Positions 1-64,000 of a stretch of 64,000 nt of DNA are shown here, in pieces. A model generated the notes under the pieces. It searched no databases and was not told the origin of the DNA. It was given only the letters and a program-made list of their open reading frames with translations. Each line of letters opens with the position of its first letter. Position 1 is the first letter of the stretch. The stretch lies in NCBI GenBank assembly GCA_948567375.1, contig OX419759.1:46590593-46654592 (forward strand). The letters are read 5' to 3'. A program made the translations under genes and the position numbers. This DNA comes from Lunularia cruciata. Taxonomy: Eukaryota > Streptophyta > Marchantiopsida > Lunulariales > Lunulariaceae.

Positions 1-473
1 TTGGTGCCGAGTATCTAGAAGAGTGCTTGCCAAAACTTCCCAATAAATCGAGGATCACGGTCGGAGATGAGTACACATGGCATCCCATGATGCTTGAAGA
101 CATTGTCAAAGTAGATTTGCGCTAAGGTTGGAGCATCCACGGTATCACAGGTTGGTGCCAAGTGGATTTGCTTACTAAGCTTATCCACAAACACCATGAT
201 TGCGGTGTGTCCTTGTTTTGTATTTGGAAAAGATGTGATGAGATCCAAGCTTACATGCTCCCAACAAGTGGATGGAAAGGCGAGTGGTTGAAGGAGTCCA
301 CTCGGCTTCTGGTTGCTGGCCTTGTTACGTTGGAAGCTCTCACACAATGGGAAAAATTCTTGAACATCTCGTGTCATGTTGGGCCACCACCATTGACGTT
401 GGAGGGTACCCAAGGTATTGTCCATGCCCATGTGACCAGCGATGGGTAAATAATGGGCTTCTTGAAGGCGCAC
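1..473 (-). pseudogene. Element A integrase (5' part of the domain, cut by the window edge)
   Basis: The frame opens with the zinc-binding N-terminal domain (GHMGMDNTLGTLQRQWWWPN, then a CESF where family members have CxxC, so one cysteine is lost). The catalytic core follows, with the first aspartate in WEHVSLDLI and the second in LISDRDPRF; the catalytic glutamate would lie off the left edge. Integrase joins cDNA ends to the host chromosome. Confidence 0.85.
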
Positions 474-476
474 AAG

Positions 477-2030
477 TCAAAGATCACCTTTAGCTGGAAC
501 ATAGATCCAGTCCTCATGGAATAAAAGGCCCTCCTTGATAGAGAAGGTGTTGTACTCCTTATCGCATGCCGTAAGGCAACCATGTACCATTTGGAAGAAG
601 AGATCTTGGTGTAGAGCTGACTGAAACTCATTTTGGACCTTGGAGTCAACTGACACCGTTGAAATTGGCGCTATGATGAGAAGAAGAGCCTTCAAATCAG
701 GTTGTTGTGATAAAGCATCAGGGATGACATGGAACCAACCTGGTTTGTACTCAAGTTTGATGTCATACAGTTGGAGTTGTTCCGCCCATCGATGATGTTG
801 ATTCTTCATGTGTTCCAAGTGTAAGGTCTGCAACAATGGTTTGTGATCAGCTTGCATGATCACTTGTTTCCCCAAGAGGTAATGCCCCCATACCTTAGTA
901 GCATATACCATTGCAAGTTGTTCTCAATCTTGAGCAAAGTAGTTTTGTTCAGCCGTATTGAGTCAGTGAGACACAAAGGCAATGGGATGGAGTCCATCTG
1001 AGAATTCTTGTTGCAACACGGCTTCGATTGCAAAGTTAGAAGCATCAAAATCAACCACACAAGGTAGTTGAGGATCATATGGTTGAAGAATGGGTCTTGA
1101 AGACACCATATGCTTTAACTTCTGGAATGCTTCTTCATGCTTGGTGGTCCAATGGAAACTCGAGCTCTTTCCCAAGAGGTCAGTCAATGGTGTAGCCACA
1201 TGAGCATAATAATGGATGAATGGTCGGTAAAAACTGGCCAATCCATTGAATGCCCATACTTCTCTAGCATCCTTTGGGGTAGGCCAATCAATAATGGCAT
1301 TGATTTTCTCTTTTTCCATCTTGATCTCCTCTAATGAGATCTTATGACCCAAGAAGGTAACGCCCTTCTGCCAAAAGGCACACTTTGACTTCTTGCAATA
1401 AAATCTCCATTGTTGTAGTCGTCTTAGGACTTCTCGCACATGATTCATGTGTTTTGCCTTTGTCTTACTATAAATTTAGATGTCATCCAAGAACACCACC
1501 ACGGACCAATCCAATAGTCCATCCAACACCCAATGCATCTGATTTATGAAGACTGTTGGAGCATTAGTGAGTTTGAAAGGTAGAACTCTACACTCAAAAT
1601 GCCCATACCTTGAACGAAAGGTAGTCTTTTGCACATCCTCTCTATCAATAGGAATTTTCCAATAGCCACTATGAAGATCCAACTTGGAAAAGTAGCATGC
1701 TCCACTTAGTTGATCAAGCAAGTCATCGATCTGAGGCAAGGGATATGCGTTGTTCACGGTTTGTTTATTGAGCCCACGATAATCAATACAAAAATGAGGT
1801 CCTCCATCCTTCTTTGGAACAAATAGTAACGGTGCTCCCCAAGGAGAGGTACTATGTTGTATGAAGTCCTTCTCCAAAAACTCTGTAAATGTTGTTTGCA
1901 ACTCCTCCAACTCCTTTGGTGAGAGCCAATAGATTGGTCTACTCACTAGAGTACTCCCTTGCAATAACTCAATCTTGAAGGGCATACCTTGATCGGAGGG
2001 TAATCCCTTTGGCAAATCATCCAGAAACAC
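477..2030 (-). pseudogene. Element A reverse transcriptase and RNase H
   Basis: The minus-strand frames 2030-1476, 1448-963 and 911-477 together form one gypsy RT-RNase H. Visible signatures are [41 protein letters not shown] and the catalytic box as VVVFLDDI (YxDD family with F in place of Y). RNase H follows, with CVVDFDASNFAIEAVLQQE and ADHKPLLQTL. A stop codon directly follows LDDI and separate frames are needed after it, so the enzyme is dead. It would copy element RNA into cDNA in a cytoplasmic particle. Confidence 0.9.
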
Positions 2031-2445
2031 GTCTGCAAACTCCTAAACTATCCGATCCACCATTGCTTGATGAGGCTCTTGGCTCTCCTCTAATTGTTCT
2101 TGTGCAATCGGCTTGATCCACATCACGAATACAAACTTATCTTCCTCCAAAGCTTGCTCTATGGCTGCTTTACTAACCAACTTCCCTTCCAAGGACGCAT
2201 CTCTCTTCCAAGCTTGCTCCATGGTTGCCTTCTTGGCAAACTTCTCATCTTGGGACTCCACTCCCTTCAAGGTTCACTTTATGGCTACCTTCTCAAAAAA
2301 CTTCCCATTTGAGACTGACTATTCTTAAGTGTCTTACTCAAAGGTTCCAGACAACCTAATCAGAAATTCCTACCTTGGTGTTGTACTTGAATTTGGCATT
2401 GGATCCAATTGAATTGAACCTTATGATGTTCAAGCCAAGGTAGAC

Positions 2446-2751
2446 CTAGAATGATATCATAGTGTAGAGGTGCCAGTAAAACCTCATACACTCCAAATAC
2501 TCCTTCCCAATCTTGAAGGTAACAGGATGCAAGCTGCGGAATGCATAACCCTTTTTACCATCCGCCATCATCGAACTACTTCCAATCACTAGCTTGATAG
2601 AAATACCCAATTCCTTTGCTACTTGCATAGACATGCAATTCTCTGAACTTCTAGAATCAACCAAAATCCTACAACCGTGATTAGATATTGTACCTTGCAA
2701 GTGAAGCAAATTTGCATAGGTCGAGCTTTCAATCCTATTAAAACTAATCAA
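2446..2751 (-). pseudogene. Element A aspartic protease region
   Basis: The frame holds LHLQGTISNHGCRILVDSRSSENCMS followed by VAKELGI. The layout matches a retroviral-type protease whose active site D-S/T-G would be at VDSR, so the glycine is changed to arginine. It lies between the gag zinc knuckle and the reverse transcriptase, as expected. The protease would cut the gag-pol polyprotein. Confidence 0.65.
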
Positions 2752-2779
2752 GCTCCCAATAGGCGGCTCAAAATCTCCT

Positions 2780-3700
2780 ATTGGGATGCTTTGTTTCCTT
2801 GATCATTCAGTTCCACAAACTCCATCTAGGCAACTTGTCGAGGTCACCCATTCCTAAGTGGACATTCAGCAATGCGATGTCCAACTTGGCGACAATAAAA
2901 GTAACCTCCATTTTGTCACCATCTTTCTCTATTTGCTGCACAAAGTGGCCTCAGTTGGATAGTACCAATCTCCATTAGTGTTGGTTCTTCCACCCGTGCA
3001 TATTGTATTGGTAAGCTTGGTGTAAGTCGAGGTCAAGACCAAGTTGTCACAACCAAGGAATCAAAGCGCTCAACCAATTGCATGGCTTCTTCTATATTTG
3101 TGGTTCTCGCATGGTCACCTCCAATTTGGTTCGTGACTTCAATCCCCGCACAAATTGATCCAGAACTTTTCCTTCTTGTATATCTAGAATTTGCATGATG
3201 ATGTTCTGAAATTATGTGATGTAGCCTCTTATTGAGCCAATTTGCTTCAACTTTGCCAATTTATCTCGTGTGGTTTGGGTAGCATTTATAGTTTGAAATT
3301 GACCAAGTATTGCATCCTTGAATTCCGTCCATGTCAAGATTGGTGCAACAATATGTTGTTCAGCTTGTGCCACTCGGAATCGCCACCAAATTTTTGCCAC
3401 ACCATCCAATTGGCTAGAAGCCAAGAGCATCTATTTTTGTTCATCTTGAAAATTGGTGGCTTTGAAGTAACATTCGCAATCAAACACAAAATTCTCCATT
3501 GTGCTCGGAAGATTCTTACCTTCAAACACCTTAGGTTTTGGAAATCAAATATGATCTTCTCCATCTCAGACTAACGCTCTCTCTATATGTTCTCGTTGTT
3601 GTTGGTCTCGTTCGTCCTACAATTGAGTAAGTTGCTTGATTTGTTGTTGCATCGCAAGGATAACGTCCGGTATTGCCGCCATAGCTACTACTCTATCCTA
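2780..3700 (-). pseudogene. Element A gag with degenerate zinc knuckle
   Basis: The minus strand reads as a gag-like frame: SQLDGVAKIWWRFRVAQAEQ and TWTEFKDAILGQFQ at 3212-3430, typical of the plant retrotransposon gag domain. Near 2846-2896 it reads YFYCRQVGHRIAEC, a CCHC knuckle whose first cysteine has become tyrosine. The region is fragmented by stops. Gag builds the virus-like particle and binds the element RNA. Confidence 0.7.
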
Positions 3701-3950
3701 CTACTCTATCATACTACTCCTAATTTATCTAATTGATTAACACATAAATACAACACATCCACCTTTCTCAATAAGTGACAACCGGAAGTATCAAGGGTTC
3801 CTCAAACACGGTAATCATATGTAGAAAATCTTGCCCAAAGCGTGAGGTGATGAATTGTATGAGGTGGTGCTTGGGTAATATCTGGACATGAAAATCCCAA
3901 TGGTTTAGCGGAAGTGGATTCAGTGGTCCATAAATTCCATCCATCCCATT

Positions 3951-3965
3951 CCTGCTTTGATACCA
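3951..3965 (-). other. Primer binding site of element A (initiator Met-tRNA type)
   Basis: On the minus strand this reads TGGTATCAAAGCAGG, close to the TGGTATCAGAGC that pairs with initiator methionine tRNA in many plant LTR elements. It lies one base inside the LTR end (3967), exactly where minus-strand cDNA synthesis starts. This fixes the orientation and the inner LTR boundary. Confidence 0.8.
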
Positions 3966-4070
3966 ATGGAAAAGACCAAGACCGAGGAGAGAAATAGGAG
4001 AATGGAAACTCACATTGGGACACTTGAATGAGGGAAAACTCCAAATGCCTAACATGAGCTTTGGTTTTGG

Positions 4071-4078
4071 TATTTATA
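4071..4078 (-). promoter_or_regulatory. TATA box of the element A LTR
   Basis: On the minus strand the sequence is TATAAATA. The other LTR copy has TATATATA at the matching place (22777-22784). It lies downstream of the heat-shock-element block, so the order is enhancer, TATA box, transcript start, primer binding site. Confidence 0.65.
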
Positions 4079-4099
4079 GGTAGCATACAAGACCCTTGA

Positions 4100-4300
4100 G
4101 AAGCTTCTCAAGAAGCTTTCTCAAGCCGCTTTCTTAGAGTGCAAGCCAAGTTAACTAGGAAGCTTCTCAAGAAGTTGACTACTTGACGTGCAAACTAAGC
4201 TAGTTGGAAGCTTCTAGAAGCTACTTACTTGCGGTGCAAGCTAAGCTAGCCAGGATACTTCCAGAATATTCTAAGCAGCCTAGATACTTCCGGAATATTC
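4100..4300 (-). promoter_or_regulatory. Cluster of heat-shock elements in the element A LTR
   Basis: Heat-shock factors bind alternating GAA and TTC blocks spaced by two bases. Three perfect three-block sites are present: 4207-4219 (GAAGCTTCTAGAA), 4259-4271 (TTCCAGAATATTC) and 4288-4300 (TTCCGGAATATTC). Two-block sites GAAGCTTC lie at 4100-4107 and 4159-4166. The arrangement upstream of a TATA box suggests a heat-inducible LTR promoter. Function is inferred; the sites are seen directly. Confidence 0.7.
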
Positions 4301-4379
4301 TAGACTAATTTGTCTTATGTGCTACTTCGTAAATCGGACTAACTTCATTGCTAAACTCCATATTGTTACCATCCTCTCA

Positions 4380-6090
4380 TGACCTACAAAATCCTCCAAG
4401 ATCTCATCAACAAATGGTAATGGGTAGTAGTCCTTCTTGGTAACAACGTTGAGCTTCTTGTAATCCACACATACCCAAAGCTTACCATTTTTTCTTCAAA
4501 GTCACAATTGAAGACATCCATTCTCCACCTCAAAGATAAATCTAACCTCCTTGAGCTTATCAATCTCCTCCTTCACAACCAAAGTATTGGTGGACTAATG
4601 CAACGTTACTTTTGACGGATTGGTCTTGTATATGACTCCATCTCTATCTTATGCTCCTCCAAGGTGACTTCCTTCAGATCCTTGTAATTGAAAGCAAATA
4701 CATGGATGAACTTGCAAAAAATCTCTTTAAATCTCACCTTCTTCTCCTTGGTAACATTTGGACTATACTTGAGGGTAGATACCCTCCTCTCTATCTCTTC
4801 AAGTGTCAATGGTGATTTATTTGGGCCCTTCAAAACCTCTAGCTTAGGTGAAAGATCCATAACACACAAGGGATACACATCTAAATCAGATTCAGATTCA
4901 TCCTCCTCCATGGAAGTCTCCTCTTCCATGCTTGTGTCCACACCTGAGCTCCTTCTTCAAAATCTGATTCTCAATAATTAGAAGATGGTGTATCTGAATG
5001 TGAAGTGTTGGTGGTGTTAGTCATAGGAACTATGACTCTATGGTTTGATGGCCCAATCCTCAAGTACCCTTTGTGCCATCAATCAGTTGTGCGCGCTACT
5101 CTCAACCATGGCCTCCCAAGAAGTAAGTCATAGCTTGAATCCTTCAAGACTTGGAAAGTCATGAGATTTTGAACTCCCATAGCTGAAACTACCACTTTAT
5201 CCATCACCCCTATTGGTCAAATTTGTTGCTTGTTTGCCATGCTCACCACAAATGTTGAAGGTCTTGACGGTATCATACCCAACTTCTTCATCAACCTTTT
5301 TGACATGGCATTCACTGCTGATCCTCCATCAACCAATGCATCATTGATGTTCTGACCGTTCATTCTCACATCAATCTTGGAGGCATATTCACAAGCCTCC
5401 TATGGTGTTAGCTTGGCATCCACCACCCCCATTGATACTAGAGCTTTTGCCTTCTTCTTCTTCTTGCTCCTTGTAGAACTCAAACCACCTCTAAGCTCCT
5501 TTCTCAAAGTAGGATTCAAAGCAATCAGTTGGCCCACTATGATGTTAGCCTTGTGACTACCAACATCCTCCAAGACATTATAGTTCCATTGTTGCTTTGA
5601 GATCAAGAAGTCCTCCATCTCCAACTTCTTCCTTGGAGTCTTTGTTGTTGATGGTGTTGAAGTACTTGTGCAAGTGCTCCTAGTAGACATAGGAGTATCT
5701 TGGCTAGGAGGAAATCCTTGAAAAGAGTGCACATCCTTTGCAAAATGAGCTCTCTTCTTCTCTTGTGCCAAAATATCCAAATTAAGACCCTTGGACTTTG
5801 AGCACTCTCTCTTCTCATACTTGCTCTAAACCACATCTATACATGCTATTCCCCTTACCTTTATTTGGATTAGGAGCCAATTGGGTTTTACTACCTCCCT
5901 CTTTCCCTCTATTGGCTCCCTCATAATCCCTTCCTCCATGGTAAGTGGAATTTGGGCAATTCTTTTAGATGTGACCTCTTCTTCCACAACCAAACCAATT
6001 TCTCTCATTGAAATTGTTGGTTGATTGGACTCCTCTATATAAATTAGCTTCCATAATTCCTAGGCCCTCTCCACACATTCTGATCCACCT
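4380..6090 (-). pseudogene. Element B (gypsy): zinc knuckle, protease and start of reverse transcriptase
   Basis: On the minus strand from 6008 down I read a knuckle WFGCGRRGHI-KNC (first cysteine lost), then a lysine-rich linker (5400-5780). A protease follows with NDALVDGGSAVNAM at about 5335-5295, where the active site is D-G-G. An acidic frame (4606-4941) follows, then the start of a reverse transcriptase (VVKEEIDKLKEVRFI, WVCVDYKKLNVVTKKDYYPL). It stops at 4380 where the LTR of A begins. Several stops and one frameshift in the reverse transcriptase are visible. Confidence 0.8.
6087..6090. repeat. Target-site duplication, left copy (element C)
   Basis: ACCT here and ACCT at 15706-15709 flank element C (five bases CACCT and AACCT with one mismatch). 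Removing C and one copy restores an open reading across element B's gag (LWEEREVDQNVWRGPRNYGS), which supports the boundary. Confidence 0.65.
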
Positions 6091-6544
6091 TGTCATGCCA
6101 TTTGTAGTGTCACATTTGGATTGCTCAAACATCGGAGTTGTAGTGATAGTAGTTAGAGGTATTTCAACAGTTTCCCATAGACTACTTTCTGATGGTTAGA
6201 TTTTTTGTTTGGAATATTGACTTCATGGTGGGGCCCACAGTCACTTTGCACCATTTGGACCATTGAGTGTGCCATCAACGGGGCTATTAGGGTTTCAGAC
6301 CTAGCTCAAGTCCAAGGGTATACTTTCAAAATGCAGCTCTGGAGAGGTCACTTCTCTAATGTTGAGCCTTCAAGTTCTTGGCTATGGTGGACATAGGCCG
6401 ATGAGCGTCACCTAGATTTTCTTAGCTAGAGTGGGTGTGGCTTGACTGTAATTATTGCCAAGTTGTTGGCAATTTATAGAGTGATAGATCAAGTACTGAT
6501 TTGAGTTGAGTTGATTTGAGAGTTGTAAATAATCTGATTACATT
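6091..6544 (+). repeat. Left terminal repeat L of element C
   Basis: It begins TGTCATGCC and ends GATTACA. It aligns over its length with 15150-15599 and with about 56424-56862. The roughly 107-bp block X that surrounds the right-hand L is missing both before and after this one. The landmark phrase TTCTTGGCTATGGTGGAC occurs near its 3' end in the left and right copies, and in the third as TTTTTGGCTATGGTGGAC. Confidence 0.8.
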
Positions 6545-7780
6545 TAAGAAGTGAAGTTAGGGGGAAATCGGGTGTAGGAATTGAGAGTGTTGGTGGTATC
6601 TCTAAGAATCACTGATTGTTGATAGCTTGATCAGAGCTCAGGTTTTCCCTAGTGTGCAGAAGCTCATTCAATTGATGTAAATTTGGTAGCTCGATCGGAG
6701 CTCAAGTTTTTCCTAGTGTGCAGAAGCTTATTCAATTGATGCAGATTTGGCATATTAGGCAGATGTGGAGGAGTGTTGCCACATTTTGGAGGAGGTTTGA
6801 AGTTGCAAATTTTGGCCAGAGTTGGTGGAGTTTTTGGCAAATTTGGAAGAGGTTTGAAGTGGTAAGAAGAAAGGCCTCATTTGGCTGAATTTGGGCATTT
6901 AGAGGCTTTGAGACATTGGGCTGTGGGGTATGAGAGGCTACAAAGGCCTAGAAGGGCCAACAAGCCAACTTGCTGGCGTGAGGCTAGCTAGTTTAGAGTA
7001 GATCTCGATCATTGTTTGACAAAATCTGCCCATCTTGCTAGATTGTGCACAACAACATTTTACTCCTAGATCTCTTGTTCTTAGACTGGTGCCCTAGCCA
7101 ATTGGTCCACCCTCACTTGTTGTCCTAGTGATTGGCCCATTTTTATCTATACACTTGTAGCTTTAGCTAAGAGAGGCAATTTGATCCCATTCTTGGTGAT
7201 CTTGGTAGCTTAGGACATAGATACAAACTCCTCTTATGTCAAATGCCAAATGGTGATAGAGTCAATCCCGTGTTGCTCTATGAGATGGAAGGTTTTTGTT
7301 AAGATTTCTTGTGATTGGACTCCCTCCATTCCCTACTTCTTGTTTGTGCACCATTTTTGTATGAGGTGCCTTGACTTTTGAGCATTGGTGCTCTAGTGCA
7401 CTCTTGGTAGTGAGGCTAGAGTGATGACTAGTCAGACTACCTTTGTTTCTCTCCGGTGAAACAGGAAGTGATGATCTACAAACCATGAGATTGCATTTTT
7501 TGATGATAGGTTACAAGTTGCCCTTTCTCCTAGATTAGTTATCTCAATTAGAGTTACATTAATGGGTGGTGTTCCGTGGGTAATGGCACTTGGTGGTGCT
7601 CAGTTGGTGTTGACAGTTGGTGGGGTACTTGTAGTTGCAGTTTGTGGTTTCAATTTGTGGTTGCAGTTGTGGTTATTTATCATAACAAAGTTCTTTGGGG
7701 ATTCCAGAGGAGTTAACCCTGCAGTACGTGGTGGGTTTACTCGGAGTGGTGCTTGGTATTAGCCTGTATCTCAAGTCCCA
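6545..7780 (+). other. Untranslated leader of element C
   Basis: No convincing coding frame is seen. The leader recurs in the copy at 56.9-58.2 kb. It holds GGTGGTATCTCTAAG near 6590, a weak match to a Met-tRNA primer binding site, and an internal direct repeat (TAGCTTGATCAGAGCTCAGG and a near copy about 66 bp later). The true primer binding site is unclear. Confidence 0.6.
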
Positions 7781-8970
7781 ATGAGAGAGGAGATTGACTC
7801 TGAGTTGGAGTTTGATACAAGAGCTGATTCAATTGAGAGTGCACTTGGCGTGTCCGCACCATTGTTGTGGGACATGGATGAGATTTATGGAGCCAAAGGC
7901 CCTAAGCGTTACTCTGGTATAGTGAGTACCATTGAGTTGGATAACTTCACCTAGGAGTTTGATAGTTGCTGTGATCTTCAGCAAATGTGGAATCCGACTT
8001 TGTTTATACACTTTTGGCATGGAAGGGGTTGTTTCAACATTTAGAGGGTATGCCGATGGACAACTACCATGAGTTTAGGAGAGCTCATTTGGAGGAGATT
8101 GAGTTATGGAGACAATATTGGTCTTTGAACTATGTCTCCATCACTTCAGGCTTGGTTGCTAAGAGTAGATCGACTGTATCCACAAGTTCTAGCTCGAGTA
8201 GCGTTGGTAGAGCTAATAGAGATGCACTAGTTAGAGATATAGTGCTGCCACGAGTGGAGGTACCATTGTAAGAGGTGGTGTGGTATCAGGGTTTAGCCCC
8301 ATGGTGGAGTTCTTCTAGTGTTTGAGGTAGAACTACCAAGGAGTGTAGACTAACAAGCTAAGGAGCTTGCAAGAGTTCCAACAGAAGGCTAGAGAGAGCC
8401 TATGCAAAGCATACACTCCCATGAGGCGGCTGATCAGTTTCACTCAAGGAGTTATTGAGGCCTAGGCAGTCCAACTTTGGTATGGGATACTAGACAGGGA
8501 GTTACGATGTAGAGTTTGTGATGCTACATTGTTACATGCTACTTCACCCACTTTGGCAGTGGTCTTTAGTTTGGCTGAGCATATTGAGCTCAACATAGTG
8601 GAGGAGAGGGTAATGACATCTAGATTTGGTAAAGAGACCTCATCCACAATTGTTACTTCTTCTAGAGTGCAACATAATGCACCACGTCCAGTTAGTTTTT
8701 TTGAGGACAGGGTGGACAACCCAAATCCTATGGAGCGAGTGGAAGGCCTAGTGGAGCTAGACCCTTACCTTCATTTTCAAGTCAACAACAACCAGTGAGT
8801 GGTAGTGTTGCTTGTTGGACTTGTGGTGGATCTCACCATAGGAGAGAGTGTACTTAGGGCAGTGAACCTGATACCCCTAGTGCATCATAGCTAACATAGA
8901 GGCAATATGAGTATTGCTATAGATTTGGTCACACTAGTGACCGATGCTTTGACCTACACCTAGAGTTACA
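7781..8970 (+). pseudogene. Element C gag with two zinc knuckles
   Basis: The frame from ATG at 7781 reads MREEIDSELEFDTRADSIES and continues with stops to about 8800. Two tandem knuckles follow: CWTCGGSHHRREC and YEYCYRFGHTSDRC (first cysteine replaced by tyrosine). The same gag, degenerate too, is present at 58281-59088. Gag would package the element RNA; two knuckles instead of one is a mild peculiarity. Confidence 0.75.
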
Positions 8971-9819
8971 GAGTGGTAGGGCTGCTATGGTAAGGTTGTA
9001 GAGGAGCTCCAGTTCATGGAGGACGAGGTGGTAGAGGTGGTGGTAGAGGATCTACACCTAGTAGAGGTGTGGTACTTGCCCCTACTTCTGATATAGATAT
9101 GGCTACTTGGATTGAGTAGTTAGAGCAGAGATTGGCTAGTATGGCCGTTGCTTAGAGGAGATCAGATTTGGGTGTTGAGGCTTCCACCTCATATGATGGT
9201 GATAGAGATGCTTTGGACTTCATGTGCGGGGCAACACAGGTGGATGCATCTGTAGCAATGACTAGGAGCAAAATACATGCTCTAGAGCCTAGAGGATCAT
9301 CAATGCAGTTGGACCCATAGAGAAGAGAGGTTGGGAGACATGTCAGACTTCCCCAGTCTTTCATGCTATCTGAGGCATTATTGACAACATCCATGGCTCC
9401 TAGACGTCCTAGTGTAGGTGTGGTAGGTGGTGATGGAGTGCATGACAACTACCTACTAGTTAGCCACTTGCTACTATACAGATTGAGTCTAGTATGATGT
9501 TGGGGGCAGCTCAGCTGATTATATGGTGCCCTTTGTTTTCAACCAGTGATATGTTTACATTGGAAGTTGACCTAGTCTTGGTGTTCTGGTTGGCTGCCAT
9601 GCTTTGTGAGAGTAGGGATGATGCGGTTCCTACTACTAAAGTAGAGGTGGTTGAAAGTGGAGTTGACTTGGTTGAGGAGCATGGGATCCGTTCAACGACC
9701 ACTGGTTTATGGCAAGTAGCAGCGGTTAGACTAGAGGAGTTGCCGGCTAGACCGGCCTTTGAGAGAGCACGATTTACATCGAGTGTTGTCCTATTGGATA
9801 AGTAGAGGGGGGTTTTTGT

Positions 9820-10175
9820 TTGGTGGGACCTTCAGGGAGGGTCTATATACCACAGAAAGTCTTGTTAGACTCTGGTGCCCAGCCCCTTATGTTGGGGAAG
9901 GCTGTAGTAGTCGCTTTGGAGTTACAGAAGACCAATGTGGAGAGGTGTCCATTTCAAATCCAGACATCTCTAGGTGGTGGTTTGACATAATACATCACAC
10001 GTGGGGAGCTTGTTGTCCAGGTTCAGCTTGGTCATCCAATTGATAACTTGGTGGTGAGAGCTCAAGCTATTGCAACAATAACTGAGTCATACAATGTGCT
10101 AGTTGGAGGAGCAATGTTATACCCCATGGGTTTCAACATTGATTATTGGGAGGAGATAGTCTTCTATAGACCAGT
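9820..10175 (+). pseudogene. Element C aspartic protease
   Basis: A plus-strand frame reads VYIPQKVLLDSGAQPLMLGK, with the canonical D-S-G-A active site, followed by VVVALELQK and, after a stop, ELVVQVQLGHPIDNLVVRAQ and then VLVGGAMLYPMGF. This is the normal layout of a retropepsin with its second hydrophobic-hydrophobic-glycine segment. It lies just before the methyltransferase. Stops interrupt it. Confidence 0.75.
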
Positions 10176-10499
10176 TTGGCAATCTGGTGAGGGACATGTA
10201 TGTCACTTACCTGTCACTTACTAGTACGCTTTAGTAGTGGCAGTCTTGGGGCACTACAGTTTGAGACCATGGCATCATCAATTTCAGCTTTCAATGGTGC
10301 AGTTACTTGGCTTGGTGACTTGTTGGAGTGGAACGCCCATGTAGAGGATACTCCGGTACCAGAGGAGATCACTCGGATTTGGAGTACAAGTGGGATTGTT
10401 CCATCCACCTTGGATGTTCCATTGTGGAGTTCAAAGGAGGCATTGCAACACCATGCAGATCAGTTGGTGCAATAGGCTTGGAGTGGAGCTTTCATACCA

Positions 10500-11460
10500 T
10501 CAAGAGATGAGTGTGAGGATGAGCCTCTAGAGTTGATTACTTTGACACCTCTGGATACCACACTCATTGCTTGGCAAGATCTAGTAGAGAAGATATGTCT
10601 ATTAGAGTTGTTTGGTGGGATTAGCATTGGACTAGTTGCAAGCGGGTATATGAGTACAGAGGTACTTGTATGTAGAGAGAGATGAGACTGCTAGGTGAGT
10701 CTCTCTACATCATGTGGCACACTTGGCCTATCAATATCTTGAGTTTTTACCAATGTTAGCAATCAAAGGTTACCAAAAGGCCCTACTAGCAAATATTTCC
10801 TTATTGGGGGCACATGATCTGGAGAGATATAGGCCTATTCACTTGGTGATTTCTAGATAGCCATGTCAAGGACATACACATGCTGGCTAAAGTTTGGGTC
10901 TTTAGGATCCTTGTTCTAGTGTGTTTTGGGAGATGTTACGGATACTATGACATCTCTAGGTTCATCAAGCCGCTTCTCCAGCTTACCTTTTGGAGAACGT
11001 ACCTTTGATGGGTGATTCTTGTACCAAAGTGGTGGCGAGTACACATCAGGTCCATTCTTGGATGGGACTTGCTATATTGTTAGATGTAGCTAGAGTAGGA
11101 TCACGAGCTCATCATCTTTGTCTTTGGTGGACAGACCTCTTATCCAAAGAAGTTACTTATGGCAATGGTGAACCTAGTTGGATAGCCTAGAGCCGCATTT
11201 CCCACACTCATGAGTTTCCTAGGCTCTCATGCTTTTTGAGAGGGGGGACCTGGACTTGTTTGGGACTCATAGTTACAACAGTTGGTGGAGCCCAACGCTG
11301 ATGAGAGAGAGTAGGCAATGGTTTTTTGCACAAATATTAGCACAGTTCTAGTAGTGTTAGAGGCATCCAAGCATCAGGTGTTAGATCAGGCTATGGACCT
11401 GAATTTTTTAACCTAGATTGTGAGCCTTGGCTTGGCAGAGTAGCGTAAGATGCGCTTGAT
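10500..11460 (+). pseudogene. C5-cytosine DNA methyltransferase domain carried by element C
   Basis: Motifs occur in the order of this enzyme family. Motif I (SAM binding) is ICLLELFGGISIGLVASG at about 10593-10646. Motif IV with the catalytic cysteine is VISR-stop-PCQGHTHAG, with PCQ at 10861-10869. Motif VI is LLENVPLMG near 10987-11013. Motif VIII is GSRAHHLCLWWTDL at 11098-11139. A final segment reads LVEPNADERE and then QVLDQAMDLNFLT at about 11375-11413, resembling motifs IX-X. Frame changes between motifs I and IV and again before X, plus stops, kill this copy. The enzyme would transfer a methyl group from SAM to cytosine C5. It lies between protease and reverse transcriptase. Confidence 0.82.
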
Positions 11461-11929
11461 AGGCATCACCACTCAAACACTTGTGAGCCCTATGCCTATC
11501 AAGATGATTCAAGCACATGTTGGGGGCGATGGACTGAGTGGACATGGTATTCTTTGGACACAACCAGTAGCTACTAGGGAGAGTGGTCTACTTGGAGTCC
11601 ATCCAAGTGAGTGTGGGCTTCTTGGATTACACCCTTGGCCCACTTGGGATGCAATTAGAGGATGTGTGGAGCTTGCATCCAGAGTAGAGGGAGTTTTTCA
11701 CACAGAGGTTGGGACTCTAGTGGTTGGGGGCATGACACTACTGCTCCCAAGGGCTCAGTGTAGCAGCTAGTCAGTATGTCTTCCACTCTTGCGACAGTTA
11801 CAAAGGATACTTGGGTGCAAGATCTTGGACCCAAGCTTATAGGAGAGGAAAGATGGAGGGTTTGGAGGTTCTTGAGGAGCTACACGAGTTGTTTTGCCTT
11901 CAATATGAAGGATATGGGTGCTTTGAAGG

Positions 11930-13290
11930 GACTTGGTATATGGATTGAGCTAACTAGCGATACACTAGGATTTTGACGTCCTTATCAATATAGTGATATG
12001 GAGAGGACATTGATTCAAAGCCGGAGTAGTGACCTTTTTGAGGTTGGTTTGGTGGAGATTTCACATGGAGAGTATGCATAAGCAATAGTGATGCTAGCCA
12101 AGAAGGATATGCATGGCAACTATACATATAGGCAGATGTGTGGAGATTACTATCCTATCAACCAATAGACTAGGGCTGATCGGTATGCCATGCCTACACC
12201 TAAGGAGATTTTTTATGCGATTGGGTATGCAAAGGTCTTCAATACTTTGGATCTTTGAGTGAGACATCATCAGTTGACGATCAGAGAGGAGGACAAGTCC
12301 AAGACAACATTTTGGGCTATTGATCCTCATAGCAAAGATGTGCTATATCAATGGAGGTTCTTACTATTTGGGTTAAAGAATTCTCTTGTTGAGTTCCAGA
12401 GGGTCATGGATAGGATCCTATCTAGATTGGATTTTACTTGGTGCTATATTGATGACATTTTGGTCTATAGCACTATTATGGAGGAGCATGAGAGACAATT
12501 GTTGGAGGTGTTTGAGAGGTTGAGATCTCATAGACTCAAATTACATCTTAGGAAGTGTAAGTTCTTCCATGAGCAGGTTGAGTATTTGGGTCACACTATC
12601 TACCTTGGAGGAGTTGGTGTTCAACAGACCAAGGTGGAGGCAATTGCAAGTATTCCTTGGCCTATAGATGTAAGTAGAGTGTGAACATTCCTTGGGTTGG
12701 CAAACTTCTATTGCCGCTATGTTAGAGGATTTAGTTCCATTGCCAAGGCCTTGACAAAGCTGACCAAGCTTACATAGGAGTGGTGTTGGGGAGATGAGCA
12801 AGAGAGAGCTTTTGTAGAGCTCAAGGAGAGGTTGATATTTGCTCCTATTTTGAGGAGACCAATCAAAGGATGACCATTTCAGGTTCACATTGATTGGAGT
12901 ATGTTGGGGCTTGGAGCAATGCTCACCCAACATGATGATGAGGAGAAGGATTTTATGGTGGCCTATGCTAATCGCTCCAACAATTTAGTGGAGGCAAAGT
13001 ATAGTTCATATGAGAGAGAGTGTTTGGCAACCTTTTGGGCAATAGCACATTTCTAATGTTACCTATTTGATAACCCCTTCACTCTCATCACTAATCATCA
13101 GCCACTGAAGTGGTTGATGGATTCCAACAAGCTTTCAAGAAAGCTTGCACGATGGGCTTTGATTTTACAAGAGTATGATTTCATGGTTATTCACATACTT
13201 GGAGTGGTGAATCGTGATGCAGATGGGTTGAGTAGAAACCCATGTCCCAGCCAGCAGGATCAAACCAGAGCACGTTGATATGGTGAGAAA
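11930..13290 (+). pseudogene. Element C reverse transcriptase and RNase H
   Basis: The sequence reads RPYQYSDMERTLIQS, MLAKKDMHGNYTYRQMCGDY, RYAMPTPKEIFYAIG, KTTFWAIDPHSKD, LYQWRFLLFGLKNSLVEFQR and the catalytic CYIDDILVYS (YIDD at 12445-12456). RNase H follows: FLGLANFYCRYVRGFSS, FQVHIDWSMLGLGAML, YSSYERECLATFWAI and NHQPLKWLMDS. Stops at about 12169, 12256 and 12682 and elsewhere break it. Catalytic aspartates of the YIDD box are kept. Confidence 0.9.
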
Positions 13291-13299
13291 AATGAGGAG

Positions 13300-14460
13300 A
13301 TGGTGCCAGGTTGGCATGCATCTGCCTTCCTTTGTATATTTTTTGAGGTTTTGGTGGTATCTCTCTCAATGCATACAAGAGGAGTTATTGAGGTCACAAA
13401 TCCAAAGAGTGGAGATATTTTTATGGTTCAGCGAGACATTCATGGTGACGTCTTAGTGATGGACTATCTTTGCACTAGTGTTGTGGGTAGCACAATTGGG
13501 GCCAAGGAGAGAGACCATGTGCTTCAGCAAGCTAGACAATTTACATTGGAGGGCAGATACCTTGTGCATGTATGGGAGGATGGTAGAGTGCGAGTAGTAC
13601 CACTTCCATCTAAAAGACCACAGTTAGTCTGTCATGCTCATGAGGAGCTAGGACATTTTGGATTAAAGCATACATATAGCTTACTCCAGAGTCATTATTG
13701 GTGGTGCGCTATGCAGACCAAGGTATAGCAATTTATTGCCAGATGTGTGGTTTGTGACCAAGTTAGAGCATCATTCAATGCTCTTATGCCACAGTTACAC
13801 CCATTACCTATCATGGGATTGGGTTACCGTTGGAGTTTGGACTTTGTTGGACCTTTATTGTTGATTGTGAGACATTATTGGTATATTTTGGTGATGGTGG
13901 AGCACTTCTCCAAGTGGATTGCGTTGGTGGCACTTCCTAACAAGTCTAGTGAAAGGAGAGCTTATTCGTTCCTAGATCAAGTTTTTAGTCATTTTGGTGC
14001 ACCAGTTGAGGTTTTGACTGATCAAGGTATAGAGTTCTTGGGGGAGTTTAGGTCTTGTGAAATAAGGCTTTGAGTGATTATCTTACTACCTCCCAAGACC
14101 ACCCTGAGGCAGATGGCTTAGTAGAGAGAGTGGTTCAGACGGTGAAGAGAGGATTGCAAAAGTATGGTTTGCAAAGAGGCTACTTGGCAGATTAGGATCT
14201 CTAGTTACCTTGGTTGGGCAAGGGCTATTGGTTCAGCTGGCAACCCTCCTTAGCATCCTTCTCTCCTTACTTCCTACTCTATGGGCGAGATCCAAATTTA
14301 CATGTAGCCATTTGTCAAGATGCTACTAGAGTTTTAGACTTAGATGATCTAGATGTATGGATGAGCGCATGTTCTCAACAGGGAGAGATCTTTCAAAGAG
14401 TGATGCCAATGGCCTTAGAGAACTTGGCGATTGCTCAACATAGAGATACCTTATGATATG
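13300..14460 (+). pseudogene. Element C DDE integrase
   Basis: An HHCC zinc domain is complete (HEELGHFGLKH ... CVVCDQ). The core shows the first catalytic Asp in RWSLDFVGP, the second in VLTDQGIEF and the glutamate in HPEADGLVERVVQTVK. The C-terminal part reads SPYFLLYGRDPNL. A stop after MQTKV and a frameshift near 14070 break it. Finding all DDE residues rules out a tyrosine-recombinase (DIRS/PAT/Ngaro) element despite the split terminal repeats. Confidence 0.88.
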
Positions 14461-14639
14461 CTACCATTCAAGGAGGAGGTTATAGACCCTTAATCCATTG
14501 ATTTCATCCAGGTGACTATGTATATCTACAGTAGACAGCACCGACGACACTTGATGTTTTGACATGCCGCACTATCTTGAGAATGGGTGAGGTTTTGCCA
14601 TCTAGAGTCCTTGTGTTAGAGGACATGATGGTGTTGTTT

Positions 14640-14875
14640 GGAAGGATCATGTGTGCAATTGTGCGCCATGCCACCTCCTAGACATTGATGGTACTACGGA
14701 CCCAAGTTTTGCACTTGTACGTGCAAGCTTGAGGTGTATATTATGTGGCTCTTCTGGTGGAGCTGTTTCTATGTTAGTGTGTGATAGCTATTTGAGAGAA
14801 TGGCATATGGCATGTATGACTCCTCCTTTCATGGTGGTTCCTCAAGGACAGTGGTTATGTCCTAGATGTACTTGA
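14640..14875 (+). pseudogene. PHD-like zinc finger at the end of element C pol
   Basis: After the integrase the frame reads CNCAPCHLLDIDGTTDPS and then a finger from 14735 to 14869: CILC, VCDSY, EWHMAC, VPQGQWLCPRC. Spacing and the conserved W before the last CxxC match a PHD finger (C4HC3), but the cysteine after VCD is a tyrosine here. PHD fingers bind histone H3 tails. In many plant gypsy elements a chromodomain sits in this place; none is visible here. The frame ends at TGA, 14873-14875. Confidence 0.75.
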
Positions 14876-15030
14876 CCTATAACTAGTCATTCTTTATATG
14901 GTATAGATTGCATACAAGTGACTAACAATTGGCTCCATAACACCCAACCTTCTGATTGTTGCCCATCATAGGGTATACCATATACTTGAAGTAGATGGCT
15001 ATCTGGAGTTAGAGGGACCTAACCGCCAAC

Positions 15031-15042
15031 TAAGGGGGCGAT
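15031..15042 (+). other. Polypurine tract of element C
   Basis: TAAGGGGGCGAT lies just before TGTGGCAC at 15043. A G/A run directly before a TG is the usual plus-strand primer of LTR elements, so reverse transcription should place the U3 start at block X, not at L. Confidence 0.6.
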
Positions 15043-15149
15043 TGTGGCACTTTAGAGTCTATGTATGACTTATGTGTGAGTTGTGCTTCTATAGTGTATG
15101 ATGTTGACAACAATGTATGTTGTTTAGTGATGTATATACGCAAAACAAC
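15043..15149 (+). repeat. Block X, first copy (element C)
   Basis: The block begins TGTGGCACTTTAGAGTC and ends ACGCAAAACAAC. It is repeated with a few differences at 15601-15707. Both copies border the right-hand L; neither is found beside the left L. Confidence 0.8.
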
Positions 15150-15599
15150 TGTCACACCATTTGTAGTATCGCATTTAGATTTCTCGAACACTAGAGTTGC
15201 AATGATAGTAGTTAGAGGTATTTCAGTAGTTTCCTGTAGACTACTTTTTGACGGTCAAATTTTGTGTTTGGTGTACTGATTTCATGGTGGAGCACACCAT
15301 CACTTTGCACCATTCACACCATCAAGTGTGCCATCAATGGGACTGTTAGGATTTCAGACCTAGCTCGAGTCCAGGGGTATACTTTTGAAGTGCAGCTCCA
15401 GAGAGCTCACTTCTTTGATGTTGAGCCTTTGAGTTCTTGGCTATGGTGGACAAAAGCCGGTGAGCGTCACCTAAATTATCTTAGCTAGAGTTGGTGTGGC
15501 TTGATTGTAATCAATGCCTAGTTGTTGGCAGTTTATAGAGTGACAGATCAAGTACTACCTTGAGTTGAGTTGTTTCAAGAGTTATAAAGAATTTGATTA
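15150..15599 (+). repeat. Right terminal repeat L of element C
   Basis: It starts TGTCACACCATTTG and ends TTTGATTA. It aligns with 6091-6544 throughout, with scattered substitutions. The final CA of GATTACA is missing, and a single T joins it to the second block X. Confidence 0.85.
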
Positions 15600-15600
15600 T

Positions 15601-15705
15601 TGTGGCCCTTTAGAGTCTATGTATGACTTATGTGTGAGCTGTGCTACTATAGTGTATGATGTTGACAGTGATTTATGTTGTGTAGCAATGTATATATGCA
15701 TGACA
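15601..15705 (+). repeat. Block X, second copy, ending in TGACA (element C terminus)
   Basis: It matches 15043-15147 and ends GCATGACA, directly followed by the ACCT target duplication. TGACA is the inverted complement of the left terminus TGTCA. Confidence 0.8.
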
Positions 15706-15709
15706 ACCT
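15706..15709. repeat. Target-site duplication, right copy (element C)
   Basis: ACCT, matching 6087-6090. Sequence beyond it resumes the minus-strand gag of element B. Confidence 0.65.
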
Positions 15710-16560
15710 CTCTCTCTTCCCATAGTTGCACTACATTGATCTTGAGATCTGCAAGCTGTTTAGTGATGGTTTGAAGTGGATCCTTTGATAGAGGTGCAAG
15801 AACTAGAGTAACTACTACTTGTGGTGCAATCCTTACCACAAATGTATCAGAAGTTCCACCATACTTGTAACCTTGAGGATGATGCACAACCTTCTTCACC
15901 ACCAAATCACTCTTATCTCCTTCCAAACTCTACTCCATACGAATTGCAATCTTGATAGCTTCAACCTTGGAAGAAGTTTTCTCATGTCTCACCTTGCTTC
16001 TAATTTTTGGTCTCGACCCTCCCACAAAATTTTTGGTGAGCATAACTCCTATGCCAATCATAGTAGTCTCCACATCATCCCCACCCTTCTTCAACACTAT
16101 GCAAAATCTGGACTCCAACTTCTCCACTCTTTCTACATAGACTCTCACTTTATCTCCATCTCCTTGTTTGAGAAATGTAACCTCACTTATCAATCTCTCA
16201 TAACTCTCATCTAGAAGAAATTTTTCAATGAATACTGAAGTCAAACTCTCCCAAGACTCTTCTTGACCATCTCTCCTCTCTCTCTCTTTTGGTATTCTAA
16301 CTCATACCATGTAAGTGCTGCATCCTCAAAAAAATCTTGTAATAATGAGGCCCACTCAATTTTCCTCCTCTATTTTTCCCTATACAAACTCTCTTGAAGT
16401 CTCTCACAAAGGCCTCCACATCTTCTCTATCCTTGTCAAAGAAAACCATAAGTTTCTACATCTTAACCCCTTACTATCTTTCTTTTCTCTCAATTCTTTC
16501 TTCTTTTCTCTCACTCTATAACTAATAGAGTATGTACATGACTAACAACATTTGAGAGTA
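15710..16560 (-). pseudogene. Element B gag, part right of element C
   Basis: The minus strand reads DREDVEAFVRDFKR, then ASLLQDFFEDAALTWYELEYQ, SLTSVFIEKFLLDESYERL and VTFLKQGDGDKVRVYVERVE. This is a typical retrotransposon gag domain. It goes on to ITKQLADLKINVVQLWEERE at the junction with element C and resumes at 6086 as VDQNVWRGPRNYGS. The 5' LTR of B is not recognised. Confidence 0.8.
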
Positions 16561-16679
16561 ATCCACCCTAGGGAACATACAAGGTTCAGGTTGCTCCAAA
16601 ATTTCTATAGCAACATCAAATCCTAGAATGCATATTAATTAAACTCTCATGGATAGTTTATCATAAGTTGAAAAGTTAT

Positions 16680-17291
16680 CTCTATCACTAATCTTGAGAA
16701 CTAATTGATGAAGGTGGTAGTATTTCTCTAGTTTTACTAAGACTCTCTCCAAGATCCTTTACCAAAGTCTCCAAAGGTGCTTTTACTCCACTACACTCAT
16801 GTACTTTTGGACATCCTTCCACTCCATAAATCTCACATAACTCCTTGGTCTTAGATCTTCTCCCTCCCAATATTGGTAAATGAGGTCCAACATGCAAACC
16901 CAAGTCAAGTAAGCCTCTCCTTTATCTCAATCTCTTGTTTTCAAAGGTCAATGGACATGAACTTGCCTTATGTCCCTTCTCTCTACATAGAAAGCACTTA
17001 GACTCACTCTTTCCTCCAAGTGGTGTAGGTTTTTGGATCCTCTCAACACTCCCTTCAAATTCTATTCTTAACTCTCTTTTCCTCAAATCCACCCTTACAA
17101 TCATCTCAAACCCTTGGTGAACCTTGCGTAGCCTCAATTTCCACTCTTGGTGTCCCTCCATGTTCCCAAGATGAATCTAAAAACTCAAACATGCTTTTTG
17201 TTGCTCTCAAACTCCTCATGCATGAGATCTCAACTCTGCAGAATTGACCCTTCCTCACAATGTCACTCAAATCTCTCAATTTGTAAGTCAC
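16680..17291 (-). pseudogene. Zinc-knuckle protein fragment of a further retroelement
   Basis: Minus-strand frames 17291-17106, 17161-16922 and 16903-16688 run one after another. An intact CCHC knuckle CFLCREKGHKASSC lies at about 17001-16960, after a basic stretch. Downstream is a proline- and cysteine-containing tail without known motif. It lies upstream of element B's gag in the same orientation. It could be a separate gag or an extra 5' frame of B; I cannot decide. Confidence 0.5.
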
Positions 17292-18839
17292 ATTTATTTA
17301 AAAAGTTTCACATTTGATTATAACTTTAGGGTGTCACTCCTTGATAATTTTTAGATCTTTTCATTGAGTTATTTGGCCTAGGCATCTTTCTTTTCAACAC
17401 ACATATTTCAGATTTGGTCTAAAAACCACCTCCTTCCCTTTAAAAAGTCATGACTCTCTATGCAAGAACAATCTCTCTCTAATTTCTGTGCCAAAAGGTA
17501 GGATAAAATGCAGTAAATTCTCTTTCAAAGTTTAAGAAAAATCCACTAGAAATTGAAGAAATAGTAGACTCGGTAAAATTTTCCAAAGAGCATGCAATTG
17601 TGGGAGTAGTTTACCCTATCAACTTTTAAAATTTCTAGCTTAGTGCATATAGTAGCTCTCACAATAATTTCAAGTGTGGTAATTGAAAGATAACCTAATC
17701 TATCATGTGTATAAATTTCAATTCTAGATCTCAAACTTGAGATTTTGCCCAAAATCACCGTAATCCCCAAAATCAGCAATCCACCTCACATAGTCTCTCC
17801 AAATCCTTTCATGTGTACAAGATGTACAAAATCACCTCAAAGACATCACAATGAACTATAGGGTATATAAATGGGTCTTAGTTCTCTAACATAAGTTTAG
17901 GCCTCTCCTCTCCTAATGTTCTCTCCAAGTGAGCTCTCATAGCCTCCTTTTGTCTAATATAGAATTGTACTCGGAACATTATCTTGCCTTCTAGAGAGGT
18001 CCCAGCAACAAAACCAATAATGTGAGCCAGCTTGTCTCTCACTCAGGATGAACCTCTGATTGTTATTATGGTAGTGCGCCATGGACTAAGAAGGCAAGGA
18101 ACCCCAACTCCATCATACTCCTTCAAGGCTAACACTCCAAGACTCAAGATATTGCTCACTAGAAAACTCAATGAGAGAGAGATAGTTGCAAATGAAAGGT
18201 TGATGAGTACCTCCTCACCCCTAGTCTATATACTTGTGAAATAGTTACGCACCAAAGTTATTAATTACCGGAGTTACTCAAGTTATTAGACTAAAAGTCA
18301 AATAAAGTCAAAAAGCTAAAAGAATATCCTTACTCATGAGAATATTCTCCTAAGCATGTGGTCTTATCTTGACCTAACCATTAAGTCAAAGATTCATTCA
18401 CATGGGCTATCCTTGGACTATAGAAAAATCCAAAACAAAAAGGCTTATGGGCCCAAAAGTTCTCAACTCTTTCCTCAAAGTCAAACATTTAGGAATAATA
18501 CCAAGTCAACACACTAGAATAAAAAATAGGGGTGCTCATCTTTTACATTTCCTCTAAAGTAAAGTCCTCTCTATCTTACTTATGACTAAATTTAGCTAAT
18601 CATGACTAATCTAGAACTATCCTTTATCTCTATATAAATTATATCTCTCAAGTACTTATAATACCAAGCTAAATATCAAAATACCACACACATGCACAAA
18701 TAGGTATTACAAAACCAAAATGTGGAGTGTAGAGCCATTAGCTAAATAGACTTATATTGGTAGTGAATATTGTTCAAAAATCAAGAAGCAAGTTCTTTGA
18801 TGTGTCATATGCCAATAAGTTACTATATCAACATACCAT
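17292..18839. other. AT-rich stretch without recognised genes
   Basis: No frame longer than about 77 codons, no clear domain and no terminal repeats were seen. It is probably decayed transposon sequence. Confidence 0.5.
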
Positions 18840-19930
18840 CAAGTGTTTTTGGTAAATGAATGAGTAACATCAACATTATACAATGAAAGATGTGTAGTAG
18901 TACTATTGGATTGATATTGATCAAATCCATAGTTTGAATTCTTTTTCTTTTCATCAGCAATATGGATTTTTGCAGTCTTTGATATGATTTCCTTTCTTGT
19001 AAAAGTAATGAAAATTGATAGCAAGTTTGGAATTCAAAGATCCTCTAGAATTTTAAAATTCATTGTTGGCAAAAGGACTTCCAAAAAATTGGACTAATTA
19101 TTCTGAGCAAGAAATCATTGACATTGAGGTTTCCATTTGCCTTTGCATTTGCCTTTGCATTTGCCTTTGCTTTTGCCCTCATATCTTGAAAAGATCTTGG
19201 TGCCTTGATTAATTGCAAGAGAAGTTGTTTGCTCTCCAAGGCTTTCATGCTTATTTATTCTTGAAGAAGAAGAGCAATAACACCAAAGAGCTTCAAATTC
19301 TGCTGGCTATATAAAGATTGTAGAAAATTCTTACAACTTGTAGGCATTGACATCATCAAATGAAACTTTGACTATATAACTGAGTTAGAATACCAAAAAA
19401 GTTTGATATATCTCTTTCAATACTACCACCCACTCTCATCTTCATGGTTGTGATGGGTAAATACATAATTTTAATATCATCAGTTCCTTTGTACATGGTC
19501 ATCAAATCAGTCCATGTTGCATTGGCTAATGTTTGTCTCTACTTATTGCACTAACATATTTTGGAGTCATTATTGAATTAATAACCTCAAGTGCTACAAT
19601 GTTTTGATGATCCTAAGCAACTTGATGAGTTTGAGTAGTAGGTCTTTGTTCAGTCCCATTAGCAATATTGAACACCATCAATGCCTCCAATTTGAGTGAA
19701 AGGCATTACTTCCAAGAATGGAAGTATTTGCCATTAAATTTCACGATTGTTAGTCCAATCAAAAGAGAGGAGTAGGGGTATTGATAGAGCCATAATGTAG
19801 AATATTTGAAACAAAAGAAATAATATATTTCAAAGGAATCAAAATAGTTTGCTTCACAAATGAGTGGAGAATTGCTCCAAATGAATTGAATTAAATCTAG
19901 AGCCAATTGAGTGAAAATTTCCAAAATTGA
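18840..19930 (-). pseudogene. Ty1/copia gag remnant
   Basis: On the minus strand I read VKFNGKYFHSWK, then NIVALEVINS, NATWTDLMTMYKGTDD and TTMKMRVGGSIERDISNFF. These resemble the UBN2-type gag of plant copia elements. A decayed knuckle FHYFYKKGNHIKDC follows near 19000. Stops are frequent. A primer binding site and the start of an LTR follow at 20039-20051. Confidence 0.65.
19135..19177. repeat. 12-bp minisatellite in the copia remnant
   Basis: About 3.5 tandem units of ATTTGCCTTTGC. On the minus strand they encode an Ala-Lys-Ala-Asn repeat. It probably arose by slippage. Confidence 0.85.
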
Positions 19931-20038
19931 ATGTTTTAGGTAGTAAAATTTAGAAACTTATGGTAAGGCATCTAAAACAAATTTGATTAATAAATTTCAA
20001 AATTGATTGTCCAAATTTTGAAATTTGAATATGTTGAT

Positions 20039-20050
20039 GCTTTGATACCA
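20039..20050 (-). other. Primer binding site of the copia remnant
   Basis: On the minus strand it reads TGGTATCAAAGC, the initiator Met-tRNA type. It directly abuts TGTGAGAATATGG at 20051, the LTR end (CA on the minus strand). The far LTR end was not found. Confidence 0.65.
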
Positions 20051-20350
20051 TGTGAGAATATGGAGAAGTAGATAGGATGCTCAATTGCATATTTGTTTCA
20101 AGAAAAACCCAAAGTAGTAATGCATGAATTTTAATTTATATCATAAGATACAATGCCAAGGACTACACACCTCAAAGAGGAGTGTGCCAAGGGTCATCAA
20201 GTAAAGGGTAGAAACCTTTAACAAGGGTCATATCCTTTCCATTCTTTGTGAGGATTTAATTTAGTTCTATTGTGTGGAGAATAATCTGAAATATCAGATT
20301 ACTAAATGTCTCACTACATATCTATTTGCATTCACACTAGTCTAAACAAC

Positions 20351-20760
20351 AGATCTTCATATTAGGGGATTCTATTTTTGGGAATGAACAAAAAGACAAT
20401 TTATGTTAAGACCCACATCTTTGTGAATGCATATGCAAATAAGATATGCTTTATCTCATTGGAAGTGTCTTCTCAAGGCCATTCCATAGACACTGAGATC
20501 ATAGAAAATGGAGCTTGGTAATACACTACGAGAATGTTGACGAAATAATATAAGATAGATCTTCTAGGGGAGTATAGAAGAGTAAGTACGGGGCAGATCT
20601 TCACATTATGGGTTTCCATTTCTGGGAATGAATAAAAATACAATTCACATTGGGACCCATATCTTTGTGAATACAGATACAAATAAGGCATGCATTATCT
20701 CATTGAAAGTGTCTTCTCAAAGGCCTTTCATAGATACCAAGATCATGAAAAACAAAGCTC
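20351..20760. repeat. Tandem duplication, about 244-bp period
   Basis: The segment from AGATCTTCATATTA (20351) recurs from AGATCTTCACATTATGG (20595), with shared phrases such as CTCATTG(G/A)AAGTGTCTTCTCAA. The copies differ at many positions, so the duplication is old. It may lie within the copia LTR. Confidence 0.75.
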
Positions 20761-21430
20761 TAGAAAAGAAATGCTCAACTAAAGTTTGGGATAAATGTGT
20801 ACTTTGAGATTTATAGGATTATACTATGGGAAAATTGAGTAGGTTATGGGACCCATGGGAGTGGCTCTTACAAGCATGGCCATGGGGCCTATGGGCATGG
20901 GACTATGAGAAGGCTATGGGACTATGGGACCTATAGGAATGGCTCTTACAAGAAACAATGGAGACAAATTCCACTTCCGGAACTAAGTGAGGTATTTTTT
21001 ATCAATTGATCTAGACAATCTAGAGTTAATTACAAGACCAATTAGTACCACACATTCCAAAACTAGAGAAGGGACTCCAAGTCCAAGTACATATATAAAT
21101 TATTTTTTGTAGAGTTGGCAATTAGTTATGACTTTGATATTTCTTGATTAATAATTCAAGAGTGAATAAAAATCTTGTGTAGTTGTGGGTGTAGGCAAAC
21201 GTTATCCAAACCACATGAAATTTGGCATAATTTCTATGCATGCTTTTCTTGACCAGATTGATGAATGATTCTTTTCTCCATTGCATAGCCAGATTTAGAT
21301 TCTTGCTACTCTCTCAAACTCCTAATTGCAAATTTTCTCCTAACATTTTTGGTAGGAAGACCCCCCAACGCATTAGATATAATGTTGCATATGTAATTAT
21401 AAGTAGCTAATACAAGTGTCATCCCTTGCA
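20761..21430. other. Spacer with short direct repeats
   Basis: No coding frame is convincing. Near 20846 and 20919 the phrase TGGCTCTTACAAG recurs after a GGGACC-rich stretch. Confidence 0.5.
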
Positions 21431-22672
21431 TCCTAACTATGTCTAGCTAGCTAATCTTTACTTGTATTTCTACAAATCTTCTTGTTATGTCCAAAGTTTT
21501 TGTATGTCTTCCAATGCTTGTGTTTATGTTGAGCTTCCACAATCTCAAAATCATATGGATCCCTAATGGTACTATTAGCTGCAACATCATTCCTACAACC
21601 GTGGATGCATCCACAAGAATGAAGTGATAAGGGATCATGGATAGATTGACTTAAAGAAGCCTATTATGAAAGCATTTCTACCTATTGATCCAATAGATGT
21701 TATGATGTGATGTCTATTCTTGATTTGATTTGTTTGATTTGATTCAACATATTGCCAAACATTATAAGGCTAGTGTCTTCAACCTCAATAATATTGATTG
21801 AAGTGTTCAAGAGAAAGACTGCAATTTTGATTCAACATATACTTCAAGATATGGAAATATTGCAACCCCATGGTTTTCTTGAATGCACTTGTACTTGGCA
21901 TAGAAGTATTGCCGAGATGCTTTGCTTTGTATTGAGTTGTTCTGCAATTTTGCACAAAGCATAGTGGGATTCCTTCTTATGAACTTTTGTCCATATGTAG
22001 TGGGAACGGAAGAGAAGTCTGTTTGTAGCATCATAAGCTAACAATTGGCATATATTTCTTTCTTGGTGAGATATACACAAAAAAGCTTCTCATATACATC
22101 CTTCAAGTCACCAAGACAAAAATTGGTCTAGCCTTTTAGGGAAGAAGGTTTCCCTTAGCATGAGATATAACCAAATTCCAAAAGTGCATGATCTCTTTTG
22201 ACTATAAGAGTGCAAAGCAAGTCTTGTGAGACATCCAAGTACAAATGAGGTGGTAAATTACTTGGTTAATACTTGCAAAATTGGTCCCATCCGTGATCAA
22301 AAGTGGGCAAATATATCATTAGGTGAAAATACAAGAGATTTCCATTGGATTTGGAAGGCTTCAAATTCTTCATTGATGTGAAAATATTTCTCCATATTGG
22401 CAAGGTTGTTCTTTTCAAATGTGTCATTGATAGAGTAATGCATATGAAAGGTGGAACACTCCTTCAATTGCATTCATTAAAGCAAGTTCATAGTCCATAA
22501 CCAGAATTTGAGGAAGATGAAACATGAGAAAAATTCTGCAAATACAAGCAAGGTCTATAGGTAATCTCTCTCTATTTTTTCATTCATGAAACAAAATGCA
22601 ATTGAGAATGACATATTTGTCAATATGACATCAACTACATGTAGAAGAAGTATTTTAAACCTACAAAATTGG
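21430..22672 (-). pseudogene. MULE (Mutator-like) transposase remnant
   Basis: On the minus strand from 22672: HVVDVILTNMSFSIAFCFMN, then VMDYELALMNAIEGVF, LLYQ-stop-HI and NNLANMEKYF. This is the central MULE/FAR1 core, in which DRELALMNAI and a WHI motif are usual. Far downstream, WKTYKNFGHNKKICRN (about 21509-21462) matches the C-terminal zinc knuckle of MULE transposases with cysteines mutated. Stops and frameshifts are abundant. The upstream end is cut by the LTR at 22673. Confidence 0.7.
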
Positions 22673-22776
22673 TGTAAAAGATCAAGACCAAGGAGAGAAA
22701 TAGGAGAATGGAAGATCACAATGGGACACTTGAGTGTGGGAAACTCCAAATGCCTAGCATGAGCTTTGGCTTTGGT

Positions 22777-22784
22777 ATATATAG
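22777..22784 (-). promoter_or_regulatory. TATA box of the isolated family A LTR
   Basis: TATATATA, at the place corresponding to TATAAATA in the first LTR copy, downstream of the heat-shock sites. Confidence 0.55.
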
Positions 22785-22815
22785 GGAGCATACAAGGCTC
22801 TTGAGAAGCTCTCAA

Positions 22816-23000
22816 GAAGCTTCCTTGAGCCACTTTCTTGGAGTGCAAGCCAAGTTAAGCGGGAAGCTTCCCTCTAAAAGCCCCCCACTTGGCATGCAAG
22901 CTAAGCTAGTTGGAATCTTCTAGAAACTACCCACTTGGTGCCCAAGCTAAGCTAGCCGGAAAGCTTCCCAAGAATCTTCCTAGATACTTCTAGAATATTC
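22816..23000 (-). promoter_or_regulatory. Heat-shock-element cluster, second LTR copy
   Basis: Perfect three-block sites lie at 22913-22925 (GAATCTTCTAGAA) and 22988-23000 (TTCTAGAATATTC). Two-block sites lie at 22816-22823, 22863-22870 and 22972-22979. Order and spacing follow the first LTR, while bases between blocks differ. Confidence 0.65.
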
Positions 23001-23071
23001 TAGGCAAATTTGGCCCATTTTCTCCTTTGTTAGCTTTGATTAACTTCATCGCTAAATTCAGTATTGTTACA

Positions 23072-26000
23072 TATTCCTAACTAACTTCATCGCTAAATTC
23101 CATATTGTTATAATCGTGATGAAACTCAATCAGAGGTTGTGTTTATACTAAAACTAAATAAAAGAGATTGATGAAAAGGAGCTCAATTTCCTTGACTCAA
23201 TGTTATGTACCTATAATATTTTGAGGATAGAGAAACACAATAGAGAAAACAAGAATTCCACACTCAAACTCCGATGCCCCAAAGGAGCACCTTCTCTTTA
23301 TTATATAGCCAAAGAGGATCTCCTCCAAGGAAGCTCCATAGGATGAGGTACATGGATAGGTGACCTATCAGCAAGCTCCACCCAACTGGCTTCTGCCCTA
23401 TTAGTAGAAGTGCTCTTTTGGTGATACCTCTATCTGATCTACTTTCTCCATCATGTGTGACATCTTTCCAAATGTCACCACCCCAAGTTTCACCTCTAGA
23501 TCATATGCCTAGCTATTGATTCTAAAGTTTCCAAGCATGTTTTGGTTTCTGGCCTATTAGTAGAAGTACTCTTTTGGTGATACTTGTGTGTGATTTACTT
23601 ATTCCATCATGTATAACATCCTTCTAGATGTTACCAAACCAAATTTCATCTCTAGATCCTATGCTAGCTATTGGTATTATAGTACACTACTTTAAATTGT
23701 TCAAGGTCGGAAGAATTACACTCTTAGAGAGTGCAGTCTCAAAAATACAATGGCACATGGAAATGTAGGCGCCAATACCAAAATGCCCATCATAAAATCA
23801 ATTGATCTTGAGCAATCTTTACTTCTGCATATTTTAGAAGTGAAGGTTCCATTCCAAAGATTATGTTCTCCGGCATAAAAGTTGTGGTAAAAGTTTTGTT
23901 TGGGTAAAAGTTGTTGACATGTATGTATAAATGAGTGAAGTGCAAGCAAGAACTGCCAAATCATTCTCAGTTATTAAACCAATCTCTCATAGCAACAAGG
24001 AAGATTAAAACTACCATGATGATTGAATCAGTGGTTGGACAACACCTTGTTTGAATCATCCTTGAAGTTCCAATCTGATCTTGAAGAAAATTAGCTTCTT
24101 GCATCAATTAAAAATGATAAATTAATTCTTTGATGCCAAAATCCTCTTGTTTCCTTTTCAATTTGTAGGTCACTTTTATCCAAAGGCAAGATTTCTGCAT
24201 TACTTTAAGCATTGTATCTTTGACTCTAATTGTATAGAACGTGAAGATAGAGATCCAAATTCACCTATCATGTAAAATTTTCTACTTACTCAAAGTCATT
24301 CAAAACTCAGAAAATTTTTGCTTGGACTTGACTTACCACAAGTGGACTAGTCTACAAGAAGATGAATCTTTCATAGTATAGTACAAGCTCTTATGGGCTC
24401 TTAACAAGACTATTACCAACTCTTGGGGTCAATTTCAGTGCTCTTTCTCCTAAAGTTATCTATTAATCTACTTTAATCCAAGATTTGGGCATTTTATACA
24501 AAAAGAAAATGTTCTCTCTTCTAAAGTAGTCTATTTATCTACTTAATCTATCTAGTTAGGCATTCTCTACCTAAAAAGAACACATACTATTGACACATAC
24601 ATTGCTACTGGGCATCTAGGACAATGACATGCATAAGCACAAAGCATGACTTAAATCATCTATGTTGTATTTTCATTTAAGGATTGCACAACTAAGAACT
24701 TTACTATTGTTGATAAAATTTGACGCCAAAGTAAACACTAGGTTTAGTTATCTAAATCTTGTACTTTTGGATGTCAACTAATTTCATGTTTTAGTACCTT
24801 AGTAAAAACCTATTTTAACAAACTTTCAGATTTCTATTTTATAAATAACATGTACTTTTTTGCAGAATCCATACATGTCTTGTTACGTTAAGTGCATACC
24901 ATAAGAGTACAAAGAGTGTCTCAATCTTGAAGTTGCAAGATTTGCACTTGAAGAATTATTAAGTTCCATATAAAGAACTATAATAAATCTTACTGGAAAA
25001 TATTTCTCCAATATTAAATTTTCTCAAACAATAGATATGTATGTTGTACAAGTTCTATGATCCTTACTAGTTATGAAGAAACATGTTTCATATTTTCTAT
25101 TGGAAACTCCTAAATATTATGCTGATGATGTGTAAGGTATTATAAATTAAGGACTCATGTATCCCGCTCCTTCATATTATGTACAAAATATATTTAATGT
25201 ATATGTTAGCGTACTCAAATGAGATCCTAATAGAATCTCAATACAGTGTAAATCCATATTCATCATATGTCATTTCGGATTAAGAATCCCTTCGTCAAAC
25301 TTCCATTCCTCAAATTCAAAATCACTTTAGATATAACATAATTTAATATTGAATAAAATGTCATTGTAAGTCTTTTACAATTTAAAATACTCTAAATCTT
25401 ATGGTGTATCTTTTCAAGGTGAATGAAGACTTCCGTTTACATGTATTTTGTGAATTATTAAATAAATTATCATGTTTTCCAAATAAGAGAAATATTGTTG
25501 TCATGATAAATTATCATCCTTGTGTATTGCATAGATGTACGCTCATAGTAGCAAAATGCAAATCTTGAAATTTTACTTATATTATACAACTATTTGTAGT
25601 AATTAAACTACTGATCTTAATCGTATGCATTTTCTGTAGAAAATAACTGTAATTATAGACTTAAGTACAGTAAAATTATTTATAATTCTTCTTTAATTTC
25701 AAAGAAATTTTTATTAAATTGCATTCTTGTTTAGGTTACATGTATGGTTCTTCTAATTTTCAAGAAATCTCCTACTGATTTTCACCCTTGTCCAAGTTAT
25801 ATTTCCATTACGATTTTGTGTATATTTATGTAACTTTATTATTGAAGGAAACTTCTCCATGAATAAACTACAAGGTTATACAACTTTAAGACAAATTTCT
25901 CTTAATACCATCCCAAACTAACCACATATTACTTCTAAACTCGAGTCTAACACCGACGAACCTGCAACAAAAGTATCTGCAAAAGAAGCTCAAACCACCA

Positions 26001-26460
26001 TTCCGATTGGATTTTGGGTTTACGTCCAAGAGAAGAAATAGAAAGAGAAAATCATCATTCGTAATTAACATAATATAATATGGATGTATAAGCCGGGAAT
26101 AATCATCAATTACTATATATTAACCATGCCGGTAAATGCTTGCAAAGGACTGGAAAAAGATCAACCAATCATTTCCGATTACCAACTGGTATAGATAACA
26201 ATCCCAATAAATGATCAGATTGGATTTGGAATTTAAGTCCAAGAGAAGAAAAAGAGAGACAAAGTCATTTATAATTAACATAGCATTCTATATTAATCAT
26301 AACATAATACAGATAACAATGCCAGTAAATGTTTTTAAGTGTCTGGAAAAGATTGTTTTCTACTAGTTTGGGAAAACACTCCACGAGAAAGAAATATCAT
26401 AGGAAATGTCTGTCCACAACCATCTATCCAGATTAAGTAAGAATCCATTTTCTGAAGAAT
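23072..26460. other. AT-rich spacer with two old tandem duplications
   Basis: No gene is recognised. A 156-bp-period duplication starts at 23397 and 23553 (CCTATTAGTAGAAGT in both). A second, spaced about 215 bp, starts near 26002 and 26217 (GTCCAAGAGAAGAAA in both, with a shared ATGCC(G/A)GTAAATG). Between them the sequence is plain AT-rich DNA. Confidence 0.6.
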
Positions 26461-26600
26461 AAATATAGAAACTCTCGGTGGCAATACTCGAACCCGAGAC
26501 TTCTAACTTCTTATACTGAATTCTTGCACGTCCCATCACCGAAGCACTTTAATGTTGGCCTGGGAATCCAAGATGCGAGCCTACACTACATTAGATGCTC
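26440..26600 (-). repeat. Possible tRNA-derived SINE fragment
   Basis: On the minus strand CTCGGGTTCGAGTATTGCC contains a near RNA polymerase III B box (GGTTCGA) at 26481-26494, inside a GC-richer island in AT-rich DNA. No convincing A box or target duplication was found. Confidence 0.25.
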
Positions 26601-27310
26601 TCCACACGCGCCGCTAGCCGTCCGATCTCATAAGCACAAAGCGTCGAATCCAATCCGCCAGTTTTGAGCTGTACGAAAACTATGCTGTTTCGTACAGTTC
26701 TGTAGTAAGGAGTGTAGAAAGTGTAGTAACCATGGACGTAGAAAGTGCAGTAGAATGTAGTACAATGTCGGTAGGACTCGAATTACAGATGGTTTTGTGA
26801 GTACAGATTTGATGGTACAGCTTTCATGTACACATCTACTTTATGCAGGTTTAGAATGTTTTTCACGAGTCTCAGCTTTTTAAGTGCTGTCCTCATCTTT
26901 GTTTGTCACATGTGCGGACAATCTGAGCGGCGGGGAGCGGTGATTTTGAGCTTCTTTTGCAGATAAATTCTTGCAGATTCATCGGTGTTGACAGTATTTG
27001 GACCCGAGTCTTTGAGCAATCTGTTGTCGGTTTTGGTTCAGCTGATTCGTTGGTGCTTTACTCCTGTTATCGTTGGTGATGAATGTGGAGCTGGAATTGA
27101 AGTTCGGGACGGTCAATTGCAGAGAATTGGAGTTTCCTCGATAAATTTGGGTCCAGCTGGTTTTTGATGCGGGGATCTCTTTTCGGTGGTGGAGTTCGAG
27201 GAGGTCAACGGCGTAAAGTCGTGTCTTCCTGGTGCATAGAATTGGAGACTCTAACAATTAGGTTCCTGAGTGCTTTCTGAGTCTAGGAGCAGCTGCAGCG
27301 AGAGTGGGTG

Positions 27311-28827
27311 ATGACAATAGCGGCAAATCTCGGACAGATTTCAGTGGAAAGCAGCATGCTTGGGATGCGGGGCTCGCTGGTCCCTGATATTCCCCGCAAG
27401 TTGTCCACACAGGGCATAGATGGAGTGGCTAGCCACACTCCAATTTCCTTCACCTTCCTGGAAGAGAACCCCAAGTTTGGAGTCAGCCACATCTACTCCC
27501 AGGTACTCGAGGTTTACTTGACGAGAAATTTGCATGTACTAGATAACGTCGATCCGTGTAAGGGGAAGAGTTTGAAAGTCGTACTGCTGAGGAGAGAGAC
27601 TTTGAGGCATGGATGACACTTCTGTGTTGAATGGCATGAAATGATAGATGTTTCGCCCAGGATACATAGAGTCAATTGAGCTAGAATGTTAAGGTTGCAA
27701 ATGTGGATTGTTGACAGAGGACGAGTGAGAACACGAAGGAGCCTAAGGTTTTCAGCAGCCAATCGCAGGTGCTTAACAAAAGCGCTGAGATTGCATCTGC
27801 TGGTATGTGCGCAAGATCATGGTACCAGCTACATTCGAATTTAGTATCTCGTTTAGTTGCCCCCAGTATGTCCTTCCAAAACTGAAATTTGGTCGCAGAA
27901 GTTGTCATATATGCTCTAAAACTTGCCTTCTGAAGCATAAGCAGGAGAGTTGTGACGTCTCTCACATTTATGATTGCTGGGAGAGTACGGATTGAAGTCA
28001 CGCATAACAGCTTCTTTCCCTTGAATCTTCAGGAAAGTGTTCCCTGATACGGACTGACGATGGGGTAGCTGAGTTTAGAGGACCTTCTGTTCACGGGCTT
28101 GTGCGATTTGCCCAAGTGAACGAGCATGAATTGCAAATTGAGGCCACATTTGATGGTCTGACCCCGGGACCACATAGTTGGTCAGTGAACGAGTATGGAG
28201 ATGTGCGGGAGGGCGCAGCCAGCACTGGTCTTCCTTACTCCCCATCGTCCATCCATTCACTCGCACCTGCTGTAAGTTCTTGGAGCAGTTTCTCCATTGC
28301 CATTTCCTACTGATGTATTTTGAGAGAGGAATTGTGTGCTCTTATCATTCGCCATACAGTCTTTGTGTGTAATTTGTATACACACTTTGTGGAATGAGGG
28401 AGTTTGAGAGCACAATGCACTTTGTCCATCGGAATAACAGAGCATTAATCTATTGGACACAAGTGTTCCTTCTTTTGACCCACTACTTTTCTATTCAGTT
28501 GGACTCTTGCCAGTTTGAGCTCGCAAATTTGTTTCAGGTACTAACTGTTTCCGATACCAGGTTGAGGAGGAGGCTGCAGGGATGCTCGGAACTTTGATGG
28601 CGGACAGCTCTGGGCACGCCGAGTACAATAGTAGAAGTGATCAATTGGCTGTTTGGGATATCATAGGGCGCTCAGTTGTTTTGTACCAGTCTTGCCAGCG
28701 AGAGATACAGAACGCAGCAGATGCTATCGGATGTGCCGTCATTGCAAGAAGCTCGGTGCCCGGTACTGGGGGTGCGAGACAGTTATGCAACTGTGATGGT
28801 ACTCTTATTTGGCAGTCAAGAAGTTAG
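27311..28827 (+). CDS. CCS: Copper chaperone for superoxide dismutase (CCS-like), 4 exons
   Basis: Proposed exons are 27311-27502, 27718-27802, 28033-28271 and 28561-28827; phases join and give 260 codons. Exons 3-4 are clear. The SOD-like domain reads VAEFRGPSVHGLVRFAQV, HSWSVNEYGDVREGAASTG, GMLGTLMADSSGHAEY and WDIIGRSVVLY, then CAVIARSS. The C-terminal copper-transfer motif is LCNCDGTLIW, a CxC as in plant CCS. Exon 2 (VFSSQSQVLNKSAEIASAG) fits the end of the heavy-metal (HMA) domain. Exon 1 is weak: it may encode a transit peptide and part of HMA, but the usual MxCxxC copper site is absent. CCS loads copper into Cu/Zn-SOD in cytosol and plastid. It converges with TRAPPC8. Confidence 0.8.
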
Positions 28828-31069
28828 TTTATATGGTCACTTTTGTATATATAAATATGGAACCTTTCTTATTATCAAGACAGATTCTTCATCATCCCCA
28901 CATTGCATTCAGTAATTTTCAAGTTTTCAGCGTATGGAGCCGAAAGGTCAACTCAGACAGATCTTCGCAATCACCTCAAAACTGATCAATTTATAGCAGA
29001 AAAGGCGCGAAATATAGGGCAGAACAAATTGACAGGCACAGCAATGTCCCAAATCGAGATGGAAAAATATTGTTTTGATGCAGGAATAGATTTTGTGAAT
29101 TTATCTAACTTCATACAACTATCGCGTGAAACGTGTCATCTTGATTCTGGCTACAGATGAATCGATTGTGTGGATTGCTCTTTGATTCGAGGCTACTCAT
29201 GAATTCCTACATGGCACCATTATCTGTAGTACTAGAGAATGGAGCAAATGATCACATATGTGAGTGTCGAATCGTTAGTCGGCCTGTTGGTAGTTAGCTT
29301 CAGCAAAAAGTAAACACCGAGGCCAACTTATCAGATGGTATTCTAGACCCCGATCAAATGATCAGTGCCTTGACAGCTTCATCCCTTCCAGCGTTTATCA
29401 TTAAGAGGGCTTTGCAGGTTGGACGTTTTGGTGCTTTCTTGAGAAGTTCAGTATTTAGAGTTTCAAGTTTAAGTCGGAAACATCCGGTTTCTCCGTTGAA
29501 CATTTTCCGAATTAAAAACACTGCAGTTGGGTCTACCATCTCTTGAGGTACGTTACACACATTGAGAGTTATCAGCAGTTCCTACATTTCGTGACGGATA
29601 AGACTTTCTCTCGCGCCTGCTGAATTTCTTCGCCTGCACCTCCCTATCCTCCTGCTCATGGTTTAAACATGGATACATACATATGGTAAACCAAGCTTTT
29701 AATCTACTCCAAGCAAGGAAATTTGCATTCTCCAGCCTGTCTTATTCTTGGATACACTACATATTACAACGGGTACTGTTGATGGTAGGCTAAGAGACTC
29801 TTTTCTTTTGGCTGAAAACAGACTTTGCTGAAAGACAAGTGAGTTAACATGGAAGCTCTCAAAGACACCAACGTTGTTTGATAATCTGCATATAATGTGA
29901 TAAGTAAAAGTTGATTACTCGTTTCAGGATCCATGATTGGTACATAGGCCAATCAACCATTAAGGGATGTCATGCTGCTGCTTACACCAAACAGTCATGG
30001 TTCTCAAGATGTATTGGGTAATGGAATAGAGAATTCGTTACTCATAACCTGGTTCCGTACCCGCCTCTAGAAGCATGACCAGACGTAACTATGCCACTGC
30101 AAGCTTGGTTTACACGATGTATCCGTGTAACGAAGCCTTCATATCCTGTTGCATCTCAGTATATCCAGCGGCATCCCGCCGTTCGATCACGCCGTTTTAG
30201 TTCTACTGTCCCTTGGTCAGATAAATGCTAAATAACTTTCCGAGATCATGTTTGGACGACTTGGTACCCTTACTTCCAGCAGAAGATTCTACGAGTTAGC
30301 GGTAAACTTCATGCAGAGATAAACACAAAGTAAAACAATTTCAAGGAGTTCTTAAATCATGTTTCATCCCCTCATTTCAATTAAGTACTGACACTAATCA
30401 TACTCAGTGGACAGCTTCACTAGGTACGACAGATACGTGCATTTTAACTCGGAAGAAGCCTCTTTTGAACGTATGGTTGACTTCACACCTCGAAAAGAGG
30501 GGAAAGTTAAATCTCCAATCGACTTAAGGGGGATGGTGCGGTATAAATTAAAACGATAGAGATGCTTGCCATAGGCGATCACTGATGAGCTAACTAAGGT
30601 TTGTGCAAGTTACGTGGAGAAGCTGCATAAAGTACATTCACTAGAAGACCAAAGCTTGATAGACTAACCTCAAAACATTTCAAAACCCCGGAAAGCTCAT
30701 AGTAGAAAGGGGGAGAACCATTGATAAAAGATCAATCATACCAGATAGAGGAGAACGAGGGCTCCACAGTTGTCAACCTTTTCTGTACACTGTCAGAAGG
30801 AGAGTGGTGTCTGCATCCCAAACTTGAAGGGGACTTCGCCAAATCAGACACATCTCGTGCATCCGGAGAAGATGAGTTGCCATGAACCAAGGGGTTCTCA
30901 TAGTGGGGGCTCTGTGGACGCATACAAAATGGTGGATACTAGCTGATAAAGAGCCTTATTGTTGTATTTCGAAGAAAAGAATGATCTCACTGCACCAGGT
31001 CAGGAGAAGTGATCTTAACAGGCCAAATTCTATGGCGTAAAACTGGACCCACCTATTCTAATGGGTTAA
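28828..31069. other. Spacer between the convergent CCS and TRAPPC8 genes
   Basis: It should hold both 3' untranslated regions. A 68-codon minus-strand frame at 29354-29560 has a plausible composition but no homology I recognise. I see no repeats or RNA genes. Confidence 0.5.
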
Positions 31070-34000
31070 TTACAATGTCCCCTGAAGGACAGTCATAAGA
31101 AGTGGATGACCGGACCCAGTACCCGTTCTAGAGCTCGTTTTGGGTCCATTTATAGGGCCGCTAACCCCACCAAACTTTTCCGAAGCTGGAGTAAATCCAC
31201 TGGCGTAAGTTATTTCTGTGTTCTTGCTCAGCTTCTCGGGGCCAAACACCAGCTGCTTAGCACCGGGCTCAATATCCCTCTCGTCAACCTTTTCCACGGC
31301 TGACCAAGATATTTGGTATCTCGAGAGATCATAGATCCCAGGTGCAAAGAATGCAACACACAAAGGAACCTTGATTGATGCTCCAGCCATCAGCAACGGG
31401 ATTTTTGTTGACCTCAAATTACACCACATATAGGGTCCACAACAAGACATCCCACTTACATACTCCTTGTCAGAGGCGGCCCCTGCGCTTCCAGGCTCCG
31501 CTGCAGCCCCTTCTCCAGCTGCAGAGGCTGGAGCGAGAGGAAACCAACCGACACGTTTCTCATGATTTGGGACGGAGGTAGCCAAAGGCATCGACTTCAC
31601 GTCGAAGGTTTCCACCTTGACAGATGCATCGAAATTTGAACAGTTGCTGATAGTCAATACAACAGGAACCTCACAGAACGGATCCTGGGCGAAATTATGC
31701 TCCACATTCCGGGGTCCCTCTAGAATCCAGACCAACGGTGTGGGACCCTGCACACTGCAGACAGACAACACGAGGTTAAAACCGATTCCTGCATTCCTAG
31801 CATCAGCAGATCATGTAGCCGGATGAACGTAATTTCATGGGTGACATATATGAACTAGCCTACTTCGTTAATCGAAGTAAGTCAACTGCATTGAGAGGTC
31901 CAGTGTAGTCAGTCTGAAGGTTTTGCTAAGGTGAAATGAAATAAATTTCCTCTCCGTAATATGAGAATACACAGCAGCAAACTCGAGCTACTCTTGGCCA
32001 TATCATCCAGTACGGAAAAGATAATCATAATCTGGGAAAGAAATTGAATCTAGGAGTAGATTCTGAAAGTATCTACATAATATTCCTTGAATAAGCAGGT
32101 AATATGGAAGGTGAGGATAGGAAAGATAATAGGACAGAAAGATTACCTGCAATCGCAAATATTATGAGCAATAACTTTGAGACTGTCTTGAACTATAGCA
32201 GCTCGCTTCTCTGTACTAATGGCATCTTGCTGCTCGGAGATCAACATCACGTCAACTCCACCATCACTCGACATCTCACCAGTAGACTTGCTCTCATTTT
32301 TGACTCGCCTGTCTACCCTCGCCGTACTTCCTCTCTGCAACGTTAGCACAAACCTCATTAAGAAGCAACTTCAACGTATGTGCACATTCTAGTAAAGGAT
32401 CTGGGACAGGACCTATTCAGCAGCAATATAAAAACCATTTGTTTGATCACAGCATTTATTGGTGAAACATGGAAAAATCTCGCTTTCATATTTTCTGTTG
32501 ATAGTCCCTATCGGGGAGAAATTCAATCTGAAATTTGAGGAATGGCATATTGCACTCATAATCTCGAAGATCAATGGCCCTTGAAGAGTAGGCAGATACT
32601 ACATTAAGTGGTATTCATATATTTGCTGCATAAGATTCACAGGTAATGACAGCTTCGGCAGTACCAAGAGGGATAATGACTATGAGGACATTAGAAGGTC
32701 TGAGTGAAATACACAAACCTGTTGTTGAGAAGCTGAAGACGAAACAGCCTTTGGCAGATGCAATTTCTCACGTAGCAAGAACTTTAGAAGAGGCCCACTT
32801 CCAATGTCAATAAGCGGCTCTGTGCTACTGGGTGGACCCAGCTTGATATTACTTGTCAATCCTTCAACTCTCATCAATGCCGGTGAACCGATCTTCTGTA
32901 GCCGAAGGTACAATCAGATTCTTGATTAGCTAATGGCGAAATCATAAAATAGTGGCTAAATAGCTCGACAACTTCTGAATTATTGCTAAGTTCGAAAGAC
33001 TATCCTCCACAAGCTACATTTGAAAGCCCATTCCAAGTCAAAGTTTAGGACGATTCCCTCCACCTGTAACTTCTGCATGTACATACCTAAAGCTCACGAT
33101 TACATTATATAAACGCAACCCGATAGGATCTCCTCTAGGCAACAGGATAGATTCCATTGTCTTGTACAGTTGCTCCAACTAGTACATAAGGCAGAAGACT
33201 GCAACACTCACCAGTAACTTGAAAAACAATGACAGATTTTGGCCTGCTGGTAAAAGCTGTGAAGGGCAGACAGATGCCGAAAGATATGCAGCTCTAACAT
33301 CGACACTTTCAGCTCCTTCGCTTTCTTCAACCTTCTCCACAATCGGAGGAGGCAGAGACGCAAGAGACCACTGATTTCCAGCACAAGACACTTGTCGAAG
33401 CCAAAAGCTTTCAGAAGAATGCTCGTTTTCAATATCTAGACGAAGCAAGAACTGTTGAAGGTGCAGTGGAGATGGTGAGATCTGTACTCCAACTCGTAGT
33501 GAAGGAAGTACCTGAAACAACGGGTTGATCAGAGTTTAGAGACAATCCTCATTACTCAGCAACTTCACTCCTGAACTTCAGCGCCGAAGAACCATTATTG
33601 CTAATGTGTGTACAAACTTTTGACACTTCAAGCTGGCTTTCTATACTATCTACCACCGATAGAGTGAGCAGATAAAAGTCAGGCCCTTACTTGGAGAGGA
33701 TGAGTTATACGGACGGTTCGGTAACGAAGACCTGCTATTGATTTGTCTGGTTCGTAGTAGATGACGGTGTTCAGAGAAATGGATCCTGCTTCTCGGGCAT
33801 GGAGCCACAGCGGCCATAACAAAGTGGAGCCTCCTTCTAGAACTGTTTCCTGAGCTCAATAAGTGCAAAGTCAGCAAGAAACAAAGAAGCGATTTTCAAA
33901 TCCCAAATTAAAGACATCCCGAGTTCAAAATAATTCGATACCCCAAGATGCAAAAAAGAAGCAGGAGACAAAAGAAAGAATAATAAAAAAAATTAAACTG

Positions 34001-37000
34001 AAGGCAGTCAAACTAATTTAAAATTCAAACCGAGCTAAGTAGAAAGGTTATCTTTGTATCATGTCGGCAATATAAAACAAAAAACTTTAAAAACTATCTC
34101 ACAAACAAAAAGTAATTTGTCAGAAACAAAAGGCATACCTCAGGGAAAGAAAAAATATAGCTGCTGGTACTGCATTCCTGTTCGGCAATGAGGGCATCCT
34201 CGACTCTAGAGTGATCCCTTTGCACCTCAAGGCAGCCTGGAAACTCCTGGTCCAAGTCTCCGGATTCTCCTACGAGAAGGAACAAAGGATAGCTTGTCTT
34301 GAATCTGATTTTCTGCATACAGAACATAGAAAGTAGGGTGTTGGTGTTCAATTAGCCCAGTGAGTCATGAAAACTCTTCTTGCGACTTACGTCCTTCGGC
34401 ACTGGCGCAAACGTTGCAACTTCTCAGGACAGTCATTTTACACCAGGGGTGTGCATTTTGCACACCTTGGCTGTATTAATCAAGAATCAGTTTGGCACTG
34501 AGTAGTACTTAGTTATATTAAATCTGAGTAGCAGGAATTTCACAGCTACAACATGTACCTTTAAGGTGGCAGTTGATGGGTTCGAAAGTTCCAGGACAAG
34601 GCGCCGCACCTCACCAGTATTTACTCTTCCGGGCATTTCATGTAACGACACTTCTAGCCTCGGCATGTGCTGAAACACCAACGAAACCGACGAGGTGCTT
34701 CAAATTGGAGGTCACAAACATCTTCCTTGCCTTAGCAAATCAACAGGGTTTTGAATCCCCCAATTTAGAGTGATATCTCAAGTGCCATATTCGGAAGACT
34801 GAATCAGCTGGCTAGAGTTCAGCGATCACGTCGAACTGCTTACTAGTATGTACTATCTTTTGACCACTTCTGTGATCTGGCCGAGCCCTTCAAGAGAGAA
34901 ATGAACCATCCTACCAGGACCAGTTATATCCTTAAATTGAGCCCGAAAACAACTTACTGGAACGAAGGAAAGAGAGCGAAGACTAAACAGTGCATCATAC
35001 CCGCAGAACATGGAACTTGAGGCGCTGATGAGGTGGAGGCTCGTCCCTCTTATTGTTTCTGGAGGATTTGCTTTTCCGTCCAAGAACAGTAAAGGCCAGT
35101 CGACCGTGGGCAATCTTGGAAAGAATCCATTTCACCCCAACCACCTTCAATATTCCTGCATGGAGAGGCTTGACTTTGAGGCGAACCTACAAAGCGCATA
35201 GCAAGATAATTAGACATAAGCCTTCCTCTAAATGGAACTGGCTATACTTGATTAAGATAGGAAGTTCAGTAGAACCCCTCTTAGAGCAAAGATCCTACAT
35301 AGTTTAGAGCTCCTTCAATTTCTAATGTCGCCCGGAACTGGTAGGGGATATTTGCGGCCAGAAACACACAATCTAAGGACGAAGACGTAATTTGAGTAAA
35401 ACCAAGATTACGGTTACTTACAACATGTTTTGTCTCTCCAGCTTTCAAAGAAAAGGCCTCTTCACTGACAGTGAGGTGATGTCTTTCCGGGCTTAGGTCC
35501 GTTCTGCAACAATACGGGTAATTTTACGGGAAGAGGAATGCAAAAACTGTTCGAGAAGTTCAGATCCGTTAACGAGATATCGAACCCACGAGACTGTACT
35601 GGGCTTAACTAAAAATTATTAACACATGGGAGGAATTCCGAAGAGCAGTTTTAGCATCGGATCAAGGTCTACGTGGACCTCCATTGATGAGGACAGGAAG
35701 TTCATTTGCAATTTGCAATTTACATCTCTGAGCCTCTGAGCACAATCAATTCAGGAAAACTTTTAACATAGGTGACGCTGATATGATGAGTCAGAAACCA
35801 ACGAATTCTTACTCTGACTCTCCATCTTGAAGCAAGTGATCGTTACTTAAGCTTGAGGTCGCCAGCTGAGTCTCTCTGGCGCTATCCAGCCCTACATTCA
35901 AATTACGACACTGTGAGCAGGCACAATCATCGCGCATGGAAAAGATCAGAATTCGACAATTAACGGTAACAGCTTAGCTACTACAGGCTCTTCCTCACAA
36001 TTATAAAAGTGTATAATGCTACTGTAACGCCTCACCAGATCCATCAGTTGAGCTCTCGGCCGTAAAACTGCAGACAAGTGAAACTGCTGATATATCCAGA
36101 GTTACTTGAAGGGGATTGCTGAACTCCACATCCACTGCAATCTCCTCTGGTTGGTCAAATGAGATCAACCGAAACCCCAAATTGCGATGTTAGGAGAAAC
36201 AGAAGCGGGTATTGGGAGATGAGAGCGGAAGCCGTTCGATAAACGGGCGATCCAGAACCCATTAAATCCATGATGATTAAATGTAAACATGATATTGGAT
36301 CAAACACCTCCATGATATTTTACAAATTGAGATGAGTATTAAATCCGTAAAAGAGATTAAGTGAATAACAAATCGAATGTAAACTGAAGCAAAGGCATAA
36401 TACCAACATATCGCAAACACATGTATAGAACTAGTAAGCAAAGTGTAAACGATAACAGAAGCGGGTACGTACTTCAGAACACAGCTAACGAAGGAAGTCA
36501 CATTCAGACCAAAATGAGTTCAATATACTATGGTGAGTGCACATGCAGGACAGTTCCGTTTATTCTAGCCTACAGAACACCAGCATATCAGAAACCCGAA
36601 ACTGGGGGATCAAACACCTCCAGCAACACAGATATTGAAATCTGCAGCGATCTTTGTGGTGGCTGTCTTCGCATCCAGCCAATTCAGAGCCTTGTCAGCT
36701 GCAGGTACAAGTCCTTCTTCGACAGATGACCAAAGCTCTTCTGGTACAGATGCCTGTAGTACAACGACGACAGAGGCACACGTTTTGGCATGAATCGCAA
36801 TTGAAACTATCATCTACGCAACAATCACCTATGTCCAGGTAATCATTGTTTCAAAACAACTCATTTGTGGCGTCCTAGAAGTATGAAATTTCTCAACAAC
36901 TATGTAAGATCGTTCTTGGTGAGCAGATCAAAGATGAAATCACGATAGTCGTGCCTGGTAGCCATACCGCAGCGGAGGAGGCATATGTACGCTGGTCCTC

Positions 37001-40000
37001 AAAGTGCACGTGGACATGCTCCAAGTCAATAGAAGGCAAATCTAGCTCCAAAACACCTCCTTTGAGCTCCGACTTCTGATACCGTACAGTACAGCGATTG
37101 CATGAGAAAGTAATGCAAGGTTAAATATTTGAAAAATCCACTTAAGACAGCAGATAAGAACCCCCAAGACAATGGTAAGGAAGACACGTACTTCAAGGAC
37201 GAAGAGAAATTCTTGCAAAAATTTTGCTTGATTTGCCGGTGATTGATGACTCCCAGCGATCACCTTCTTGAAAAATTGGACTGCAATTGCATTGTTCTCA
37301 AGAAGAGTACATAACCTGTCATATTCCACACACTATAAGATTTCTTCAAATGAGTTTGAAACCTTTGTAAATCAGACATACATGAACTGTACAAACAGGA
37401 TACGCCTATTCACTTTTCCCGATCGGACTAAGCAGTAGAGCAGGTAGGCAGAGTAGGCGTAGAGAAAATATGCAACACCTATGCAGTACGACGTCATCAA
37501 GTGCTCAGGGATTGAGGTGTGTTCACAAATATAGAGTTTAGGATGAACCTCCCAAGATGAAAATTGACGTGATCGCTGATGAAATTCCAACCCTGGTCTC
37601 CAAAGACACTTAGCGCACACTGGTAAACATGCGTTGCTAGTTTCTTCTGCACAGCACAGTGACAAAGTCAAAAATGACACTAGGACATACTAGAATCAAA
37701 AATCCACCTTCAATCAACTTAAGGCAACGGTGTGTACTTGGTAATCCTGTACACCAAAAATCTGAAATCTGTGGATCAGCGAATATCCTGCTACCAGAAC
37801 ATAGCATCATTAAAGTTCCTGGAGCAGTGTCTATTTTCCTTTCGGATCATCTATCAGGACTAAAATTTATGAAGGTACACATCCTGTTCATTCGAAGAGA
37901 GGACACAGATCTAAATATCAGAATAACCACGGAGTGCATTGCGCCTGTTACCCGCCATTTAGTTTCAAACAATTTACTTTTTAAATTCACAGCAATCCTA
38001 CCTGGCCACAATTGGTGTATTGATTGCCAGCGAGCACAAGATGGAAACCATACTTGCGTAGCATAGGAGGGGCAGTGCGCAAGTAGCAGTATGCAGCTTG
38101 CTCCAATAACAGCGCTGCTCTTAAGTTTCCTTCCTGCACGTTCCATATTAGCAGAGTCGAGCTTTAAATTGGATTTATCACAGGAGCTAACTGGTTGTAG
38201 ACTTGAGTGTTTTTGGTTAGACTGCACGCCTTGGAGAAAACCTACCTCGGTAGATGACCTGAAAAGTACAATTGCAGCTTCTCGGTATTGAGCCTTGGCT
38301 TTATGCATCTCAGCCAGCCACAGGGCAGACCTTGTCGCATACTTGGCACTAGACGTACCACTCTTCTACATCAAGCAGAAACACCAAAAATGAGGATTAT
38401 CGTTACTGAAAAGTTCACTCCCTAGAACCGATTTCACAAAGTTCTCGGGACAAAAACGCTTCGACGGTGGGGATACACAGAATAACTCAAAACAGCAATC
38501 ACAAGGAAAGCATATAAGATCCTGTTCTCCACCTGATAGTAGTTGATGGCTGTTTCCATAGAGAGCTCAGACTCTCTCCTGGATTGATCCAACATGAATA
38601 GCGAAAGTCCAATCATCTCCTGCATCAAACGGGGAGGAAATATGGTGAGCAAACTGCAAACGATAATCAGATAGTGCAACGTTAGACGTCCATGAAGAGA
38701 CTTCCACCCAGAGCTTCATGTACCCGGCACCTGTGGCATCCAAAGATGAAATAGAGGATTGATGCTAGAAAACGAGTAGTAGCAACCTGAAACATTCACG
38801 TTCAGACATACCTACGATATGATTGCTGCAAATCAACACACCTGAACTCCCGCATACCGCTTCCATGCTTTATCAGTCTTGTAGTCACTTGAAAGCAAGC
38901 GATAATTGGAGAGAGCAAGCTCATAATCACGCAACATGAAAGCAAAATCTGCCAAAACCCGAATCTGCGATTCCATGGAGCTGTATGTGTATCTGTCATC
39001 AAATTTTAAATGTAGCAAGTCAGCGTTCTGTCGCAACTCACATGTCAGGGTGTTTGAGATTAATTTGGGTTGACGATTCAACCTTTCGCTGGGCATACTC
39101 AACTGGATGGGCAGCGAGACTGTCCACTGGGTTAAGAGGCAACAACACAGCTAACAAACAGAGTTGACATATTTAAAGTCTAGATCGGCATGAGAACTGG
39201 AAGCTTCACTTTCTAATATAGTATAAGAAAGCCATACGACCTCTGTACATTGTTCATAGTCTTACTTTGATGGAAGTGATTATTTCCAGTAGCGAAGCAG
39301 AGAGTGGACAGAGGATCCACAGATGTTCAAAGCACAGGTAGTTGCCACTTGGTAAAAACATTTGAACTTACATTGGTCCATTCGATACATCGGGTACTTC
39401 TTCTTTTCCTTTTCGCCACCACAGGTTTTTGATTTGATTTTTCAAACCTTTCCTTGTGGCTGCTACCTGCCTCAACCATCCAACATCCAGTCCTGTTATC
39501 ATCATCTCAAACCCCCTTTTTAACAAGAAAGGCAAATCATCAGACTTTACGGCTAGCATAGTTTAGATATTCATAGATATCAGATTTAAATCGAATGGTA
39601 AACGCGATGCGGCCCGACATAAAACTAACGTTATTGGACTTCTGAAAGGCGGTGCGTAAGTAACAAAACTACGTTCATCAACAAATAATATCCAGAAAAC
39701 CAAAGTCGGATAGTTTTGTGCACACCCATACTGCCAGGTGAATGTAAGATACATCCACCATGACTTGATCAAGCTGATATTTATAGAGCAAACTGGGCAG
39801 TCAAGAAGACCCGATAGCATGTCCTCGCCTGTTCAAATCCCCTCTCTTTCTAATAGTAACCAGGTGAAACGATGCGGATAGAGTCCTTCACACTTGCTTG
39901 AACTAACTTCTAGCAGCCCGAACAAGTAGGAAACATCGTGGAAACGACGTACAAAACTCACCTGCTGGTAAAGAGTACGAACTTTTAACTCCATAGTAGG

Positions 40001-43000
40001 TATAATGTGCTTTACCGACAAATCCAGTACAAATTCTGTCAGCTGCACACACCAAAGCATAAACTTTTCAGTCGCCAGCATTTGACTCCGTTGACTGCTT
40101 CCGCATAGGAAAATGTATTTAAAAACTTTAAATCTTGCAATGACAGACCACCATTCAGAGATTCTGACCAGAGAACCAGTTATTCTGCTCCACAGCTTCA
40201 GGTACAAGAGAGGGTTATCTTCGAGAATATTATACGGAGGGCCATCAATGGAGCTTAGCCGAGTGGAATGGATACTGTTTGGTCGAGTCCATTCAGATGA
40301 TATGTAAACTGTCGGTTTTCTTCTTAGTCATGCGTGTGCCTAGTTTACACCTATCTTCGGAGAGCCGACTGATAATACACCTGCATCAAGAATCTACATT
40401 ACAAAGCCTACGTTTCTGGCAAAACCAGAAAATTCACATCGCATTGAAACTTATGCCCCATTTCCAGTCCATAAAACCATTTCAGCATGCATTGTCTACG
40501 GCATTCTGAACAGTATTTGTTTTAGAAAGTTGACTGTAAAGCTTAATACTATTAACAGGATAAAATGAGATATACCTCTTCCATGTCGGCCTTGTTGATG
40601 TAACATCCTCGCCTACGTCTTGGTTGATCTTGCTCCTAATGAAACCATGAGTTTGAGACTTTTATCCAAACTATAGATTGGCACTTCTTTTCTGTGCGGC
40701 AATCAAGACGTAAAACAAAATCCGGTAACTCGGAAAGGGTGGTCAAGGGCTCAAATAGTTCATCGGACTACCTACCACACTGCTAAGGGGCGACACAACA
40801 GCACAACAGCTGCTTCATTTGACTATACACCAACAACTTGAGAAGTTACAGAAATGACACCACTTTTACAGGGAAACTTACATCCAGCACACTTGAAGTT
40901 GCAAGGGGCCGTAACAAGTCAGATGCCCACAAGTCCTCACTGGAATCAGGTGACTCCTCCGAATCTGGTGAACCCGAGTTGATACACAAAATTCTGCAGT
41001 TGTTGACTCCGAAAGTGCTCCTCATTTCAACGAGGATCTCACTTGCCCTGGAAAACACTTCTTTTCATGAATCAACTTCAACTGGGATAAACTATGGCGG
41101 TAACTTTCCGATAGAAGACCAATCGGATAAAATACGAGCTGCTATACGATATTAAATATGGACCTACCGGTCCACAGAACCTTCTTGGAGATCATGCACC
41201 AACACGTATAACTTCAACAATTTTGGATCCATGGCGCCCTCATTTAAAAGGGCTGGCAGGTGTTCAGTATTGTATAGCTCCACGAACTTGCTGATAGGGT
41301 GGTCATCACTGGAAGAAACGGCCTGAATACCTGTGTACAACGAAATATACAGGAAACCTTCATAAACATATAAAGCAAAAAAGTGAAAGTCTCCACCTCT
41401 ACATCGGGCTGTGTTGCCGACTCATGTTGTATAAATTTTGCATAAGTCTAAGGTAGAAGTTAGCTAAAACAAACTCCAATGTCCAAGAAGGTTCTGAAGC
41501 GGACTCCAGAAACGACCCAAAGAGAATGGGGACGTCAGATCAAGATCTTAACAACTGCCAATATGAACTCTAAATAGATCTACGATGGTACAATCATATA
41601 TCATCTTACAAGTAGAGAATAAGCAAGCTAAAGGGACGAGAACTTTCAGGTAGCACGGAATAATCTCCCTCGAATCAACAAATCCATGCAAATAAAATGG
41701 CTGATTAGGTAAAGAGTCGTCTATGAAGGTATCTAACTCTAACAAAGAAACTTAGAACAAATTCCAGCAGCCAGGTGTGGAAATTATCCAGAGGGTATTG
41801 GTAGATGAGAGCACAAGCCGTTCTAGGAACGGGTGATTCATTATCCAGAGGATAATGACCAAGGGCTCTGAGAAAGAAGTCCCGCAGACTTGACGAATGA
41901 AACAGGACACAGATATTTACCCAAAACTGGAGGCAGCTACCTGTTTACATGTTCTGATCCCATCCAGCTAAAAATACTGTTGAGACCAAAATACTTGTGC
42001 AGTGGGGAGCAGAAGGTGTTGGTAGAACGGGAATCCACGCCCACTTAGGACACAACCGACCCAAACTAAGTACATGCAAATCTAAGTAACTAAGCGCATG
42101 CAAGTCTAAGCAATGTACGCGAAGCGTAATTAATTAACTCATACACTCCATGGACCGTGAATAAAGATGATGACATAACAGTATAGTTCGTCAACTTCAA
42201 GGATATTCAGAAACTCACAAGCAACAGGATGGTCAACAGCCTCGTGTTCAGAAAAGGCCAATGTCTGCATGAACTCTTTGCTGTACTTCTGAAAGGATGG
42301 AGTTCGGGCGTCTGTCATTGCGACTGATAAAACCACCTAGAAAGTTAGCTTCTTGTAAGTCTGCGCAGCTGATAGTATCTCAATAACCTCAAAAGCATTT
42401 GGAGTCTCGGAGTATAACCTATTTTTATCCTGAGCACAACGTCTCTTGAGTTTTAAACAAACTTACTCATCTTAACGAGGTCAGGTTTCTGAACGCCTCT
42501 GTCAAGGTCAACGGATATGGATTGACTGGTGCGATTCACCAGTTCCAGCAAGCCTTCTTCCGCAATCTGGACAACCATTTCAGGTGAATGTTGGTGAAGA
42601 AAACTGTGAAACGCAAACTGACGTAACATACAGGATTTCTCAATTTTATGTTCGTATCGACAAGTTTCTTCAGACATCCGGCCATTAACCGATCCCGAGG
42701 AGAGTGCTGATAACTCAAAACAAAACTATTCCCAGCCCAACCACCAAATTGGCAGAAGTTTCAGCCCATCATTTACGTATTTATAAAAGGAATCATCCAC
42801 GTGAGCTTCTGACGAGGGAAAACGCACGATGAGGGATAAGTTACGTGTCTATATAGTATCTTCCATGCACGCACGACAAGCGGAAGATGATTGAGCCTCA
42901 GAAAGAGATTCCTTGAGGTTGAACAAATGGTGTAGCACTTGTATAAGTGAAAGTTTTACCTCATATCGTGATTGAGAAATCTCTGAGGCGTAGAACATTC

Positions 43001-43731
43001 TGACATAAAATTCCTGCAATCTGTAAGGCTGCTCACTTGCGGTGCGAACAGGAACTGTACCACATTACATGAAAACTTAGAGAGTCAGAACCCAGACAAG
43101 TTCTAATACAGCAACCAAAGTCTAATTCTAACGGAGAGAGGGGCTCAAAAGAGCACCCTTGCTGCAGAACCCCTGGCAGCTTTGCTGACCTGATGTGGAA
43201 ACTTATAGAAACTCGCCATGACTATCATTTATCTTATCAGATGGGAAAGTTTCATCCACGTGAGAAAATTAGTAAATGACTCTCTCACGTTCACCTGGGA
43301 AACGTTTCTAACCAGATGTAATGACCAACCAATTCCAGCGAGGGTGTGTTAGGTGCGTTCCTATCCAGAAACTGCACGCCAATTCATTTTCTTCTGCCCA
43401 GTCCGTGCAACTCTAGTGTTCCCAAGTGCTTAGCTGCTAGTGAACCTTTTGCTGAGTGTCCATGGAACTCATCCATATTGGCCGCAGTGGAGGGTCTTGG
43501 CAACCAGAAGTAGAGTTGTAAGGAGGTAATCAGCAGAGATTGATTTAGGTGATCATGAACAGCAGACGTACCGTTGACATTGGCGAGGCTGCAGAATGGC
43601 CTCAACAAGTCCACAAACGTGAGTGAATTTTTGCGGCAAGAAGCCTCCACCTTCGGCGTAGCAAGGACCATTACAACCGGAGCCATCTGCTGGCGCAATG
43701 CCTGCGCCAGCGCAAATCCAGCTCCTTCCAT
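31070..43731 (-). CDS. TRAPPC8: TRAPP complex subunit TRAPPC8 (TRS85 homologue), 28 exons
   Basis: Exons (minus): 43731-43572, 43054-42960, 42617-42467, 42323-42219, 41330-41168, 41047-40882, 40635-40576, 40042-39962, 39466-39372, 38992-38842, 38619-38533, 38365-38246, 38133-38002, 37646-37549, 37315-37192, 37075-36968, 36753-36618, 36146-36036, 35891-35813, 35503-35422, 35186-35001, 34669-34559, 34312-34139, 33849-33691, 33511-33212, 32895-32719, 32334-32147, 31754-31070. All have GT-AG borders and matching phases, giving 1427 codons without a stop. Plant TRS85 signatures are seen: PVVMVLATPKVEASCRKN, AFSEHEAVDHPVAC, EMRSTFGVNNCRILCINS, KNQIKNLWWRKGKEE, FAFMLRDYELALSNYRLLSS, and C-terminal HPLLMTVLQGTL. 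TRAPPC8 is the large subunit of the TRAPPIII complex, a Rab1/Ypt1 exchange factor in ER-Golgi traffic and autophagy. The N-terminal half is helical repeat, the rest beta-rich. Exon 28 has an Ala/Gly/Pro linker near GEGAAAEPGSAGAAS. The start ATG (43729-43731) fits the usual N-terminus. Confidence 0.93.
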
Positions 43732-45152
43732 CTTTCTCTAGTCCAGCTCAAATGAGCTCTATTAAGTTGCCATCCCTGATGACTTATGAAATTCTCTAGA
43801 ACTCGACAACTCCGCTTGATCCTGCCCCTGTGATATGTCACAAAATTTCCGGTGTGTCTCGCCACTCCCGCGAGTTAATTATATTCACGCTTCTAACTTC
43901 AGACAACTTGTTTGGTAGGGCAGTAAACGAGGTGGATCTGCATTACTCCCTACTCTTGCCACCAACTGTCATCAAATAATTGATAAATAGAGATGCAACT
44001 TGAACTAGGGTGGCAGCTGGGTCACCGACGAAGTTCAACACCTGTCGTGGTCACCGGATCACTACTTATAACTCTGTCCCAATCTAAACTTCCTCTGATT
44101 TGCAACTCCAAGACTGAGCCTGCTGGAAACACATCTTTCTCCCTTTGCATTTCTTTCGCCCACTTAATTTCCGACGACAAAATAATCCTGCTAATTCGCA
44201 ACGCCTTTTCCCAAGATTTCACGATTTACGCTCCCCGATCGAAACAGGAAAACCAGAAAATCGACGAAACAGGCCTTAGGGGCCTAAAGGTGATCCATTC
44301 TGCACTAAAATGCAGCTAGGGTGAGCTTCTCCCAACTTGGGAGAAAAAATTTTACCAGACCAGAGCAAAGAAAACATGATCCAGTTGCACAATTTTCGGA
44401 AATTCGATGAGGGAACTTTCTCCCTGTCTGCCTCCCTGCCTGCTGCCACAGCCCTTCTTCCTTGTCTGGTGCTTTAAGAGTGAACGAATGTCGAGAACTG
44501 TCCCTGTTTGCTCTCCGTTTGAAACCGGTTGTTTTCCACGGCTTCTTCTTTTGGCAGTAAACCGAGATCGACAGAATCCGGTTTCGCCCTGGTTACCAGA
44601 GAATACAAAAAGCTGGTGTGTATCTTCGTATTCCCGCACAAGCTTTTGTTCCTAGGTTACGGAAGCTTAGCGTAGTCTTTCAATGAAGTGGTGCAAAAGG
44701 GGCTAAGGATTTACGGAGTGAGGACGTTTCCAATTCATGTTGGATTAAAGCATAAATGCGGATGAAATTATAGTATGAGAATTTTGCATTTTATTGATGC
44801 ATTAAGGCCGCAAAGGAGACTTTGGACTAAGCAGAATAGAATGACACTGTAGCCAAGGAGAATTATGTTATGGGACAAGATTAATTATCATTTAGTTGGA
44901 AATTGGAAAGATTTCATACATTTATATTATATAAATTCTATAACTTATACTCATATACTAAATATGCAGAATAGACTTATTTCTAACATATACTCTTAAG
45001 TTGGATTAGTTATATTATAACCTTGATTAAGAAAGCAGTTGTCTAAGAGACAAAGGTAGTGGATGAACAAGCGAATAGAAAACACAATAAGCAAATGGTT
45101 ATCACAAAGTCCGGGTTACATATGAGATACTAGAGTTCTTGTGCTCTCTTGG

Positions 45153-45188
45153 TTTAATAAAGAAAGGGTGCACCCTTTCTTTATTAAA
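45153..45188. repeat. Perfect 36-bp palindrome
   Basis: The left arm TTTAATAAAGAAAGGGTG is followed with no gap by its exact reverse complement CACCCTTTCTTTATTAAA. The centre is GTGCAC. It can form a cruciform or, if transcribed, a tight hairpin. Confidence 0.95.
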
Positions 45189-48100
45189 TAAAATCAGAAA
45201 AATTTTATCATTAAGGTTGTATATTTATATTGAATCTTATTATGAGCTAAATCATGATGAGGTAAGATATTTTAGGTAACATCATGAAATAACTTTCTTC
45301 TCATAAATTGCGACAAAATGTAATAAACGGGAGTATCCGTGAATTAAAGTCTCCCTACTAAAAGACGTTTTAAATTACTTAAGATTTTGATTTAAAGTAT
45401 CACCGACAATCATAAAAGAACTTGAGATAACAGTATTATTAACGTTATTTCTTTTATAATCCAAATATATAATATTTGAGTTTTCCAAAATGAACTACGT
45501 ATCAAAAGTGCAATATAATTGTTTTTTATAAGTGAATTTGGTTGGTGAGAATCATTAAGTGCATCTTTACTTATTTTCAGATTTATTATTACCAGGCAAA
45601 AGACAAACTATAAGAATCATATTTAACTGAATTAAATGGAAGATCATGCAATAATGGATTGAGGGTTATTCTAGATATAAACAAAATAATTTGTAATTTG
45701 TCTACAAGCTCACCCATACCATATACATCCTGCTTTTTATCACATGGTTTGGATAACAAATTACACGAATGTAAGAGTCACCCCTCTCGGATCCTTATTT
45801 CTCAATACTATTAATAATATGAATGGATATCTTATCCGTTGAAGTCCATTAAGATTCAAAAGATTCAAAAACTTTCCATATACCACTAATAAGACATAAT
45901 CAACAACTTTACTAAACGTTATTAAGAATCCAAAAAAAATCTACCTTTAATTTAATGACTTTTTTAATTTTTAATTTTATCTTCAATAAAGCTAGCCAAT
46001 ATTTCAATACACTCAATAAGGCTAGCTAAACCTGCAGTAGTTTTAATCAGGCTCGCTAAGCTATTTTAGTTTTACATAACTAGTTAAAGAAGGAAAAAGG
46101 TATAAGTTCTACCATTTAAATATTATTAAAGTGCAACAACTAATTTATGTTTTTATATCAATTCAATAATATGATTTTGCATAACATATCAACTATATAA
46201 TGTTTACATAAATGTGTGGTCAACCCTGCCCTCGGTGTTACTTTACCTTCATACTATCTTGCCTTTGGCATCTCTTGACAAGTGATATCTGTCCGGTACT
46301 CAAACTAAATAAAACAAAGTGTTATATGTTTCTTCAAGTCCATTAACTTCTAACTATAATCTAGAACCATTAACCATTACCCCATTTGACCTATTTTATC
46401 TCACCCTCGTAGTGCTTGATGGGGTCTTCCTATCCTTTGTGTTTTCTACGCTGTTGCCCTTTTCTTCTTTTTAAGCCACTTGAAGAAAACATAAGTAAGG
46501 ATTGTTGTATCTCCTTAGGAGGAAGCTGTTATTTTTTTTGGTCATTAACTGTTCTTTTTTCTCATGGGGTTGGGAAGAAACCTAGAATATCAAAGAGGTA
46601 GGATATTCAAATCGGAGTAAGTAGGTGTTTAAGAGATATCAATATTAGAACATAACATAGCATTAAATGAGACATAGAGAATATCTAAATGTATCTGATA
46701 TATATCTGATATCTGATACATCAGCAATCAAGATAGAATGTGGTTTTATGATTTCAGAGAAAGGTGAAGATTTAGACTATTTAATTCATGTTTCCTTGAT
46801 AAATGTAAATAAAACATCTTGAGGAAAAAAGGACTTATTTTGATACATATCACAATATTGAACCTATGCTAATAAGTTTAGTCTAGAGAATGTAAAACCG
46901 GTGAGTGAACCTTTACTCAAGAATTTTACACATATATCATTTTTACATAATGTTCTTTTTTTAATTTTCATTTTTGTAAAATTATATTTAGATACAAATA
47001 GAAAAAAGATAAATTTCAATGTCAAATGGTATTTGAAAATGCAATCTAAAGCTTAATATGTCTAATAAAATATACTACCTAGTTTCCATTGCCCTTTTTT
47101 TCTATTAATAAAATTAATAAATAAGAAAAATTTAAAAAGTTAATAATTAATTAAGGAAAAGGCAAGTAAAGAACACATATTTTTACATTTATATATTGAA
47201 AATTATATTTCCATTACTTGAAAAGCAGAATATGATATTATATTCAAAGAACAACATCTATATACTTGACAAATATCCAAGAAATCCAATAAGAAGATAT
47301 TTGCAATTAAATTAGATGTTTGGTTACATAAAGATTAATTTTTTTAATATAAAATTTTACAAAATTATTGAATCTATATATGTTCATGTTATTCTTATGA
47401 GAGATAATAAAATAAGATTTATAATGATCATTTGTTCCTATTGGCAAGTGGACAATCAATCCAAATTTTGTATTCAAATATAAATTATTTATTTAAAAAA
47501 CTAAATAAATTATAATAGAAAGATTTAGAAATTTTAATACTAAGATATAAAATATTCTACATAGAGAATGCTTGAAGCAAGCGTAAACAACAGTTTGTTA
47601 TTACTAGTAAAGTATTATATGTTTAGAGACTTTTCCAATTAAAAATTATAACACATTAATTACATTATTTAAGCTTGCATTTAGTTTCATGCGTCATGCC
47701 ATTTCATACTTACATATATAAGATAAGAGAAATGGGCGACTAGATAAGAAATTATATTGAATATATGTAAATTTATTTATTATTTTAAATAAATTTCATG
47801 ATCTATGTAAATAATCAGCCTAATATTTACGGGATATAATTGAGTGTTGTAGATAACAAGTTGAATGTTACAAATACATTGACTATACATATGCTTATGA
47901 AATTTTTCCGATATATTAAAATATATATCAGTATAATCTTATGTTAACATAAAATATAATTCCAAAAGCAAATACCAAAATGATATATGAAGAATATTTT
48001 TATAATATAAAAATATTTTTAAAATTATAGTATATTAAAATAAAATAAGATTATATTCTTTTTATAATTATTAAAATATGTATAGTTCTTCTTTTCTGTC

Positions 48101-48778
48101 TTAAATTAAACATTGTTCAGTTAATACTCAAGAATTAATTGACTCAAGATAAACATATTTGCTTGATGATTATAGAGAAGCATGAAAATAAGTCATTTCA
48201 AAGAAAATTTCTCTATAATTCTGATAAAAAGTGAAACGTTTTCACTTACAACAAATAAAATGATTTATGTCTTTGGAAATAGATTAGCTAACTGATCATA
48301 ATATACTATTTTATGACAATAGAGTGAATTACATTTTCAAAATTTCTAATGTCCAAATTATTACTTTTAGAGTAACAGGTTGTTCTACTTAGTACATCTT
48401 ACTCAAAGTTTTCTAGAAAATGATGAATGTGAGAATTTGGAGTAAAATAATGAAAAAAAATCAATGAAATGAAATATAACAAGAAATGTAACAAAATTTA
48501 ATTAAAAAATATGTTATAAATTAACATATTATAATTTATCAAGTTGATTGCAGAATTGTAATCCTTAAGAGCACTGAACTTTATCATTGTGAAGCAAAAA
48601 AAAGAAAGAAAAGTCACAGTCATAAAACGAGTAAAAAAGTAGTAACGTATTTATTACATTTTCAATCTAAGCTAAACTTTACTATATTATCGAATAAAGG
48701 ACTAACTAGTGGTTAGTAAAACGGTTGGAAAAGCTCTCTGGTCATATATCATACATTATATGTTTGTGAGTTAAATAT

Positions 48779-48805
48779 TTGAATGGGTAAAATTTACCCA
48801 TTCAA
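48779..48805. repeat. 27-bp palindrome with a single central base
   Basis: Arms TTGAATGGGTAAA and TTTACCCATTCAA are exact reverse complements around one A. Confidence 0.95.
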
Positions 48806-49326
48806 GTTTCTCCTTTTGTTATACACCATAATTTAGAAAATACTTCAAAGATATGAATCATAAACTACGCTAAAAGTTTTGCTCTAATATATTAATCTGA
48901 AATATTTATTTCACTTTAGATATTTTCAAGATATTTGAGTAAATTCCAATCTAGCTCATCTATTTCCTGGAAAATTATTGATTTATGAAAATTATTACTA
49001 GTTGGCGGGATCAACTCACATACTTAACCAACTCGACCAACTCACTCAAGGGTTCCTCTTCTCTTAATCTGTATGAGTGCTTTCTTCTTTGACCCATTTT
49101 TTGTTCTCTCATTCCTGTCTAAACCTAATTAATTCTCCAACAATACAAGCCATTTTAGTAGGCGGATTCTGCCGGACCCTAATGTTAATTAATTACCCTC
49201 TTCACTGCAGTAGATATGAGCTGCAAGGGATGATGACCAGAAACGAAAATGGCCAACAGTGACTTACACCGGGAAAACGAGAAGTTCTTAACCGGAAAGA
49301 AGGAGGAAGAAGGGGCGTGTAGCGTA

Positions 49327-49335
49327 AAACCCTTA
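49327..49335 (+). promoter_or_regulatory. Telo-box-like motif upstream of RPS11
   Basis: AAACCCTTA, one base off AAACCCTAA, lies about 150 bp before the start codon. Telo boxes are common in plant promoters and leaders of ribosomal protein genes. One site alone is weak evidence. Confidence 0.4.
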
Positions 49336-49482
49336 AGAGGAAAACCACTCCCGGTTCGCGGCTCCAGACTCTTTTTAAGTCCTACACGACTGGCAGTGTT
49401 CCCTCTTTCACCCTCTCGACCGCAGCAGAGCAGCAAGCTCCCGTTCCCCAAAGCTTTTGCGCTTCTTCGACATCTTGCAACC

Positions 49483-50979
49483 ATGGCTGACCAGGTCGGT
49501 GCATCCACTGAACACTAGTTACCTGCGTAACCTGCATGGAATGAAATGTATTTCTGGATTTGCTTCAGTGATTTAGGCGTTTACACCACCGTTTTCAGTC
49601 ACCTTCGAACAGAGCTGCATGGATCTTTCGTTTTCGGTTTATCTTTTAGTTTGACTGTTGCATTGCAGATGCTTGATTGAATGACGATTAGGAGTTTAGA
49701 ACCGCATGATGGAGTATCTCGAGCATTTAGGTTAAATTTTTGCGCCTTTCTTTTCGTAAGAGGTTGACCTAAATAATCGAGGAATTCAGAATTTAGCCCT
49801 TGTTGTGGCGGTCCTGGGACATCCCTCTGGTGTCTGCACACTTGGTCGATCAGGCTTGTCCGAGATGGCTTCCGTCAACAGTGCTAATTCTATCTGATCT
49901 GGGCTGCAGACGGAGCGCGCTTTTCTGAAGCAGCCAAAGGTTTTTTTGAGGTGAATAACTTTAAACTATATGGGCACATTTGCGTTCTGTAGTAGTCGTC
50001 TGCAGTTGCTGGGGGAAAGTTCACAGGATCCTTGAGGTTTTATTAGTCTTTACTCAGCTGCGATCCCCTCGTACCGTCGGATGAACTTTTTGGAGCAGGA
50101 GCTGAGTCCTAAAGTTTCACTTCTTTTGTCCATTTCAGTTCCAAGTCTATCGCGAAGGCAAAGGCACCTGGAAAGGCCGGGAGCCGTTTCTGGAAGAGTG
50201 TTGGACTAGGCTTCAAGACTCCCCGCGAAGCCATCGAAGGTATTGGAACGCATCCCACTCTAGTTCCTTCAATTGATACGGTTGAAGTCTCTGGGTATGT
50301 AATGTAGTCAACCGCTCTTTCTCTGCATTCTGTTTAATCGAATTTTTTTAATTCAATTGCAGGTTCATATATCGACAAGAAATGTCCCTTCACTGGGAAT
50401 GTGTCCATTAGAGGACGTATTTTGATGGGAACGGTTTATTGCACCAAGATGACGCGCACCATTACCGTCCGTCGAGATTATCTTCATTTTGTGCCGAAGT
50501 ACCAAAGGTACTTTTTTTGGCCGTCCCAGCAGATGGATGAATTTTGTGCCCAGTTGTCAGCGCTAGTTGAAGGATTTGTATTTTGTCTATTGAACAGCTG
50601 ACAGGATTTTTCCGATATTAATCTGCGATGGTTGCCATTGTAGGTATGAGAAGCGTCACTCCAACCTTTCAGCCCATGTTTCTCCATGCTTCCGAGTAAA
50701 GGAAGGAGACAAGGTTATTGTGGGACAGTGCAGGTATGGTTTATAGTTTATCCGAAAGAATTAATTTACTGGTTTACTGTTTCGCACGTTAAGTGAGCTC
50801 AGGTATTAGGGCCGATTCGATTCTGCTGAACCTGTATTAATGCTCACATTGGTTGTGTACTTACTCATGTGATGTTGTTATGCAGGCCTCTGTCGAAAAC
50901 TGTGCGATTCAATGTGCTGAAGGTTATCCCCGCAGGTTCTTCCGATGGAGGAAGCAAGAAGGCGTTTGCTGCCATTTGA
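49483..50979 (+). CDS. RPS11: Cytosolic small-subunit ribosomal protein S11 (uS17), 6 exons
   Basis: Exons are 49483-49494, 49910-49950, 50139-50239, 50363-50507, 50644-50733 and 50886-50979; all borders are GT-AG and the sum is 483 bp, 160 codons plus stop. The first exon carries only MADQ. The protein reads [92 protein letters not shown] and [20 protein letters not shown], the eukaryotic uS17 fold with its N-terminal extension. It binds 18S rRNA early in 40S assembly. Length equals that of plant homologues (about 160). The tail [13 protein letters not shown] is typical. Nothing suggests a pseudogene. Confidence 0.96.
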
Positions 50980-53220
50980 GTATGTAATTTTTTGACGACC
51001 CTTGAGGGTCCGAGTTTTTAAACATGATGGCAATCCATACGACTTCTTCCATCCAACTAGATGTATGCTTTTAGAGACGTAATGGCTTGTTTGTCAAACT
51101 TGATCTCTTGGGGAGGAAACCACATTTTTGGAAAGGTGAATGTGTCATGTCTCCTACTTTAGGAGTTGAGCTCTGGCTTTGGTATTATCTTTCCCTCTCT
51201 TACACTACACTTCAGGAATCTGAATGGATTGAACAATGAGCAAGAGTCTGTCTCCAGCACCTTACGGTAGGGGCTGGGGAGGTCGCCCTTTCATATCTAT
51301 ACGCGAAGATGGGTCAGCCGGTCCCTAACGTCGAAGGGATCAGGGAAGCGCTATGGTGTTTTCGTTATGGTGTTTCCTAACTGCTAGCCCAGGTATAGTT
51401 GGAGCCGTTGAAGCTTGGAGTAAAGTATGTTTGCTCGTCTGCAATGTGCTTTGCGGTCCATGCAGGCTCGACGAGTCGATTGTTTTATGGTTGCTCCTTT
51501 TTGATTCGTTTAAGTTTATGTAACCCTGGGATTGGAGGGGTTCTTTTGGGGTCTCATCGAGGTCAGCTGCCATGTCTTGAGTGTGGAAGCCACAAATCAG
51601 GGGACTGCCGAAAACCATCTTATGTCTCTGGCACTCGGTTTTTTCTCCATTGATAACCAGCTACCTCAGTCCGGGAGGGTTGATCTCCAGTTGTCATTGA
51701 GACGTACCCAAATGTCTTTGCAAGTGGTCCAATGAGATTCACTCTTTTTCGCGTAAAGGCATCTGAATCTTGTGGGGATGGGCCGTCCAGTTGGGATGTT
51801 ACTTCTGGTGTGCTAGCTCACATCGAATGGATAAGTGTGGCTCGCTTGTCCCGTTTCCCATGAACAAACTTCCAACGTGAGAAAGCCATGTTACATGGAT
51901 GTCAACATGACTTATCAGGTGCCTTTTACCCCACTAACCAGCTACCATAGTGCTCACAGCTATTCAATAGAATCTAGCACTGACTGTACGGGTTTGATTT
52001 CTTATGGTATGTTCTGCTGCATTCTCTTCTCTCTTGCCTGTCCATGACTGTAAAGCAAAGTTGCGTGTCTGGCTCAAGGTACATACGTGTTAGCCCTCTT
52101 TAGTCTTGCTGGATCTTGTCGCGTCAAAACTGGATTACCGAATAATTGTGGACACTAAATAGACGGTACTGTTTTTTGAGATAATTAACCCTAGTACATG
52201 TTTACGGTGAGAATTTTGTAATGGCTGCACAATGATCATCCGGAAATTTCTATAATCTTACACTAAATGAGTTTCTAGTATCAACATATCTGGTTAATGG
52301 CACATTGTGCGATAGAAGACACGATTACTGAACAGGCCTATTAGGTATGACTCGTAACACCAAGGCTTACCCTTACATGGGCAGAATGTTCACGCAGTGT
52401 TGTTGGACGAACAGAACCTCTAATTTGGAATAAAGTGCAGCAAAGGGGGTCTTTGGTAAATGCATGTCGCGCTATTCAGTGTCTACACGATGAACGAAGG
52501 TTGCGTTCCTCAAGTAAACTAAACGGATTGGGGATACTCTTCGAAAGCACTTGCAATTCAACTTTTCGATCTCTCAAGCTCAGATCAAGTCGAGCCACAT
52601 GCAGTCCATTCTCGATAGTGCTCATGAATTCAGTGCATCACTCGGCAAGCGCAGTTACTCGCGACGGAGCAAAAGACATGTGCAATGGTTCGCATTCTTC
52701 GTATTTGCAATGTACCTCGAGAGTGTCCACCACAGGCAACAGCAGATGCTTCCATACTCGCTGTGGAACCCGAGAACGTATATCTACACGCATTTTTAAA
52801 TTGCACGCAAAGTGCCATTTCATCACAACCAATACGTACGGAGTAGTTTGTACGAATATGTAGTCTTGAGGTGGATCTATTATTATTTTCTATGCGTAAT
52901 TTTTGATAATGGAAAATAAATTTCTTTCCTCGTACTGGTTCATGGGGCCTTCCCAATCCTTTGCTATGCTATAAGCTGTGTCAACTGTTGAATACCTGAA
53001 TCTTTGAGAAATTCGAATCACAAGATACACTTATTCAAACCCTAGATCTAGGAAACTGCAACTCTTTAAACAGGGGCACTTACTACACAACATCCGTTAA
53101 GCGCATCCTCTGAGGTGGGAGGGATGCGCTGTAATCATCGAGACTCTGTTACTGCCTGTTACAAGTCCTTCTGAGCTACCTTACATCACGGTAATAACTG
53201 CATGCGGACTCTTGTAGTCC
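50980..53220. other. Spacer downstream of RPS11
   Basis: It includes the RPS11 3' UTR. Frames at 51399-51653 and 52435-52863 show no known domain. A short hairpin is listed separately. Confidence 0.5.
53100..53130. repeat. Short GC-rich hairpin
   Basis: AGCGCATCC (53100-53108) and GGATGCGCT (53122-53130) are reverse complements separated by 13 bases. Purpose unknown. Confidence 0.6.
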
Positions 53221-53246
53221 AGAGTTATCCCTCGATATAGTGACAC
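53221..53246 (+). repeat. Left terminal inverted repeat (pogo element)
   Basis: Begins AGAGTTATCCCTCGATATAG and ends GTGACAC; exact reverse complement of 55612-55637. Confidence 0.95.
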
Positions 53247-53441
53247 CTTGTTATAGTGACTTACTCGATATAGTGACAGTATTTCCAGAACAATTGTAAT
53301 TTGTATGGGAGACGATATCAAATAGTGACAGGGTGTCACTATTTACAATAGTGACAGATGATTGCCACTCTAGTGCAGTGTCACTATATCAAGGAAGTGT
53401 GTTTACAGTGCACATAAGTCATGGGTGAAGAAAGTTTGCAT

Positions 53442-55446
53442 TCAAAATTTATTAAAAATGACCGTTTCTAAAGCTGGAAAAATGATTTGATAGAAGCTTG
53501 CTTCATACCTCTCCAACTTGGTGATGCTTTGGTCCTTTGCAAGACATTTTTGGAGCAGGTGAAGAGCCTGATGCAGATCATTATTGACAGAAAATTTAGA
53601 TGAGTATGATGATGAAGGCGCCGAACAGGATATAAAATTTTGCACGGCTTTGACTCCTATAAGAGCAGTCTCGATTGAGACGAGATCCGCAATATCGTCA
53701 TCATCATCAGAATCAGCAGGTGGTATCAGGTTGCCAGACGAGATCGGAACACTCTCAATGATCCAATCTCATCAATTTCCGAACTGCTTGTGGGTTCATC
53801 CTTGTTGAAGTCGATCAGTTCCGACACGTCTCCCGTAATACCAAGCGAGTCCGCCAAGACTTCATGCATTTGAACAGATGACATCATATTAACTAGATCA
53901 ACAACAACATCGTCTTTTTCGTTGAAGGCTGGAGCAAAGCGAGCAATATCATTGTTGGAATTTGTAGCACTATCCAACGATAGGACATTCGCCTAGAAGC
54001 ATCGTCGGATGGTGTTTTCAGAAATGTTATCGTGGGTCTCCTGAAGCCAGTGAAGAACATTTCGCATATGTGTGTGTTGGTGAATTGGAAAATGACTCAT
54101 GGGCATCTCCTCACGTGAGCATTGCCACAGCTCGTATTCACTGAGTAGTGAGCAAAGCATCACCTTGCGATACCCTACCTTTAGTGAGCAAATGATCCCT
54201 TGATCTAGTGGTTGGCAGTCGCTCATCGCGTTCGGTGGGAAAAATAGGATCATAATCACTTTGAAGGTGAATGATGTCTATGCGGAACCTGTTGTGTCCA
54301 ACACTTTTGCTGCAAAGACGTGTGAGCTACAATTGTCAAGTCAAATGTAGAAATGTGTTTGCCTTCTTAACGCTTCCCAATTGATTCTATGGAAGAGGCG
54401 CAGCATGGAAGATTCGTCTTGCCACGCCTTGGCCTGATTGTTGTAAACAATGTTGAATGTTTTGTTGATGTCTATGCCTTTAAGAGTGCGAGGCTGTTTT
54501 GATGTCCCAATCACCTGAACGGTTAGTTTTTCACCTACTGCGCTCACGCTTGGGGTGACTGTAATGTGATCTTTGTATCGCTTTACTCCTCGACCATCAT
54601 TATTAATGGTCACATATGATCGTGAAGACGTGGTGTGATGCTGTGACGTCAATATTCCAAATATCTTTCAATGGTATGCTTTCCAAACAATGGAAAATAT
54701 CAGCAAGCCGCCTGTCAATGGTTGTTGTGTCTGTTGAGTTATGCTCACGGCAACGTCTCTTGCTGGTAGTCCCTTTACAAGCGAGAAAGTTTTGAAGCCA
54801 TCCATTTGACGCCTTGAAGGAGACCAAATACTCCTTAAGCATGAGAGTAAGTCCACTCTCATATTTGCTCAGTATTTTATCTCAAAATTCTAGAGCCTTG
54901 GCCTTAAGCATGAGAGTAAGGCCACCCTCATATTTGCTCAATATTTTATCTTGAAATTCTAGAGCCTTGCACTCAAAATTCTAGAGCCTTGGCCTTAAGC
55001 ATGAGAATAAGGCCACCCTCATATTTGCTCAGTATTTTATCTTGAAATTCTAGAGCCTTGGCCTAAAGAACCTCTCTGGTGACGTTGAGATCGGGTGCAT
55101 CAATCTCAACTTGAACATGCCATTGATGCAGCATATTTTTGAGAGTTTCTTAGCCAGATGTCCTCATGCTCTTTTTGGATCTGCTAATTGCAGACTTCTC
55201 GATCTCGGCCTTGATTAGTTCAGATTTTTTCATGATGATGTTCACCATGGGCCGCGACACTCTGAATTGAAGAGCAGCTTTGACCTGGGACTTCCCAGCT
55301 TTGATGAAATTAATCACATTCAGCTTCTGACTTAGACTCATCCTCGCCCTACTTTTGCTCTTCTTACTGGAGTTCGTCATCGATTTTGATTCTACTATAG
55401 GAGTGCAATGCTTTATGAAATGTATATTCTCGTAGGGTCCCCTCAC
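53442..55446 (-). pseudogene. pogo/Tigger transposase
   Basis: The N-terminus is a CENP-B-type helix-turn-helix (RARMSLSQKLNVINFIKAGK, then QFRVSRPMVNIIMKK). A second DNA-binding part reads SFKASNGWLQNF. Catalytic core: DIWNIDVTA (family usually NxDE), VGEKLTVQVIGTSKQP, LDNCSSH (second Asp) and PPNAMSDCQPLDQGII (third Asp region). A tail rich in Asp and Ser follows (53726-53977). Stops separate the frames, for example after the N-terminal domain and before LDNCSSH. The enzyme would cut and paste the element. Confidence 0.88.
54834..55062. repeat. Triplicated segment inside the pogo transposase gene
   Basis: Three copies begin at CTTAAGC, positions 54834, 54903 and 54994, each continuing ATGAGA(G/A)TAAG and CTCATATTTGCTCA. 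The first step is 69 bp (23 codons, in frame). The second is 91 bp because of an extra duplicated 22-bp piece. The repeat covers the second helix-turn-helix region (LAKALEFQDKILSKYEGG). Confidence 0.9.
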
Positions 55447-55473
55447 AACAGGGCAACATTAGTTTTCCCTCAC

Positions 55474-55600
55474 ATACGATGTCACATAGAGTCGTACTTG
55501 CTATAGTGACACCCTCGATATACTGACACCTAGATCATACGATGTCACATAGAGTCGTACTTGCTATAGTGACACCCTCGATATAATGACACCTAGATGC
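55474..55600. repeat. 63-bp tandem duplication near the right end of the pogo element
   Basis: ATACGATGTCACATAGAG occurs at 55474 and 55537, each followed by CTATAGTGACACCCTCGATA. Each unit carries copies of the terminal word. Confidence 0.9.
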
Positions 55601-55611
55601 CGCACCAATAT

Positions 55612-55637
55612 GTGTCACTATATCGAGGGATAACTCT
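55612..55637 (-). repeat. Right terminal inverted repeat (pogo element)
   Basis: Exact reverse complement of 53221-53246; followed by TA. Confidence 0.95.
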
Positions 55638-56423
55638 ATATTGAGATGATCAGAATCCTATCGCTTGTCAAGTTCACAACAAAGAGTTTTCACTCGATAA
55701 TTTTCATTCAGTTTTAACTAAAAGAATCAAAATCACGATTTCAAGGTCTACAGTTCAGTAGTGAAACCTCGTCAAAACAAAACAACAAAACACCTAACTG
55801 GTCTACCCAGCACAATCAGACAATGGAAGCCACAGCGGATCTGGGTAAACTTCTCCCCAAGAAGTGTTTGGACCGACCTTCATTTTCCCTCCCCCATAAT
55901 AGATAAAACATGGCAGTAGCGTTTATCCTACATCTTAAGCAAAACTTGGAGCATATTTTGACACGACTGGTGTACCAAACGGAAGATACACTGGGGGTTC
56001 TAAAAAATGACGGGAATTAAACATTCCCGTAAGTTCTATCTAGGGGTCCCGTGAACCAAAACAAGTATATTCATGAAACTTCCCTTAAAAGATTAGGTTT
56101 AAGATGATTTTTTTCTTCACTTGTTGGGGTCTGTTATTCTGCAGTTGAGTTGTATGGACCACCTGTTGCCATAAAAATGTACAGGTCATGCTTTTCAAAA
56201 CCTGTAAATTTTCAAGAGATTACTGAAGTTTTCACCGAGAGATGAATAAAAGGTTTCAATTAGCTCATCTTCATGGTCACAAATAAAGAGACCTATGAGA
56301 TGTCCCATAGATTGTTCCATTCTGAGAAGAGAATTTTGGTTTTTTCACAAGAGCACCTCGAGTAACTTTAAATAAAGTTTACAAAAAACCTAGGGATGTC
56401 CCATAGATTGTTACATACATGAA
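55638..56423. other. Spacer with an 18-bp direct repeat
   Basis: GATGTCCCATAGATTGTT occurs at 56299-56316 and 56395-56412. No gene recognised. Confidence 0.6.
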
Positions 56424-56862
56424 TCTCATGACATTTATAGCACATAAGTTAGTTTGCTCGGACTTTAGAATGGTAGTGTTTGCAGTCATAGTTATTTTGA
56501 TAGTTGTTTGTGAACTACTTGATAGCGGCCAAATTTCATATTAGGGCTACTGATTACATAGTGAGACCACAATCAATTGTACCATTTGTACTATCAACGG
56601 CACCGTGAGGGCTGGAGATCTATGTTGAGCAAAGGGGTATACTTTTGAATTACAATTCTAGAGAGTTCATTTTGTTGATGTTGAGCTTTCTAGTTTTTGG
56701 CTATGGTGGACACATGCAGGTAGGCAAACGTCATCGGGAGTCTCTTAGTTAGAGTGGATGTGGTTTGATTGTAATCAATGCTCGATTGTTTGCACATTGT
56801 TGAGTGGAGGATAGAGTTCAAATCTGATTTGAGTGTGATTTGAGTGGAAGAGTGAACCGATT
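56424..56862 (+). repeat. Terminal repeat L of the second family C copy
   Basis: It starts TCTCATGACATTTATAG, which aligns with TGTCATGCCATTTGTAG of the first copy, and runs to GATTACA. No block X is recognisable before or after it. Confidence 0.65.
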
Positions 56863-58280
56863 ACATAAAAAAGGGAAATCAAGGAGAAATCAAGTATAAG
56901 AGCTAAGGGTATTGGTGGTATCTCCAAGCTTGGTGGTACCAACAGTACATTTGATCATCATCCTAGATTTCTTTGAGAGTAATCATGTATGGAAGCCTTG
57001 TTGAGTTGATGTAAATTTGGTGGTGGGGAAAATGGTGTATGGAAAAATTACTCAAATTTCTCAAAATTGATGTCAATTTTGAGTTAGTGGATGTCAATTT
57101 GAGAGCAATTGGTCAATTTGAAATCAGAGGTCCCAGTGTTGCAAATTGGACTTGAAAAGCAAAATTAGAGGTAGATTTGGGAACCCATCTCATCAAATTA
57201 GGGCTTTGGGGATCCCCGTCTTCTCAATTTAGCCTAGGTTGATAGTTAGCAAAGAATTTGTCAATCAACTAATTGTAGAATAGGTGGGTTAGATTGGCAG
57301 AGGTTGTGCAAATTTGGAGCTCAACTTAGCAAAGTCCGTCTAAAGTTGGAGGTTGTTTGAGTTGAACCAAATTTGGTGGAAATTGCCCTAGCTAGTCCTT
57401 GAGTTGGTGGAGATTAACCCGATTTGGAGAGCATTCAAATTAGCAAGAAGAATTTTGGCACTTTGAGGCATAAGGCTTGGGCTAGAGAGATATAAAGGCC
57501 TAGAAGTGCCAGCTTGTTGGCATGAGGCTAGCCAATTTAGATGAGTTTTTGATAGCTTTTGGTCATCATTTAGCAAAATTTGCACACCCTTCTAGATTAT
57601 GTGCAACAAGGTCTAAACCCTAAATCTTTGGTTCCTAAATTTGTACCCTAGCCAACTTTTCCACCCATACTTATTGTCTTAATGACTGGTCGACTGATAC
57701 CTATCTATATACATGTAGCTTTGGCTAGGAGATGCAATTTGATCTTATCCTTGGTGATCTTTGTAGCTTAGGAGTATATAGACACTCCTATTATGTCAAA
57801 TGCCAAATGGTGGCAGACTATGATTTATGAGATGTAGTTTTTGTTTAGACTTCTTGTGAGTGGAATGTGTACATTCTCTACTTCTTGTTTGTGCACCATA
57901 TGTGTGTGAGGTGCCTTGACTTTAGAGTGTTGGTGCTATGGCGTGCTCTTGGTGGAGAGGTTGGAGTGACAACTAGTCAGACTACATATATTTCTCTTTG
58001 GTGAGGTAAGAAATGATGACCTACAAATTGTGAGAATGAGTATTGTGATGGCAAGTTACAAGGCACCCTTCCAACAATGTAGTTTCCGTAATTAAGGCTA
58101 CATTAGTGAGTGGTGTTCAGTTGGTGGTGATCCTTGGTGTGGTACTTGTGGTGGTTTAAGTTATGATTTAAGTTACATTATCACAATAGAATTCTTTGAG
58201 GATTCTAGAGGAGATATCACTACAATATATAGTGGGTTTACTCAAATGGCATTTGGTATCAACTTGTATCTTAGGTCCTA

Positions 58281-59088
58281 GTGAGGGAAGATTGACTTTG
58301 ATTTGGAGTTTAATACAAGAGTTGATTTAGTTGAGAAAGCACTTGATGTGTACACACAATTGTTGCAGGATATGAATAAGGTTTATGAGACCTCCAAAAG
58401 CCCCATATGCTACTTTGGTTCAATAAGTACCATTAAGTTCATCCAAGAGTTTGATAGTTGGTGTGAATTGCAACAAATGCAAAACCTGACTTGGTTCACA
58501 CCCTTCAAGGCATAGAAGAGGTTATTCTAACACTTGGAAGATCTACCAATGGATTACTATCATGAGTTTAAGAGAGTTCTCTTGGAAGAGATCAAGCTAT
58601 GGAGACAATATTTGTCTCCAAACTAGACCTCCATCACTTTAGGCTTGGTTTCTAAGGGTAGATCTACCATATCCACGAGTTCTAGCTCTAATAGCATTGG
58701 TGTATCCAATGGAGGTGCACTAGTTGGAGATGGTGCTATTATGAGTGGAGGTACTACTGTAAGAGGTAGTGCAGTACCAAGGTTTAACCTCATGATGGAG
58801 TTCTTCCAATGTTTGAGGTAGAACTACTAGGGAGTGCGGACTGACAAGCTTAGGAGCTCATAGGGGTTCTAGCAAAAGGCAAGAGAGAGCCTACAGAAGG
58901 TAAACACTTGCATGAAATGGCTTATTAGTTTTACTCAAGGAGTTACTAAGGCCTAGGTAGTCCTATTTTGGTATAGTATCCTAGACAAGGAGTTGCAATG
59001 TAGAATTTGTGATGCTATATTATTATAGGCTACCTCACCTACTTTGGTGATCATCTTTACTTTGGTTGAGCATATTGAGCTCAGTATT
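58281..59088 (+). pseudogene. Gag remnant, second family C copy
   Basis: FDLEFNTRVDLVEKALDVY-like reading matches the start of element C gag (LEFDTRADSIESALGV). Frameshifted and truncated before the zinc knuckles. Confidence 0.7.
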
Positions 59089-61980
59089 TTACCCACATTT
59101 TTCATTTTTGATGAGTTTTAAAGAAGAAGTGTATTGTTGAAGCCAAATTGTAGCTTAATGAAGAAGAAAAGAGGAGAATTGTATCTTTGGTATAGACCCA
59201 AAGAAGTTGACCTCAAGTCAATGTTTAGGAGGACTCGTGTTGGACTTATGAAATATAGACCCAAAGTAAAATTTCTTTGCATCTAGATGCGCAACCCAAG
59301 CCGAAGAACTTGTAACAACTTTTCCATGGGTTTAGTGAACCAAGAAAGTATGGATAAAGAAAATGGCTACTTTGGTGAGTGAAGACATTGAGAGCAAAAA
59401 AAAGAAAAAGATAGGAAAAATCCATGTATCAATTGAGGATCAATTGAAGAATGACTACATAGAAAAATTGTATAAGGTTAATATTTTTCAAAGCAACTCT
59501 TAAATGTCAAAGAAATATCATGTTCCTCTTAGTAGTTGTCCCAAAGGAATGAAAATTGAGATACCTTACAAGAGTGAAGTTTCCAATGGCCCGAGGGTGT
59601 TAGAATCACACATCTAGGAGAGAAGATAGTGTTCCTAAGAGTTCATGAGCACACAATGCCACCCAAGAGTAGTAAGCAACATTAAGTGAGGAGTCTTGCA
59701 ATTTGCAGATTAGATGTAGTAGCAAGGATCAAAGTCTTGAGTAGATTTTGTATCACCTTTTGGGCATGGAACTAGAATTTGAGCTTTCTAGGATTCATGG
59801 CAAAAATTGCTGATAGCAATTGCAAAGAAAATCACAAGACAGAAGAGAAGAGAGGAAATCTGGCCCGATGGACTAAGTTGGATTGGAGATTGGTCTTGGG
59901 TAGAGAGGCGAGAGAGATAGGAGGAATCACCTTATACTAGAAGTGTGATTCTACGGAGGAGACCACAAAGGTAAGGAGCTTGTTCAATGAGCCTTGCACT
60001 AAGAATGGGTATAAGGTGGATAGTTATAAAGACCCGATACAAAGGGTATCATTAGTGCTATGATGGCCATGTTTAAGCTAGAATTAACCACCTATGTGAC
60101 AAAGGAATAGGCGGTGTTCTTTCACCAAATATTTTTAGGAGAAGCGGTGAATTGGGCATAGTGTTTTCACTAAAGGGTAGGTCAGATGATGAATAGTTGG
60201 AGAATGGACTTGCCACCCCATTATTTTGTACCTTTTGCAGCCCATTTTTATTTTGGACTGAACCTACTTAACTTGGAGGAGATAGAAAGGATAGTTTCAC
60301 ACTTCATCTCAATTTATGATGAGTATTAGATGAGGAGGAACAATACTACATATGTCAAGTCCATGAAGGTGAAAAATACTTTGTAGAGATAAGAAGATAG
60401 AAGATAATGTTGGTGAGTGCTTTGAGGCTGGGAAGCGGGGAAGACCCGAAGGAAGAGTGTTGTCAGTTTAGCCAAGAAAGACAAGGAGATTGAGTCCAAG
60501 CCAGAGATAGTGGTCACTTTGCAAAGTAAGGAGTCTAACAGTGAGAGTGAGGGAGAACCCAAAGTTCAGCAATTGGTGGAAGAAGGGGAAAAAATAGATG
60601 ACAAGAATTCCATGCACAGATTGAACACATGGAAGGAGGAGATAGTCAATATGTGGAGCTGGTCAATGTAGATGTTCTAGAAGGAGAAGAAGAAGAGCCA
60701 ATCTTGGTGGTTCCAAGAGGAGCAAGATCAAAGAAGAGTTTGCCAATTGTAGGACCTGGACCAAGTAAAGCCAAAGAGGAAGGAGAGAGCTTGGAAGAGA
60801 TGATTCTAAAGGTAAAAAAATTGAGACTTTGGGGTAAAGCACCAATAGAAAAAATGCGGATTGAAGCCAAGTACAAAGACAATGAAGATATAAAAGACTT
60901 GGGTGAAGTAGCCTATTTGTTGAGGAAAATCTAAGCATTGGTGTTAGAGTTGAAGAAGAAGAAGAAGAAGAAGAAGAAGAAGAAGGAGGAATTGAAAAAT
61001 TACATCCTGAATTGAAGGATAAACTGCAAGTGGTGAAGTATTTGAGTGAATAGACTTGAGAATTGAAGAAGAAGTTGAGCCAAGGAGAGTTTGAAGCTGA
61101 AGAACTTTGAGTTGATATAGTTCTTGGAAGAAGAGTTTTAATAACTTGCAGGAGAGTTTCTTGAAGCACAATGAAGAGCTTGAACAACAAACATCAGAAT
61201 TGAAGGAGTAGAATGCATCATTCAAGAAGATGAAGGGTGAATTTGCTAATGCAAGGTTGGAACTTATACCCTCAAAAGCAACGATGGTGGTGACGGAGCA
61301 AGAGCTAGAGAGTTTAAAATTAAGTGCAGAGGAGAAGGATCAAGCATGGCAGCTGGAGCTGATTGTTAGACATCAAGAGGAAGACATGTTGCAAGGTTTG
61401 ATCAGAAGTGTGGAAGCTCAACTAGTCTAGTACATGGAGGAATAGAGAAGCATTGAAAGCAGAATTTGAGGATGATTTGAAGATGTATTGGAATGAATTG
61501 GAAGTGGAGTGAAGTAAGAAAATTCCAAGAAGTGCGGTAGATCCAATAGAAGAAATCATTACAAGGGTGAAGGCGATGCTGAGTACTAAAGCTAAGGTAA
61601 AGTTGGAGCAAGATTGCATGAGTTAAAGTTTTTAGTGCAAGAGATGAGGAAGAGGAAAGCAAAAGACATGGACTTGAATAGATTATTGATTTGCTTGAGG
61701 GAGAGAGTAGATTGGAAAATGATTGAGGTAGGAGACAGTGTTTGTCTCAAATTAGATCTTGTGAAGTCAGAATTAGATGAGCTTTGTGGTACTATAAGGA
61801 AAGAAACTTGATGTGAAGTTTCAGAAGTAGGAGTGCAAGTGTCTTCAGGTGAGTTACCTAAGGCATTAGAAGAGATTGGGTTAGAGAATAAGAATGTAGA
61901 TAGATTAGTTATAACCTCAATTTTAGTTAAGATTGAAAGGGTGATAGAAGTAACAAAAGACTTAGTAGTAGATAGATAGA
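59089..61980 (+). pseudogene. Unrecognised coiled-coil-coding stretch upstream of an LTR
   Basis: Plus-strand frames such as 60629-60934, 61230-61430 and 61614-61811 are rich in Glu, Lys and Leu, for example EEMILKVKKLRLWGKAPIE, and look like coiled coil. Upstream near 60060-60300 another frame reads FHQIFLGEAVNWA and PHYFVPFAAHFYFGLNLLNL. Stops are frequent. I do not recognise the family. It precedes the promoter-like part of the next gypsy element in the same orientation, so it may belong to a long LTR or to the 3' end of an adjoining element. Confidence 0.4.
60952..60985. repeat. GAA microsatellite
   Basis: About eleven GAA units in the coiled-coil frame, coding for poly-lysine or glutamate depending on frame. 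Confidence 0.95.
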
Positions 61981-62696
61981 TCCAAAGTGAGTGCTTTGCC
62001 TATTTAAATGAGGCATGTGTAGAGCAATTTTTTTCAATATTCATATTTTTGAAGTTGAGTAAAGGAAACTGTTGTAAGTCAGTGCTAGTCATTTTAGCTA
62101 GTCATTTTAATTTTGAGTATCAATCTTGTGTGTGTGTTTGTGAGTGTTTTTGAGTGTTTGGAGAAGTTTGAATTGCAGTCAATGAGTGTTGGATGTTGGA
62201 TTCCATAGTGATGATTTTTATTTTGTGTGTTTGATCTTGAGTGGAGTGCAATTTGTAACAATGCCTTGACGGATCTATAAGGAACTATAGTGTTGATAGT
62301 ATTCTGCATTTGTGAGTATAGTGTTGGATTGATGTAAAGCAACTCTCTTTGAGGAAGTTTTGCCTTCAGTGGACCGGTGGAACACAATTCAGAGGCAAAG
62401 TTGTTCCGTAATGAAGTAGCCTTCTTTGGGAGAAACTGAATCATCACAATCAAGATTGTTTTGGAAAGATTTAGAGTATTGTGATTTCTAGGTGACATTT
62501 TATTATGATAGGACTATGATTCAATACTTGTTACTCTTTTATGGGTGTGGTTTCTACCCAAGAGATGAAAGATGGAATCAAGAAGAATTGATTGATGACT
62601 TTTACTTTGTATTTGACCATTTTTGACTTGTATCTTGGTGGGAACAAAATTTTACTTACTAATTGCCGTAAAAGTGATACTTGTTGGGTTGTCACA
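61981..62696 (+). repeat. 3' part of an LTR of element D (gypsy)
   Basis: Its end at 62696 (GTCACA) is placed by the primer binding site eight bases further on. TATTTAAA at 62001-62008 is a likely TATA box. The start of the LTR was not found; it may lie inside the coiled-coil stretch. Confidence 0.5.
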
Positions 62697-62703
62697 TGAT
62701 TTT

Positions 62704-62720
62704 TGGCACCATTGCCGGGG
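62704..62720 (+). other. Primer binding site of element D (tRNA-Asp type)
   Basis: TGGCACCATTGCCGGGG differs from TGGCGCCGTTGCCGGGG, the complement of the tRNA-Asp 3' end used by Athila/Tat gypsy elements, at two CpG sites, both changed G to A. Confidence 0.75.
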
Positions 62721-64000
62721 ATTAAAATCTTGGGAGTGGAAGAATATGAAGCCAAATCTTACATTGAGTGTCCAACAAATATGAATTTCTACATTGAGAG
62801 AACAATGGGAGGAGATGGCTTGTAAACAAACTTTGCAATGTGAGGAAGAAGAATGTCAAAAGAGCTAATTCACCAATGAAGAATCTGAAAAGGAGGCATT
62901 GGATTTACAACTTCTTCATGAAGTCCAAGAAGCCTTGCAAGAACTCAAACAAAAGAAATGAGAAATCATGTGGTGAGACTACTTTGCATCTCCAAATTCC
63001 AAGAAGAAGAAAGATGCAAGTGGAAAAACATATTTTTTGTGACCTAGTACACCAACTTCCTCTAAAGATGTCAAGGGAGCCAGTTATATCAAAGAATTCA
63101 TTTGGGAGAAGACCACAAATTTTGATGGAAAAAGAGTGTCAATACATCTTACACATGATTTCTTGACTAGTTTGAAGGGATCTTAGAGAGAAATCTGACA
63201 ATATTGACCCTCTTTCTCCAACTTGGGTTGAAGTTGACTTACCCATAGAAGAACATCTTGTCGATGAAAACGAGCTTTGAACTTGGTAAGTTGGAACCCT
63301 TGAGCTATACCTAACTCACAATTACCGGCCAGTACCTTGGGTCCATCAAGTTCTACACCACCGCAACCTATTCTTCAAAGTTATAAAATGACTTTGTCAC
63401 CCATTACCCAACACGCATACCAAAAGTATAAGGGCTATAAGTATAAAGATCCCAACAAATTCATCAAAGAATTTGAAGTCATTTTCTTCACCAACAAGGA
63501 ACATGACTCTACTGGTTGGCTGCAAGTTTTCCCAAGTCTACTTCAAAACAAGGCAAGGAGCTGGCATACCCATGTGACCTAAAGGGGATCAAATTATTTG
63601 ATTAGATAAAACTTCAAGACAACTCCTTGGGACAATTCCGGGAAGTTGACTATGATGCAAGTATCTTTGCGGCACTCAATGATTTAGGTTGGGAGAAGAA
63701 TGAGAAGTTGAGCGACTACTCTAATCGATTAATGAATTTATTGAACCAAATGCCAAAGCAATCCAGTGTGGTGGGTTACTCCAATGCCCAAGACATCACC
63801 TAGTTCCTTGATGGATTGTCATCAAAAAATTGGATCTTTGCAAGGGAGAAGAACGTTACTTCCCTTGAAAAAGTACTCAAACATGTTGCTAGATATGAGG
63901 TGGCACACTCTCATTTGTTTGGCAACAAAAGAAATTGGGAGAATAAAGGCAAGAAGCCAAGACAAAGAGCTTCTTGTAGTACCTTACTTTCTTTGGAAGA
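62721..64000 (+). pseudogene. Element D gag, running off the right edge
   Basis: Frames read ITQHAYQKYKGYKYKDPNKF and EFEVIFFTNKE, TGWLQVFPSLLQNKARSW, then LNDLGWEKNEKLSDYSNRLM and FLDGLSSKNWIFAREKN. This order is that of a gypsy gag core. Stops at about 63582 and elsewhere and a frameshift show decay. With the tRNA-Asp primer it fits the Athila/Tat group. Confidence 0.75.

What the first reader, a model, noticed from the sequence alone, without database searches (positions are those of the whole stretch)
10500..11460. A gypsy retrotransposon that carries its own C5-cytosine DNA methyltransferase
Between the protease (DSGA) and the reverse transcriptase of element C lie, in the right order, motif I (ELFGGISIGL), motif IV with PCQ, motif VI ENV, motif VIII (RAHHLCLWWTDL) and a motif X-like DQAMDLN. 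LTR elements normally have nothing in this place. I recall reports of cytosine methyltransferases acquired by retrotransposons in some algae and dinoflagellates; one in a plant genome with host genes like these would be notable. A self-methylating element could silence itself to limit damage, hide from other silencing, or mark targets. This copy is dead.
Basis: partly seen in the sequence, partly recalled or inferred. Interest (0 to 1): 0.93.

Follow-up and report, generated by a model that had tools for sequence, protein, structure and literature searches.

The report
Retrotransposon carrying its own DNA methyltransferase
A jumping gene in a plant genome, probably that of a moss or liverwort relative, carries its own enzyme for writing DNA methylation, the very mark that cells use to silence jumping genes.

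Summary
Confirmed. Window 6091-15705 is a decayed copy of a large gypsy-type retrotransposon family (828 exact 5' junctions in this 566-Mb genome). It encodes a C5-cytosine methyltransferase between protease and reverse transcriptase. Of the 29 other copies nearest by RT, 28 carry the domain in the same place; the 29th is a fragment. By profile score the domain is DNMT3-class. Relatives occur in Marchantia, Riccia, Calypogeia, Sphagnum and Closterium.

Beyond the finding: (1) an in-frame UAG separates Gag-PR-DNMT from RT-RH-IN in 34 of 34 distinct copies aligned there, followed in 30 by the CAR-YYA readthrough signal, so DNMT should be made in Gag-like excess; (2) a PHD finger ends the integrase; (3) repeats are split (A-int-B-A-B) as in DIRS/PAT elements, yet 11 of 11 readable insertions have TG...CA ends and 4-bp target duplications.

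A DNMT3-bearing Gypsy with DIRS-like repeats is known from Klebsormidium (PMC5890265), so this is a new variant of a known kind. Activity and self-methylation are inferred: the CG/CHG decay footprint is matched by a gypsy family without the domain.

The parts
6087..6090 (.). 5' target-site duplication ACCT
   Evidence: matches 15706-15709
6091..6540 (+). repeat A1 (5' end; starts TG; B is absent here)
7838..8992 (+). gag (7838-8645) and zinc knuckles (8699-8992), broken
   Evidence: tblastn with L043 pieces, 75-80% identity
9728..10277 (+). aspartic protease region with LLDSGAQP
10548..11455 (+). DNMT3-class C5-cytosine methyltransferase domain, broken, about 36 codons missing near 11154
   Evidence: PF00145 1.9e-4; family homology E=2.5e-121; DNMT3A nearest in PDB for other copies
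11761..11769 (+). family-wide in-frame UAG followed by CAGCUA (fits CAR-YYA)
   Evidence: TAG in 38 of 38 loci aligned there = 34 distinct copies
11764..12663 (+). reverse transcriptase
   Evidence: PF00078 2.9e-22 on 12259-12684
12664..13314 (+). RNase H region
13315..14722 (+). integrase (H2C2, core and C-terminal part)
   Evidence: PF17921 2.8e-9 on 13300-13728
14723..14872 (+). PHD finger at the end of the pol frame
   Evidence: PF00628 1.7e-8, 34.8 bits
15032..15040 (+). G-rich polypurine-like tract directly before B1
   Evidence: sequence
15041..15149 (+). repeat B1
   Evidence: 88% to B2
15150..15598 (+). repeat A2
   Evidence: K2P to A1 0.178
15599..15705 (+). repeat B2 (3' end; ends CA)
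15706..15709 (.). 3' target-site duplication ACCT

Best explanation
A dead copy of a retrotransposon family with a gypsy-type pol and a captured DNMT3-class methyltransferase. SHOWN: domain order Gag-PR-DNMT-UAG-RT-RH-IN-PHD; domain and stop shared by nearly every copy looked at; insertion with TG...CA ends and 4-bp target duplications; split repeats A1-int-B1-A2-B2. INFERRED: most ribosomes stop at the UAG, so Gag-PR-DNMT is made in excess and the methyltransferase enters the particle with Gag, while readthrough supplies the rarer RT-IN-PHD. In the particle or pre-integration complex DNMT methylates the element's own double-stranded cDNA, probably at CG, so that new insertions arrive already marked and quiet, which protects the cDNA or spares the host. 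The PHD finger tethers integrase to histone H3 tails, much as the chromodomain is thought to do in chromoviruses. The exact ends are rebuilt from the internal B1-A2 junction before integrase acts.
For: 28 of 29 other RT-nearest copies carry the domain. Nearest solved structure by sequence DNMT3A: 2.1e-8 with one copy, 8.5e-22 with a 17-row profile. Other copies keep motifs I, IV, VI, VIII and X in order (in L006 one motif I residue differs). UAG in 34 of 34 distinct copies aligned there, CAR-YYA in 30; that hexamer is described as essential for TMV readthrough (PMC2754532, passages). Two Marchantia proteins (P0070, P0072) end just after the domain. Target duplications 11 of 11 readable. DNMT median dN/dS 0.26 (N half, 15 pairs) and 0.35 (C half, 10 pairs) against RT 0.39 (11 pairs), stop-free distinct copies. 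De novo CG methylation was shown for dinoflagellate retrotransposon DNMT3 domains in yeast (PMC5890265, section 10).
Against: No activity shown here. The closest precedent, K. nitens Gypsy-Dnmt3, showed no activity in yeast, called inconclusive by the authors. The CG/CHG decay footprint is equally present in a gypsy family without the domain, and CHG decay points to host silencing. With decayed copies included, dN/dS of the C half (0.52) is above RT (0.42), so constraint on DNMT is not stronger than on RT. Readthrough is inferred from sequence only. No tRNA primer site was found among the 20 tRNA genes tested. PHD dN/dS is high (0.84), on 3 pairs only.
Confidence: 0.5

Rival explanations
1. 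The methyltransferase acts on the host rather than on the element: it shifts host methylation or competes with host silencing enzymes, giving the element room to be transcribed (counter-defence).
For: Excess of a free Gag-PR-DNMT product is predicted by the UAG. PMC5890265 discusses effects on the host epigenome (section 11).
Against: The window copy and the family carry the usual CG and CHG decay, so these copies did not escape silencing in the long run. The control family without the domain shows the same pattern.
Confidence: 0.15
2. The domain has a role other than DNA methylation, for example binding or methylating the element's RNA, or serving as a folded spacer in the Gag precursor.
For: It sits on the Gag side of the stop. 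PMC5890265 raises RNA methylation for the LINE-type enzyme (section 11). Closterium and algal relatives depart from PC at motif IV.
Against: The catalytic Cys is kept in each of the 26 of 32 rows in which the motif IV pattern was found. Profile scores favour DNMT3 over the tRNA enzyme DNMT2 (80.8 against 35.4 bits).
Confidence: 0.15
3. The domain is a passenger: captured once in an ancestor, kept by chance and of no use to the element.
For: dN/dS of the C half rises to 0.52 over 525 pairs when decayed copies are included.
Against: It persists in copies of bryophytes, Closterium and algal-type elements and in 28 of 29 other RT-nearest copies; dN/dS of stop-free copies is 0.26-0.35.
Confidence: 0.1
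4. The UAG is not read through: RT-IN-PHD is made after splicing around the stop or by restarting behind it.
For: Gene models in Marchantia and Sphagnum (P0078, P0083, P0087) jump over the site; these are predictions.
Against: The frame continues unchanged across the single UAG, with CAR-YYA behind it in 30 of 34 distinct copies.
Confidence: 0.15

Closest known systems
KnitGypsy-Dnmt3 of Klebsormidium nitens (PMC5890265; abstract, sections 9-11 and passages read)
   Same: DNMT3-type domain without rearrangement inside the pol frame of a Gypsy element; repeats described as DIRS-like; purifying selection on the domain.
   Different: Here: bryophyte-range relatives, hundreds of copies, UAG with CAR-YYA between DNMT and RT, PHD finger, 4-bp target duplications. 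The text of that paper does not mention PHD (0 occurrences); its figures and supplements were not seen. K. nitens sequences could not be compared.
Symbiodinium SymbioDIRS-Dnmt3 and SymbioLINE-Dnmt (PMC5890265)
   Same: Retrotransposons with a captured cytosine methyltransferase; activity of the DIRS type shown in yeast.
   Different: DIRS and LINE elements, not gypsy; the authors call the charophyte acquisition independent.
Unnamed algal-type elements in the protein collection (P0088-P0091) and a chlorophyte protein (P0164, label Chrzof1, taken by me as Chromochloris)
   Same: RT, RNase H, integrase and PHD with a related methyltransferase; P0091 matches the window element at 34-38% in RT, integrase and C-terminus.
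   Different: In P0090 and P0091 the methyltransferase lies between RNase H and integrase, and in the tree it forms a separate clade (100/99).
DIRS/PAT elements (features recalled)
   Same: Split direct repeats A-int-B-A-B.
   Different: DDE-type integrase, TG...CA ends and target duplications.
Chromoviruses
   Same: Gypsy pol with a chromatin-reader domain at the integrase C-terminus.
   Different: PHD finger instead of a chromodomain.

Membership tests
Ty3/gypsy retrotransposons | pol order PR-RT-RH-IN | tested here: met
   (with DNMT inserted between PR and RT)
Ty3/gypsy retrotransposons | two full-length LTRs | tested here: not met
   5' end has A only, 3' end B-A-B; B not found at the 5' end in any of 13 copies; 828 exact A|leader junctions
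Ty3/gypsy retrotransposons | DDE integrase with TG...CA ends and short target duplication | tested here: met
   4-bp duplication in 11 of 11 readable insertions out of 13 examined
DNMT3 methyltransferases | closest by profile to DNMT3 among C5-methyltransferases | tested here: met
   DNMT3A 80.8 bits; chain 4onj 52.1; DRM2 47.4; tRNA C38 enzyme 35.4; HaeIII 34.0; HhaI 29.7; DNMT1 15.9
DNMT3 methyltransferases | unrearranged motif order I-IV-VI-VIII-X (unlike DRM) | tested here: met
DNMT3 methyltransferases | groups with DNMT3 in a tree with reference enzymes | not tested
   no full reference sequences fetched; the tree holds retrotransposon-type domains only
DNMT3 methyltransferases | de novo DNA methylation activity | not testable with these tools
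   needs an assay
KnitGypsy-Dnmt3 lineage | DNMT3 domain in the pol frame of a Gypsy element | tested here: met
   definition from PMC5890265 section 9
KnitGypsy-Dnmt3 lineage | DIRS-like repeat structure | tested here: met
   as described in the Fig. 4 legend
KnitGypsy-Dnmt3 lineage | common descent with the K. nitens element | not tested
   no K. nitens protein appeared among the hits or the 120 listed of 421
DIRS/PAT elements | split direct repeats | tested here: met
DIRS/PAT elements | no target duplication (recalled) | tested here: not met
DIRS/PAT elements | tyrosine recombinase | tested here: inconclusive
   integrase H2C2 found and no recombinase among Pfam matches of the pieces scanned, but not every part of the element was scanned
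Chromoviruses | chromodomain at the integrase C-terminus | tested here: not met
   a PHD finger ends the frame
Type I (TMV-like) readthrough stop | UAG followed by CAR-YYA | tested here: met
   30 of 34 distinct copies; rule from PMC2754532 passages
Type I (TMV-like) readthrough stop | measured readthrough | not testable with these tools
   needs a reporter assay

The most novel reading that the evidence does not exclude
A distinct green-plant retrotransposon lineage with its own life cycle: a DNMT3 enzyme made as part of the structural polyprotein (Gag-PR-DNMT, by UAG readthrough) and packaged in near-stoichiometric amounts to pre-methylate its cDNA; a PHD chromatin reader on integrase; and a circularly permuted split-repeat cDNA inserted by a DDE integrase. 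Writer and reader of chromatin would travel in one mobile element, from green algae to bryophytes.
Probability: 0.35. Interest if true: 0.9.

Novelty: new variant of a known kind. Interest (0 to 1): 0.74.

Why it matters
Elements that carry the enzyme class used to silence them are a puzzle; the precedents I saw are dinoflagellate elements and one charophyte (PMC5890265). [quoted passage not shown] Relatives in Marchantia, Riccia, Calypogeia and Sphagnum carry the range to bryophytes. Marchantia is a laboratory plant, so why an element methylates DNA becomes directly testable. The UAG gives a concrete prediction about dose and packaging. Split repeats with target duplications pose a separate question: how such ends are rebuilt for integrase.

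Tried and rejected
Rejected: chance motifs (family homology over the domain, E=2.5e-121). Rejected: a chimera confined to one copy (28 of 29 other copies carry it; L019/L044 is an RT fragment beside another gypsy piece). Rejected: recent capture of this genome's own DNMT3 gene; the DNMT3-like exon L001 shares only 36% over 42 aa with the element's domain.

Led nowhere: relatives in viral contigs and genome contigs (0 confirmed of 43 and of 23 pattern stretches); a tRNA primer site (20 of 62 tRNA matches tested, no initiator Met among them by the labels; best 6 contiguous bases); the methylation footprint as a test of self-methylation; structure prediction (switched off); naming the host (no named record; kinship to bryophytes is inferred from relatives of the element and a DNMT3-type exon).

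Corrections on re-checking: one search shows 38 loci, but L039, L040, L041 and L043 are the same places as L020, L023, L035 and L034 (checked), so 34 distinct copies. The dN/dS and stop counts held the same duplicates and were redone without them (the C-half median went from 0.27 to 0.35). L042, set down in my notes as unreadable, has a 4-bp duplication TCTT when its first B2 is read, so 11 rather than 10. Motif IV was found in 26 of 32 rows.

Print: searches on DNMT-bearing elements in bryophytes or streptophytes; on PHD with gypsy; on split repeats. I saw their listings, and passages of PMC12344493, PMC9033089, PMC6338049, PMC8566409, PMC6453930, PMC9516144 and PMC5784723. None of what I saw reports such elements in bryophytes. 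The library is open-access only, so an unseen report is possible.

Full report
1. The observation. Read in three frames, the window shows a protease motif LLDSGAQP near 9868, then ELFGGISIGL, PCQGHT, LLENV, RAHHLCLWWTDL and QAMDLN between about 10608 and 11405, then RT. With protein pieces of a less decayed copy (L043) as queries, the window holds gag 7838-8645, zinc knuckles 8699-8992, PR 9728-10277, DNMT 10548-11455, RT 11764-12663, RNase H 12664-13314, integrase 13315-14722 and PHD 14723-14872. The DNMT pieces cover residues 1-31, 33-205 and 242-340 of 340 (79-84% identity, E=2.5e-121). By itself a window piece reaches PF00145 at E=1.9e-4, 21.4 bits (cut-off 22), and the piece holding motif I does not match; pieces of L008 and L007 reach 36.1 and 37.6 bits.

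2. It is a family trait. The window lies on contig C8 of a 566-Mb, 74-contig genome. PF00145 gives 123 scored matches there, most of them to one stretch of the profile (from about 48 to 120), in open frames of up to 1428 aa (only the best candidates are scored). Of the 30 loci nearest to the window's RT (L009-L038, the first being the window itself), 29 carry the methyltransferase upstream of RT, that is 28 of 29 others. The exception, L019/L044, is an RT fragment without gag, PR or DNMT and with another gypsy piece beside it. These 30 are the best-scoring of 150 scored places, not a random sample. Exact junction counts in the genome: A|leader 828, A|B 959, B|A 546, A terminus 1386; reversed-pattern controls were 0 each. 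These are lower bounds for the family.

3. Class of the enzyme. Against PDB sequences one copy's domain matches DNMT3A best (2.1e-8; DNMT3B 1.6e-6; HaeIII 4e-4; HhaI 0.0094; DRM2 0.088). A 17-row profile gives DNMT3A 80.8 bits, chain 4onj ('DNA methyltransferase') 52.1, DRM2 47.4, tRNA C38 enzyme 35.4, HaeIII 34.0, HhaI 29.7, DNMT1 15.9. Motif order is unrearranged. In 32 rows scanned by pattern, motif IV was found in 26, each with the catalytic Cys: mostly GWPCQ in bryophyte-type rows, but GWECQ, GFECQ, GWSCQ or GWDCC in Closterium and algal-type rows and SSPCQ in two others; the pattern missed or mis-picked motifs in some rows. The genome also has DNMT3-like exons (L001; L004 by eye), a DRM-like exon (L002) and a further C5-methyltransferase exon (L003) (PDB comparison run for L001 and L002 only).

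4. Two coding features not in the finding. First, DNMT and RT are in one frame but separated by a UAG. All 38 loci that align there have TAG; four are duplicates of others, so 34 of 34 distinct copies, the window included; the fragment L019/L044 did not align there. The next six bases fit CAR-YYA in 34 of 38 rows, 30 of 34 distinct copies. This hexamer is described as essential for TMV readthrough, with 32% readthrough measured in plants for the TMV segment (PMC2754532, passages). For comparison, the most frequent stop at any other codon is in 17 of 33 copies in the C half of DNMT and in 12 of 31 in RT. Marchantia proteins P0070 and P0072 end just after the domain, while gene models P0078, P0083 and Sphagnum P0087 jump the site. 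Second, a PHD finger ends the pol frame: PF00628 1.7e-8 in the window copy, although one zinc-ligand position is changed there relative to L043. Proteins P0089-P0091 of unnamed sources also carry integrase plus PHD; in P0090 and P0091 the methyltransferase lies between RNase H and integrase. RT, integrase and C-terminus of P0091 match the window element at 34-38%. The same kind of domain thus sits at two positions in related elements.

5. Repeats and insertion. The ends are A1 (about 449 nt) at 5' and B1-A2-B2 at 3' (A1=A2, B1=B2, B 109 nt). B was not found at the 5' end of any of the 13 copies examined. Eleven of the 13 have both junctions readable, and all 11 show TG...CA ends and a perfect 4-bp target duplication (window ACCT). 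The two others: L040 is masked at the 3' end, and L061 had no A found at 5'. B1 follows a G-rich tract. The B1|A2 junction reads GACA-GC-TGTC, a palindrome. My inference: a B-A-int-B-A product joined end to end and opened at one B|A junction would give exactly A-int-B-A-B. PMC5890265 says of the K. [quoted passage not shown]

6. Age and decay. A1/A2 K2P is 0.178 in the window (52 transitions, 13 transversions) and 0.011-0.057 in 11 other copies, so the family was active much more recently than this insertion; no clock is applied. At 7660 sites where L043 and at least three of four other copies agree, the window has C-to-T change at 121/351 CG, 199/702 CHG and 173/2743 CHH sites, the footprint expected of plant-type methylation. 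A control gypsy family from the left edge of the window (L065-L078; no DNMT match in 14 of 14 loci with a positive control found) shows the same order: CG 0.229, CHG 0.170, CHH 0.056 over 91 pairs, against 0.179, 0.134 and 0.033 over 406 pairs in the DNMT family. The footprint therefore speaks for host silencing, and neither for nor against self-methylation.

7. Selection. Distinct stop-free copies give median dN/dS: DNMT N half 0.26 (6 of 9 copies, 15 pairs), C half 0.35 (5 of 33, 10 pairs), RT 0.39 (6 of 30, 11 pairs), PR 0.49 (6 of 8, 15 pairs), IN 0.50 (4 of 4, 6 pairs), PHD 0.84 (4 of 4, 3 pairs), gag 0.11 (3 of 5, 2 pairs). With decayed copies included: N half 0.28 (35 pairs), C half 0.52 (525), RT 0.42 (431). 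Pairs with dS of 0.02 or less and the window copy were left out. The domain is constrained about as the rest of pol is.

8. Relatives. Relatives at about 45-73% identity are named Marchantia polymorpha, M. paleacea, Riccia sorocarpa, Calypogeia fissa and Sphagnum species; Closterium sp. NIES-54 is at 44%, and a protein labelled Chrzof1 (taken by me as Chromochloris) at 37% (one search listed 120 of 421). In a 32-row tree this genome and the other bryophyte rows form one clade (99/94), with the Sphagnum rows nested beside Marchantia inside the liverwort rows (M. paleacea and Riccia rows were dropped as too short). That may mean several old lineages or transfer between hosts; the root is a midpoint, branches are long and host enzymes are not included.

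9. Verdict. The kind is known from K. nitens. The range into bryophytes, the readthrough-type stop, the PHD finger and the integrase-type insertion of a split-repeat element are additions that I did not find in the papers seen (searches).

Noticed in passing
window 15-2030, - strand: A second gypsy element of another large family (RT, RNase H, integrase pieces; 150 scored places in the genome), without a DNMT match; used as the control for the decay footprint.
   Followed up: partly
window 58336-59130, + strand: A lone degenerate gag related to this family (57% to L043 gag); no PR, DNMT or RT of the family found behind it.
   Followed up: partly
window 6619-6746: A 64-nt tandem duplication in the leader of the window copy.
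   Followed up: no
P0088-P0091, P0164, P0165 (relatives): Elements of algal type; in P0090 and P0091 a related methyltransferase lies between RNase H and integrase, so the domain changed place or was captured twice.
   Followed up: partly
Sphagnum rows P0012, P0087, P0108 in the tree: Moss copies nest among liverwort copies, which may point to transfer between hosts or to several old lineages.
   Followed up: no
codon 97 of the C half of the family's DNMT: A stop recurs at this codon in 17 of 33 copies: a subfamily marker or a mutation hot spot.
   Followed up: no
L001, L002, L003, L004: Host-type methyltransferase exons: DNMT3-like (L001, probably L004), DRM-like (L002) and another C5 type (L003).
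   Followed up: partly
window 31070-31771, - strand: Host-gene exon with a TRAPPC8 C-terminal Ig-like domain (PF24542).
   Followed up: no
window 54812-55062 and 55473-55598: Short tandem repeats of 91 and 63 nt.
   Followed up: no
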